Shown here one piece after another: positions 1-38,370 of a stretch of 38,370 nt of DNA. Source of the stretch: a virus; IMG/VR virus record IMGVR_UViG_3300043395_003730, positions 1 to 38,370 of that record. The stretch is one strand, 5' to 3'. The position numbers were made by a program, and so were the translations under genes. Every line of letters begins with the position of its first letter. Positions within the stretch are counted from its first letter, which is position 1. The notes below the pieces were generated by a model that had not been told where the DNA came from, did not search any database, and saw only the letters and a program-made list of their open reading frames with translations.

Positions 1-1113
1 TTGGAAAAAGTGCAGGAAATGCGCGTCGCGCGCCGGTCCGCCCTGCTTCAGCGCTGGGCGAGCGGAGCCCGCTTGTCTCCAGACGAGCGCGACGAGATCG
101 CCGACCTGATCGCCCAACCGGCTGGCACGTCCAGTCCTACGGCCGCGCCCACTCCGGCCGCCGCACCGTCGCCGCCGGCCGCCGCTGCATCGTCCTTCGC
201 CCTGGAGTCTCCACCGGCCGCCGCCTTTTCCGCCCGCTCCGGGTGCATCCACTCGCTCACGCCCGGCACGCCCTACGAGGCGACCTTCGGCGTCGCCATC
301 CGCACCATCAAGCGCTGGCGGTCCTCCGGTGCGCGCCACACCCCGCCGGCCTACCCGCCCCTCGATGAGCCGCACCGCATGGCCGCTTGGTGGCGCCTCG
401 TCATGAAACACGAGGTCCCCGCCCGCCTCCTCCAGCTCGAGGAGGCCGCGCCCGCTCCGGCCCCTGCGCCCGCCACCGTCGCCGCCCCATCGGCCCCCGC
501 CACGCCGGCGCCGGCCGCCGAGCCCGCCGCCCGCACCGCCGCGCCCCAGATCCCGCCGCCCGCCCCCCGCATCAACTTCGACGCCCCCCACGACACCGGC
601 TACGCCGCCACCCTCAACCGCCTCTCCCAGGCCGAAGCCGTGGCCGCCCAGCGCTACACCGAGGCCGTCCTCTCCCCCGACGAGGCCGTCCGCGCCACCG
701 CCACGGCCCTCAAGCGCGAGTGGCTCGAGCTGGCCGACACCACCCGCACCTACGAGCGCGACCGCGCCAAGATCCTCCGCGAGTCCGGCGAGACCTGGGA
801 CCGCGCCGCCGTCGTCGAGGCCCTCACCTCCGTCCACAACATCCTCGCCCCCGGCGTCCGCCGCCTCTGGCGCACCATCCGCCGCCGCCACCCCGACTTC
901 ACCGAACTCCCCCCCGCGCGCCAGGAGGAAATCTTCAACCGCGAGACCGACGCCCTCTTCGCCGTCCTCCTCAACACCGCCTTCACCTCCGCCAGCCTTC
1001 CCGAGCCCGCCCCGGCCCCCGAGCCCGAGCCACCTTCAACTTCGCCCGAGCCGCCGCCCCCCACCGCCTTCGAGCCGCCCGCCCCGTCAACCGTCGAGCC
1101 TCTTGCCGCTTAA
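1..1113 (+). CDS. Putative small terminase subunit (Nu1-like HTH)
   Basis: A 370-residue protein if the TTG at base 1 is the start; ATG at 19 is an alternative, and the frame could continue upstream of the window. Residues about 93-111 (YEATFGVAIRTIKRWRSSG) look like a winged-helix DNA-recognition segment of the kind in lambda Nu1 small terminases. It lies between two Ala/Pro-rich linkers (about 41-78 and 150-188). The C-terminal half is helical and charged, as expected for oligomerisation or large-subunit contact, and ends in a Pro/Glu-rich tail. It sits two genes upstream of the large terminase, the usual place for TerS, which recognises cos or pac DNA. The assignment rests on position and the HTH-like segment; overall sequence is not clearly familiar. 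Confidence 0.5.
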   Translation: MEKVQEMRVARRSALLQRWASGARLSPDERDEIADLIAQPAGTSSPTAAPTPAAAPSPPAAAASSFALESPPAAAFSARSGCIHSLTPGTPYEATFGVAIRTIKRWRSSGARHTPPAYPPLDEPHRMAAWWRLVMKHEVPARLLQLEEAAPAPAPAPATVAAPSAPATPAPAAEPAARTAAPQIPPPAPRINFDAPHDTGYAATLNRLSQAEAVAAQRYTEAVLSPDEAVRATATALKREWLELADTTRTYERDRAKILRESGETWDRAAVVEALTSVHNILAPGVRRLWRTIRRRHPDFTELPPARQEEIFNRETDALFAVLLNTAFTSASLPEPAPAPEPEPPSTSPEPPPPTAFEPPAPSTVEPLAA

Positions 1114-1116
1114 CCA

Positions 1117-1479
1117 ATGAACAACTATCTCCACCTCCTCCCCGTCCTAATCGTTGCCCACTTAGTCGGCGACTTTATCCTGCAAGACGACTCGATGGCC
1201 CGCCTCAAATCGTCGTCGCATTGGGTCTGCTACCGTCACATCGGCTTCTACTCGCTGCCCTTCGCCGTGCTGCTCCTGTCCGGCCTGCTTCCGCTCTGGG
1301 CCTTCCTCGCTATCATGGCCCAGCACTACGTCCAAGACCGCTACGCCCTCCACCTGCGCTGGATGAAGTTCTACGGCCAGACCCCGCCCGAGCGCTGGCC
1401 AGTCGGCCCGCTGTGCGTCGATCAAGCGATGCATCTCGCGTGGATCGCCTGCGTGTTGTTGTTCCCCCTCGCCGCATGA
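1117..1479 (+). CDS. DUF3307-type integral membrane protein
   Basis: A 120-residue, strongly hydrophobic protein with about three or four membrane segments (roughly residues 5-20, 45-68 and 100-118). The N-terminal motif HLVGDFILQ (residues 15-23), followed by a short basic stretch and a conserved-looking histidine, matches the DUF3307 family pattern (HLLGDFxLQ). Those proteins are of unknown function and occur in chromosomes and phages. Only 3 bases separate it from the preceding stop, and its TGA overlaps the ATG of the large terminase (ATGA), so it is part of the packaging operon. A membrane protein between the terminase subunits is unusual. Role unknown; superinfection exclusion is only a guess. 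Confidence 0.7.
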   Translation: MNNYLHLLPVLIVAHLVGDFILQDDSMARLKSSSHWVCYRHIGFYSLPFAVLLLSGLLPLWAFLAIMAQHYVQDRYALHLRWMKFYGQTPPERWPVGPLCVDQAMHLAWIACVLLFPLAA

Positions 1480-3587
1480 CCCCGCCCCCCGCCAGTCTCC
1501 CGGCCCCGCTCTCCCCCGCGGCCACGCCCGTGCCCCTCCGCCACCCCCAGGCCCCCGAGATCCGCGCCCTTGTCGTCGAGATCCTCTCCCGCATCTACAT
1601 GCCCCGCTCCTCGCTCAACGGCTGGGAGTGGTGCGAGCGCCACATCATCATCGACCCCGAAGAGTCCCGCGACAACCACGGCCCCTACAGCACCCTCGAG
1701 ACCATCTACGTCCGCCGCGTCTTCGAGTTCATCACCCGCCCCGACGAGCGCGAACTCATCATTATGAAGTCCGCCCAGCTCGGCTTCACCCTGGCCTACA
1801 TGCTCATCGTCTGCTACGTGGCCGCCACCGCGCCCACCCACGTCCTCTACGCGATGCACAGCGCCAAAAAGGCCAAGGAAATCTCCACCCGCCTCCAGCG
1901 CCTCCTCACCCGCAACCGCTCCCTTGCCGACACCCTCCTCGGCGAGCCCGAGGAAACCCTCCAAAACCTCCTCCTCAAACTCAAAGGCATGTTCGTCGTC
2001 CTCACCGGCTCCGGCTCCGCCGGCGAGTTCGACGCCGCCTCCTTCGGCCTCGTCATCCTCGACGAACTCTCCCGCCACAAACCCGGCGCCCGCCAGTCCG
2101 CCAACACCATCGACCTCGCCCGCGACCGCATCAAAGAAGTCGCCACCGGCAAACTCCTCGCCGGCGGCACCCCCGAAGAAGCCACCGACGAGACCGTCAA
2201 AAACTTCCTCACCGGCACCCGCGAAGAACTCCACATCCGCTGCCCCGCCTGCGGCACCTACCAATCCCTCGACTTCGAGCGCCTCCGCTTCGGCTTCTGC
2301 AAAAACGAACGCGGCGAGTGGGACTACGCCCGCATCCACCGCGAAGTCTACCTCGAGTGCGCCGGCCTCGCCTCCCCCACACCCTGCCACCACCGCTTCC
2401 GCAACGCCGACAAACGCCGCCTCCTCCGCCCCGACTGTATCCGCTGCGTCCCTACCAACACCGGCCAGGACGAACACAAACCCTACCCCGGCCGCGCTTC
2501 CTTCCACATAAACGACATGTATTCCCTCCGCGAGCAAACCACCTGGGGCCACATCGCCTCCCAGTGGGTCGACGCGCAAAAATCCCCCTCCAAACTCCGC
2601 CGCTTCTACAACCGCGTTCTCGGCCGCCCCCGCCTCGACCGCTCCGTCCACCTCACCCTCGACGCCATCCGAGCCCTCGCCGGCGGCTACGACCACGGCT
2701 GCGTGCCCGTCTCTCCCGCCATCACCCCCTCCGGCGCCGCCGCCATCGTCCTCTTCGCCGACCAGCAAGCCACCTGCGTGAAGTGGGCCAAAGCCGCCTT
2801 CTCCACCACCGGCGAGTGCTGGATCATCGACTACGGCATCATCTCCCTCGAGTCCGGCTCCGAAGCCCGCCGCGATCACCTCCTCGAGATAGCCGCCCGC
2901 CCCGTCTACGTCGGCCTCAACTACCCGAGCCCAGCCTTCATGGCCGCCGCCGAGTCCGATGCCATCACCACCCGCCGCCCCCTCCTCGAGATCCTCCGCG
3001 AACGCCACCCCGGCGAATGGCACGCCGGCATCGTCGTCGGCGGCATCGACGAAGGCAACGGCAACGGCGGCGAGACCATGGACACCCGCCGCTGGTGCTT
3101 GAAAAAGACCGGCATGCTCTTCTTCCCCACCAAAGGCTCCGACGCCCGCTCCGTCCACGACCTCGTCGTCGCCCGCACCGGAAAATTCTTCGTCGATGAG
3201 ATCCCCGTTACCGTCTACCATTTTTGCGACGACGACTTAAAAACGGAGCTCTACATCTCCCGCATCGCCGGCGCCGAGCAGATCCGCCGCGGCGAAAGCG
3301 AAGTCCCCGCCCTGCACCTCCCCGCCGACCCCGCGCCCGACTTCTGCGAAGAGCTCGCCCAGGAAAGCCGCGACGAAGTTTTCTGGAAAGGCAAGCGCGT
3401 CATCCGCTGGCTCGAGCCCAAAGGCCCCAACGACTTTGGCGACGCCGTCAAAGGCTGCCTCGTCATGTGGCATACCATCCGGTCCGTCTTCGAGGTCCCC
3501 CCCGCGACGCCGCTCCCCCCCGCCACCATCGTCATGACCGAAGACGGCCGCCTGCAACCCATTGCTGCACCGGTGCAACAAGCCTGA
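1476..3587 (+). CDS. terL: Large terminase subunit, GpA family
   Basis: A 703-residue DNA-packaging motor: ATPase plus nuclease that cuts concatemers and pumps DNA into proheads. The start is the ATG overlapping the previous stop (ATGA); the frame is open much further upstream but that part is a shadow of gene 1. The P-loop KSAQLGFT (98-105) has its lysine at the first position, like the deviant Walker A KSARVGYS of lambda gpA. VILDELSR (193-200) fits Walker B with the catalytic Asp-Glu. A Cys-rich zinc-binding region follows (CPAC at 256-259, then CHH near 304 and CIRC at 321-324). The C-terminal part should hold the endonuclease. GpA enzymes usually act at cos ends. The last codons contain a 12-bp palindrome that recurs after the portal gene. 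Confidence 0.93.
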   Translation: MTPPPASLPAPLSPAATPVPLRHPQAPEIRALVVEILSRIYMPRSSLNGWEWCERHIIIDPEESRDNHGPYSTLETIYVRRVFEFITRPDERELIIMKSAQLGFTLAYMLIVCYVAATAPTHVLYAMHSAKKAKEISTRLQRLLTRNRSLADTLLGEPEETLQNLLLKLKGMFVVLTGSGSAGEFDAASFGLVILDELSRHKPGARQSANTIDLARDRIKEVATGKLLAGGTPEEATDETVKNFLTGTREELHIRCPACGTYQSLDFERLRFGFCKNERGEWDYARIHREVYLECAGLASPTPCHHRFRNADKRRLLRPDCIRCVPTNTGQDEHKPYPGRASFHINDMYSLREQTTWGHIASQWVDAQKSPSKLRRFYNRVLGRPRLDRSVHLTLDAIRALAGGYDHGCVPVSPAITPSGAAAIVLFADQQATCVKWAKAAFSTTGECWIIDYGIISLESGSEARRDHLLEIAARPVYVGLNYPSPAFMAAAESDAITTRRPLLEILRERHPGEWHAGIVVGGIDEGNGNGGETMDTRRWCLKKTGMLFFPTKGSDARSVHDLVVARTGKFFVDEIPVTVYHFCDDDLKTELYISRIAGAEQIRRGESEVPALHLPADPAPDFCEELAQESRDEVFWKGKRVIRWLEPKGPNDFGDAVKGCLVMWHTIRSVFEVPPATPLPPATIVMTEDGRLQPIAAPVQQA
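3561..3581. repeat. 21-bp repeat with perfect palindromic core, copy 1
   Basis: The core TGCACCGGTGCA (3566-3577) is perfectly palindromic, and the 21 bases around it are identical to 8630-8650. Here it lies within the last codons of the large terminase; the other copy directly follows the portal stop codon. Confidence 0.85.
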
Positions 3588-3589
3588 CC

Positions 3590-3630
3590 CTTCGCGCCCT
3601 TCGCGCCCTTCGCGCCCTTCGCGCGACCCC
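3590..3630 (+). repeat. Tandem CCTTCGCGC repeat
   Basis: About four head-to-tail 9-base units (CCTTCGCGC) fill the gap after the large terminase and lead into a TTTTGACA motif. It resembles the CCTTCGCTC units near 6490 and may be a degenerate relative. Confidence 0.8.
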
Positions 3631-3636
3631 TCCGTT

Positions 3637-3642
3637 TTGACA
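3637..3642 (+). promoter_or_regulatory. TTTGACA junction motif
   Basis: TTGACA lies 22 bases before the ATG at 3659. The same motif recurs 19-41 bases ahead of several other genes. No convincing -10 box is visible at the usual spacing, so a promoter role is only a possibility. Confidence 0.4.
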
Positions 3643-3658
3643 TTGGCCCATGTGTGTC

Positions 3659-4033
3659 ATGAGCAACACACCCAACCCTCCACCCGAGGCCGCGCCGCTG
3701 CGCGCACCCATTCAAATTCATATCCTCAGATCCGGCCACATCGTGGCCGATATTTCCGAAGGTCGAGCTATTGGTGATCCCGATGCAATTTTCGCCGGTT
3801 ATACGCTGCTGAAAAAACAGATCAAAGACACCGACTCTGCTGCATTACTAGATGCCAAACTGCGAGTCAGCGCCGGCTACCTTACCAACCGGCAGACCCT
3901 TATGGAGCGTCTTTGCAGCCTCAACACATCCCCCAACTGGAGCGGCTACGACAGAGCCCACGCCGACCTCCTCCAATCAATCAAAGAGATCGACGACCGC
4001 ATCGCCGCGCTTTTCCCCGTCGCCACCCCATGA
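3659..4033 (+). CDS. Hypothetical late protein
   Basis: A 124-residue protein of unknown function; an alternative ATG lies at 3650. I prefer 3659 because it keeps the 20-30 base distance from the upstream TTTGACA motif seen at other junctions. The N-terminus is proline-rich, followed by a short beta-like stretch and then a mainly helical remainder with a charged C-terminal helix (IKEIDDRIAAL). Codon use is less C-biased than in the terminase. Its stop overlaps the next start (ATGA), implying translational coupling. Its place between large terminase and portal fits a small head-assembly factor, but no motif supports this. Confidence 0.6.
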   Translation: MSNTPNPPPEAAPLRAPIQIHILRSGHIVADISEGRAIGDPDAIFAGYTLLKKQIKDTDSAALLDAKLRVSAGYLTNRQTLMERLCSLNTSPNWSGYDRAHADLLQSIKEIDDRIAALFPVATP

Positions 4034-4752
4034 GCACGCCCGCCACCCGCCGCTCCCTCATGCAGAGCGCCCGAGCCTGGCTGACCTCATGGCCCAAGTT
4101 CCGCGCCGCGACCGACGAAGCCACCGCCCCCTCGCCGATTCCGACCACCCTACAAGGCGGCGCCGCCAGCGGCATCATCCACGCCGCCGAGCAGCGCCGC
4201 TTCCACGAGGAGATTATCCCCATCGCCACCCGTCACCGGTTGGACTACCTCAACCACCATTCCAGCCGCCCGATGAGCGATCACCCCCTCGACCTCACCG
4301 CCGAGCAAATCGCCCTCGTCCAGAGACTAGGCTACACGACCCTCCTAGGCTTCCCCCTCCGCTGCACCGATTCCGAGCCCGAGTCCGCTGAGGCTGGCTT
4401 TGCCCGGGCGCAGCAAGTCATGGCCAAACTTACTCTCGCCGTAGAGTGCGCCACCGCAGCCCCCTCCGTTCCCTCCCTTCCCTCCTGTGAAACCAAGCCC
4501 GCCCCGCGCATCCGCGTAGTCGGTGAGACGATCTGCTGGGGCATCAAAGACCACTACGCCACGGCCCCGATCCTCAACCTCCCCGCAGGCGTGCTAAAAG
4601 TCCGCCGCCGCCTCCGCCCCAACCAGCCGGCCCGCATCTATCTCCGCTACGCTGACCGCCTCGAAGTCTGGCTCGCCCAAGACCACCCCGCCGGCCTCCA
4701 CCTAAAACTCCGCCAAGGCATCAACGTCCAAGATCAGCCGCGAGGCAAATAA
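4030..4752 (+). CDS. Hypothetical late protein with internal repeat
   Basis: A 240-residue protein coupled to the upstream gene by ATGA overlap; the frame is open further upstream, but that extension overlaps the previous gene in another frame. The N-terminal half is helical; the C-terminal half (from about residue 158) looks beta-rich, with short strands and basic residues. The coding sequence at 4463-4493 carries a copy of the pyrimidine repeat normally found between genes, read as PSVPSLPSCETKP, which probably forms a linker between the two halves. No family was recognised. It is the last phage-like gene before the cassette array. Confidence 0.6.
   Translation: MSTPATRRSLMQSARAWLTSWPKFRAATDEATAPSPIPTTLQGGAASGIIHAAEQRRFHEEIIPIATRHRLDYLNHHSSRPMSDHPLDLTAEQIALVQRLGYTTLLGFPLRCTDSEPESAEAGFARAQQVMAKLTLAVECATAAPSVPSLPSCETKPAPRIRVVGETICWGIKDHYATAPILNLPAGVLKVRRRLRPNQPARIYLRYADRLEVWLAQDHPAGLHLKLRQGINVQDQPRGK
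4463..4493 (+). repeat. Class A pyrimidine repeat, inside a CDS
   Basis: A copy of CTCCGTTCCCTCCC followed by TTCCCTCCTGTGAAA, translated in frame within the 240-residue protein. It is the only class A copy located within a gene. Confidence 0.85.
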
Positions 4753-4756
4753 CTCT

Positions 4757-4990
4757 ATGGAAACTCCACCCGCAATACCCCCCGCCGATCGGTTGCCCTC
4801 GTTGGCTGAAACGACTGGTTGGGCCGAATTGATCCCTCTTACAGGGACGTGGATAGCGCGCTGTGACGCCTGCGGCTGCGGATATGAAAACTGGTCGGGG
4901 AGCACTCCATGCTGCGGGTCACTTGCCACGGTCGAAGACCATAAGCCCAACGACAAAGTTCAGGGACACGGCGGGAACGAAGCCCAATAA
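4757..4990 (+). CDS. Small Cys-rich (zinc-ribbon-like) cassette protein
   Basis: A 77-residue protein with CDACGCG and, 14 residues on, PCCG: paired cysteines typical of a zinc ribbon or rubredoxin-like knuckle. Function unknown. The gene ends inside the attC-like site at 4945-5066, as integron cassette genes do. A GTTGGGC core-like heptamer (4818-4824) lies inside the reading frame, so the first 20 or so codons may be phage-derived and fused to the cassette gene; the original start could be the TTG a few codons after the heptamer. Base composition is more balanced than in neighbouring late genes. Confidence 0.6.
   Translation: METPPAIPPADRLPSLAETTGWAELIPLTGTWIARCDACGCGYENWSGSTPCCGSLATVEDHKPNDKVQGHGGNEAQ
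4808..4824 (+). other. Remnant attC right half
   Basis: GAAACGACTGGTTGGGC matches the right end of the attC-like site at 5600-5686 (GAATCGACTGGTTAGCC) at 14 of 17 positions and ends in GTTGGGC, which fits the integron core GTTRRRY. No matching left half was found upstream, so this looks like the truncated left border of the cassette array. Confidence 0.45.
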
Positions 4991-5066
4991 CCATTTAACC
5001 ATATGAAAAACCAACTGACTCAATTTGCGGCTCGTGGCCGTGTTCTCCTGCAACGCTTTGTTAGGC
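4945..5066 (+). other. attC-like recombination site 1
   Basis: An imperfect inverted repeat of 122 bp. It begins with GCCCAAC (RYYYAAC) and ends with GTTAGGC (GTTRRRY), the outer core boxes of integron attC sites. Inner complementary blocks are CAAAG/CTTTG (4954-4958 and 5056-5060), CAGG/CCTG, and ACACGG/CCGTGT (4966-4971 and 5038-5043). The central loop of about 66 bases is within the known attC size range. It is the weakest of the three sites. Confidence 0.6.
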
Positions 5067-5323
5067 TCATTTCTGCTTGGGCTTGGCGCGAAGAACTGAG
5101 GCTCCATAAAAACGTGGCCGAAGACGCTCAGGCCCTCGTGGACGCACTGATTCGCGGAGAACGCGCCGACGCCTTCTGTGGATACGGAAGAGACGGCCAA
5201 GCGTCCAACTACCGCGACGAACTCAAGTTTTCGCTGCGTGCCTTGCCTAACGCCGTGGTCAGCAACGCGACGAGCGGCTCTCCACATACGCAGGACAGGT
5301 CAAGCAGTCGCGTTGCGCTGTAG
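5003..5323 (+). CDS. Hypothetical cassette protein
   Basis: A 106-residue frame of unknown function. Its ATG lies in the loop of the first attC-like site, and the core box GTTAGGC is read through in frame (codons 20-22), so the true cassette-borne start may be later; no ATG follows in frame nearby, and a GTG near 5114 is possible. The middle is an amphipathic helix (EELRLHKNVAEDAQALVDAL). The C-terminus is low-complexity, being encoded by the second attC-like site. Codon usage (more A/T, less C-ending) differs sharply from the surrounding late genes, supporting foreign origin. Confidence 0.5.
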   Translation: MKNQLTQFAARGRVLLQRFVRLISAWAWREELRLHKNVAEDAQALVDALIRGERADAFCGYGRDGQASNYRDELKFSLRALPNAVVSNATSGSPHTQDRSSSRVAL

Positions 5324-5336
5324 CACATGGTTAGCC
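5245..5336 (+). other. attC-like recombination site 2
   Basis: A 92-bp site from GCCTAAC (5245-5251, a perfect RYYYAAC box) to GTTAGCC (5330-5336). A perfect 10-bp inner stem is formed by GCAACGCGAC (5262-5271) and GTCGCGTTGC (5307-5316), with a small hairpin-sized loop between. The next gene starts 15 bases after the site, as in integron cassettes. Confidence 0.75.
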
Positions 5337-5351
5337 TCCGTCTCCGAATTT

Positions 5352-5651
5352 ATGCACACAAAAACACCAAGAACTGACGCAGTAGAATACAGCAACCTCC
5401 GCGTGAAGCCCGAACGCTTCGTCGTCGATGCCGACTTCGCCCGTGACCTAGAGCGTGAGAACGAGGACGCCCGCGAAGCGCTCGCGCTCGCCCATGCGAT
5501 CCTCGCCAAACTCCCGCCCCGCGATGTGGTTCACGCATCCAAGCGGGCCGCGATCAAACACGTGGGCAACGCCCCTATGGCATACATCGCCGGAGTTTTG
5601 GCTAACGCGAAGATCAGAGACGCGGGAGGACGGGCCGCGCCTCCCCTGTGA
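5352..5651 (+). CDS. Hypothetical cassette protein (RTDA/DFARxLE type)
   Basis: A 99-residue protein. The start is the ATG 15 bases after the GTTAGCC end of the preceding attC-like site; an upstream extension of the frame runs through that site and is rejected. The pattern KTPRTDA, then FVVDADFARDLERENEDAREAL, resembles small proteins common in phage and environmental genomes, where TPRTDA is followed by DFARxLERE; no function is known for them. The second half is helical and the C-terminus overlaps the following attC-like site. It forms, with that site, a complete cassette of about 350 bp (core to core). Confidence 0.65.
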   Translation: MHTKTPRTDAVEYSNLRVKPERFVVDADFARDLERENEDAREALALAHAILAKLPPRDVVHASKRAAIKHVGNAPMAYIAGVLANAKIRDAGGRAAPPL

Positions 5652-5686
5652 CGTTCACCCGCGTTCTCTGAATCGACTGGTTAGCC
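5600..5686 (+). other. attC-like recombination site 3
   Basis: The clearest site, 87 bp, with exactly complementary outer boxes GGCTAAC (5600-5606) and GTTAGCC (5680-5686). The inner arms CAGAGACGCGGG (5615-5626) and CCCGCGTTCTCTG (5658-5670) pair over 12 bp with one unpaired base on one side, as with the extrahelical bases that set strand choice in attC. A further GGGAGG/CCTCCC hairpin fills the loop. A start codon follows 14 bases after the site. Confidence 0.82.
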
Positions 5687-5699
5687 TCTTTCGCCTTTT

Positions 5700-5960
5700 A
5701 TGTCCTCGATCACCCTCCAAATCGGCGCGCTCTGCGACCCGATCAGCAAACAACTCGCCGGGCACATCTCCAAGGATGACGCCGACCGGCTCGACCGCCA
5801 CGGCGACGCAATCACGCACTGCTACGTCATGGGATTCATGCCACAAGCGCAGACAGACCGCGCCCGCAAGAAGCTCCTCGAAATGTGCAAGAAGGCCGTA
5901 GTCGCGCACGCCAACTCTTCTCCGGCTAACAAGGCCAATATCCCATTCTGCCCAGAATAA
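5700..5960 (+). CDS. Hypothetical cassette protein
   Basis: An 86-residue protein of unknown function starting 14 bases after the GTTAGCC core of the preceding attC-like site, the normal position of a cassette gene. It is mostly helical with several Lys/Arg residues near the C-terminus (RARKKLLEMCKK) and four cysteines overall. GGCTAAC at 5924-5930, inside the last codons, matches the left core box of the preceding site, but no right half follows, so the cassette seems to be cut off where the phage sequence resumes. Confidence 0.6.
   Translation: MSSITLQIGALCDPISKQLAGHISKDDADRLDRHGDAITHCYVMGFMPQAQTDRARKKLLEMCKKAVVAHANSSPANKANIPFCPE
5924..5930 (+). other. Remnant attC left core box
   Basis: GGCTAAC, identical to the left box at 5600-5606. 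No complementary GTTAGCC occurs downstream before the next gene. Interpreted as the right border of the cassette array, where the last attC was truncated. Confidence 0.35.
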
Positions 5961-5969
5961 CTCCCGCTA

Positions 5970-6287
5970 ATGCACGCACTCAAACGCATCCCTTGGAAGC
6001 GTCGCCGCGCTAAAGCCAAGGAGTGGGGCGCCAAGGGCCTGCTTGCCCAGGCTGCCGCCCGCGTCGAGCGCGGGCCAGACTTCGCCACCCAGCGTGCGCG
6101 CGCCCTCGATGATCGCCGCGGTCAGCGTGTCCGCCACGGCGTCACCTACCACGGCGACGGCCGCGTCACCTAGTGGGAGATCGTTCACTCCCGCGCCGGC
6201 CGCACCACGCAATACGACATCCTCGTCTCCGGCGTCCTCTGGCGCACTGGCGGCCCCCGCATCATCCGCGCCCTCCTCGCTGCCTGA
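5970..6287 (+). pseudogene. Small phage gene interrupted by an in-frame amber codon
   Basis: Codons 1-67 (5970-6170) are followed by TAG (6171-6173), after which the same frame stays open and protein-like for 37 more codons to TGA at 6285-6287. The two parts join naturally (DGRVT, stop, WEIVHSRAGRTTQYDILVSG), suggesting a single ancestral protein of about 105 residues with an N-terminal basic helix and a small beta domain. A TAC, CAG or TGG codon could have become TAG by one change. Other genes here end with TAG, so codon reassignment is unlikely. Either a nonsense mutation or amber readthrough. Its position, two genes before the portal, suggests a head-completion role, but no family was recognised. 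Confidence 0.6.
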
Positions 6288-6296
6288 TTGCCCGCC

Positions 6297-6324
6297 CTCC
6301 CTTCTCTCCGTTCCCTCCTGTAAA
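6297..6324 (+). repeat. Class A pyrimidine repeat
   Basis: A slightly diverged copy (TTCTCTCCGTTCCCTCCTGTAA) just after the amber-interrupted gene, followed at 6344 by TTGACA. No gene start follows closely, so this unit may be left over from a lost gene. The 6325-6556 stretch otherwise holds the CCTTCGC repeat and no convincing gene. Confidence 0.8.
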
Positions 6325-6488
6325 ATATTCTGCCCAGCCCCGCTTGACACGCCCACCCCTTCAGCCGTTCCCCCCGAGCGCCCGGGGCCGGTGCTCATGA
6401 CTCCCGCCCCTGTTCCATCGCGGCGCCTCGTGCGATGAGGGGCGGGAAAAAGCGAGCCCCCGCCTCGTTCTCCCCATCCTCCCTGTCC

Positions 6489-6520
6489 GTCCTTCGCTCC
6501 CTTCGCTGCCTTCGCGAGAC
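6489..6520 (+). repeat. CCTTCGCTCCCTTCGCTG repeat, copy 1
   Basis: Its reverse complement (TCTCGCGAAGG, AGCGAAGGG, GCGAAG units) recurs at 31797-31827 within the ParB-like gene, with only a few differences. Confidence 0.75.
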
Positions 6521-6537
6521 ACCCTCCGCCCCGCCGG

Positions 6538-6543
6538 TTGACA
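6538..6543 (+). promoter_or_regulatory. TTGACA junction motif
   Basis: TTGACA preceded by GG, 19 bases before the ATG at 6557; the same relation is seen ahead of other late genes. Confidence 0.35.
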
Positions 6544-6556
6544 ACCCGCGGCATGC

Positions 6557-6853
6557 ATGGAATCCGCCGCCAAAATCGCCACCCTCAAGCAGGGCCTGCG
6601 CATCAAATACGCCACCGATCCGGGCGCCCTCCGCGCCCTCTGGGAGCGCGTCTTTTCCGAGTCCACCGAGTTCGTCGAGCTCACCGGCAACGCCTACGAA
6701 GGCGGCTCCGCCTCCGGCACCCACATCCTCCACCGCCTGGAGTATCTCGCCGCCGTGCAGGATGTGCTCGCCGAGCTGGCGCCCGCCACCACGCCCGCCG
6801 CCCCGCCCCCCGGCACCTTCGCCGATTTCCGCGCCAACTGGGTGCAAACTTAA
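6557..6853 (+). CDS. Hypothetical small protein preceding the portal
   Basis: A 98-residue, acidic, mainly helical protein of unknown function. The ATG at 6557 is preceded by another out-of-frame ATG at 6553. Helical segments span roughly residues 1-40 and 55-75; the C-terminal 25 residues are Ala/Pro-rich and end in a short aromatic segment. In lambda-like genomes a small connector protein (gpW) lies between large terminase and portal, and this gene occupies that slot, but I see no gpW signature. Confidence 0.6.
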   Translation: MESAAKIATLKQGLRIKYATDPGALRALWERVFSESTEFVELTGNAYEGGSASGTHILHRLEYLAAVQDVLAELAPATTPAAPPPGTFADFRANWVQT

Positions 6854-6879
6854 ATTTCCCTGATCCCCCACTTGGATCG

Positions 6880-6920
6880 CCCTTCCTCCGCCCTTCGCGT
6901 CTTCGCGTTAAAAAAATTCG
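6880..6920 (+). repeat. Class C repeat, right half only
   Basis: CCTTCGCGTCTTCGCGTTAAAAAAA ending just ahead of the portal start. It matches the right ends of the two full palindromic elements at 8665-8769 and 12883-12999; the left half is missing here. Confidence 0.8.
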
Positions 6921-6926
6921 ACCACC

Positions 6927-8630
6927 ATGTCCCGCCGCCGCCACCGCCCTTCTCAGTCCTCCGCCCTTCAGGTCTCAGGTCTCAGCCCTCAGGTTTCTCC
7001 TCCCCAGACCTCCGCCGCCGTGCCCTGGGGCGGCGGCTTCGTCCCCGCCACTGGCTTCGGCGGCGCGGGCAATGGCCACCAAGGCGCCGACTACAGCCGC
7101 CTCCGCGGCATGATCTACTTCCCCGAGCTCGACACCCGCCGCGAGATCAGCGCCTACACCCGCCTCGAGATCCTCCGCCGCTCCCGCTTCCTCTACGCCA
7201 ACTACGGCATCGCCAAACGCATCATTAACGGCCTCGCCCGCATGGTCGCCGGCACCGGCCTCACCTACCAGGCCGCCACCACCGACACCGAGTGGAATGT
7301 CCTCGCCGAAAAAGCCCGCGACCGCGTCACCCGCTCCCGCCACCTCTACGACCTCGGCGGCCGCTACACCGGCTCCACCTCCCAGCAAGCCGTCCTCCGG
7401 TTCCGCTACCGCGACGGCGATTGCGCCCAGATCCTCACCCGCGATCCCCAGACCGGCACCGCCCGCTTCGCCTTTTACGAAGGCCACCAGATCGGCCAGA
7501 CGATGGACCCCGCCACCTACGATGCCAACTCTGGCTGGCGCGATGGCGTCCTCCACGGCCCCCACAACAACGCCCTCGCCTACCGCCTCCTCGGCGACCA
7601 CGCCGACTACACCGATGTCCCCGCCCGCTCCTGCCTGTTTCAGTGCGACTACGAGCGCGCCGGCCAGTCCCGCGGCCTCTCCATCCTCAGCCACGCCATC
7701 AACCACCTCGTCGACGCCGCCGAGATCACCGGCTACATCAAGTCCGGCGTTAAACTCTCCAACCGCCACGGCTACTGGATCGAGACCGCCCCCGATTCCC
7801 AACCCCCCCTCACCGCCGCCCAGCGCGCCCAAGGTGGCCAGGCCATCCAGACCATCACCACCGCCGCCGGCCCCGTAAACCTCGAGCGCATCTACGGCCC
7901 CGGCGAGATTCCCAACCTCCAGCCCGGCCAGTCCCTCAAATTCAACAGCGCCGCCAATCCCCACCCCAACCAACTCGCCCTTCTCGATTACTTGATCCGC
8001 GACGTCGCCTGGGGCGCCAACGTCTCCCCCGAGCTCCTCTGGAACATCACCGCCCTCGGCGGCGCCAACACCCGCTTCGTCCTCGCCGATGCCCAGTCCT
8101 TCATCGACTGCGGCCAACAACAACTCATCGACGACAAGCTCCAACTCGAGACCGAGTTCATCCTCGCCTGCGAGATGGCCGCCGGCCGCCTCCGCCCCTG
8201 CCGCGATCCTGAGTGGTGGAAAGCCCTCTGGATTCCCCCGCCCCGCCTCACCGTCGACTTCGGCCGCGACGGCAAACTCTACCTCGAACAAGTCAAAGCC
8301 TCCGCCCTCACCTTCCGCCGCCTCCACGGCTGGCAAGGCAACGACTTCGAGACCGAGCAGCGCCAGTGGGTCCGCGAATGGTTCAGCTGGGGCAAAGTCG
8401 CCAAAGAAGAGTCCGTCGCCCTCGGCCTCCCCGAAGCCACCGAGCAGCAGATCGCCGAGATCCGCGCCACGATTTATGGCCGCGCCGGCGTCGCGCCTGC
8501 CCTGGCCAACGAGCCCGGCCCCGACGCCGCGCCCGAGAACCCCTCCGACGTCCGCGCCCAGCTCGCCGAACTCGCCAAAAATCCCGCCAAAGCCCAGGCC
8601 CTCCTCGAGCAAATGCGCCAAGCCGCCTGA
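6927..8630 (+). CDS. Portal protein, lambda gpB family
   Basis: A 567-residue portal that should form the dodecameric DNA gate at the capsid vertex. The pattern RSRFLYANYGIAKRIINGLARMVAGTGL (about 67-95), a central segment around ERAGQSRGLSILSHAINHL, and the helical ELLWNITALGGANTRFVLADAQ region all fit lambda-type (PF05136) portals, as does the length. The N-terminus carries an in-frame class B repeat (residues about 13-28, ALQVSGLSPQVSPPQTS), most likely a disordered extension. It follows a class C half-repeat directly. Gene order portal, then S49 protease, then scaffold-like protein, then capsid matches lambda B-C-Nu3-E. A 21-bp palindromic repeat and a 105-bp palindromic element follow the stop. 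Confidence 0.92.
   Translation: MSRRRHRPSQSSALQVSGLSPQVSPPQTSAAVPWGGGFVPATGFGGAGNGHQGADYSRLRGMIYFPELDTRREISAYTRLEILRRSRFLYANYGIAKRIINGLARMVAGTGLTYQAATTDTEWNVLAEKARDRVTRSRHLYDLGGRYTGSTSQQAVLRFRYRDGDCAQILTRDPQTGTARFAFYEGHQIGQTMDPATYDANSGWRDGVLHGPHNNALAYRLLGDHADYTDVPARSCLFQCDYERAGQSRGLSILSHAINHLVDAAEITGYIKSGVKLSNRHGYWIETAPDSQPPLTAAQRAQGGQAIQTITTAAGPVNLERIYGPGEIPNLQPGQSLKFNSAANPHPNQLALLDYLIRDVAWGANVSPELLWNITALGGANTRFVLADAQSFIDCGQQQLIDDKLQLETEFILACEMAAGRLRPCRDPEWWKALWIPPPRLTVDFGRDGKLYLEQVKASALTFRRLHGWQGNDFETEQRQWVREWFSWGKVAKEESVALGLPEATEQQIAEIRATIYGRAGVAPALANEPGPDAAPENPSDVRAQLAELAKNPAKAQALLEQMRQAA
6969..6998 (+). repeat. Class B AGGTCTCAGG repeat, inside the portal gene
   Basis: AGGTCTCAGGTCTCAG then CCCTCAGGTTTC, translated in frame near the N-terminus of the portal. 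The same repeat otherwise occupies intergenic gaps in the tail module. Confidence 0.85.
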
Positions 8631-8650
8631 TTGCTGCACCGGTGCAACAA
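8630..8650. repeat. 21-bp repeat with perfect palindromic core, copy 2
   Basis: Identical to 3561-3581, with core TGCACCGGTGCA at 8635-8646. It begins at the last base of the portal stop codon. Confidence 0.85.
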
Positions 8651-8664
8651 ACAAGCCCGCAGAA

Positions 8665-8769
8665 ATTTTAACGCCAAGACGCCAAGACCCAACCCAAGCC
8701 CAACCCAAGAAAACCCCGGTCTTCTTGGCTAGACCTTCCCTCCGCCCTTCGCGTCTTCGCGCTAAAAAA
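8665..8769. repeat. Class C palindromic element (MITE-like), copy 1
   Basis: An imperfect inverted repeat of about 105 bp. The left end TTTTAACGCCAAGACGCCAAG mirrors the right end CTTCGCGTCTTCGCGCTAAAA, and an inner pair CCAAGAA/TTCTTGG surrounds CCCCGGT. It would form a long hairpin in single-stranded DNA or RNA. A second full copy is at 12883-12999. Confidence 0.8.
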
Positions 8770-8773
8770 TCCG

Positions 8774-8807
8774 CCCTCCGTTCCCTCCCTTCCCTCCTGT
8801 AAAAAAA
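8774..8807 (+). repeat. Class A pyrimidine repeat
   Basis: A full copy ending in TGTAAAAAAATG, so that the repeat provides the A-rich leader and the start codon of the protease gene. No Shine-Dalgarno sequence is present. Confidence 0.9.
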
Positions 8808-9688
8808 TGACCAATCCCACTTTCACCGCCGGCGCCCATCGCCTCCTCACCGACTTCGTCGCCCTGCCGGTCGGCATGCACCCGGCGCACCACCTCAGCC
8901 TCATCCGCCATCTCCACGGCATCACCCAAGGCGCGCAGATCCCGCCCACCAACTCTGCCTCCTACATCCAGTGGGCTCTCGGTGGCTACAAAGGCGAGCC
9001 GTGGAACGAGCCCTGCTACGCCATCGACGCCAAGACCGGCGTGGCCCTCCTCAAGATCGAAGGCGCCCTCGTCAAAGGCTACGACGACGCCACCTGCTTC
9101 ATCTACGGCCTCGGCTCGATCAACCGCTACCAGCGAGCCGTGGCCGAACTCTCCCGCCGCGCCGATGTCCTCACCCTCGTCATCGACCTCAAAACCCCCG
9201 GCGGCCAATCCACCGGCATGCCCGAGCTCGCCCAGCAGATCGCCGACCTCGCCGCCCGCATTCCGGTCCTCACTCACACCTCCGACATGGCCTGCTCCAA
9301 CGGCATGCGCCTCGCCGTGGCCGGCACGCAGTTTTATCCGGCCGCCTCCGCCATGGTCGGCTGCATCGGCACGTATATCGCCATGTATAACCAAACCAAG
9401 ATGCTCGAAGAGTGGGGCATCAAGCTGGAGCTGTATCGCGCCGGCAAATACAAAGCCATCGGCCTCCCCGGCAAAGACACCGCCGAAGACGAAGCCGCCT
9501 TCATCCAAGGCTCCGTCAATCGCTCCAACGAAATCTTCAAAGATTTTGTCCGCGCCCGCCGCCCCCGCGCCGAAGAGAGCGCCATGGAAGGCCAATGGTT
9601 CGACGGTGCCGAAGCCGTAGCCTTCGGCCTGGCCGACGCCACCGTCTCCAGCCTCGACGACGTCCTGGCCCTCGCCGCGTCGCTCTAA
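8807..9688 (+). CDS. S49-family prohead protease (lambda gpC-like)
   Basis: A 293-residue serine peptidase of the SppA/ClpP-like fold, expected to process scaffold and portal during prohead maturation. The glycine-rich oxyanion segment is DLKTPGGQSTG (128-138). The nucleophile is probably S164 in SDMACSNGM, where S49 enzymes have an Ala-Ser-Ala type motif. The general base is probably K216 in RAGKYKAIG, aligning with the S49 lysine (GxYKD type). The stretch MVGCIGTYIAM (183-193) corresponds to the TGSIGV strand of SppA. Placement between portal and scaffold-like gene matches lambda. The start codon lies directly within a class A repeat. Confidence 0.88.
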   Translation: MTNPTFTAGAHRLLTDFVALPVGMHPAHHLSLIRHLHGITQGAQIPPTNSASYIQWALGGYKGEPWNEPCYAIDAKTGVALLKIEGALVKGYDDATCFIYGLGSINRYQRAVAELSRRADVLTLVIDLKTPGGQSTGMPELAQQIADLAARIPVLTHTSDMACSNGMRLAVAGTQFYPAASAMVGCIGTYIAMYNQTKMLEEWGIKLELYRAGKYKAIGLPGKDTAEDEAAFIQGSVNRSNEIFKDFVRARRPRAEESAMEGQWFDGAEAVAFGLADATVSSLDDVLALAASL

Positions 9689-9696
9689 ATCCCAAC

Positions 9697-9731
9697 CCTC
9701 TCCGTTCCCTCCCTTCCCTCCTGTAAAAAAA
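9697..9731 (+). repeat. Class A pyrimidine repeat
   Basis: A full copy just after the protease stop, followed 27 bases later by the TTTGACT motif of the next gene. Confidence 0.9.
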
Positions 9732-9757
9732 CAACTCCGTCCTCCGCCTCCGCCCGT

Positions 9758-9781
9758 TTGACTTCCACGCCCTCCTTTAAC
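9758..9781 (+). promoter_or_regulatory. TTGACT-N12-TTTAAC junction motif
   Basis: TTGACT (9758-9763) and TTTAAC (9776-9781) are 12 bases apart, and the start codon follows 6 bases later. The same two blocks with the same spacing occur at 10651 and 14350. The spacing is too short for a standard -35/-10 pair. Confidence 0.5.
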
Positions 9782-9786
9782 TTCCC

Positions 9787-10521
9787 ATGAAAAACCGCCA
9801 CCGCTCCCACGCCTTCCTCGCCGCCCTCGCCGCGATCCTCCCCCTCCTCGCCGTCTCCCACGCTCCGCTCTCCGGCCTGCACATGGCCGACGAGGCCCCC
9901 GCCACCGAGACCGACGAAGAAAAGAAAAAGCGCGAAGAGAAGGAAGAAGCCGAAAAAGCCAAAAAGGCCAAAGGCACCGACGACTCCGACGCCGACGACA
10001 AAAAGAAGGAAGACGACGCCAAGGCCAAGGCCGCCGCCCCCTCCCCCCTCGCCGCCCGCATCGCCGGCGCCCTGGCATCCTTGAAAGGCGGCACCCCCGC
10101 CCAGCTCGCCGCCACCATCGCCGCCAAAGACGGCGAGATCGCCACCCTCCGCGCCGATCTCACCACCGCGCAGGCCACCGCCACGCAGGCCACCGCCGAT
10201 CTCGCCACCGCCAAGGCCAGCCTCACCAGCACCGAAGCCACCCTCGCCACCCTCTGCGGCTACCTCGGCATCAAGCCCGCCGACGTCGCTGGCAAGTCCG
10301 CCGCCGACGTCACCACCGCGCTCAACGCCAAAGTGGACGCCCTCGCCGTCGAGCAGATCGCCGGCCTCGGCTTCAACTCCGCCAAGCTCCCCGCCCCCAG
10401 CGGCTCCACCGGCGGCGAGCAAAAGACCAAGGCCGAACTCTTCGCCGAGTATAACGCCCTCACCAACGCCAACGACCGCGCCGCCTTCTACGCCAAGCAC
10501 AAAGTCGCGATGGGCCTCTGA
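9787..10521 (+). CDS. Scaffold-like head protein with N-terminal hydrophobic segment
   Basis: A 244-residue protein between prohead protease and major capsid, the scaffold (Nu3-like) position. From residue 37 it is highly charged (EEKKKREEKEEAEKAKKAK), followed by an Ala/Thr-rich coiled coil (about 110-160) and a C-terminal helical tip (TKAELFAEYNALTNANDRAAF) resembling the ends of phage scaffold or protease-scaffold proteins. Oddly, residues 10-30 form a hydrophobic, signal-like stretch (AFLAALAAILPLLAVSHAPL). An internal ATG at 9883 (MADEAPATE) would remove it, but the spacing from the TTGACT-N12-TTTAAC motif supports the first ATG. A strong terminator follows. Confidence 0.65.
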   Translation: MKNRHRSHAFLAALAAILPLLAVSHAPLSGLHMADEAPATETDEEKKKREEKEEAEKAKKAKGTDDSDADDKKKEDDAKAKAAAPSPLAARIAGALASLKGGTPAQLAATIAAKDGEIATLRADLTTAQATATQATADLATAKASLTSTEATLATLCGYLGIKPADVAGKSAADVTTALNAKVDALAVEQIAGLGFNSAKLPAPSGSTGGEQKTKAELFAEYNALTNANDRAAFYAKHKVAMGL

Positions 10522-10547
10522 TCCGCGCCGCACCCGCTCCGCTTCCC

Positions 10548-10582
10548 AGCCCCGCTGCCTCCCCCGAGGCGCGGGGCTTTTT
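10548..10582 (+). terminator. Rho-independent terminator after scaffold-like gene
   Basis: Outer stem AGCCCCGC/GCGGGGCT (10548-10555 and 10571-10578), a bulged T, then inner stem GCCTC/GAGGC around loop CCCC, followed by a T5 run. It lies 27 bases after the stop codon and should reduce readthrough into the capsid gene. Confidence 0.9.
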
Positions 10583-10593
10583 CATGCCCACCC

Positions 10594-10628
10594 CTCTCCG
10601 TTCCCTCCCTTCCCTCCTGTAAAAAAAC
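10594..10628 (+). repeat. Class A pyrimidine repeat
   Basis: A full copy between the terminator and the TTTGACA motif ahead of the capsid gene. Confidence 0.9.
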
Positions 10629-10650
10629 AAACCCGTCCCGAGCCGCCCCT

Positions 10651-10674
10651 TTGACACGCCGCGCCTGCTTTAAC
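10651..10674 (+). promoter_or_regulatory. TTGACA-N12-TTTAAC junction motif ahead of capsid gene
   Basis: TTGACA (10651-10656), the 12-base spacer CGCCGCGCCTGC, and TTTAAC (10669-10674), 17 bases before the ATG. Because a strong terminator lies upstream, some new initiation here is plausible. The spacer is repeated at 19484-19502. Confidence 0.5.
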
Positions 10675-10691
10675 CTTAAAAAAATACTACC

Positions 10692-11924
10692 ATGCCCAAC
10701 ACACTCGGCACTCTGTCCGGCACAATCGTCATCCAGAAAGCTCTGGAACTGACTTTCCAACGCTTCCCCGAACTCTCCCTCTTCGCCCGCGGCTTCAAAG
10801 ACTACGACGGCCGCGTCTCCCAGGCGCAACTCAACCAGACCGTCGTCTCCCGCATTCTCGTCCCCAGCACCGTCTCCACCTTCGGCACGGCTGCGTCCGA
10901 CTTCAATGCCACCGACGTCCCCGGCAAGCTGCGCAACTTCCGCCAGATCTACCACGCGTTCACCGCTGGCGAGGTCAACGCCACTGACCGCAACCTCATC
11001 GAAGAGGCCGCCATGCCCATGGCCACCGGTCTGGCCATCGCCATTACCAACTCCGTCGCCGCCCAGGTCAACCGCTCCAACTTCGGCCGCACCGTCAACG
11101 GCCAGGCCGGCCACATCGCCGTCTCCTCCGCCTGGGGCTACGCCAACACCCTCGTCCCCCTCCGCACCGGCCTCAAAAAGCGCGGCGCTCCCCAGCAGGG
11201 CCGCTACTTCGTCGCCAACGCCGACGTCGATGGCTCCCTCATGACCGACCCGCTCGTCGTCGCCGCCCTCAACAATCCGGCCAACGGCCTCGCCATCCAA
11301 AAAGGCGAGCTCCCCGAGATCACCTCCGGCCTCCGCTACGGCTCCTTCGACGGTCTCGCCACCGGTCCGGATGGCAACCTCCTCGGCTTCGCCGGCACGC
11401 CCGACGCGCTCCTCTACATGGCCCGCGCCCCCAAGACGCCCGACGAGGTCTTCTCCGAGGCCGCCGCCCGCGCCCCCTTCGTCTACGGCATCGTCACCGA
11501 GCCCATGACCGGCTTCTCCGTCATGGTTCAGCAATGGATCGGCACCGATTTGCAGGTCCACACCCGCCTCGCCTGGCTCGACGGCCTCGAGAAGGGCAAC
11601 GACAACAACCTCATCCGTCTCGTCTCCGGCAATGCCTCCGGCACCTCCGGCACGATCACCAACCTCACCGCCGTCAACACCGGCTACCGCTACGTCAACA
11701 GCGCGGGCGCCATCACCGCTCCCACCATCAGCTTCTCCGGCGGTGGCGGCTCCGGTGCCGCGGCCACCTGCACCGTCGATAGCGAAGGCGCCATCAGCGG
11801 CTTCACCATCAGCAACGCCGGCAGCGGCTACACCAGCCCGCCCACCGTCACCATCACGCCCGCCTCCAGCGGTCGCTTCCAAGGTGAGGCGTCCGTCGTC
11901 GCCACCGTTGGCGGCCTCGCCTAA
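10692..11924 (+). CDS. Major capsid protein with C-terminal glycine-rich extension
   Basis: A 410-residue protein and the likeliest major capsid subunit by position (after protease and scaffold), length and sequence. The N-terminal part ([16 protein letters not shown], then [13 protein letters not shown]) and the central mixed alpha/beta region resemble HK97-fold coat proteins of the P22-like type. After about residue 310 the character changes to a Ser/Gly/Thr-rich segment ending in [18 protein letters not shown], a short beta repeat widespread in phage surface proteins. This probably forms an exposed domain fused to the capsid shell. It is enclosed by terminators on both sides and has an A-rich leader (AAAAAATACTACC) without a Shine-Dalgarno site, so it may be a separately controlled unit. 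Confidence 0.8.
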
Positions 11925-11930
11925 CCCACC

Positions 11931-11968
11931 GCCCGCCGTATCCCTCCACCGGATACGGCGGGCTTTTT
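11931..11968 (+). terminator. Rho-independent terminator after capsid gene
   Basis: A perfect 13-bp stem, GCCCGCCGTATCC with GGATACGGCGGGC, loop CTCCACC and a T5 run, 7 bases after the capsid stop. Confidence 0.95.
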
Positions 11969-11995
11969 CATTAACCCGCCCTCGCGCCACCCGCC

Positions 11996-12346
11996 ATGTC
12001 TCAAGAAACACTCACCACCGCAGCCTCCGCCTTCGTTCGCGGCTCCATCGATCCGATGATCGCCGAGTTCACCAAGGCCAACGCCAACTTCACCGAGCTC
12101 TACGCCAAAGGCGCCGGCCTTGGCACCTCCAGCCGCTCCGGCACCGCCACCCTCGCGGGCGGCACCGTCGTCGTCAGCGATACCGCCACCACGGCGGCGA
12201 GCATCATCCTCCTCACCTGCCAGACCCCTGGCGGCACTCCTGGCTTCCTGCGCGTCTCGGCCCGCAGCGCCGGCACCAGCTTCACGATCCTGAGCAGCTC
12301 CGGCTCGGATACCTCCGTGGTTGGCTACCTCATCATCGAGCCGTGA
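11996..12346 (+). CDS. Head decoration or fibre-like beta protein
   Basis: A 116-residue protein. After an N-terminal helix (IDPMIAEFTKANANFTELYAK) comes a beta-rich domain: SGTATLAGGTVVVSDTATTAASIILL, then GTPGFLRVSARSAGTSFTILSSSGSDTSVVGYLI, with the closing strand-end pattern seen in small phage decoration and fibre head domains. Its position straight after the major capsid is where decoration proteins (lambda gpD) lie, although in lambda gpD precedes the capsid gene. Terminators flank it on both sides, so its transcript depends on readthrough from the capsid or on an unseen promoter. Confidence 0.55.
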   Translation: MSQETLTTAASAFVRGSIDPMIAEFTKANANFTELYAKGAGLGTSSRSGTATLAGGTVVVSDTATTAASIILLTCQTPGGTPGFLRVSARSAGTSFTILSSSGSDTSVVGYLIIEP

Positions 12347-12416
12347 TTCCCTTCCGGCGCGTGATGTGGCGCGCCGGTGTATGTAAGGTTTGAGCAGCAG
12401 CAGATGTGATGATCCG

Positions 12417-12448
12417 GCCCGCCCTCTCCAGCAGAGGGCGGGCTTTTT
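12417..12448 (+). terminator. Rho-independent terminator after decoration-like gene
   Basis: A perfect 11-bp stem GCCCGCCCTCT/AGAGGGCGGGC, loop CCAGC, T5 run. It closes the capsid/decoration unit about 70 bases after the stop codon. Confidence 0.95.
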
Positions 12449-12472
12449 CGTTTCCAGCCTCCTTCCTCCGGC

Positions 12473-12507
12473 CCCTCCGTTCCCTCCCTTCCCTCCTGTA
12501 AAAAAAC
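12473..12507 (+). repeat. Class A pyrimidine repeat
   Basis: A full copy between the terminator and a TTCGACA variant of the junction motif (12526-12532), which lies 14 bases before the next start. Confidence 0.9.
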
Positions 12508-12545
12508 AAGCCCCGCCTTCACCCCTTCGACACCGCCCCCCTCTC

Positions 12546-12881
12546 ATGAACCGCGCCCAGCTCACCCGCTTCGCCACCCGCAGCGCCGCCCAACGAGTCG
12601 CCCTCTTCGGCGTCGAGTGGCTCCTCGGCACCCAGCGCTTCACCGCCAGCCTCAACGCCGCCACCACCACCCGCCAGCTCGAGGCCGGCGGCTGGAATGA
12701 AGAGGTAAGCGCCACCCTCCGCGTCTCCCGCGCCGAGATCACCCGCGCCGGCCTCGCCTTCGCCCTTGGCGACCAACTCACCCAAGGCACGAGCGCCACC
12801 TACCGCATCGCCGAGATCCGCGACAACCCCGTCTCCCCCGAGCTCGTCCTCGGCCTAGCCCGCGACCTCTCCCGCGCCTGA
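12546..12881 (+). CDS. Head-tail connector candidate (gpFII-like position)
   Basis: A 111-residue protein starting at the ATG at 12546; the open frame upstream is made of terminator and repeat sequence. An N-terminal helix (QLTRFATRSAAQRVALFG) precedes a small beta domain with the pattern ATLRVSRAEITRAGLAFALGD, then TYRIAEIRDNPVSPELVLGL. Such a GD-loop beta barrel is typical of head-tail joining proteins of the FII type. Position after capsid and before tail-completion candidates supports this. A full class C palindromic element follows. Confidence 0.5.
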   Translation: MNRAQLTRFATRSAAQRVALFGVEWLLGTQRFTASLNAATTTRQLEAGGWNEEVSATLRVSRAEITRAGLAFALGDQLTQGTSATYRIAEIRDNPVSPELVLGLARDLSRA

Positions 12882-12882
12882 G

Positions 12883-12999
12883 TTTTCAACGCGAAGACGC
12901 CAAGATCCAAGCCAAGGCCAAACCAAGAAAACCATCCCTCCTCTCCCCGCCTTCTTGGCTCGTCCTTCCTCCGCTCTTCGCGTCTTCGCGCTAAAAAAA
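12883..12999. repeat. Class C palindromic element (MITE-like), copy 2
   Basis: Ends TTTTCAACGCGAAGACGCCAAG and CTTCGCGTCTTCGCGCTAAAA are mutual inverted repeats, with inner CCAAGAA and TTCTTGG as in copy 1; the central spacer differs. It fills the gap between the two genes, with the next start codon 11 bases after. Confidence 0.8.
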
Positions 13000-13009
13000 A
13001 TCCGCCGCC

Positions 13010-13729
13010 GTGCAAATCTCCGTCGACCTCACCCCCCTCATCCGCTCCGCCGACCGCTTCTCGGTCGAGATGGGCAAGAGCACCACCGCCGCCTTCCTCC
13101 AGTCCCTGCGCGGCATGGTCCGCCGCTTCTCCGCCATCACCCCGCCCGCCAGCCGCGCCGCCTCCGGCGTCAACTCCGCCAGCGAGACCGCCCGCCCCGG
13201 CCTCACCACCCAAGATCGCGAGCGCGGCATCCTCGCCATGGAGGCCGACCTCCGCCGCATCTTCAAAGGCTACGGCATCAGCTCCGGCCGCGCCCAGCGC
13301 CGCGCCGGCGTCGAGGCCATCGAGCGCATCCACAAACGCCTCTTCGCCCAAAAAACCCCCGGCCGCAAACTCCGCTCCGATCGCCCCAACGGCGACCCCT
13401 ACTACGTCGACGAAGACGCCCTCCAGGCCTACATCAGGAAGTCGAAGCCCAGCGTCGGCTGGACGGCCTCCGGCCTCAACCGCGCCTTCTCTGCCCTCGG
13501 CATCCGCGCCCCCGCCTGGGTGGCCAACCTCCCGGGTCAAGGCTCCGTCAGTATCCGCACCGGCATTACGCTCTCCGCCCGCATCAGCAACGACAACGTG
13601 CCCGATAAGCTCGTCAACGAGATCAACCGCCGCCTCCAAAAAGCCGTCAGTTACCAAGTCGCCGCCAACGAGCGCGCCATCAAAAGCCGCGCCCAACGCC
13701 TCGCCCGCAGCACCGGCCTCAGCTCCTAG
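13010..13729 (+). CDS. Tail-completion candidate (minor tail Z / HK97 gp10-like)
   Basis: A 239-residue basic protein with GTG start directly after the class C element; no ATG start gives a comparable N-terminus. It opens with a short strand (QISVDLTPLI), then a helix running into a VRRFSAITPP segment, and ends in a long helical basic tail (LQKAVSYQVAANERAIKSRAQRLARS). The order connector, then basic helical protein of 120-240 residues, then a tail-terminator-sized protein is typical of siphovirus neck genes (lambda Z, HK97 gp10). The identification is from order and general character. Confidence 0.45.
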   Translation: MQISVDLTPLIRSADRFSVEMGKSTTAAFLQSLRGMVRRFSAITPPASRAASGVNSASETARPGLTTQDRERGILAMEADLRRIFKGYGISSGRAQRRAGVEAIERIHKRLFAQKTPGRKLRSDRPNGDPYYVDEDALQAYIRKSKPSVGWTASGLNRAFSALGIRAPAWVANLPGQGSVSIRTGITLSARISNDNVPDKLVNEINRRLQKAVSYQVAANERAIKSRAQRLARSTGLSS

Positions 13730-13733
13730 CCCG

Positions 13734-13756
13734 CCCTCCGTTCCCTCCTGTAAAAA
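13734..13756 (+). repeat. Class A pyrimidine repeat, short form
   Basis: CTCCGTTCCCTCCTGTAAAAA: one TTCCCTCCC unit is missing. It ends 9 bases before the next ATG. Confidence 0.85.
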
Positions 13757-13764
13757 TTTCCACC

Positions 13765-14292
13765 ATGTCCGTCCCAGATTCCCTCGCCATCCGCGCCAAA
13801 GTCGACGCCGCCGTCAAAGCCTACCTCCTCGCCCGCGTCGCCGCCTACGGCCAGTCCGCGCTCACCGGCGTGGCCACCCGCACCCGCCTCGACGTCGCCG
13901 ACGGCAAAAAATACATGCCCATCGTCGTCATCGAGACGGCCAGCGCCCCCGCCTTCGAGGAGTTAAACACGCTCTACATGTGCTCCACCACCGTGGGCCT
14001 CGCCGCCCTGGCCAACTATCCCACCGTCGCCGAAGCCGCCGATCTCCACGCCCAGCGCACCGGCCTCCTCACCGAGTGGCTCGCCGACCGCGCATCCTTC
14101 AAAGCCTACATCAACGAGGGCCTGCAACCGTGGATCACTCCCGCCCCCGCGCCCATCGATCTCCCCGTGCCCCAGCTCCACGTCAGCGACATTCTCCTCA
14201 ACTCCGAAGACGGCGAGCAAGCCGCCGACCCCTCCGGCGGCCACTGGATCGAGGCCCTCAGCTACCTCATCCCCGCCCAGCTCACCGACTGA
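13765..14292 (+). CDS. Tail-terminator candidate
   Basis: A 175-residue protein in the slot of gpU-like tail terminators. The N-terminal helix (SLAIRAKVDAAVKAYLLARV) is followed by alternating strands (MPIVVIETASAPAFEEL, LYMCSTTVGLAALANYP) and a helical segment (HAQRTGLLTEWLADRASFKAYI), an alpha/beta pattern like that of minor tail U-type proteins. No diagnostic motif was recognised. It starts 9 bases after a short class A repeat and is followed by a full class A copy. Confidence 0.4.
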   Translation: MSVPDSLAIRAKVDAAVKAYLLARVAAYGQSALTGVATRTRLDVADGKKYMPIVVIETASAPAFEELNTLYMCSTTVGLAALANYPTVAEAADLHAQRTGLLTEWLADRASFKAYINEGLQPWITPAPAPIDLPVPQLHVSDILLNSEDGEQAADPSGGHWIEALSYLIPAQLTD

Positions 14293-14296
14293 GCCG

Positions 14297-14328
14297 CCCT
14301 CCGTTCCCTCCCTTCCCTCCTGTAAAAA
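14297..14328 (+). repeat. Class A pyrimidine repeat
   Basis: A full copy 5 bases after the preceding stop and before the TTTGACA motif at 14350. Confidence 0.9.
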
Positions 14329-14349
14329 CAAACCCGTCCTCCGTCTCGT

Positions 14350-14373
14350 TTGACACTCCCGCCCAGCTTTAAG
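14350..14373 (+). promoter_or_regulatory. TTGACA-N12-TTTAAG junction motif
   Basis: TTGACA (14350-14355) and TTTAAG (14368-14373) are again 12 bases apart, 32 bases before the next ATG. Confidence 0.5.
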
Positions 14374-14404
14374 CCCAGCGCCCACCCTTTAACCACTTAC
14401 CACC

Positions 14405-14770
14405 ATGCCCGTCACCGTCCGAGGCCAAGCCCTCCTCCAATTTGGACCCACCACCATTGTCGGCATTCAAGTTGTCGTCACTGGCCGCCAAAAAGAAAAG
14501 ACCGTCGAGTCCTACCAGCTTCAAGACGAGCTCGGCAAAGTCATCACCGACGTCACCAGCAACGGCACCGACGGCGCCATGGGCTACAAAGTCACCAACC
14601 GCTACAACTTCATCCCCCTCAGCGGCGCCGCCGAGCCCGATGCCGGCGCCATCTTCACCGGCGCCTCCGGCGAGAAAGGCATCCTCCGCTCTGTCCGCCG
14701 CGTCGAACAGCAGAAAATGCCCGTCATGTGGGAACTCGAGTGCGAAGCCTTCCCCGGCGTCGCCATCTAA
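14405..14770 (+). CDS. Hypothetical tail protein
   Basis: A 121-residue, beta-rich protein (VRGQALLQFGPTTIVGIQVV, and a C-terminal strand MWELECEAFPGVAI) of unknown function. Position after the tail-terminator candidate and before the chaperone and tape-measure genes is where tail-tube proteins lie, and length and beta content would permit a minimal tube subunit, but I cannot match it to that family. Class B repeats follow at once. Confidence 0.5.
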   Translation: MPVTVRGQALLQFGPTTIVGIQVVVTGRQKEKTVESYQLQDELGKVITDVTSNGTDGAMGYKVTNRYNFIPLSGAAEPDAGAIFTGASGEKGILRSVRRVEQQKMPVMWELECEAFPGVAI

Positions 14771-14782
14771 TCTCCACCCTTT

Positions 14783-14853
14783 TCAGGTCTCAGGTTTCAA
14801 GTCTCAGGTCTCTCCTCCTCCTCAGGTCTCAGGTTTCAACCCTCAAGTTTCAA
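14783..14853 (+). repeat. Class B AGGTCTCAGG repeat array
   Basis: About seven degenerate units of TCAGGTCTC, TCAGGTTTC and TCAAGTCTC fill the gap between two tail genes, ending 4 bases before the ATG. Confidence 0.9.
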
Positions 14854-14857
14854 AATT

Positions 14858-15217
14858 ATGTCCACCACCTCCGTCTCCATCGCCCTCTCCTACAGCGCGC
14901 CCACCGATAGCTTCACGACCAACGCGGCCAACACCTACGACCAGGTTGGCACCGGCGTCCTCCTCGCCCAGCAGACCATCGGCACCACCAGCGAAGCCAT
15001 CGCCCTCGGCGATCTGGCCAACGTCACCGGCGGCCTCTTCATCAAGAACAACGACGCCACCAACTACGTCGAGGTCGATTCCGCCAACACCTACGACAAG
15101 TTTCCGCAGAAGATCCTCCCCGGCCGCGCCATCCTCCTGGCCAGCCAGACGACCACCCTGCACGCCCGCGCCAACACCGCCGCCGTCACTATCACCATCG
15201 GCGCCGCCGCCGCCTGA
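14858..15217 (+). CDS. Hypothetical small structural protein
   Basis: A 119-residue, Thr/Ala-rich, beta-type protein without recognised family. Strands such as GGLFIKNNDATNYVEVDS and ILPGRAILLASQ resemble small phage surface or tail-decoration domains that hold a central sandwich. It is flanked by class B repeats on both sides, which makes it a clean single-gene module in the tail region. Confidence 0.5.
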   Translation: MSTTSVSIALSYSAPTDSFTTNAANTYDQVGTGVLLAQQTIGTTSEAIALGDLANVTGGLFIKNNDATNYVEVDSANTYDKFPQKILPGRAILLASQTTTLHARANTAAVTITIGAAAA

Positions 15218-15219
15218 TC

Positions 15220-15250
15220 CTCAGGTCTCAAGTCTCAGCCCTCAGGTTTT
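15220..15250 (+). repeat. Class B AGGTCTCAGG repeat
   Basis: Three or four units between the stop of one tail gene and the ATG of the next (8 bases away). Confidence 0.9.
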
Positions 15251-15257
15251 TCATTCC

Positions 15258-16034
15258 ATGTCCACGCCCGCCCCCACGGCCCCCGCCGAGTCGGCGGGCG
15301 CTTCCGTTTCCGAGCCCTCAGGTCTCAAGTCTCAGCCCTCTTCCGAGCCTCCGGTCTCAGGTCTCAGCCCTCAAGTTTCCTCTGGCCTGCTGCCAGCGCA
15401 CTTCCTCGAGGCCTGGCTCAACCTCGACCACACCGTCTGCCGCCGCGCCCTGCCGCCCTACAGCCTGCACGCGCACATGATGCTCTGCGCGGCCAACAGC
15501 CCCTTCGCCTTCGAGGCCCTGCCCGCCGGCTACCAAGTCACCTGGGAGGATCTGTGGGAGGCCCTCACCCTCGTCACCACGCCCCGCGGCCGCCCCGTCG
15601 TTTATCCCTCCGGCGCCCGCTGCGTCATCCGCCAGCGCTTCTACCGCCTCGACCTCGCCCGCGAAGTCGCCGCCTTCCGCGCCTGGCAAAACGACTACCT
15701 CTCCGCCCCCGAGGTCTTCAGCTCCGAAGGCGGCGGCCGCGAGCTCACCGCCCCGGGCATCCTAGCCCGCGTGGTCTTCCTCCTTCGCCACCTCCACCTC
15801 ACCGCCTCCGAAGTCTGGGGCATGCCCATCGGCCAGGCCCTCTGGCTCCACGCCGCCACCCTCGAGCAACTCTCCGAGAGCGTCTCCCTCCTCGGCGACG
15901 AAGAAGCCAAGCTCTTCGCCCTCGTCAAAGGCATCCAGGAAGGCACCACCCCCATCCCCGGCGAGCCCGATCCCTCCACTGGCGATTCCCTCCTCTCCCG
16001 CGTCGCCCAACTCGCGGGGATTCACCGCAACTAG
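15258..16034 (+). CDS. Tail assembly chaperone candidate
   Basis: A 258-residue protein just before the tape measure, the usual place of tail assembly chaperones (lambda gpG/GT). The start is the ATG after a class B array; the open frame upstream is non-coding repeat and a shadow of the previous genes. Residues about 20-43 (SGLKSQPSSEPP, then VSGLSPQVSSG) are encoded by an in-frame class B array and are probably disordered. The remainder is helical. No overlapping second frame or slippery site that would mark a programmed frameshift was found. Confidence 0.45.
   Translation: MSTPAPTAPAESAGASVSEPSGLKSQPSSEPPVSGLSPQVSSGLLPAHFLEAWLNLDHTVCRRALPPYSLHAHMMLCAANSPFAFEALPAGYQVTWEDLWEALTLVTTPRGRPVVYPSGARCVIRQRFYRLDLAREVAAFRAWQNDYLSAPEVFSSEGGGRELTAPGILARVVFLLRHLHLTASEVWGMPIGQALWLHAATLEQLSESVSLLGDEEAKLFALVKGIQEGTTPIPGEPDPSTGDSLLSRVAQLAGIHRN
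15317..15379 (+). repeat. Class B AGGTCTCAGG repeat array inside a CDS
   Basis: About six units, translated in frame near the N-terminus of the chaperone candidate. Confidence 0.85.
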
Positions 16035-16045
16035 CTCCCGGCCCT

Positions 16046-16076
16046 CCCTCCGTTCCCTCCCTTCCCTCCTGTAAAC
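16046..16076 (+). repeat. Class A pyrimidine repeat
   Basis: A full copy reaching to TGTAAACC directly before the tape-measure ATG. Confidence 0.9.
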
Positions 16077-16077
16077 C

Positions 16078-17184
16078 ATGGCATCGGTAACGCTCACCTC
16101 CAACTGGGATCTACGCTCCTTCCGCACCGGCCTCACCGAGATGAAGACCGAGGGCGCCCGCTTCCGCGATTCCTTCAAAAAAAGCATTGAGGGCGGCGGC
16201 GGCCTCTTCGGCTCCATAGACAAAGGACTTGGCACCCTTGCCTCCGGTCGCTTCGCCGTGCCCATCGCCGCCATCGGCGCCGCCCTCACCGTCGCCAAGG
16301 TCGCCACCGAGGCCATGTCCAAGCAGTGGGAAAACATCGCCAACGCCACTGAGCGCGCCGCCGCCAACGCCGAAGCCATCCAAGCCACCCGCGATGCCGT
16401 CCAGTCCGCCGCCAAGTCCGGCGACGCCCTCACCGCCGCGCAGGAGATCGCCCTCAAAGGCAAGCAATCCGCCGCCGCCAGCGCCGCCGCCGATGCCGCC
16501 GCCATGGCCGATCCCTCCACCTTCGCCGGCGCCCGCAAAATGGCCAACGAGCTCAACGGCGGCGGCAACAGCCTCTCCGGCTTCATCACCTTCATGCGCA
16601 TCAGCGCCGGCCGCATGGGCGTCCCCTTCTTCGGCGGCGACTACGAGGCCGCCAACAAGCTCTTCAACGACCGCCAGCAACGCGCCCAAGATACCCGCAA
16701 CGAGGCCGAGACGGCCCGCCAGCTCAAGCCCTTCGTCGACTTCGCCAACCAGACCACTCAGCGCAGCGCCCAAGCTGGCCAGATCGCCGCAGAAGACCGC
16801 CTCAACGTCGCCCAGGGCCGCACCACCGCCTACGAGGCCGCCGCTAACCAGCTCCTCCTCGCCAACGCTCAATTCCAGAGCACCAAGGCCCTTTTTGGCG
16901 AGAACGACCCCCGCACCATTCAGGCCAAGACCGCCGCCCTCTCCGCCTTCACCGCCTACGATACCGAGATCACCCAGGCCCGCCGCTTCCGCAACGATCC
17001 CACCATCGCCGCCGATTCCATGGCCCGCCTCGGCGGCGGCGGCGGCGTCAACGTCTTCGGCGACGGCCGTGGCGAACTCCTCTTCGAGCAAAAACGCCTC
17101 AACCAGTCCACCCAGCAGCTCATCGGCGTCATGCGCGAGCTCAACGTCACCCTCTCCCGCCGGTCCTCAAACGACATCCGCTGA
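16078..17184 (+). CDS. Short tail tape measure protein candidate
   Basis: A 368-residue, almost wholly helical, Ala-rich protein with a hydrophobic segment (FAVPIAAIGAALTVAKVAT, about 59-77) and long coiled-coil-prone stretches (ATERAAANAEAIQATRDAV; RQQRAQDTRNEAETARQ). These are features of tape measures, which set tail length and later help DNA entry. Position after the chaperone candidate fits. At roughly 0.15 nm per residue the tail would be near 55 nm, short for a siphovirus. No lysozyme or peptidase domain is visible. Confidence 0.6.
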   Translation: MASVTLTSNWDLRSFRTGLTEMKTEGARFRDSFKKSIEGGGGLFGSIDKGLGTLASGRFAVPIAAIGAALTVAKVATEAMSKQWENIANATERAAANAEAIQATRDAVQSAAKSGDALTAAQEIALKGKQSAAASAAADAAAMADPSTFAGARKMANELNGGGNSLSGFITFMRISAGRMGVPFFGGDYEAANKLFNDRQQRAQDTRNEAETARQLKPFVDFANQTTQRSAQAGQIAAEDRLNVAQGRTTAYEAAANQLLLANAQFQSTKALFGENDPRTIQAKTAALSAFTAYDTEITQARRFRNDPTIAADSMARLGGGGGVNVFGDGRGELLFEQKRLNQSTQQLIGVMRELNVTLSRRSSNDIR

Positions 17185-17199
17185 TTTCCAACTCCGACC

Positions 17200-17230
17200 C
17201 TCAGGTCTCAGGTTTCAAGTCTCAGGTCTC
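17200..17230 (+). repeat. Class B AGGTCTCAGG repeat
   Basis: Three units with flanking CCCTCAGG, 9 bases before the next ATG. Confidence 0.9.
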
Positions 17231-17238
17231 TTCCTCCC

Positions 17239-18132
17239 ATGCCACTCACCCTTCGCGGAAACGCCCTCACCACTCCGACGCCCGTTCGCTTCTCCGAAGG
17301 CCGCCGCAATAGCGACGGCACCCTCGAGACCGACGTCACCTTCGCCGTCGCCACCGGCTCCCTCATGACCGCCGTCGCCAGCGTCGCCCAGCGCGGCGTC
17401 TCCACGCACCCCCACTGGTCCAACTTCAAAGCCGATCTCTACAGCTGGTCCACCCCCGTCCAAGGCGTCACCCTCCTCCGCGTCTTCTACCTCGCCATCA
17501 TCGAGTCCACCCTCACCCCCGGCCAGCCGCTCCCCCTCGACGTCGAAGAAGAGGCCGACAACACCGTCAGCGAAGAGCCCATCCAGACCCTCCCCAACTT
17601 CCTCGTCGCCGCCGATGGCCGCGATCCCATCTGCCCGCTCTTCGAGGCAGACGGCACCACCGCCGCCAGCTGGCCCACCGTAGGCTCTCCCGCCTACCCC
17701 GTCACCGTCAATCCCGCCACCGGCCGCTGGCCTGGCTTCGATGAAGACGGCAACGGCGAGGCCTACATCGTCGGCAACCAAGCCGTCTTCGACACCTTCG
17801 GCCAAAACAAAGATCCCAACGCCAACGACTACAACCCCAACGTCGGCCGCTTCCTCTACTTCGCCCCCGGCAGCCCCTTCGTCGGCCAAGAGGCCTACGT
17901 CGTATCCCGTGGCCAGTGGTCCTTCAGCTACGCCACCGCCAATCAGCCCAACCTCTCCAACGCTGGCAAGATCGGCACGCCCCCCGGCGTCGCCGCGCCC
18001 ACTGCGCCGGTCAACTACCTCTGCGCCGCGATGCGCTACCGCCGCACCGGCTTCGTCTACCGCGCCGCCCAAAACTGGCGCCGCTCCGGCCCCCGAGGCT
18101 GGAACCCCAAGACCTACACCACCATCACCTAA
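17239..18132 (+). CDS. Hypothetical tail protein
   Basis: A 297-residue protein of unknown function located directly after the tape measure, where distal tail or baseplate proteins are found. It is rich in Pro, Gly, Asn and aromatic residues, with strands such as LETDVTFAVATGSLMTAVAS and VTLLRVFYLAIIESTL, and an acidic Asp/Asn-rich stretch (QNKDPNANDYNPNVGRF) that might bind a metal ion. The C-terminus is basic. Class B repeats lie on both sides. Confidence 0.5.
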   Translation: MPLTLRGNALTTPTPVRFSEGRRNSDGTLETDVTFAVATGSLMTAVASVAQRGVSTHPHWSNFKADLYSWSTPVQGVTLLRVFYLAIIESTLTPGQPLPLDVEEEADNTVSEEPIQTLPNFLVAADGRDPICPLFEADGTTAASWPTVGSPAYPVTVNPATGRWPGFDEDGNGEAYIVGNQAVFDTFGQNKDPNANDYNPNVGRFLYFAPGSPFVGQEAYVVSRGQWSFSYATANQPNLSNAGKIGTPPGVAAPTAPVNYLCAAMRYRRTGFVYRAAQNWRRSGPRGWNPKTYTTIT

Positions 18133-18137
18133 CCTTC

Positions 18138-18172
18138 TCTCAGGTCTCAGGTCTCAGCCCTCAGGTTTCAAA
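18138..18172 (+). repeat. Class B AGGTCTCAGG repeat
   Basis: Three units ending in CAGGTTTCAAAAAA just ahead of the next ATG. Confidence 0.9.
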
Positions 18173-18175
18173 AAA

Positions 18176-18802
18176 ATGCCCAAAGCCACCACCTCCGCCG
18201 CCGCCACCAACTCCCTCGGCATCCGCTACGTCGTGGACGGCCCCCCCGGGCTCAAGGCGAAGCTCAACGAGATCATCCGCTCGTTCGACTACCTCTTCCC
18301 CCGCACCAGCGCCGACATCATCCCCACCGTCGAGCCCGAAGGCACCCGCTACACCCTCCGCAACCCCTCGCCCGCCTCGTCCCGCCCACGCCCGCCGGCA
18401 CCTGGCCCCTTCACTCTCTACGACGCCAGCACCACCACCGGAGGCACCACCACCCTCAAGATCGGCGTCGTCTCCGGCACGGTCAACCTCGTGGTCCCCA
18501 CCCTCGGCGGCGTCGCCCTCGACAACGTCCCACCGCCCACCGCCACCATCACCGCCTCCACCTGGTTCTGGCTCAAAGTCGTCGGCACCTTCGGCACGCC
18601 CGATACCTACGCCGTCACCGTCGAGACCTCTTCCACCAGCGCAGTCCCCAGCGGCACCACCATCACCGGCACCGGCTTCGTCTCCTTCCTTTCCATCGGC
18701 TCCGTCACCATCGCCAGCGGCGCGATCACGGCGATCGCACCTGCCAATAACTACAACTGGAACGTGGAGAGCTACGGCTCGGTCAATCGCTGGTTCCGAT
18801 GA
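18176..18802 (+). CDS. Hypothetical tail/baseplate protein
   Basis: A 208-residue protein; the start is the ATG following the class B repeat, while the longer open frame is a shadow of the upstream gene. An N-terminal helix-containing part (PGLKAKLNEIIRSFDYLFPR) is followed by a Pro-rich linker and a Thr/Val-rich beta domain (TLKIGVVSGTVNLVVPTLGG and TWFWLKVVGTFG) ending in YNWNVESYGSVNRWFR. Such a closing domain is often seen in phage virion proteins of unknown role. Its stop overlaps the next start (ATGA). Confidence 0.55.
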   Translation: MPKATTSAAATNSLGIRYVVDGPPGLKAKLNEIIRSFDYLFPRTSADIIPTVEPEGTRYTLRNPSPASSRPRPPAPGPFTLYDASTTTGGTTTLKIGVVSGTVNLVVPTLGGVALDNVPPPTATITASTWFWLKVVGTFGTPDTYAVTVETSSTSAVPSGTTITGTGFVSFLSIGSVTIASGAITAIAPANNYNWNVESYGSVNRWFR

Positions 18803-19437
18803 GCATTCGAGTCGTAAATATTAACTCTAGCCCGCCGGATTCAGAGATGCCGACGAGTAACCCGATTGACCCTATTGACCAGCGTTACGTCTCCCCATAC
18901 GGCGGCGGACCGGTCCCCGAGGAGGCGGCGCCATTCTACTCTAGCGTATCAACCGAACTCGTAATTACTACGCCATCCGGTTCAACGACTTTCTACGCGC
19001 AGTGGACGCGCATACCCATAGCCATAACAACAAGCCCGAGTCCCGCAGTTGACGGCAGCGGTTTTGATCAATTTGCACTATCATACCCGACCGGAACGGA
19101 CTGCTATTTCCTATGTGTTTCGGACGCCACCTCTGACTACGCATTCTACGATTACAGAGACCCGCAGAAGCAGCGGCCTAAAATCATCGCAACCGATCAG
19201 TTTATAACCGCCCCGCTGCCTGGCGGAGGAACAACAGGCCGCAGCATTAGCCCGCCCGAATGGTTCCTCGACGCTGGTCCACTCTACCGCAATCCCTACC
19301 GCTACTTCGGCAACGTCTCCGCAAAAGTAGATTCTAACAGCTTCACCGCCGCTCAATGGCGAGATATGCGCGGCACTTATACTGCCAGCTACACGTCCGG
19401 ATCCACCACCTTCACCTACACATGGGTGATAGGCTGA
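18799..19437 (+). CDS. Hypothetical tail-associated protein of atypical composition
   Basis: A 212-residue protein coupled to the preceding gene by ATGA. It is rich in Ser, Thr, Pro and Tyr with beta character (ELVITTPSGSTTFYAQWTRI; C-terminal GTYTASYTSGSTTFTYTWVI), fitting a virion surface or fibre-associated domain. Its codons (frequent A/T endings such as AGTCGTAAATATTAAC) differ clearly from the C-ending codons of every neighbour, which points to recent acquisition. No family recognised. Confidence 0.55.
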   Translation: MSIRVVNINSSPPDSEMPTSNPIDPIDQRYVSPYGGGPVPEEAAPFYSSVSTELVITTPSGSTTFYAQWTRIPIAITTSPSPAVDGSGFDQFALSYPTGTDCYFLCVSDATSDYAFYDYRDPQKQRPKIIATDQFITAPLPGGGTTGRSISPPEWFLDAGPLYRNPYRYFGNVSAKVDSNSFTAAQWRDMRGTYTASYTSGSTTFTYTWVIG

Positions 19438-19443
19438 CCGCCC

Positions 19444-19473
19444 CTCTGTTCCCTCCGTTCCCTCCTGTAAACC
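19444..19473 (+). repeat. Class A pyrimidine repeat
   Basis: A variant copy (CTCTGTTCCCTCCGTTCCCT then CCTGTAAA), 7 bases after the preceding stop and before a TTTGACA motif. Confidence 0.85.
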
Positions 19474-19483
19474 GTCCGGACCT

Positions 19484-19502
19484 TTGACATCGCCGCGCCT
19501 GC
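19484..19502 (+). promoter_or_regulatory. TTTGACA junction motif
   Basis: TTGACATCGCCGCGCCTGC matches the capsid-gene motif at 10651 with one extra base. Here a class B array (19517-19591) lies between the motif and the gene start, as if inserted. Confidence 0.5.
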
Positions 19503-19516
19503 GTTCTCCTCCGCCT

Positions 19517-19591
19517 TCAGGTCTCAGGTCTCAGCCTTCAGGTCTTCCGGCTCCGCCCTCAGGTCTCAGGTTTCAGCCCTCAGGTTTCAAA
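19517..19591 (+). repeat. Class B AGGTCTCAGG repeat array
   Basis: About seven units, the longest array in the window, between the TTTGACA motif and the next ATG (3 bases away). Confidence 0.9.
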
Positions 19592-19593
19592 AC

Positions 19594-20271
19594 ATGATCC
19601 TCTACTTCCACGTCCCCTCCCAGCAGCTGTTCGACACGGCCCTCGAGCCCTTCTCCACGCTCGATCTCCCCATCCTCTCCGCCCTCGAGGTCCGCCTCCG
19701 TTTCCTCGACAGCACCTGGACGCGCATCGACCCCGAGCCCACCGGCATGGCCCTCACCGTCAAGGCCGCCGGCAACTTCACCCAAGACCCACCCTATGCA
19801 CTCGCCGATACCTGGGCCAAAGTCGGCACCACCACTGCCGAAATCGAATACGTCACCGTCTTCGCCACCCTCACTAGCACCGTTAATGCCGCCCTCACCA
19901 CGGCCGCCACCGCTACTCTCTCCACCATCGTTGATCTCCGTTACGCCGTCGACGGCGTCGAGACGATCAGCCCCGTAACCGCCGGCGAGCTCCTCCGGCC
20001 CGTCTACGACAGCGGCGCCACGCCGCCCGCGCCCACCGCCACCACTCAGATCCGGACCGACATCACCCAGCGCACCGGCGGCACCGCCAACGCCCTCGAC
20101 AGCATCGCCACGGTCCCCCTCGGCCTCGGCTCCATCATCGGCTTCGTCGGCACGGCGGGCCTCGAATGGTGGCAACTCAACGCCGGCACCCAAGCCACGA
20201 GCAACAGCTACACCCGCCCCGTGGACTACAACGCCTCCACGAACGCCCGCGTCTGGAAGCGAGCAGCCTAA
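19594..20271 (+). CDS. Hypothetical tail/fibre-network protein
   Basis: A 225-residue protein. The first 60 residues form short strands (ILYFHVPSQQLFD; VRLRFLDSTWTRIDPEPTGM); the middle is Thr/Ala-rich beta structure; the end (WQLNAGTQATSNSYTRPVDYNASTNARVWKRA) resembles the last strands of phage appendage proteins. Position ahead of the long fibre suggests an adaptor for the fibre. No family recognised. Confidence 0.5.
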   Translation: MILYFHVPSQQLFDTALEPFSTLDLPILSALEVRLRFLDSTWTRIDPEPTGMALTVKAAGNFTQDPPYALADTWAKVGTTTAEIEYVTVFATLTSTVNAALTTAATATLSTIVDLRYAVDGVETISPVTAGELLRPVYDSGATPPAPTATTQIRTDITQRTGGTANALDSIATVPLGLGSIIGFVGTAGLEWWQLNAGTQATSNSYTRPVDYNASTNARVWKRAA

Positions 20272-20277
20272 TCAGAT

Positions 20278-20311
20278 CCTAGCCACTAGCTCCTAGCAAC
20301 TAGCCACTAGC
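20278..20311 (+). repeat. Class D CTAGCAACTAGC repeat, copy 1
   Basis: Tandem degenerate units of CTAGC(A/C)ACTAG directly after the stop codon; the second copy is at 22498-22533, so the two bracket the fibre gene region. Confidence 0.85.
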
Positions 20312-20346
20312 CCTCTCCGTTCCCTCCCTTTGCTCCTGTAAAAAAA
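20312..20346 (+). repeat. Class A pyrimidine repeat
   Basis: A near-full copy (TTTGCTCC for TTCCCTCC) ending in TGTAAAAAAATG, where the ATG is the start of the fibre gene. Confidence 0.9.
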
Positions 20347-22109
20347 TGAATCCCTTCCGCTCCGTCCTTCTCCTGCTGGCCCTCCTAGCCTCCGCGTGCC
20401 ACGTGCCCGCCCAGCAAGCCCTCAAAGTCGATCCCGACACCGGCCAACTCGTCGAGCCCACGACGCTCCAGATCGGCGCCAACCAGACCTTCACCGTCGC
20501 CGCCAACGCCACGATCACGCTCCCCGACAACGCGCTCACGATCGCCGACACCGCCGGCCTCCAGATTGCCCTCGACGAGCGTCTCGTCAGCGACAACGGC
20601 ACCCTCACTCTCGGCAACGCGACCACTCAAGGCATCCTCCGCTTGAGCGACCCCAACAACACCGGCAACCTCACGCTCTCGGCCGACTACGGCTCCTTGT
20701 TGCTGGGCTTCAAAACTCTCGCCGGCGATCAGCGCACTGTGGAGATCTTCGCCTCCAGCGTCGAGGGCCTGAAGAGCTACTACCTGCCAGATTCCAATGG
20801 CCAGTTTGCACTCAGTAGCGACCTCACAAACTTCCAGAAGATGGCGGTCGAAAAAACAGCCAACTTCACCGCAGAAAATCGCGGGAGCTACATCACCACG
20901 GCCACCCTCACGATCACTGATCCCAGCCCCACGCAGGCCGCAGAATATGCCGTCATAGTGCGCAGCGGCACCACCACCATCGGAGGCGTCGCCTACTCCA
21001 CCGCCGGCACCGCGCTCCGCCGGATCTACAACGGAGCCTGGGCAACGTATCCATATTTCAGCACCACCGCCCCGCCCCTCACCGGCAACGTCACCGTAGC
21101 TCAGGGCGGCACCGGCCAGACCACCCTGACCGCCGGCAGCCTCCTCACCGGCAACGGCACCGGCCCCCTCACGCTCATCGCCCCCGGCACGTCCGGCAAC
21201 GTCCTCACGTCCAACGGCACCGCCTGGCTCTCCTCCGCCCCCACCGGCGGCGGAGGCAACATCACGATCAACACCAGTTCGCCGCTCACCGTCAACGGCG
21301 GCAACTCCTCCACCACGTCCAATGCGACCCTCGCCGTAGGCAACGCCACCACCTCCGCCGTCGGCGTCGTGCAGCTCGCTACCGATGCGCAGGCCATGCA
21401 GCTCACGAGCAACACGACCGTCATCAGCCCCGCCCAGGCATTCAACGCTTCCGCCGGCATGATGCGTATCGACCTAAATCTGGGCCATCCCAACACCTCC
21501 ACCGCCGTCGGTGGAAACGGCACCAGCACCTTCGCCAATTTTGACGGCTCCATCAACACAGTCGGCGGTGGCACCTCTTTTGCCCGCCGCTCCCTGGCGA
21601 ATCGCCTCGTCGTCTCTGGCGACGGTGGCGCGGTCAATTTCGACAAGCCGATTGGCTTTCAGATCATTTTTGAAGCTCGGCAAGTCACTACCAACGGCTA
21701 CTTCCGCTTCACCCTCACCGGCGGCACCATCGACACCGATGCCGTGGCGAGCGTGGCCCGCCCTACTCAAAAAGCCATCGGCATCTACATCGTCAACGGC
21801 GTCGTCTGGGGCGTCGTTCACAACGGCACCACCCGCACCGAGACCTCGCTCGGCCTCTCCGTTAATGTGCTCAACGCCTCTCCCTTTGGCCGTGGGAATA
21901 ACATTACATGTCTTCGCGTCGGCTCGGGCGTTTACCAGTTCTGGGTCAACGGTGTTTCAGGTGGCACCATTTCGGGCGGCCCCACCGGACTCAGCTCTAC
22001 CCAATGGTCCAGCGACTACCTCGGCTGGCACATCGCTGTCTCCTCCGGCGGCGATGCCGGTGCGACAAACTACATCGTTCGCCAAGCCCACCTCCTCCAA
22101 GCCCAATGA
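20346..22109 (+). CDS. Tail fibre or receptor-binding protein with signal-like N-terminus
   Basis: A 587-residue, Asn/Thr/Gly-rich, beta-repeat protein, the largest tail component. The central segment VAQGGTGQTTLTAGSLLTGN, followed by GTSGNVLTSNGTAWLSSAP, is a widely shared phage fibre repeat. The C-terminal third (from about residue 385) looks like a compact lectin-type or jelly-roll domain and probably binds the receptor. Unusually, residues 1-24 (MNPFRSVLLLLALLASACH) look like a bacterial secretion signal with a weak lipobox-like LASAC; alternatively a signal peptidase I site after VPA. This could indicate capture of a host exported protein, or a membrane-linked function. Confidence 0.7.
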   Translation: MNPFRSVLLLLALLASACHVPAQQALKVDPDTGQLVEPTTLQIGANQTFTVAANATITLPDNALTIADTAGLQIALDERLVSDNGTLTLGNATTQGILRLSDPNNTGNLTLSADYGSLLLGFKTLAGDQRTVEIFASSVEGLKSYYLPDSNGQFALSSDLTNFQKMAVEKTANFTAENRGSYITTATLTITDPSPTQAAEYAVIVRSGTTTIGGVAYSTAGTALRRIYNGAWATYPYFSTTAPPLTGNVTVAQGGTGQTTLTAGSLLTGNGTGPLTLIAPGTSGNVLTSNGTAWLSSAPTGGGGNITINTSSPLTVNGGNSSTTSNATLAVGNATTSAVGVVQLATDAQAMQLTSNTTVISPAQAFNASAGMMRIDLNLGHPNTSTAVGGNGTSTFANFDGSINTVGGGTSFARRSLANRLVVSGDGGAVNFDKPIGFQIIFEARQVTTNGYFRFTLTGGTIDTDAVASVARPTQKAIGIYIVNGVVWGVVHNGTTRTETSLGLSVNVLNASPFGRGNNITCLRVGSGVYQFWVNGVSGGTISGGPTGLSSTQWSSDYLGWHIAVSSGGDAGATNYIVRQAHLLQAQ

Positions 22110-22498
22110 TCACCGCCGCCGACATCGCCACCGCCCTAAACCTCACCGGCGTCGTGCTCCTCGAAGAGCCGCTGCCCGATGGGAAGACCCGCGCCACCAT
22201 CACCGCCGACCAGCCAGTCACGCCCGAGATGCAGGCCTGCGTTCAGGCCTGGCACGATGCCGGCGCGGTTACCACCGCTCTCCGCCAGACCGGCGCCACC
22301 GTCATCCGCCGCCTCACCGATGCCGAGCTGGTGGCCCTCGACGCCAGCCGCCACCCCGCCGCGATCCGCGCGAAGATGCTCGCACAGAGCGAAGGCCTGA
22401 TCTCGCAGGCCGACCCAGACTTCGCCGGCCTCACCGCCGCTCTCGACGCCCTCGGCATCATCCGCGCCGACCGCTGGCCCACCCTCCTCGCGCCATGA
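22106..22498 (+). CDS. Hypothetical protein, possible fibre assembly factor
   Basis: A 130-residue protein whose ATG overlaps the fibre stop (ATGA). The upstream part of the open frame is a shadow of the fibre gene. It is helical with a short beta start (VVLLEEPLPDGKTRATIT) and contains TVIRRLTDAELVALDASRHPAAIRAK. Genes directly after fibres often encode chaperones for the fibre, which fits the coupling, but no family motif was recognised. Confidence 0.5.
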   Translation: MITAADIATALNLTGVVLLEEPLPDGKTRATITADQPVTPEMQACVQAWHDAGAVTTALRQTGATVIRRLTDAELVALDASRHPAAIRAKMLAQSEGLISQADPDFAGLTAALDALGIIRADRWPTLLAP

Positions 22499-22533
22499 CT
22501 AGCTCCTAGCAACTAGCAACTAGTCACTAGCTG
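22498..22533 (+). repeat. Class D CTAGCAACTAGC repeat, copy 2
   Basis: CTAGCTCCTAGCAACTAGC plus further units after the stop; closely similar to 20278-20311. Confidence 0.85.
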
Positions 22534-22536
22534 GCT

Positions 22537-22542
22537 TTGACA
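22537..22542 (+). promoter_or_regulatory. TTTGACA junction motif ahead of the lysis genes
   Basis: TTTGACA is 20 bases before the holin-like ATG. Any -10 element at normal spacing would fall on the start codon, so this is probably not a classical sigma-70 promoter. Confidence 0.4.
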
Positions 22543-22556
22543 CCTCCGCATCCACG

Positions 22557-22943
22557 ATGAAAACCACCCGCCTCCTCGTCCTCCTCGCGACGATTGTCGC
22601 CGTCCTCTGCCTCGCCGCTCACGTCACCCACGCCCAAAACGCCACCGCTGACGTCGCCCCCGCTCCCGCCCTCGCCGACGAGGCCGCCCCGGTGGCGGAC
22701 CTCCTCACCTCGATCATCTCGCCCCTCGTGGTGAAATACCCGATCATCTCCACGGTCATCTTTGTGATCGGCCTGCTGCGCCTCCTCCTCAAGCCCCTGG
22801 TCGAGTTCCTCCGCGCCCGCGTCGCCGCCACCGCCGACCTCGAAGACGACCGCCGCCTCGCCGCCGCCGAGGCCAGCTGGTGGTGGAAAGCTCTTCTCTT
22901 CATCCTCGACTGGGGAGCCTCCATCAAACCCCTCAAGAAGTAG
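22557..22943 (+). CDS. Holin-like membrane protein with signal-like N-terminus
   Basis: A 128-residue protein with two hydrophobic regions: residues 5-24 (a signal peptide or signal anchor ending near THAQN) and about 60-80 (PIISTVIFVIGLLRLLLKPL). A charged segment (RARVAATADLEDDRRLAAAE) and a further Trp-rich amphipathic helix (SWWWKALLFILDWG) follow. Small membrane proteins directly upstream of spanins are usually holins, which permeabilise the inner membrane at lysis. The extra N-terminal signal recalls holins whose first segment is released or re-inserted. Family not determined. Confidence 0.6.
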   Translation: MKTTRLLVLLATIVAVLCLAAHVTHAQNATADVAPAPALADEAAPVADLLTSIISPLVVKYPIISTVIFVIGLLRLLLKPLVEFLRARVAATADLEDDRRLAAAEASWWWKALLFILDWGASIKPLKK

Positions 22944-22949
22944 CCCGCC

Positions 22950-23243
22950 ATGGGCCTGCTCGCCGCCATCACCGCCCTCGCCGAAGCCGCCGCCGCGTGG
23001 CTTCGCCTGAGGGCGCTGGCGTATCCTGAAACCCTGCACCAAGCCGCAGACCGCATCGAAGATGAAATCGAACGCCTCCGTGATTCTGGCACTCCTGCTG
23101 ACACTCTCCGCGCTGACCGGCTGCGCGCACGTCTCGCCCGCCGCCGCGGACTCGCGGAGACTCTATCAACCCTCAATCCTGCGCCTGCCCCCCGGGCAGG
23201 AGATCCAGACGCAGGACGGCCTCTACCGCCCCCAGGTGGCTGA
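22950..23243 (+). CDS. Rz-like inner-membrane spanin candidate
   Basis: A 97-residue protein with a moderately hydrophobic N-terminus (residues 2-25, Ala/Leu-rich) and a charged coiled-coil-like middle (HQAADRIEDEIERLRDSG, then LRADRLRARLARRR), ending in a Pro-rich tail. The gene contains, in the +1 frame, the start of a lipoprotein gene that runs past its end. That embedded or overlapping Rz/Rz1 design is typical of two-component spanins, which fuse inner and outer membranes in the last step of lysis of Gram-negative hosts. The membrane anchor is weak, so confidence is moderate. Confidence 0.55.
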   Translation: MGLLAAITALAEAAAAWLRLRALAYPETLHQAADRIEDEIERLRDSGTPADTLRADRLRARLARRRGLAETLSTLNPAPAPRAGDPDAGRPLPPPGG

Positions 23244-23337
23244 GATCTGGCATAGCGACGCCCGCTACCGCCAACTCGAACGCGCCTACCTCGACCAAGT
23301 TTCCGCCCTCCAAACCCGCCAACTCCCGACCCGCTGA
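23062..23337 (+). CDS. Rz1-like outer-membrane spanin lipoprotein
   Basis: A 91-residue protein with a clear lipoprotein signal: basic start, hydrophobic core (VILALLLTLSA) and lipobox LTGC with Cys21 as the lipid-modified residue. The mature part is polar with a PPG segment and few other features. It begins inside the Rz-like gene, shifted by one frame, and extends 94 bases beyond it. This is the typical overlapping o-spanin arrangement. It implies a Gram-negative-type host envelope. A role as an unrelated surface lipoprotein cannot be excluded. Confidence 0.7.
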   Translation: MKSNASVILALLLTLSALTGCAHVSPAAADSRRLYQPSILRLPPGQEIQTQDGLYRPQVAEIWHSDARYRQLERAYLDQVSALQTRQLPTR

Positions 23338-23340
23338 CGC

Positions 23341-23661
23341 ATGGGCTCCGAAGAATTCAACCCGCAAAGCCACGACAGCATGTTTGCCAAAATCCTCTCC
23401 GAGATGGAATCCGACCGCCGCGCGCGTGCCGAGTTCCGCGAAGAAGTGCGGGCCAGTTTTAAGAAAGGGAGCGAGCGCATGGATGCGCTCGATGGCCGCC
23501 TGGCTGAGGTCCACACCGAGACCCGCAAGACCAACGGGCGAGTCACGAAGTTAGAGAACCGCTACAACCTCCAGCTGGCGAAGCTGGCTGGGGCGGCTAC
23601 GATTCTTGGGGCGCTCCTCTGGGCCTTTGAAAAAGGCCTGATCCACCTCGGTGCCGGTTGA
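23341..23661 (+). CDS. XhlA-like holin/lysis accessory protein
   Basis: A 106-residue protein with a charged, coiled-coil N-terminal part (residues about 15-78, ERMDALDGRLAEVHTETRK, then GRVTKLENRYN) and one C-terminal membrane span (LAKLAGAATILGALLWAFEKG, about 79-99). This layout, coiled coil then single terminal span, is that of the haemolysin XhlA family, tail-anchored lysis accessories found beside holins. It starts 3 bases after the spanin stop and ends the late operon. No endolysin was recognised among the neighbours. Confidence 0.6.
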   Translation: MGSEEFNPQSHDSMFAKILSEMESDRRARAEFREEVRASFKKGSERMDALDGRLAEVHTETRKTNGRVTKLENRYNLQLAKLAGAATILGALLWAFEKGLIHLGAG

Positions 23662-23665
23662 TCCT

Positions 23666-23734
23666 GTTTGCCACCGCTGGGAGTGGCTTGTAACCCGTCA
23701 CACAGCATGAAACGGCAAACCCTCCGGCACTCCC
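23666..23734. repeat. Inverted repeats in the left arm of attP
   Basis: GTTTGCC (23666-23672) pairs with GGCAAAC (23714-23720), and GGGAGTG (23679-23685) pairs with CACTCCC (23728-23734). Possible integrase or accessory protein arm sites, or weak hairpins at the end of the late operon. Confidence 0.45.
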
Positions 23735-23766
23735 CTTTGTAACTTACGAAACCCCAACAAAGTCCC

Positions 23767-23826
23767 AGAGACTTAAAATCTCTTGGCCGAAAGGCCGTGC
23801 CGGTTCGAGTCCGGCCGGGGGCACCA
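23767..23826 (+). other. attP core: 3' half of tRNA-Leu(UAA)
   Basis: The 3' part of a leucine tRNA can be followed base by base. Anticodon arm AGAGA-CTTAAAA-TCTCT gives anticodon TAA. A long class II variable arm TGGCCGAAAGGCCG, a T arm GCCGG-TTCGAGT-CCGGC, the acceptor strand CGGGGGC, discriminator A and CCA follow. No D arm or 5' acceptor strand (expected GCCCCCG) is present upstream. Temperate phages that integrate into tRNA genes carry exactly such a 3' half as attP, restoring the gene on insertion. The integrase gene lies 129 bases downstream. Confidence 0.85.
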
Positions 23827-23890
23827 CCTCTGTCAGTCGTGGATCAGAGGGGGATGTGGGCATTGGGTGCGGTTGGGGTAGTTGTCCCGA

Positions 23891-23920
23891 TTTACCCCAT
23901 TTTACCCCGTTTTTTCCCGT
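23891..23920 (+). repeat. Three 10-bp direct repeats, integrase arm-site candidates
   Basis: TTTACCCCAT, TTTACCCCGT and TTTTTCCCGT stand head to tail between the attP core and the integrase start. One-turn spacing would place them on one face of the helix, as expected of arm-type binding sites. Confidence 0.55.
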
Positions 23921-23933
23921 TTACGCGACTACA

Positions 23934-23954
23934 CCAGAGACTAAAGTCTTTGGC
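23934..23954 (+). promoter_or_regulatory. Degenerate copy of attP core next to int start
   Basis: AGAGACTAAAGTCTTTGG (from 23936) resembles the core AGAGACTTAAAATCTCTTGG (from 23767). It ends right at the integrase start codon, where bound integrase could repress its own gene. Confidence 0.45.
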
Positions 23955-24932
23955 ATGGGCTCACACCACTTCTCCCGCACTCGCCGCGATGCCGCGCTCT
24001 CCCCCACTGATCGCGCCGACGCCCGCGCCGCGCTGGCCCTCCTCTCGGGTTCCGGCCTCACGCTCGAGGCCGCCGCGCGGGTCGCACTTGAGGGAAAGTC
24101 GGCGATCCGCAGGATCACGGTGGGCACGGCGGCCGATTTGTTTTTGCGTGAAAAGCTCAAGCGGCGCGGCGCTACCGTGGGATTTTATGAATCGAAGCTG
24201 CGCGGGATCTGCGATGTCTTCGGGGAGAAATTGATGGACGAGGTTTCACGCGCCGACTTTCGCGCGTGGGCCGCCGCCCTCGAGGTCGCAGAGACTACCC
24301 GGGCCGGTTATGTGAGAGCGGCGCGGGCGCTGTGGCGCTGGGCGGCCGCACAGGAGCCTCCGCTGGCCGGGCCCGCACCGACCACGGGGATGGTCGCCAG
24401 CGTGAGCAGCGACTCCACCCCGCGCTGGTTGAGCGTGCCCCAGGTGCGGCAGCTGCTGGCGGACGACTCACCGTGGCGGCCGGCCCTGGCGTTGATGCTT
24501 TTCGCCGGCGTGCGCGTCGAGGAGGTGGCCGGCACCGGCAAGCCTCCCATGACGTGGCGCTGCGTGGACCGAAAAGCGCGGTCGATCCGCGTGCCGGCGG
24601 AGTGCGCCAAGGTGACGGGCCGCGCGCGTTTGGTGCAGGGCTTGCCGCCTGCGGTGTGGGCGTGGCTAAAGCCGGGCAAGGACGAGGAGCCGATCTGCCC
24701 AGGGCAGGCGGTCAACGCGATCAAGTGGGCGCGGCGCCGTGTGCCAGGCTACCCAAAAAACGCTCTGCGTCATACGTTCGCCACCTACGCCGTGGCACTC
24801 ACCGGCCAGCCGGATCAGGTGGCGGGATGGCTGGGCCACGAGGGCGGGCCGCGCCTGGTGCACTCGACCTACGCGGGCCTCGCGAGGAAAGCGGAGGCGC
24901 AGGAGTTTTTTGCGCTCAGGCCTACTCGTTGA
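23955..24932 (+). CDS. int: Tyrosine-family phage integrase
   Basis: A 325-residue recombinase expected to join attP with a host tRNA-Leu gene. Residues about 50-135 form the core-binding domain (TVGTAADLFLREKL; TRAGYVRAARALWRWA). The catalytic domain has R187 (FAGVRVEEV), K219 as a likely catalytic lysine, R272 in NALRHTFATY, H295 in GWLGHEG and the nucleophile Y306 in HSTYAGL. N269 occupies the place of the usual histidine three residues before R272, a variant I have seen among environmental integrases. The IntI-specific insertion is absent. An upstream ATG (23856) would read through attP arm sequence; the ATG at 23955 is preferred. The 3' end overlaps the convergent membrane-protein gene by 11 bp. 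Confidence 0.9.
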   Translation: MGSHHFSRTRRDAALSPTDRADARAALALLSGSGLTLEAAARVALEGKSAIRRITVGTAADLFLREKLKRRGATVGFYESKLRGICDVFGEKLMDEVSRADFRAWAAALEVAETTRAGYVRAARALWRWAAAQEPPLAGPAPTTGMVASVSSDSTPRWLSVPQVRQLLADDSPWRPALALMLFAGVRVEEVAGTGKPPMTWRCVDRKARSIRVPAECAKVTGRARLVQGLPPAVWAWLKPGKDEEPICPGQAVNAIKWARRRVPGYPKNALRHTFATYAVALTGQPDQVAGWLGHEGGPRLVHSTYAGLARKAEAQEFFALRPTR

Positions 24933-25263
24933 CGTCGAGGCGGCGGGCTTCGGCTTCGAGGGCGTCGAGCTCGGCTTTTTTGCGAGCGGCTTCGGCTTCG
25001 TCGGCGGCGTGCTGGCGCACCCACTCCATGCGGAGGAGGCTGTCGGCCGCGCGCTCGGCGTGGTAGGCCGCCCGGGCGGCGTAGTCGATGAGGGCCGAGG
25101 CGGAGAAGAGGCCGAGGCCGGCCAGGATCGAGGGACCGACCGAGGTTTGCGATGATGGGCCGAGCACAAATTGCGAGACAACGACGGCGCCGGCAGCGCC
25201 AAAACAGACGAGGCCGAGGATGCGCAGGGTGGTGGCGACGGCGGGGCGTTTGTAGGGCTCCAT
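24922..25263 (-). CDS. Two-span membrane protein with coiled C-terminus
   Basis: A 113-residue protein starting at the ATG at 25263 (MEPYKRPAV); longer starts would read through the terminator hairpin. Two membrane segments (TLRILGLVCFGAAGAVVVSQ and SILAGLGLFSASALIDYAA) are followed by an alanine- and glutamate-rich helix (AADEAEAARKKAELDALEAE). It is convergent with the integrase and lies downstream of the repressor operon. Membrane proteins in lysogeny regions often act in superinfection exclusion; here that is inference only. Confidence 0.6.
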   Translation of the reverse strand: MEPYKRPAVATTLRILGLVCFGAAGAVVVSQFVLGPSSQTSVGPSILAGLGLFSASALIDYAARAAYHAERAADSLLRMEWVRQHAADEAEAARKKAELDALEAEARRLDVNE

Positions 25264-25304
25264 GGTGAGCATGCTGTGCCGTGCCGCACCGTCTCGCCAA
25301 GGCA

Positions 25305-25336
25305 TAAAAAAGCCCCGCGCCTGATGGGCGCGGGGC
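25305..25336 (-). terminator. Terminator of the minus-strand lysogeny operon
   Basis: Read on the minus strand: GCCCCGCGCC, loop of 5 bases, GGCGCGGGGC, then a run of T (AAAAAA at 25306-25311 on the + strand). A perfect 10-bp stem 15 bases beyond the secreted-protein gene. Confidence 0.92.
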
Positions 25337-25351
25337 GGGTGGCGGTGGTGG

Positions 25352-25915
25352 TTAGAGTGGGGCAATCAAGCCTTTGATTGAGCCGCCCATGGCTGTGCGC
25401 GCGCGGCGACTGTCGAGGCTGTTCTCGTGCCATTTTTCTATGTCGGCCTTTGCGGTTTCGAGGCGGGAAATCATGCGAGCGCGAAGCGTTATGTCTGTCT
25501 CCATCTCGATTAGTTTACGCTGGGCGGCAATAGCATGGAGAAGGGGATGAGTCCAAGTGTCTACGCCGCGCATAATGTCGTCGCTCGTCATGCCGTTAAA
25601 AAACTCTTTCCAGAAGACATTGGAGCGGAGCAGTCGCCGCATGGAGCTTTGCGTGGTGGTGACGGGCTCGGTGTAACGGCGTAGGAAATCAGGCCAGTCG
25701 CGAGCCACGCGGGCTTTACGATCTATCAGCTCTGCCTCGCTGGGCCGATTCTTAATCGAAGATCCCCAGCTCACTGCCGGAGCAGTAAGGCTCACGTAGC
25801 CATCTTTCCTGATTACTTCTTCGAGAGCAGCTCGGCAGGCTTCGGCCTGCTGGGCATGGAGACCGCTGGCAAGACTTAGAACAAGGACAGTGAGGGCAAT
25901 AATGTGAGTTTTCAT
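25352..25915 (-). CDS. Secreted protein co-transcribed with the repressor
   Basis: A 187-residue protein with a signal peptide (MKTHIIALTVLVLSLASGLHA, cleavage probably before QQAEA). The mature part is helical and charged, with two arginine-rich segments and few prolines; no enzymatic motif was recognised. Its ATG overlaps the repressor stop (ATGA on the minus strand), so it should be made whenever the repressor is made, i.e. in the lysogen. Such moron genes often alter the host surface or block superinfection. The composition is more A/T-rich than the early genes. Confidence 0.6.
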   Translation of the reverse strand: MKTHIIALTVLVLSLASGLHAQQAEACRAALEEVIRKDGYVSLTAPAVSWGSSIKNRPSEAELIDRKARVARDWPDFLRRYTEPVTTTQSSMRRLLRSNVFWKEFFNGMTSDDIMRGVDTWTHPLLHAIAAQRKLIEMETDITLRARMISRLETAKADIEKWHENSLDSRRARTAMGGSIKGLIAPL

Positions 25916-26400
25916 TTTTTGAGTTCCTTTTGTTTGGCTTGGAAATCGGCCTGGGCTTGGACGCCGTAGGGTGCCTGCTCTTCGGCGACGTAGGCAAGCG
26001 CCTCAGTGCGCTGGGACTGCTCCCAGGCGTGCTTGCGGCGAATGGCGCCGGCAAAGTCGGCGATGATGCCGCGCAGGTGTTCGTTGGTCTGGGCTTCGTG
26101 GAGGAAGAGGGCAATGTCGTCGGAGGAGGCCTCGCCGACGGCTTCGATGGTGATCTCGCTCTGGAGGCGGCCGGCGCGATCAATCTCGTCGCGAAGATGG
26201 GCGATCAGGAGCTCTAGGCCCTCGGCGGCGTTGGGGATCTTCGTGCACAGGGCGTGGAGCGTCTCGGGTGAGACGCGGTGTTTATCGAGGCGGCCGAGGG
26301 TGGGCGCGGAGACGCCTGTGACCTGGGCAAGCCACCGATCTGTTTTGCCCGAACGCGCGATGATGGCGCGGAGAGTTGTGGTGATGTGTGTTGTGTTCAC
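25912..26400 (-). CDS. HTH transcriptional repressor (CI-like) candidate
   Basis: A 162-residue protein with GTG start (VNTTHITTTL); an upstream ATG at 26457 would place the probable operator region inside the gene. Residues about 8-45 form a helix-turn-helix of the XRE/lambda-repressor type (LRAIIARSGKTDRWLAQVTG, VSAPTLGRLDKHRVSPETLH). The C-terminal part is helical with no visible Ser-Lys autocleavage peptidase motif, so induction by RecA-type autoproteolysis seems unlikely. It is divergent from the early genes with an 80-base control region between, the standard immunity layout. Confidence 0.7.
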   Translation of the reverse strand: MNTTHITTTLRAIIARSGKTDRWLAQVTGVSAPTLGRLDKHRVSPETLHALCTKIPNAAEGLELLIAHLRDEIDRAGRLQSEITIEAVGEASSDDIALFLHEAQTNEHLRGIIADFAGAIRRKHAWEQSQRTEALAYVAEEQAPYGVQAQADFQAKQKELKK

Positions 26401-26480
26401 GTTGCATATCTTGCACTTTATTACGCGCCGCGCAACTTTTTTCTTGCAACACGTCATGTAATTTATTTCGTGCTGTGTTC
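26401..26480. promoter_or_regulatory. Divergent early/immunity control region
   Basis: An 80-base AT-richer gap between the repressor and the first early gene. It contains several TTGCA/TGCAA half-sites (GTTGCATAT, CTTGCAC, GCGCAAC, CTTGCAAC) and the dyad GTTCGTGAAC at the early gene start. These could be operator half-sites; exact promoters cannot be set with confidence. Confidence 0.5.
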
Positions 26481-26666
26481 GTGAACATCGAAAAACTCTT
26501 AAAACAGCAGCTAAAAGCGGCGGCTCGGTTGGCAGTGACTGCCGACGAGCGCGCCTTCATCGCCTGGTGGGAGTCGCAGATCGAGAGCATCGCCACCCGC
26601 GCCCCGGTCGCCCCTGAGGTGCCCGCCCAGCCTTCCGCACCGGCCGAGCAGGCCAAGGCGGCTTAA
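26481..26666 (+). CDS. First early gene, small protein in the Cro position
   Basis: A 61-residue protein with GTG start (VNIEKLLKQQLKAAARLAV), mirroring the repressor, which also starts with a GTG followed by AAC. Residues 1-40 are helical with Lys/Arg and aromatic residues (FIAWWESQIESI); the remainder is Pro/Ala-rich. It is the first gene of the rightward early operon, where Cro-type regulators lie, but no clear helix-turn-helix is visible. The longer frame upstream spans the operator region and is rejected. Confidence 0.45.
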   Translation: MNIEKLLKQQLKAAARLAVTADERAFIAWWESQIESIATRAPVAPEVPAQPSAPAEQAKAA

Positions 26667-26688
26667 CCCTCGAACCTTCGGAGCAGTC

Positions 26689-26937
26689 ATGAGCACCCGA
26701 AACCCGAGCATCGCCCCGTATGAGGTCTGGCAACGGGCCATGGACCTGGAGCTGAAGTGGGCGCGCCGCTGGCGCGACAATCAGGCGCTGGCCGTGGGCT
26801 TTGTATTCCCGCACATCCGCGCCGAGTGGCTGGCCAACTGCCGGTCCCGCATGCGGGAGCAAGCCTTGCGCTGGCGCACCGCCCGCCGCGAAAAGCGCCG
26901 CGCCCTCGGGCTGCCGGAGATCGGAGGAGATAACTGA
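26689..26937 (+). CDS. Hypothetical early protein
   Basis: An 82-residue, basic, Trp- and Arg-rich protein (WARRWRDNQALAVG; MREQALRWRTARREKRRALG). The composition suggests nucleic-acid or anionic surface binding, but there is no recognised domain. It lies in the early operon with the next start just after its stop, preceded by a good ribosome-binding site for that gene. Confidence 0.55.
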   Translation: MSTRNPSIAPYEVWQRAMDLELKWARRWRDNQALAVGFVFPHIRAEWLANCRSRMREQALRWRTARREKRRALGLPEIGGDN

Positions 26938-26938
26938 C

Positions 26939-27073
26939 ATGAGCACCGACGATCTGATCCGCGAGGCCTGCGCCTTGCTTCGGCTGGCCCTCTATTGCTG
27001 GGGTGGCTGCGTGATTGCGGCTGTGGTCCTCGGCTACGTCTTCGGCAATCTGGGCGGGAGGGATCGGGGATGA
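26939..27073 (+). CDS. Small single-span membrane protein
   Basis: A 44-residue protein with one membrane segment (LLRLALYCWGGCVIAAVVLGYVFG, about 10-33). A clear GGAGGAG ribosome-binding site lies upstream, a contrast with late genes, and the stop overlaps the next ATG (ATGA). Function unknown. Confidence 0.6.
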   Translation: MSTDDLIREACALLRLALYCWGGCVIAAVVLGYVFGNLGGRDRG

Positions 27074-27399
27074 GCGCTGCCACCGTTTTCCGTGGAACTC
27101 TTACCGAGGCCAATGCCTTTGCCGCTGGCCGGCGTGATCTGACCGTTGAGCACGACGAGAGTGAGGCCTATCCGCGCATCTGGTGCGTGGCTCGCCGTTG
27201 CTCGGCATGGGCCGATTTACGTGCCGCTGGCGAAGATTTACATGCCGCCCAAGAGGCGATGAAGCTGGCCCGTCGCAGCTATGTTTTTTCCACCGCCACG
27301 CGGCGGGCAATGCAGCGTGACGCCCGCCGCCGGACCGAGTGGGCCGTGGCCTACGCGCTCCGCGCTCAACTGCGCATGAAGGCCGGGCTCCTCTGCTGA
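27070..27399 (+). CDS. Hypothetical early protein
   Basis: A 109-residue protein starting at the ATG that overlaps the previous stop. It has a short beta start (ATVFRGTLTEANAFAAGRRDLTVEHDESE) and then a long Arg/Ala-rich helix. The first 45 residues recall a small alpha/beta fold, but no family was recognised. Confidence 0.5.
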   Translation: MSAATVFRGTLTEANAFAAGRRDLTVEHDESEAYPRIWCVARRCSAWADLRAAGEDLHAAQEAMKLARRSYVFSTATRRAMQRDARRRTEWAVAYALRAQLRMKAGLLC

Positions 27400-27401
27400 A
27401 C

Positions 27402-27707
27402 ATGGCCGACCTCGACCAGATCTATGCCGAGCTCGTCACCTTGCGGGGTGAGTTGCAGGCGATGCGCGCGGCGCAGGCTTCGGCGGCTCGCCCCGTCTTG
27501 AGCGTGGCCGAGGCGATGGAACTGGTGGGGGCGGACTCGCTCTCCGCTTTCTACCGTTGGACGAAGAAGCGGAATGTGAAGCCCTCGGCCTCGGGGCGCT
27601 ACGCCCGCCGCGCGCTGCTGGCGGGGCTCGATCGGGAGGTGCGGGACACCGCGAAGCGCAAGCCCAAGAGCCCGCCGATGCCCCCCAAGCTGGAGGTGGC
27701 AGCATGA
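27402..27707 (+). CDS. HTH-like early protein
   Basis: A 101-residue protein: an N-terminal coiled coil (DQIYAELVTLRGELQAMRAA) followed by a segment resembling a MerR/excisionase-type helix-turn-helix (VLSVAEAMELVGADSLSAFY, RWTKKRNVKPSASGRY). Such small proteins may be excisionases or regulators. The stop overlaps the next start (ATGA). Confidence 0.5.
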   Translation: MADLDQIYAELVTLRGELQAMRAAQASAARPVLSVAEAMELVGADSLSAFYRWTKKRNVKPSASGRYARRALLAGLDREVRDTAKRKPKSPPMPPKLEVAA

Positions 27708-28156
27708 GCGACCTGGCAATCAACACACGGATCGCAACACGGGACGAGGCACCGGCGGGCACGCCGCTCCTGGAGCGGGTGTGCAGCTATTGCCGCTCGA
27801 CGCTGGGCTGGGTGGTATGCGTGCCGGAGAGCGATGGAGAGAGATCCCACGGGGCCTGCGTGCCGTGCGTGGAGGGTGAGAGAAAAAAGATGAACGAGGC
27901 GGCCAGCTACCTGCGCCGCGAATACACTTTGGAGATCGGCGCGGCGGGCGAGGAGCCCGCAACGCAGGCGGCAACCCCACAGGGCGGCGACGCCGGTGCG
28001 GTTAACGCGAATGCCACCGAAGCCCTGCGCGGGCCGGTCTCCTCCTTTTTATCCGCAGCCGGCGGCGCCGACGAGGCAGGTCCCCATGACGGGGAGCGGT
28101 CTTGCATCTGCCCAACCGAGAACGCCCCCGACTGCGGAAAACTTTCTGAGACCTGA
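27704..28156 (+). CDS. Cys-rich putative zinc-binding early protein
   Basis: A 150-residue protein with CSYC (about residue 28) and CVPC (about 54), four cysteines at zinc-finger spacing; the pattern CSYCRSTLGWVVCVPESDGE recalls short treble-clef knuckles. The second half is Ala/Gly-rich, low in structure, with a further CIC pair near the end. The stop codon lies inside an inverted class B repeat array, which therefore forms both the last codons and the intergenic gap. Confidence 0.5.
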   Translation: MSDLAINTRIATRDEAPAGTPLLERVCSYCRSTLGWVVCVPESDGERSHGACVPCVEGERKKMNEAASYLRREYTLEIGAAGEEPATQAATPQGGDAGAVNANATEALRGPVSSFLSAAGGADEAGPHDGERSCICPTENAPDCGKLSET

Positions 28157-28187
28157 AACCTGAGACCTGAAACCTGAAACTTGAAAC
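28146..28187 (-). repeat. Class B repeat in inverted orientation
   Basis: GAGACCTGAAACC units (the complement of AGGTCTC and GGTTTCAGG) fill the gap before the next ATG. All seven late-arm copies have the opposite orientation. Confidence 0.9.
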
Positions 28188-28188
28188 T

Positions 28189-28536
28189 ATGAGCACGGAG
28201 AACAAGGCGGTGATGACGGTGGATAGGGTGGTGGAGGTGACGGGCTTGACCCGCGCCGCCATCTATCGCGTGTGCGAGCGGCGGGCGCTGGGCGTGCCGG
28301 GCCACTATATCTACGCCAACGGCGTGGTGGCGTTTACCTTCGGCGGGCTGTTTCAGCTGGCGGAGGGGCTCCAGGAGGACGCCATGATGGCGGCCAAGGC
28401 GCTGCTCTTCGAGATCCAGCAGGTGCGGGAGCGGGCGGCGGCGGGCGCAGTGCCGACGCCGGATGATGCCGAGGCGCGCCGGATCGCGGCGCGCTGGGAT
28501 CGCCAGTTTGAAGCCCATGAGGAGGACGCAGCATGA
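28189..28536 (+). CDS. HTH-like early protein
   Basis: A 115-residue protein with a MerR/excisionase-like start (VMTVDRVVEVTGLTRAAIYR, VCERRALGVPGHYIYANGVV), followed by a long helix that might mediate dimerisation. A DNA-binding regulator or excisionase is plausible. Its stop overlaps the following start (ATGA). Confidence 0.5.
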   Translation: MSTENKAVMTVDRVVEVTGLTRAAIYRVCERRALGVPGHYIYANGVVAFTFGGLFQLAEGLQEDAMMAAKALLFEIQQVRERAAAGAVPTPDDAEARRIAARWDRQFEAHEEDAA

Positions 28537-28862
28537 GCGCCACGATGAACGGGCAGGCGATGTGGGACGGGCGGAGCGACTCGACGGCTTCGCGCTGCGC
28601 CGATCTGCTGGAGCGGGGGCTGCGCAAGTTTGGCATCAGCACGCCGTCCGCGCTGGTGGTGAAGCCCACCAAGGGGCGCGACGTGACGTGGATGCGCAAC
28701 GGGAGCACGCTGGGACGCGATGGGCGACGGCTGGAAAACTACCCGGATGTGACCGGCCTGTCGGTAGACCAGATCGCGGAAAAGTTTGGCCTGCGCAAGC
28801 AGGTCGCCGGGCGCTTGCTGTGCATCCAGAGCCGTCGCCGGACGGCGGGAGGTGGACGGTGA
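28533..28862 (+). CDS. Hypothetical early protein with C-terminal HTH
   Basis: A 109-residue basic protein. The C-terminal segment YPDVTGLSVDQIAEKFGLRK, then QVAGRLLCIQSRRR, looks like a helix-turn-helix (DQIAEKFGLRKQVAGRLL). The N-terminal part is helical. It overlaps both neighbours by 4 bases. Confidence 0.5.
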   Translation: MSATMNGQAMWDGRSDSTASRCADLLERGLRKFGISTPSALVVKPTKGRDVTWMRNGSTLGRDGRRLENYPDVTGLSVDQIAEKFGLRKQVAGRLLCIQSRRRTAGGGR

Positions 28863-29155
28863 ACACCATCACGGGAGCGGACTGGGCGCGGGTGTTGCCT
28901 GCGGTGCGGGCTCGGCGCCGGCCGGCGGCGGTGCGGGCGCGGATGTTTAACGGGCCGATCTGCCCGGTGTGCGGGCTGCCGGGGCTCCGGCGCGAGATGC
29001 TGGGCGGGGTGCGGGTGGTGCATGGCGCCGACTCGTGCTGGATGCCGTCGCCGGAGAGCGTGGCGGCGGCCGGTCTGGTGGGCTCGGGCACGCGGCTGGG
29101 GGTGGCGTCGCCGCAGTTGGTTTTGAACCTCGACGCGCGGGAGGTCTGCGCGTGA
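28859..29155 (+). CDS. Hypothetical early protein with CPVC motif
   Basis: A 98-residue protein with GTG start preceded by GGAGG and overlapping the previous stop. CPVCGLPGLRRE resembles a zinc-knuckle half. A second cysteine set is not evident, apart from C59 and the C-terminal cysteine. Function unknown. Confidence 0.45.
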   Translation: MNTITGADWARVLPAVRARRRPAAVRARMFNGPICPVCGLPGLRREMLGGVRVVHGADSCWMPSPESVAAAGLVGSGTRLGVASPQLVLNLDAREVCA

Positions 29156-29979
29156 TCCACGACGAGATGGGGCGGTGTTTTGTGATCGGCACGGAGGGTC
29201 CCGAGGGGATCGACCGGCGCACCCCGCTGGACGCCCTGCTCGAGGGCGAGATGCCGCTCTCGCGTGAGGATTTGATGACGGTGGGGGTGGAGGCGATCCG
29301 CGCCTTCCATGCCTGGGTGTGCGACCAGGGCGCGCACCCGCGGGCGGTGGCGGGGCGGCTGGTGACGGCGTCGCAACACTACGCGCCGTGGGCGGCGAAG
29401 CTCTCGGCGGCGGAGGTGCAGGGTCTGCTGGGCGCGCCGGAGTGCCGCGAGGCGGCGATGATGCGGGTGCTGTTGGGCAACCCGAAGGCGCGGGCGAAGG
29501 CGCTGCGCGACCATGCGGCGCGAATCAATGCGGTGCTGGGCCGCGCCCACCGGCGGGAGGGGCACACCTGGGCGGCGGGCGAGGCGGGACAGCGGCTGGA
29601 GGTCTTGATCGTCGAGGACGAGCTGGCCGGCCCCGAGGAGCAGGCGGTGAGGGAGGAGGCGGTGCGCCGCTGGCTGCGCCAGATCTGGGCCGAGGGCGGC
29701 GGGCTGGCCGATGCGTTAAAGGCTTTTTATGCGCTCACACGCAGCTGCTGGCCGGAGCTGATCCTGAACATGAGCGGGGAGGAGGTGGCGACCTTCTTCG
29801 CCCAGACGCGGGCGGCGGAGAGCGAGCGGGTGCACCGCCTCGTCAATCGCCCGATCGAGCGGCACACGGGCCGGCACACGACGCTGCGCTTCCAAAAATC
29901 CACGGCGGCCTGCGGCAAATACAGCGCCGGCGCCAAGGGGAACACGCATCGCGCGGATTCAGCGCGGAAGGCGGCATAA
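29152..29979 (+). CDS. Hypothetical helical early protein
   Basis: A 275-residue protein with GTG start overlapping the previous stop. It is largely helical with Arg and Ala (REAAMMRVLLGNPKARAKAL; EEAVRRWLRQIWAEGGGLAD), and ends in a basic tail (HTGRHTTLRFQKS). It resembles a nucleic-acid binding or replication-accessory protein in position, ahead of ParB-like, primase-like and helicase genes, but no domain was recognised. Confidence 0.45.
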   Translation: MIHDEMGRCFVIGTEGPEGIDRRTPLDALLEGEMPLSREDLMTVGVEAIRAFHAWVCDQGAHPRAVAGRLVTASQHYAPWAAKLSAAEVQGLLGAPECREAAMMRVLLGNPKARAKALRDHAARINAVLGRAHRREGHTWAAGEAGQRLEVLIVEDELAGPEEQAVREEAVRRWLRQIWAEGGGLADALKAFYALTRSCWPELILNMSGEEVATFFAQTRAAESERVHRLVNRPIERHTGRHTTLRFQKSTAACGKYSAGAKGNTHRADSARKAA

Positions 29980-29989
29980 CTATTTTCCC

Positions 29990-30097
29990 ATGACGCTCGA
30001 AACACCCACTCGCCCCCTCGTTCGCTGCGCGTTCAAAAGCGCGCGCTCGCCGACGGCGCAGCTGAACGCATCGAGGTGCTCTGGCTGCGCAACGTAA
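29990..30097 (+). CDS. Possible 35-residue micro-gene
   Basis: An open frame of 35 residues from an ATG 10 bases after the previous stop, ending in TAA. It is Cys- and Arg-containing (RCSGCAT end). No ribosome-binding site is evident. It may be non-coding leader of the ParB-like gene. Confidence 0.2.
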   Translation: MTLETPTRPLVRCAFKSARSPTAQLNASRCSGCAT

Positions 30098-30108
30098 ACC
30101 TGGGGCTT

Positions 30109-30114
30109 TTGACC
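30109..30114 (+). promoter_or_regulatory. TTTTGACC junction motif ahead of the ParB-like gene
   Basis: A relative of the late-gene TTTGACA motif, 24 bases before the start; the only one found in the early arm. Confidence 0.3.
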
Positions 30115-30132
30115 TGAACCTTTTTCTTACCT

Positions 30133-32454
30133 ATGCATACCACAACCGACTCCAAATCCATCGCCACTTCGGTGGCTTCGTTGCCTGCCGAGCTCATCAA
30201 GGTGGCGCTCATCGACGCCTCGCCGCTGAACCCGCGCAAGGACTTCCCCGAGGAAAAACTGCGCGCCCTGGGCGAGAGCATGGCCACGCAGGGCCAGCTG
30301 GAGGCGTTGCTGGTGCGGTCCTCGAAGAAAAACCCCGGGCGCTACGAACTGGCCAATGGCGAGCGGCGCTGGCGGGCGGCGCAGTTGGTGGGCATCCTGG
30401 AGCTGGTCGCGAAGGTGTGCGACATGACGGACGCCGACATGGTCGAGCGTGCGCTGGCCATCGGCGCGGGCGACAACGTCGAGGCGCTGTCGGTGCTGGA
30501 GGAGTCGAATGGTCTGGTGCAGTTGATGAAGCTGCGCGGCTGGACGGAGCGCGAGATGGCGGAGCACCTGGGCCGCTCGGTGACGGCGGTGGCGCGGCTG
30601 CTCGCGCTGCAACACCTGCCGGCGAAGGCGCGGGCCGCGCTGGAGGACGGGCGGCTGGGCACGACGGTGGCGTATTATCTGGCGTCAATCCCCAACGCGG
30701 AGACGCGCGAGGCGACGGCGAAGGGCATCCTCGAGAGCGAGATCCATGGCGGGGTGATGCCGAAGGCGGCGGCGCTGACCTACATCCGCGACCATGTGTG
30801 CCGCTCGCTGCGCAACGTGCCTTTCGACATGGCGGCGGCGGATCTGGTGCCGGAGGCGGGGGCGTGCACAAACTGCCCGTGGAGGGCGGGGGCCAATCAG
30901 GAGAAGTATGGCGACATCTACGACGCGAAGGCGCGGGGCGGGGTGGACAAGTGCATGAACCCGGCGTGCTTTGAGCAGAAGATCGAGGCCCACCGGGTGC
31001 GCCTGCTGGCGAAGGTGGCGGTGGACGGCAAGGTGCCGCTCTCGAAGGATGAGAACAAGCGGGTGTTTCCGCCGCAGGAGAAGGGGGTGCACTTCGCGAG
31101 CGACTTCGTGCCCTACAACGAGCGGCCGTCGCCGGATCTGCTCAAGAAGGAAGTGGCGCCCTCGAGCGTGCCGACTTGGCGCGAGATGACGGCGGGGCGC
31201 GAGGTGAAGGTGTTTGTGGGCATGCACCAGGACGGCCACGCCGTGGAGCTGGTGAAGCGTGACGAGGCGCTGGCCGCGGCTGACCTCAACGAGCGCAAGG
31301 TGTTTAACGAGGCGGAGGTGAAGCGCGGGACGGTGACGAAGCCGGACCGGAGCGCGGCCGAGGCCTCGCGGGTGGAGCAGGAGCGCGAGGAGAAGGCGGC
31401 GCGGGCCAAGGCCGAGAAGGCGCAGCGGAAAAAGGATACGGCGGCGGCGAGCTTCCTGCGCGAGATCGCGGACAACATGCTGCCCCCGAACAAAGACTCG
31501 GCGGCGGGGCTGGTGCTGTGGACGCTCCTCTACGATCTGGCGGTCGAGCGGCTGACGGCGGAGGAGATTGCCTTTGTGGTGCGTGCCTGGGATCAGGATG
31601 TGGAGGAGGGCAAGCGCAACCGCGCCGGGCTGGATGAGCTCGGCGGCCAGATGGGCGTGCGCGAATTGCAGGCGCTGGTGGTGATGATGAGCCTCGCCCC
31701 GCGGGTGCGGGCCGAAGGCGCGGAGGGAGAGCTGGCGAACGAGTGGTGGAGCGCGCTGTGCGCGGTAGAGTCGCCGTCGGTGGCCGGTGAGGATGGGTCT
31801 CGCGAAGGAAGCGAAGGGGGCGAAGACGAAACCGATCCCGAAGTGTTGCTCAACCAACAGGACGGGCTGCGGTATGAGGTCGAGGAGCTGCTGGTGAAGA
31901 CCGGCAACACTGAGACGGCCCAGCTTGATGCCGTCGCGAAGCTGGTGGGGCTGAAGAAGTGGGACGAGGTGCAGACCCTCGAACACCTCGCGAAGGTTCG
32001 TGACTGCCTCAAGCGGGTGCTGGAGGTGAAGGGGGGCGAAAAGCCGGCGGAGCCGGAGCGGCTGCCGACGACGGTGGATCAGGCGATCATCGACGAGGAG
32101 ACGGCCAACGCGGAAACGGACTTCGATCCGGAGCAAGTCGCTCGCTTTGCGAGCTGGTTTTGTGACCTGCATGTGACGACGAAGGACGGCGCCCCGCGCC
32201 TGCGCACCGAGGCGGAGCACCTTGGCGGCGAGGCGGTGTTGGCCTTGGTGAAGCAGGAGCAAGAGGCGGACGTGCGGCTTTTTATTGAGTGGCTGACTAC
32301 CGGCCCGCGTCGCAAGGTGCCGGGCACGGCTTATAGCGCGGCCGATTTGCATAACATGCTGCTGGCGCACCAGCACGCCCGGGAGATGGGCGCGCAGATC
32401 GCCGCCGCCAAAAAGCCCAAGGCCAAGAAGGCGAAGAGGGAGGGCGCGAAATGA
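30133..32454 (+). CDS. Large ParB/Spo0J-like protein
   Basis: A 773-residue protein. The N-terminus has the ParB domain (IDASPLNPRKDFPEEKLRAL, then NGERRWRAAQL, residues 75-85, the CTP-binding GERR box), followed by a helix-turn-helix (MAEHLGRSVTAVARLLALQHL). Next comes a Cys cluster (CTNC and, 25 residues later, CMNPACF), as in plasmid and phage ParB-like proteins. Residues from about 390 form a charged coiled coil, and the C-terminal 250 residues are unassigned. No ParA is encoded, so partition in the usual sense is doubtful; roles in replication control or nuclease activity are alternatives. Codons near 31800 contain an inverted CCTTCGC repeat. Confidence 0.8.
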   Translation: MHTTTDSKSIATSVASLPAELIKVALIDASPLNPRKDFPEEKLRALGESMATQGQLEALLVRSSKKNPGRYELANGERRWRAAQLVGILELVAKVCDMTDADMVERALAIGAGDNVEALSVLEESNGLVQLMKLRGWTEREMAEHLGRSVTAVARLLALQHLPAKARAALEDGRLGTTVAYYLASIPNAETREATAKGILESEIHGGVMPKAAALTYIRDHVCRSLRNVPFDMAAADLVPEAGACTNCPWRAGANQEKYGDIYDAKARGGVDKCMNPACFEQKIEAHRVRLLAKVAVDGKVPLSKDENKRVFPPQEKGVHFASDFVPYNERPSPDLLKKEVAPSSVPTWREMTAGREVKVFVGMHQDGHAVELVKRDEALAAADLNERKVFNEAEVKRGTVTKPDRSAAEASRVEQEREEKAARAKAEKAQRKKDTAAASFLREIADNMLPPNKDSAAGLVLWTLLYDLAVERLTAEEIAFVVRAWDQDVEEGKRNRAGLDELGGQMGVRELQALVVMMSLAPRVRAEGAEGELANEWWSALCAVESPSVAGEDGSREGSEGGEDETDPEVLLNQQDGLRYEVEELLVKTGNTETAQLDAVAKLVGLKKWDEVQTLEHLAKVRDCLKRVLEVKGGEKPAEPERLPTTVDQAIIDEETANAETDFDPEQVARFASWFCDLHVTTKDGAPRLRTEAEHLGGEAVLALVKQEQEADVRLFIEWLTTGPRRKVPGTAYSAADLHNMLLAHQHAREMGAQIAAAKKPKAKKAKREGAK
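31797..31827 (-). repeat. CCTTCGC-type repeat, inverted, inside the ParB-like gene
   Basis: TCTCGCGAAGGAAGCGAAGG and following GGGCGAAG match the complement of 6489-6520. It encodes SREGSEGGEDE in an acidic linker. Confidence 0.75.
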
Positions 32455-32984
32455 GCGGCCAGATCCCGACCGGAATCGAGGCGCTGGTGTGCGGCGACAT
32501 CGCCGCGCGGCAAGCCCTCGGGATCAAGAAATACGGGCAGACCGTGGCGGATAACCCGCTGCCGCTGCGCGCCTGGCTCCGGCACGGCTACGAAGAGGCG
32601 CTGGATCTGGCGGTGTATTTGCGGCGGTCGATGGCCGAGATCGACGCGCGTGGTGGCTGCCTGAGTGACCCTGATATTGTGCAAAACCTCGTCCATATGG
32701 CCAAGGGACGAAACGAAGCGGCGGAGGCAATCTCTCGCCTGCTGGATGCCCAGGTGGCGGAGATTAAGCGGCTGCGCGAGAAGCAGGCTGAGTTGGTGGA
32801 GGAGTGCCATGTGCAAAAGCGCCATGTCGCGATCTTGACGGACTCGCTCGCCGAGGCCCGTGGGCGGCTGCGCGAGGCCGACGAGCGCCACGAGCGCGAC
32901 TACCAGGCGCATCACGAACTGGCGGCCAAGCACATGGCGCTGGTGGCGAAGATGCGTGAGATCGAGGCGAAGGGAGGAGCCTAA
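32451..32984 (+). CDS. MazG-like domain protein with coiled coil
   Basis: A 177-residue protein overlapping the ParB-like stop by 4 bases. The first 60 residues (RQALGIKKYGQTVADNP, then RAWLRHGYEEALDLAVYLRR) match the phage dATP/dGTP-pyrophosphohydrolase/MazG-type pattern, where KYG and EEALD contribute to nucleotide or metal binding. From residue 95 a long coiled coil (EIKRLREKQAELVEECHVQK) follows, an uncommon addition. It may clean or adjust nucleotide pools during replication. Confidence 0.6.
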   Translation: MSGQIPTGIEALVCGDIAARQALGIKKYGQTVADNPLPLRAWLRHGYEEALDLAVYLRRSMAEIDARGGCLSDPDIVQNLVHMAKGRNEAAEAISRLLDAQVAEIKRLREKQAELVEECHVQKRHVAILTDSLAEARGRLREADERHERDYQAHHELAAKHMALVAKMREIEAKGGA

Positions 32985-32986
32985 TC

Positions 32987-34063
32987 ATGGGAGCCAACAC
33001 ACACATCGAATGGTGCGACCACACGTTTAACCCGTGGGAGGGCTGCACGAAGGTTTCCCCAGGCTGCGCGAACTGCTACGCCGAAAAACGCAACGCCCGC
33101 TTCGGCGGGGGCACCGCCCCGAACTGGGGGAAAGGTGCCCCGCGGCGCCGGACGAGCGCCAGCAACTGGGCTCAGCCGGTGAAGTGGGATAAGGAGGCGC
33201 GTGTGGCGGAGCTAAATGCACAGGCCAAACAGTTCGAGCCAGGTGCCACGGTCGTATCAGCGCCACCCCATGTCCGCCCCCGCGTCTTCTGCGCGAGTCT
33301 CGCCGACTGGTTGGATGACGAGGTGGACACCGAATGGCTGGCGGACCTACTCAGGCTAATTCACAGCACGCCGCACCTCGAATGGTTGCTCCTCACGAAG
33401 CGCCCGCAGTCCTGGCGGTCGAGGATGGAGGCCGTCAAGGAGATCGACGGCGACAACGCGATTGCGTGGAATTGGACGAAATCGGAGCCGCATATTCCCT
33501 ACAACGTCTGGATCGGCACGAGCGTCGAGGACCAGACCCGCGCCGACGAGCGCATCCCCGCGCTGTTGAAGATCCCCGCCCGCGTGCGCTTCCTTTCGTG
33601 CGAGCCGTTGCTCGGCCCGGTGGACCTTGCGTTTGGCCATCCTAAGTGGCGGACCGCAGAGAGCTACCACGCCTATATCCACTGGGTCATCTGCGGCGGC
33701 GAGTCCGGCACCAATGCCCGCCCGATGCATCCGGATTGGGCTCGGGGCCTGCGCGATCAATGCAAGGCGGCCGGCGTGCCGTTCCTGTTCAAGCAGTGGG
33801 GCGAGTGGGCGCCCGGAGTTGCTCACCTAAAACGCTACAATCCAGCCAAGCCGGCGGAATATGTGAACGAGGTCCGGTGGGTCTCGACTGGTAAAACAGT
33901 CGGTATCACTGAGCATACTAAGCAGTGCAACCTCACTACGCCGCTGCGCGAGCCGCATCGCTTTGAAGATGGCGAAGTGCTTGCCTTCAAAATTGGTAAG
34001 AAGGAAGCCGGCCGCCTGCTCGATGGCATCGAGCACAACGCCTTCCCGGAGGTCGCACGATGA
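32987..34063 (+). CDS. DUF5131 (phage Gp37/Gp68) family protein
   Basis: A 358-residue protein. The N-terminus IEWCDHTFNPWEGCTKVSPG, then CANCYAE, is the family hallmark; cysteines 20, 27 and 30 (C-x6-C-x2-C) recall an iron-sulfur-binding triad of the radical-SAM type, although the spacing is not the classical one. Other conserved parts are VFCASLADWLD, NVWIGTSVED and VICGGESGTNARPMHPDWAR. Very common in phages and mobile elements, biochemical function unknown. The start is the ATG after GGAGGAG and the stop overlaps the next ATG (ATGA). Confidence 0.9.
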   Translation: MGANTHIEWCDHTFNPWEGCTKVSPGCANCYAEKRNARFGGGTAPNWGKGAPRRRTSASNWAQPVKWDKEARVAELNAQAKQFEPGATVVSAPPHVRPRVFCASLADWLDDEVDTEWLADLLRLIHSTPHLEWLLLTKRPQSWRSRMEAVKEIDGDNAIAWNWTKSEPHIPYNVWIGTSVEDQTRADERIPALLKIPARVRFLSCEPLLGPVDLAFGHPKWRTAESYHAYIHWVICGGESGTNARPMHPDWARGLRDQCKAAGVPFLFKQWGEWAPGVAHLKRYNPAKPAEYVNEVRWVSTGKTVGITEHTKQCNLTTPLREPHRFEDGEVLAFKIGKKEAGRLLDGIEHNAFPEVAR

Positions 34064-34371
34064 TCCTGCCCGAAAACTTCAACGCGCCGGAGATGCGGAC
34101 GGCGAAGTGCGCTCTGGTGGTCGGAAACTGGATCATGTGGAAGCGGCTCGGACATGGGCGCCAACTGATCGAGGAGCACTTTTGCCAGGCGGTGCGCGGG
34201 GGCACGGTGGCGGAGTTGCTCACCGATCGGCCGTTCACGGCTTCGCCCGCGCACCCTCGGCTCGAACTGCTTTGCGAGATGGAGGTGCTGGCGGTGTCCA
34301 CGCATGAGGAGCGCGCGGCGGAAATCGCAGGGAGAAAAATCCTAAATCCTAAACCGGAGGGTGACGCATGA
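34060..34371 (+). CDS. Hypothetical early protein
   Basis: A 103-residue protein with helical start (MRTAKCALVVGNWIMWKRLG) and an acidic-basic C-terminus. No family recognised. Overlaps both neighbours by 4 bases (ATGA), so it is translationally coupled to the DUF5131 gene. Confidence 0.5.
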   Translation: MILPENFNAPEMRTAKCALVVGNWIMWKRLGHGRQLIEEHFCQAVRGGTVAELLTDRPFTASPAHPRLELLCEMEVLAVSTHEERAAEIAGRKILNPKPEGDA

Positions 34372-34670
34372 TCCGGCCGCTCGCTCCGCTGCGTCCGGCG
34401 GCGGCCCGTCCGGGCGCCGTGGATGTAAATGTAACCCTCTCGATGAACGATGGCTCGCTGTGGCGGCCTCGGGTGTCGGACGGGCGGCTGGTGTTCGTCG
34501 GCCAGTCGAAGCCGGTGCGGCCGGCGGCGGGCGCGGAGATCCGCGTAGCTCCGCCGGCGGGGCTGCGGGTGCTCGATGAGGTCGAGCCGTGGCCAGGCCC
34601 CAAGGCGGCGGCCGCGCCGCCGAGGCCGCCGCCGCCGCCGAAGGCCGAGCCACCCGATGAGCTGTGGTGA
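34368..34670 (+). CDS. Hypothetical Pro/Ala-rich early protein
   Basis: A 100-residue protein with a small beta part (VDVNVTLSMNDGSLWRPRVS, then GRLVFVGQSK) and a C-terminal Pro/Ala/Lys-rich tail. No domain recognised. It starts within the stop of the previous gene; 58 bases separate it from the primase-like gene. Confidence 0.5.
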   Translation: MIRPLAPLRPAAARPGAVDVNVTLSMNDGSLWRPRVSDGRLVFVGQSKPVRPAAGAEIRVAPPAGLRVLDEVEPWPGPKAAAAPPRPPPPPKAEPPDELW

Positions 34671-34728
34671 GGCCCGAAACACCGCCCCCGCCGCCCCTTT
34701 TTTTAACTTTTAGAGAACAACGAAACCC

Positions 34729-36174
34729 ATGTCCACCCACGCAGAAAACTCCAAATCCCAGCCGGCCCGCTCTCAGGGCTCCTACTCGCCGCGCCCGCCT
34801 TCGGATGGGCAGCGGGAGTTGCTGCGCTTTTTCGGGCGCTCGGTGCCGGCGTCGGCCCGGGAGGCGTTTGAGGCGATTCAGCAGGAGATGAGTTCGCCGG
34901 CGGGGGAGTTGCGCTGGAGGGCGGAGCGGGCGCGGCGTTGCGTGGCGAAGATGGCGCCGAGCGTGAGCGGGCAGGGGGGGCACAATCAGGCGCTGAAGGT
35001 GGCGTGTGTGCTGGTGCAGGGATTTGACCTGCCGCTGAGCGAGGCGCGGGCGATCCTGGGGGAGTGGAACGGGGGGTGCACACCACCGTGGAGCGATAGC
35101 GAACTGGACCACAAGATCCGCTCGGCGGACAAGATGGGCGGGCTGCAAACGCCGGACGGGCTGCGGGCGCGCGGGTGCCTGGCGGCGGGCAAGGAGGGCA
35201 CGGCTTTCCGTCCGAACGCGCAGGCGCGGGCGGCCTCGGGCGGGGCGACGGAGACGGAGGCGAAGAAGAAAGTGCAGTTTGAACCGGAGACGCTGCGGCG
35301 GCTGGCGGGGCCGTGGGCGCAGACGGTGGATCTGGTGTGGCTGGCCAACCGGTCGGCGATGGACCCGGCGGAGGTGTCGGCGGAGAGGTTTTTGCAGGCG
35401 CTGTATCGTCCGGGCGAGAAGGTGTTGTGCTTTACGGATGACCGCAGCCAGGGCGAGGCGCTGTGGCCGGATGAGCGGCCGCCGCAAGCGGGGCCGCGCG
35501 GGGTGTGGTATCTGGCGCAGCCGGTGAGCGGGCAGCGTCTGCCGAACCCGCGGGCGGAGAAAAACGCGGACGGCTCGGCGCGGACGTCGCGGCGGATCGC
35601 GGAGTGTGTGACGGCTTTCCGGTATATGGTGCTGGAGAGTGACGAGGCGCCGGTGCGCGACTGGCTGGGCTTCATCGTGCAGATGCCGCTGCGCATCGAG
35701 GCGCTCTACACGAGCGGGGGCCGGAGCGTGCACGCGCTGGTGCGGGTGGACTGCGCGACGAAGGAGGAGTGGGATGCGGAAAAGCAGGCGCTCATGCCGT
35801 TTTTGATGGGGGCGCTGATGTGCGGGGCTGACCGCGGGACGTGGAGCGCGGTGAGGCTGACGCGCCTGCCGGGCTGCTGGCGGGCGGAGAAGAACAGCGC
35901 GCAGAAGCTGCTCTACATCCAGCCGGGTGCGGAGCTCCGGCCGATCTGCGAACTGCCGGTGGTGCGCGATGTGGAGGCGAGATGGTGCGCGCAGGCGGAC
36001 TTGGTGCGCGGTGACGACGAGGCTGCGTGGCTGCTGTGGCTGCGGCGTGGGCTGGAGTTTTACAAGCGAGTGAGCGACCGGTGCGCGGCGGCGCTGGTGG
36101 AGACGGAGCGGAGGGTGGCCGAGCTGGAGGCCGATGTGTCGAAGGTGTCGGGGGAGAAGGAGGCGAACCAATGA
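34729..36174 (+). CDS. Primase-like replication protein (PriCT plus AEP-like)
   Basis: A 481-residue protein. Residues about 62-136 (RAERARRCVAKMAPSVSGQG, GHNQALKVACVLVQGF, EWNGGCTPPWSDSELDHKI) match the primase C-terminal 1-like helical domain often found before helicases. Residues about 320-400 contain YTSGGRSVHALVRVD and VRLTRLPGCWR, which resemble archaeo-eukaryotic primase signatures (SGGxSxHxxV and RxPG). The order, helical domain first, is inverted relative to many primases. It is coupled to the helicase-like gene by ATGA and probably synthesises primers for phage replication. Confidence 0.7.
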   Translation: MSTHAENSKSQPARSQGSYSPRPPSDGQRELLRFFGRSVPASAREAFEAIQQEMSSPAGELRWRAERARRCVAKMAPSVSGQGGHNQALKVACVLVQGFDLPLSEARAILGEWNGGCTPPWSDSELDHKIRSADKMGGLQTPDGLRARGCLAAGKEGTAFRPNAQARAASGGATETEAKKKVQFEPETLRRLAGPWAQTVDLVWLANRSAMDPAEVSAERFLQALYRPGEKVLCFTDDRSQGEALWPDERPPQAGPRGVWYLAQPVSGQRLPNPRAEKNADGSARTSRRIAECVTAFRYMVLESDEAPVRDWLGFIVQMPLRIEALYTSGGRSVHALVRVDCATKEEWDAEKQALMPFLMGALMCGADRGTWSAVRLTRLPGCWRAEKNSAQKLLYIQPGAELRPICELPVVRDVEARWCAQADLVRGDDEAAWLLWLRRGLEFYKRVSDRCAAALVETERRVAELEADVSKVSGEKEANQ

Positions 36175-37880
36175 GTGGAAAACAGAGTGACCAAGCGAAG
36201 GCGGCCAACGCCGCGATGCGGAAGATGCTTGGCGCAAAGGCCGACGAGGCCGCGGCGCCGGTGACGTTGCGCGCCCTGCCGGGCGGGGCGGATGCCGAGG
36301 GCGACGGTAACGAGGGCGACCAGGCCCCGTGGATCGAGCTGCCGGGCGGCGGGCGGATGGATCGCGACTTCGCGCATGAGCTGGGAAACCTGCTGGCGGA
36401 GAAGATGATTTTTCGGCGCGAGAGCGAGGTGGTGACGGTGAACCCGGAGACGGGGGCATGTGACGTGATGAGCGCGGAGGCGTTTGTGACGCTGGCCGAG
36501 GACTACTGCGTGCCCTACATCAAGCGGCCGGTGAAGGGCGGGACGGACAATGTGCCAAAATCCATGAGCAAAGCGCAGGCCTCGGTGGTGTTGGCGAGCG
36601 CGGCTTTTCGCTACCGGCTGCGGAAGATCACGCGGGTGGGGTGGGTGACGGCGCCGGTGATCCGCGCGGATGGCTCGCTGCAACTGCTGCCGGAGGGCTA
36701 TGATGAGGAGACGGGGATATTTACCCTGCCGAGCCCGGTGACGGTGAAGGAGATCGAGCTGGCGCAGGCGGTGAGTTATCTGCGGGACCTGTTGAAGGAC
36801 TTCCCGTTTCACGATGAGCGGAGCCTGGCGGTGCAGATCTGCGCGATGTGCGCGGCGTGGGGGCATGGCTTGCAGGCGCTCACGGCGGCGCGGCTGGGCT
36901 TCGTATGGACGGCCAACTCGCACCGCTCGGGCAAGTCGTTGCTGGCGCAGCTGGCGATCACGCCGGCCTACGGGCTGGCGGAGGGCCAGACGATGGCGGA
37001 CCGGCAGGAGCTGCGCAAGATGCTCGACGCCGTGGCGCTCCAGGGTGGGCCGTATGTGTTTTTCGACAACCTCACCGGCCACATCCAGAGCGAGATCGTG
37101 GAGTCGTTCATGACGACGCCGATCTGGACGGGCCGCGTGATGGGGTCGCAGCGGATATTCAAAGCCCCGCGCTCGGCGGTGGTGTTTATCACGGGCAACA
37201 ACCTCACCGTCTCGCCGGACATCTCGGAGCGCACCCTGACGTGCAATCTCTACCTCGAGAACTTTGACCCCCAGGATCGCACGCTGGGGCGGATCATCGA
37301 CCCCATCACGTTGGCGACATCGGCCATGCGGTCGGACATCCTCAGCGCGATCTGGGCGATCATGCGCCACTGGGACAGCGCCGGCCGCCCATGGGCGGGC
37401 ACGCCGGAGAAGGCGCGCCGGCTGGCGGGCTTTGCCGAGTGGTCCGACATCTTTGGCGGCATGGTGCAGGCGGCGGGCTTCGGCAATCCGCTCGAGCGCC
37501 CGAAGGATGAGCAAAGCCCGAACAGCCGGGACGTCCACATGCGAACGCTGGTGGAGTTGCTGGCCAATGCCCTCGGCACTGATGCGATGGGCGAGTATGA
37601 GTTCCAGCAGATCGTCGACGCCTGCTACGACAACGAGCTTTTTACGTGGCTGTTCGATGGCCGCGTAAAGAAGGAGGAGAACGGCGAGGACTGGTTCGAG
37701 CTCAACTCGCGCAGCGCCGGCATCTTCGGCCTCCTCCTCACGAACGAGATGGCCGCGAAGAAGAAGGGTCGTATCTTCGGCCTGAAGGACGGCCGCCGGG
37801 TGCGCTTCTCCAAACGTGGCGAAGGCCGCGCCAAGCGTTACCAGGTGGAGATCCTGCCGGAGACTCCTCCCGCCGCGTAG
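36171..37880 (+). CDS. AAA+/SF3-type replicative helicase-like ATPase
   Basis: A 569-residue protein. Walker A ANSHRSGKS (248-256) and Walker B YVFFDN (295-300) followed by TGNNLTVSPDISERTL (sensor 1 and an arginine region) resemble the D5/DUF927-like ATPases used by phages as replicative helicases. The N-terminal 200 residues may contain DNA-binding elements; the C-terminal part (from about 490) resembles a winged helix with basic tail. The start overlaps the primase-like stop, so the two are likely made together. A terminator lies 40 bases beyond the stop, ending the early operon. Confidence 0.8.
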   Translation: MSGKQSDQAKAANAAMRKMLGAKADEAAAPVTLRALPGGADAEGDGNEGDQAPWIELPGGGRMDRDFAHELGNLLAEKMIFRRESEVVTVNPETGACDVMSAEAFVTLAEDYCVPYIKRPVKGGTDNVPKSMSKAQASVVLASAAFRYRLRKITRVGWVTAPVIRADGSLQLLPEGYDEETGIFTLPSPVTVKEIELAQAVSYLRDLLKDFPFHDERSLAVQICAMCAAWGHGLQALTAARLGFVWTANSHRSGKSLLAQLAITPAYGLAEGQTMADRQELRKMLDAVALQGGPYVFFDNLTGHIQSEIVESFMTTPIWTGRVMGSQRIFKAPRSAVVFITGNNLTVSPDISERTLTCNLYLENFDPQDRTLGRIIDPITLATSAMRSDILSAIWAIMRHWDSAGRPWAGTPEKARRLAGFAEWSDIFGGMVQAAGFGNPLERPKDEQSPNSRDVHMRTLVELLANALGTDAMGEYEFQQIVDACYDNELFTWLFDGRVKKEENGEDWFELNSRSAGIFGLLLTNEMAAKKKGRIFGLKDGRRVRFSKRGEGRAKRYQVEILPETPPAA

Positions 37881-37920
37881 CCCGAGGGCCGCCCGGCCTC
37901 GACCGGTGCGAACCAGTGCC

Positions 37921-37950
37921 AGCCCCATGCCTCACCGCGTGGGGCTTTTT
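37921..37950 (+). terminator. Rho-independent terminator of the early operon
   Basis: Stem AGCCCCATGC/GCGTGGGGCT of 10 bp with one G-T pair, loop CTCACC, then T4 following the stem. Confidence 0.92.
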
Positions 37951-38020
37951 CGTGCCTACACCGTGCCCGATGGACCCCTCCAGCGCCTGTCGGCGCGCGC
38001 CGAGCACGGGTCCGCCTCGA

Positions 38021-38042
38021 ACCCATGCAGCGCTGCATGGGT
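38021..38042. repeat. 22-bp perfect palindrome
   Basis: ACCCATGCAGC followed directly by its reverse complement. Between the two hairpins of the right end; possible operator or recombination/packaging site. Confidence 0.85.
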
Positions 38043-38071
38043 CGGCATGCTGCGCGCCGCTTCACCTCCCT

Positions 38072-38098
38072 CCACGCGGCCCGATCAGGGCCGCGTGG
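38072..38098. terminator. Second strong hairpin in the right end
   Basis: An 11-bp stem CCACGCGGCCC/GGGCCGCGTGG around loop GATCA, followed by a mixed pyrimidine tract without a proper T run. Could be a weak terminator or a structural element. Confidence 0.6.
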
Positions 38099-38370
38099 GG
38101 CCTTTCGCTTCCCCTTTCCCCCATCGATTTGATAAAGACCCATGCAACCCGAGCAAAACCCGAGCGCGTTTAAGTGGTTATCCAGACAAGATTTGTTCGG
38201 GTAGTCATGGGTAGGATGGGGGGTGTAGTATTATTCACAAAAGAAGCGCGGTTAAAAAAGAGAGCGGGGTGGGGTGCGACCCGTGCAAAACGACCCCAAA
38301 CCGACCCGACACCCCCCCCTACTAAGGAATCTATTGCACCCACCGACCCCAAAGGCTTCGGGGCGCGACC
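38099..38370. other. Non-coding right end, possible cos region
   Basis: No convincing gene. It has an AT-rich part (38160-38260) and a C-rich end with the direct repeat CGACCCCAAA at 38291-38300 and 38344-38353, plus ACCGACCC variants. In a circular genome it would adjoin the small-terminase candidate, where cos or terminase-binding repeats are expected. A 60-residue frame exists on the minus strand (38170-38352) but lacks support. Confidence 0.4.

Follow-up and report, generated by a model that had tools for sequence, protein, structure and literature searches.

The window analyzed here, i.e., the whole of a 38,370-bp IMG/VR virus contig (IMGVR_UViG_3300043395_003730), encodes on its plus strand the large subunit of a phage terminase (387–3587; phrog_15, E 7.5e-70) and a portal protein (6927–8630; phrog_21, E 1e-25). 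It further encodes a head protease (8807–9688) and a major-head-like protein (10692–11924). A tyrosine integrase of the phage family phrog_1 (23856–24932, plus strand) as well as ParB-like and primase-like proteins are also encoded by the record, and its early region contains the gene for a DUF5131 protein (32987–34063; PF07505, E 2e-89). Between terminase and portal, four attC sites are arranged head to tail on the plus strand within 968 bp. With the terminase gene on the 5' and the portal gene on the 3' side, phage genes flank the array on both sides, i.e., it is phage-borne.

An initial annotation of this DNA had proposed three attC-like sites, and their coordinates and outer boxes are confirmed: attC1 at 4945–5066 (GCCCAAC/GTTAGGC), attC2 at 5245–5336 (GCCTAAC/GTTAGCC) and attC3 at 5600–5686 (GGCTAAC/GTTAGCC). 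A covariance-model search of the kind that it had recommended matched all three and added a weaker fourth site, attC0, at 4719–4824 (CATCAAC/GTTGGGC; R' box 4818–4824). The model used, R1, was built from 22 attC sites of bacterial genomes, mostly Verrucomicrobiota, with shortened loops and without any window or phage sequence. With filters off, it matched the four sites on the plus strand at E values from 9e-9 to 3e-3 (attC0, 26.5 bits, E 4.8e-4; attC1, 42.9 bits, E 6e-8; attC2, 23.4 bits, E 2.7e-3; attC3, the best site, 46.4 bits, E 9e-9), and beyond these nothing below E 0.2 was found in the whole 38 kb. The outer boxes follow the pattern RYYYAAC/GTTRRRY, from which attC2, attC3 and attC0 deviate by one or two letters, and the L''/L' arms are complementary. 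In attC1 and attC3 they carry two extrahelical bases each, at positions known from chromosomal sites, while the arms of attC2 pair perfectly over 10 bp with an adjoining offset. A separate detector that demands both outer boxes plus a pairing inner arm returned exactly three strong plus-strand sites, attC1 to attC3 (scores 13, 10.5 and 10), the expectation from shuffled windows being 0.025 comparably strong sites per strand. Applied to Tetrasphaera phage TJE1, it found three sites, in agreement with the three attC reported for this phage (PMC9892861); it proved noisy in the AT-rich phage P12002L, which was therefore left out. Rfam gave no match to the window.

The inverted repeats could in principle owe their resemblance to attC to chance and be nothing more than intergenic hairpins or terminators of the phage's genes, and single-stranded folding is of some help to this idea: only attC3 outperformed its dinucleotide shuffles (z −3.4 for the DNA fold, and −2.6), while attC1 and attC2, at z values between −0.4 and −1.0, were no more stable than theirs. 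Such an origin is nevertheless exceedingly improbable given four matches within 968 bp to an externally trained model that found none elsewhere in the 38 kb or in the nearest related phage, the very low expectation from shuffled windows and the lack of any terminator-like site on the plus strand between positions 3500 and 7000.

Neither the NCBIfam scan nor a search of the record itself, possibly a fragment, gave a match to the integron integrase family TIGR02249. The phage integrase at 23856–24932 was considered as a candidate IntI and rejected, as it belongs to phrog_1 and does not match TIGR02249. The arrangement of a complete integron, with IntI next to attI and an array, is thus not present, and because the record lacks an integron integrase, the array falls into the class of CALINs, defined by at least two closely spaced attC sites without such an enzyme. 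The segment 4719–5686 is a CALIN with at least three cassettes and four attC sites within a phage packaging/head operon. The earlier proposal of an integron-type cassette array inside a phage operon is hence supported, with the specification that the array is without integrase and that its attC sites are of the Verrucomicrobiota type.

Five open reading frames on the plus strand are associated with the sites. P0005 (4030–4752, 240 aa), for which no relative was found, viral contigs included, overlaps the preceding frame (3650–4033) by 4 bp, and its last codons (INVQDQPRGK) are encoded by the left arm of attC0. In another contig, L002, frames at attC sites end in similar tails (..LPNAQDQP). P0005 may itself be a cassette gene; there is no attC 5' of it. 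The next two frames begin inside recombination sites, each with its ATG only a few bases past the stop of the preceding gene. P0001 (4757–4990, 77 aa), a cysteine-rich protein (CDACGCG...PCCG), starts in the loop of attC0 and its frame crosses the recombination point of that site, and P0002 (5003–5323, 106 aa) starts in the loop of attC1 and crosses R'. P0003 (5352–5651, 99 aa) and P0004 (5700–5960, 86 aa) have conventional starts 15 nt past attC2, after R', and 13 nt past attC3, respectively. Pfam and NCBIfam returned nothing for the cassette frames, P0001, P0003 and P0004 had no relatives among viral contigs, P0003 had none in 195 genomes, and P0001 to P0003 are without convincing relatives. 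P0003 weakly resembles (E 0.07) a frame in the integron array of L072, a 52-kb IMG/VR contig that carries an IntI-like gene (G410:C1:10657-11598; 231 bits, below the cut-off) along with its attC array and that yielded no phage gene among three proteins tested. A scan for consensus promoters detected none for the cassettes; most likely they are expressed together with the rest of the packaging/head operon.

The left border of the array is attC0, and its right half accounts for the half-site at 4808–4824 that had been taken as a border mark. The corresponding claim for 5924–5930 does not hold: this motif has no GTT partner downstream and was rejected as an attC border. P0004 is a member of the phage gene family phrog_25508, a relative of which adjoins MuB in a Mu-like Verrucomicrobiota prophage (in a genome from the phylum of genome G001). 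P0004 was judged unlikely to be a cassette gene, and because it belongs to a phage family and is not followed by an attC, the right border is placed at the end of attC3 (5686) and not at 5930.

In the phage record collection no close DNA relative was found with positions 4001–8800 of the window as query. The nearest relative found, L001, shares 58% amino-acid identity in the portal and 41% in the terminase. In L001 the interval from the terminase to the gene before the portal measures 479 bp vs. 2,970 bp in the window, and model R1 found no attC there (nothing below E 0.2), such that the recommended comparison with related phages showed absence of the segment from this relative. The window also contains dispersed leader-like repeats (4462–20344 and 6968–19603), e.g., CCCTCCGTTCCCTCCCTTCCCTCCTGTAAAAAA in 11 copies and TCAGGTCTCAGGTTTCA... 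in 13 copies, several of which directly precede the start codons of late genes; one copy, at 4462, is contained in the frame 4030–4752, and analogous AGCCTTTAGCCTTCAGCC leaders occur in the phage contig L003. Leader repeats of the window phage are present at 4462 and 6295, with none between. The GC content of the segment, 58.8% vs. 66.2%, a value as low as in only 3% of windows of equal size, bears out the difference in composition from the surrounding phage genes that had been noted initially. Because the interval in L001 is short and free of attC, the leader repeats skip the segment and its GC content is lower, the segment has the appearance of DNA inserted at a variable position within the head module.

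A search of genome contigs with the attC core pattern collected 23 loci, 13 of which are labelled Verrucomicrobiota or a group within them. IntI scored above the curated family cut-off in 10 of 13 attC-bearing genomes (12 Verrucomicrobiota and one member of the Planctomycetota), and it adjoins attC sites in three of them (G001:C403, G003:C4 and G010:C17). Of 96 genomes drawn from the phylum to which G001 belongs, 15 gave model matches, one of them as many as 41. At the DNA level, a search of 388 genomes with attC1 yielded only two matches of 23–24 nt. Judged by sequence, the attC sites of the window match the type found in Verrucomicrobiota integrons that possess IntI. Chromosomal integrons of this group, e.g., L015 in G001, are alike in attC sequence and structure and differ in that most of the genomes tested have IntI vs. 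none in the phage record. The phage is tailed and integrase-bearing, and the attC type along with distant prophages points to a host that probably belongs to the Verrucomicrobiota.

Arrays with attC sites of the same type are present in further phage contigs: L003 (terminase, portal, integrase and tape measure), L066 (Erf and exonuclease), the 168-kb contig L067 (terminase), the 74.5-kb contig L073 (at least 11 attC sites; terminase), L075 (head/fibre protein) and L079 (Sak4-like and tail proteins). The L003 phage encodes an RNA ligase in the region of its attC array (L061:15203-15877; phrog_14301, E 1e-77), and one integron cassette gene of L073 (2960–5476, minus strand) codes for a DnaB helicase that contains a LAGLIDADG domain, a probable intein. 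L002, a contig of an unrelated phage with a Sak4-like gene, contains a site that is identical to attC1 at 111 of 122 positions (91% over 122 nt), the loop included. Start codon and leader (MKNQLTQFAAR.RVLLQR) are shared with attC1 of the window, yet in L002 they are joined to an unrelated protein.

This last observation bears on the possibility that the array was acquired in one piece from a host integron or another phage, through illegitimate or homologous recombination, and persists as an inert relic on which IntI never acts in the phage. The record without IntI and the weakness of attC0 and attC2 would fit such a history, and capture of this kind has been proposed for some phage CALINs (PMC9892861). 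Full arms and extrahelical bases are however retained in attC1 and attC3, and the occurrence of the same attC1 in front of different genes in two phages requires either that the core recombined or that fusions arose more than once. We therefore regard an inert relic as rather unlikely and capture or exchange of cassettes by a host IntI as plausible.

To survey gene starts at attC sites more broadly, a read-through start was defined as an ATG in the attC loop followed by at least 40 open codons past R', counted at sites with enough flank. Such starts were present at 19 of 28 sites in phage arrays vs. 9 of 117 in chromosomal arrays, the phage count deriving from eight contigs with phage genes that were sampled by attC patterns, in which sites of one array are non-independent and part of the 'viral' arrays may in fact be integrons of the host that were captured along with proviral contigs. 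Counted by array, at least one read-through start occurred in 7 of 8 phage and 9 of 42 chromosomal arrays (p 7e-4). The difference persisted without the three arrays that had prompted the idea (13 of 19 phage sites, p 2e-8) and when L073 was left out as well (4 of 8, p 0.004). In L073, the frames that start inside attC include those of the DnaB helicase and of an MT-A70 methyltransferase. The conserved domains of both begin soon past the attC-encoded leader, which argues that those frames are real genes.

Read-through from loop ATGs could also be a by-product of frames left open in GC-rich attC arms or of the way contigs were sampled, with the real starts located after R'. Indeed, a candidate start codon lies 0–60 nt past R' at most read-through sites, and sampling via attC patterns is not a census. 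On the other hand, the antisense control gave only 3 of 28 phage sites (5 of 117 chromosomal sites), chromosomal sites of the same type rarely show the feature, the bias holds when sites with the same R' motif are compared (6 of 10 phage vs. 2 of 27 chromosomal sites), and the stops of upstream frames cluster at a 4-nt ATGA overlap, which together render a by-product distinctly unlikely. The predicted starts instead suggest that genes in phage arrays of this type often begin within the loop of the attC that precedes them. Extending this to all phage CALINs was rejected because TJE1, the attC sites of which have been used experimentally, is without such starts, its annotated genes beginning after R'.

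The statement in the initial annotation that integron cassettes within a phage structural module are rarely or never described is outdated, as phage CALINs, e.g., that of TJE1, have been described and phage attC sites have been shown to be usable by IntI1 (Qi et al., 2023; PMC9892861). The array presented here resembles these CALINs in its cluster of attC sites, its small genes of mostly unknown function, the lack of IntI and its residence in a tailed phage, and differs in its Verrucomicrobiota-type attC, its position between terminase and portal and frames that often start inside the upstream attC. The Verrucomicrobiota-type sites, the head-module position and the loop-start bias are new, phage CALINs themselves being known. 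Hairpins formed by attC hinder ribosomes, and frames within attC can relieve this hindrance (reviewed in PMC8876359). ORF-11 of attI1 and short frames in attC are alike in that initiation within a recombination site aids expression of the next cassette, yet these are reinitiating short frames or single fusions such as gcuF1-blaOXA-28 (PMC8876359), whereas in several phages the main gene itself is predicted, for the majority of sites, to start in the attC before it. The literature searched, with subscription journals and preprints mostly outside its reach, yielded no account of phage arrays in which genes regularly start within attC.

Taken as a whole, we consider a CALIN in a tailed phage, with cassette entry or exchange by a host IntI and loop ATGs as an adaptation, the best explanation, at a probability of about 0.85. 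The cassettes would have entered, and could be exchanged, through a host-encoded IntI acting in trans on the folded bottom strand of attC during infection or lysogeny. Phage arrays of this type would be fitted to dense operons in that each attC loop accommodates both the stop of the preceding gene and the ATG of the following one, such that translating ribosomes might open the hairpin that otherwise hampers translation of downstream cassettes. Since genes begin inside the recombination signals, a swap of cassettes would change the start of the protein too, and each exchange would give the downstream protein a new N-terminus. More tentatively, and at somewhat less than even odds, phages of Verrucomicrobiota may keep a distinct, shifted form of cassette, the unit exchanged by IntI being a gene body plus the N-terminal leader of the next gene, that would allow supply from host integrons, even for core functions such as a DnaB helicase, with translational coupling preserved and new N-terminal fusions formed at each exchange.

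The findings place integron cassettes within a phage's packaging/head operon and tie such phage arrays to Verrucomicrobiota-type integrons, in an association that recurs in IMG/VR contigs of several unrelated phages. If gene starts inside attC are real, they would explain how cassettes can be expressed although the operon is poor in promoters and tightly coupled, and would offer a route to fusion proteins by site-specific recombination.
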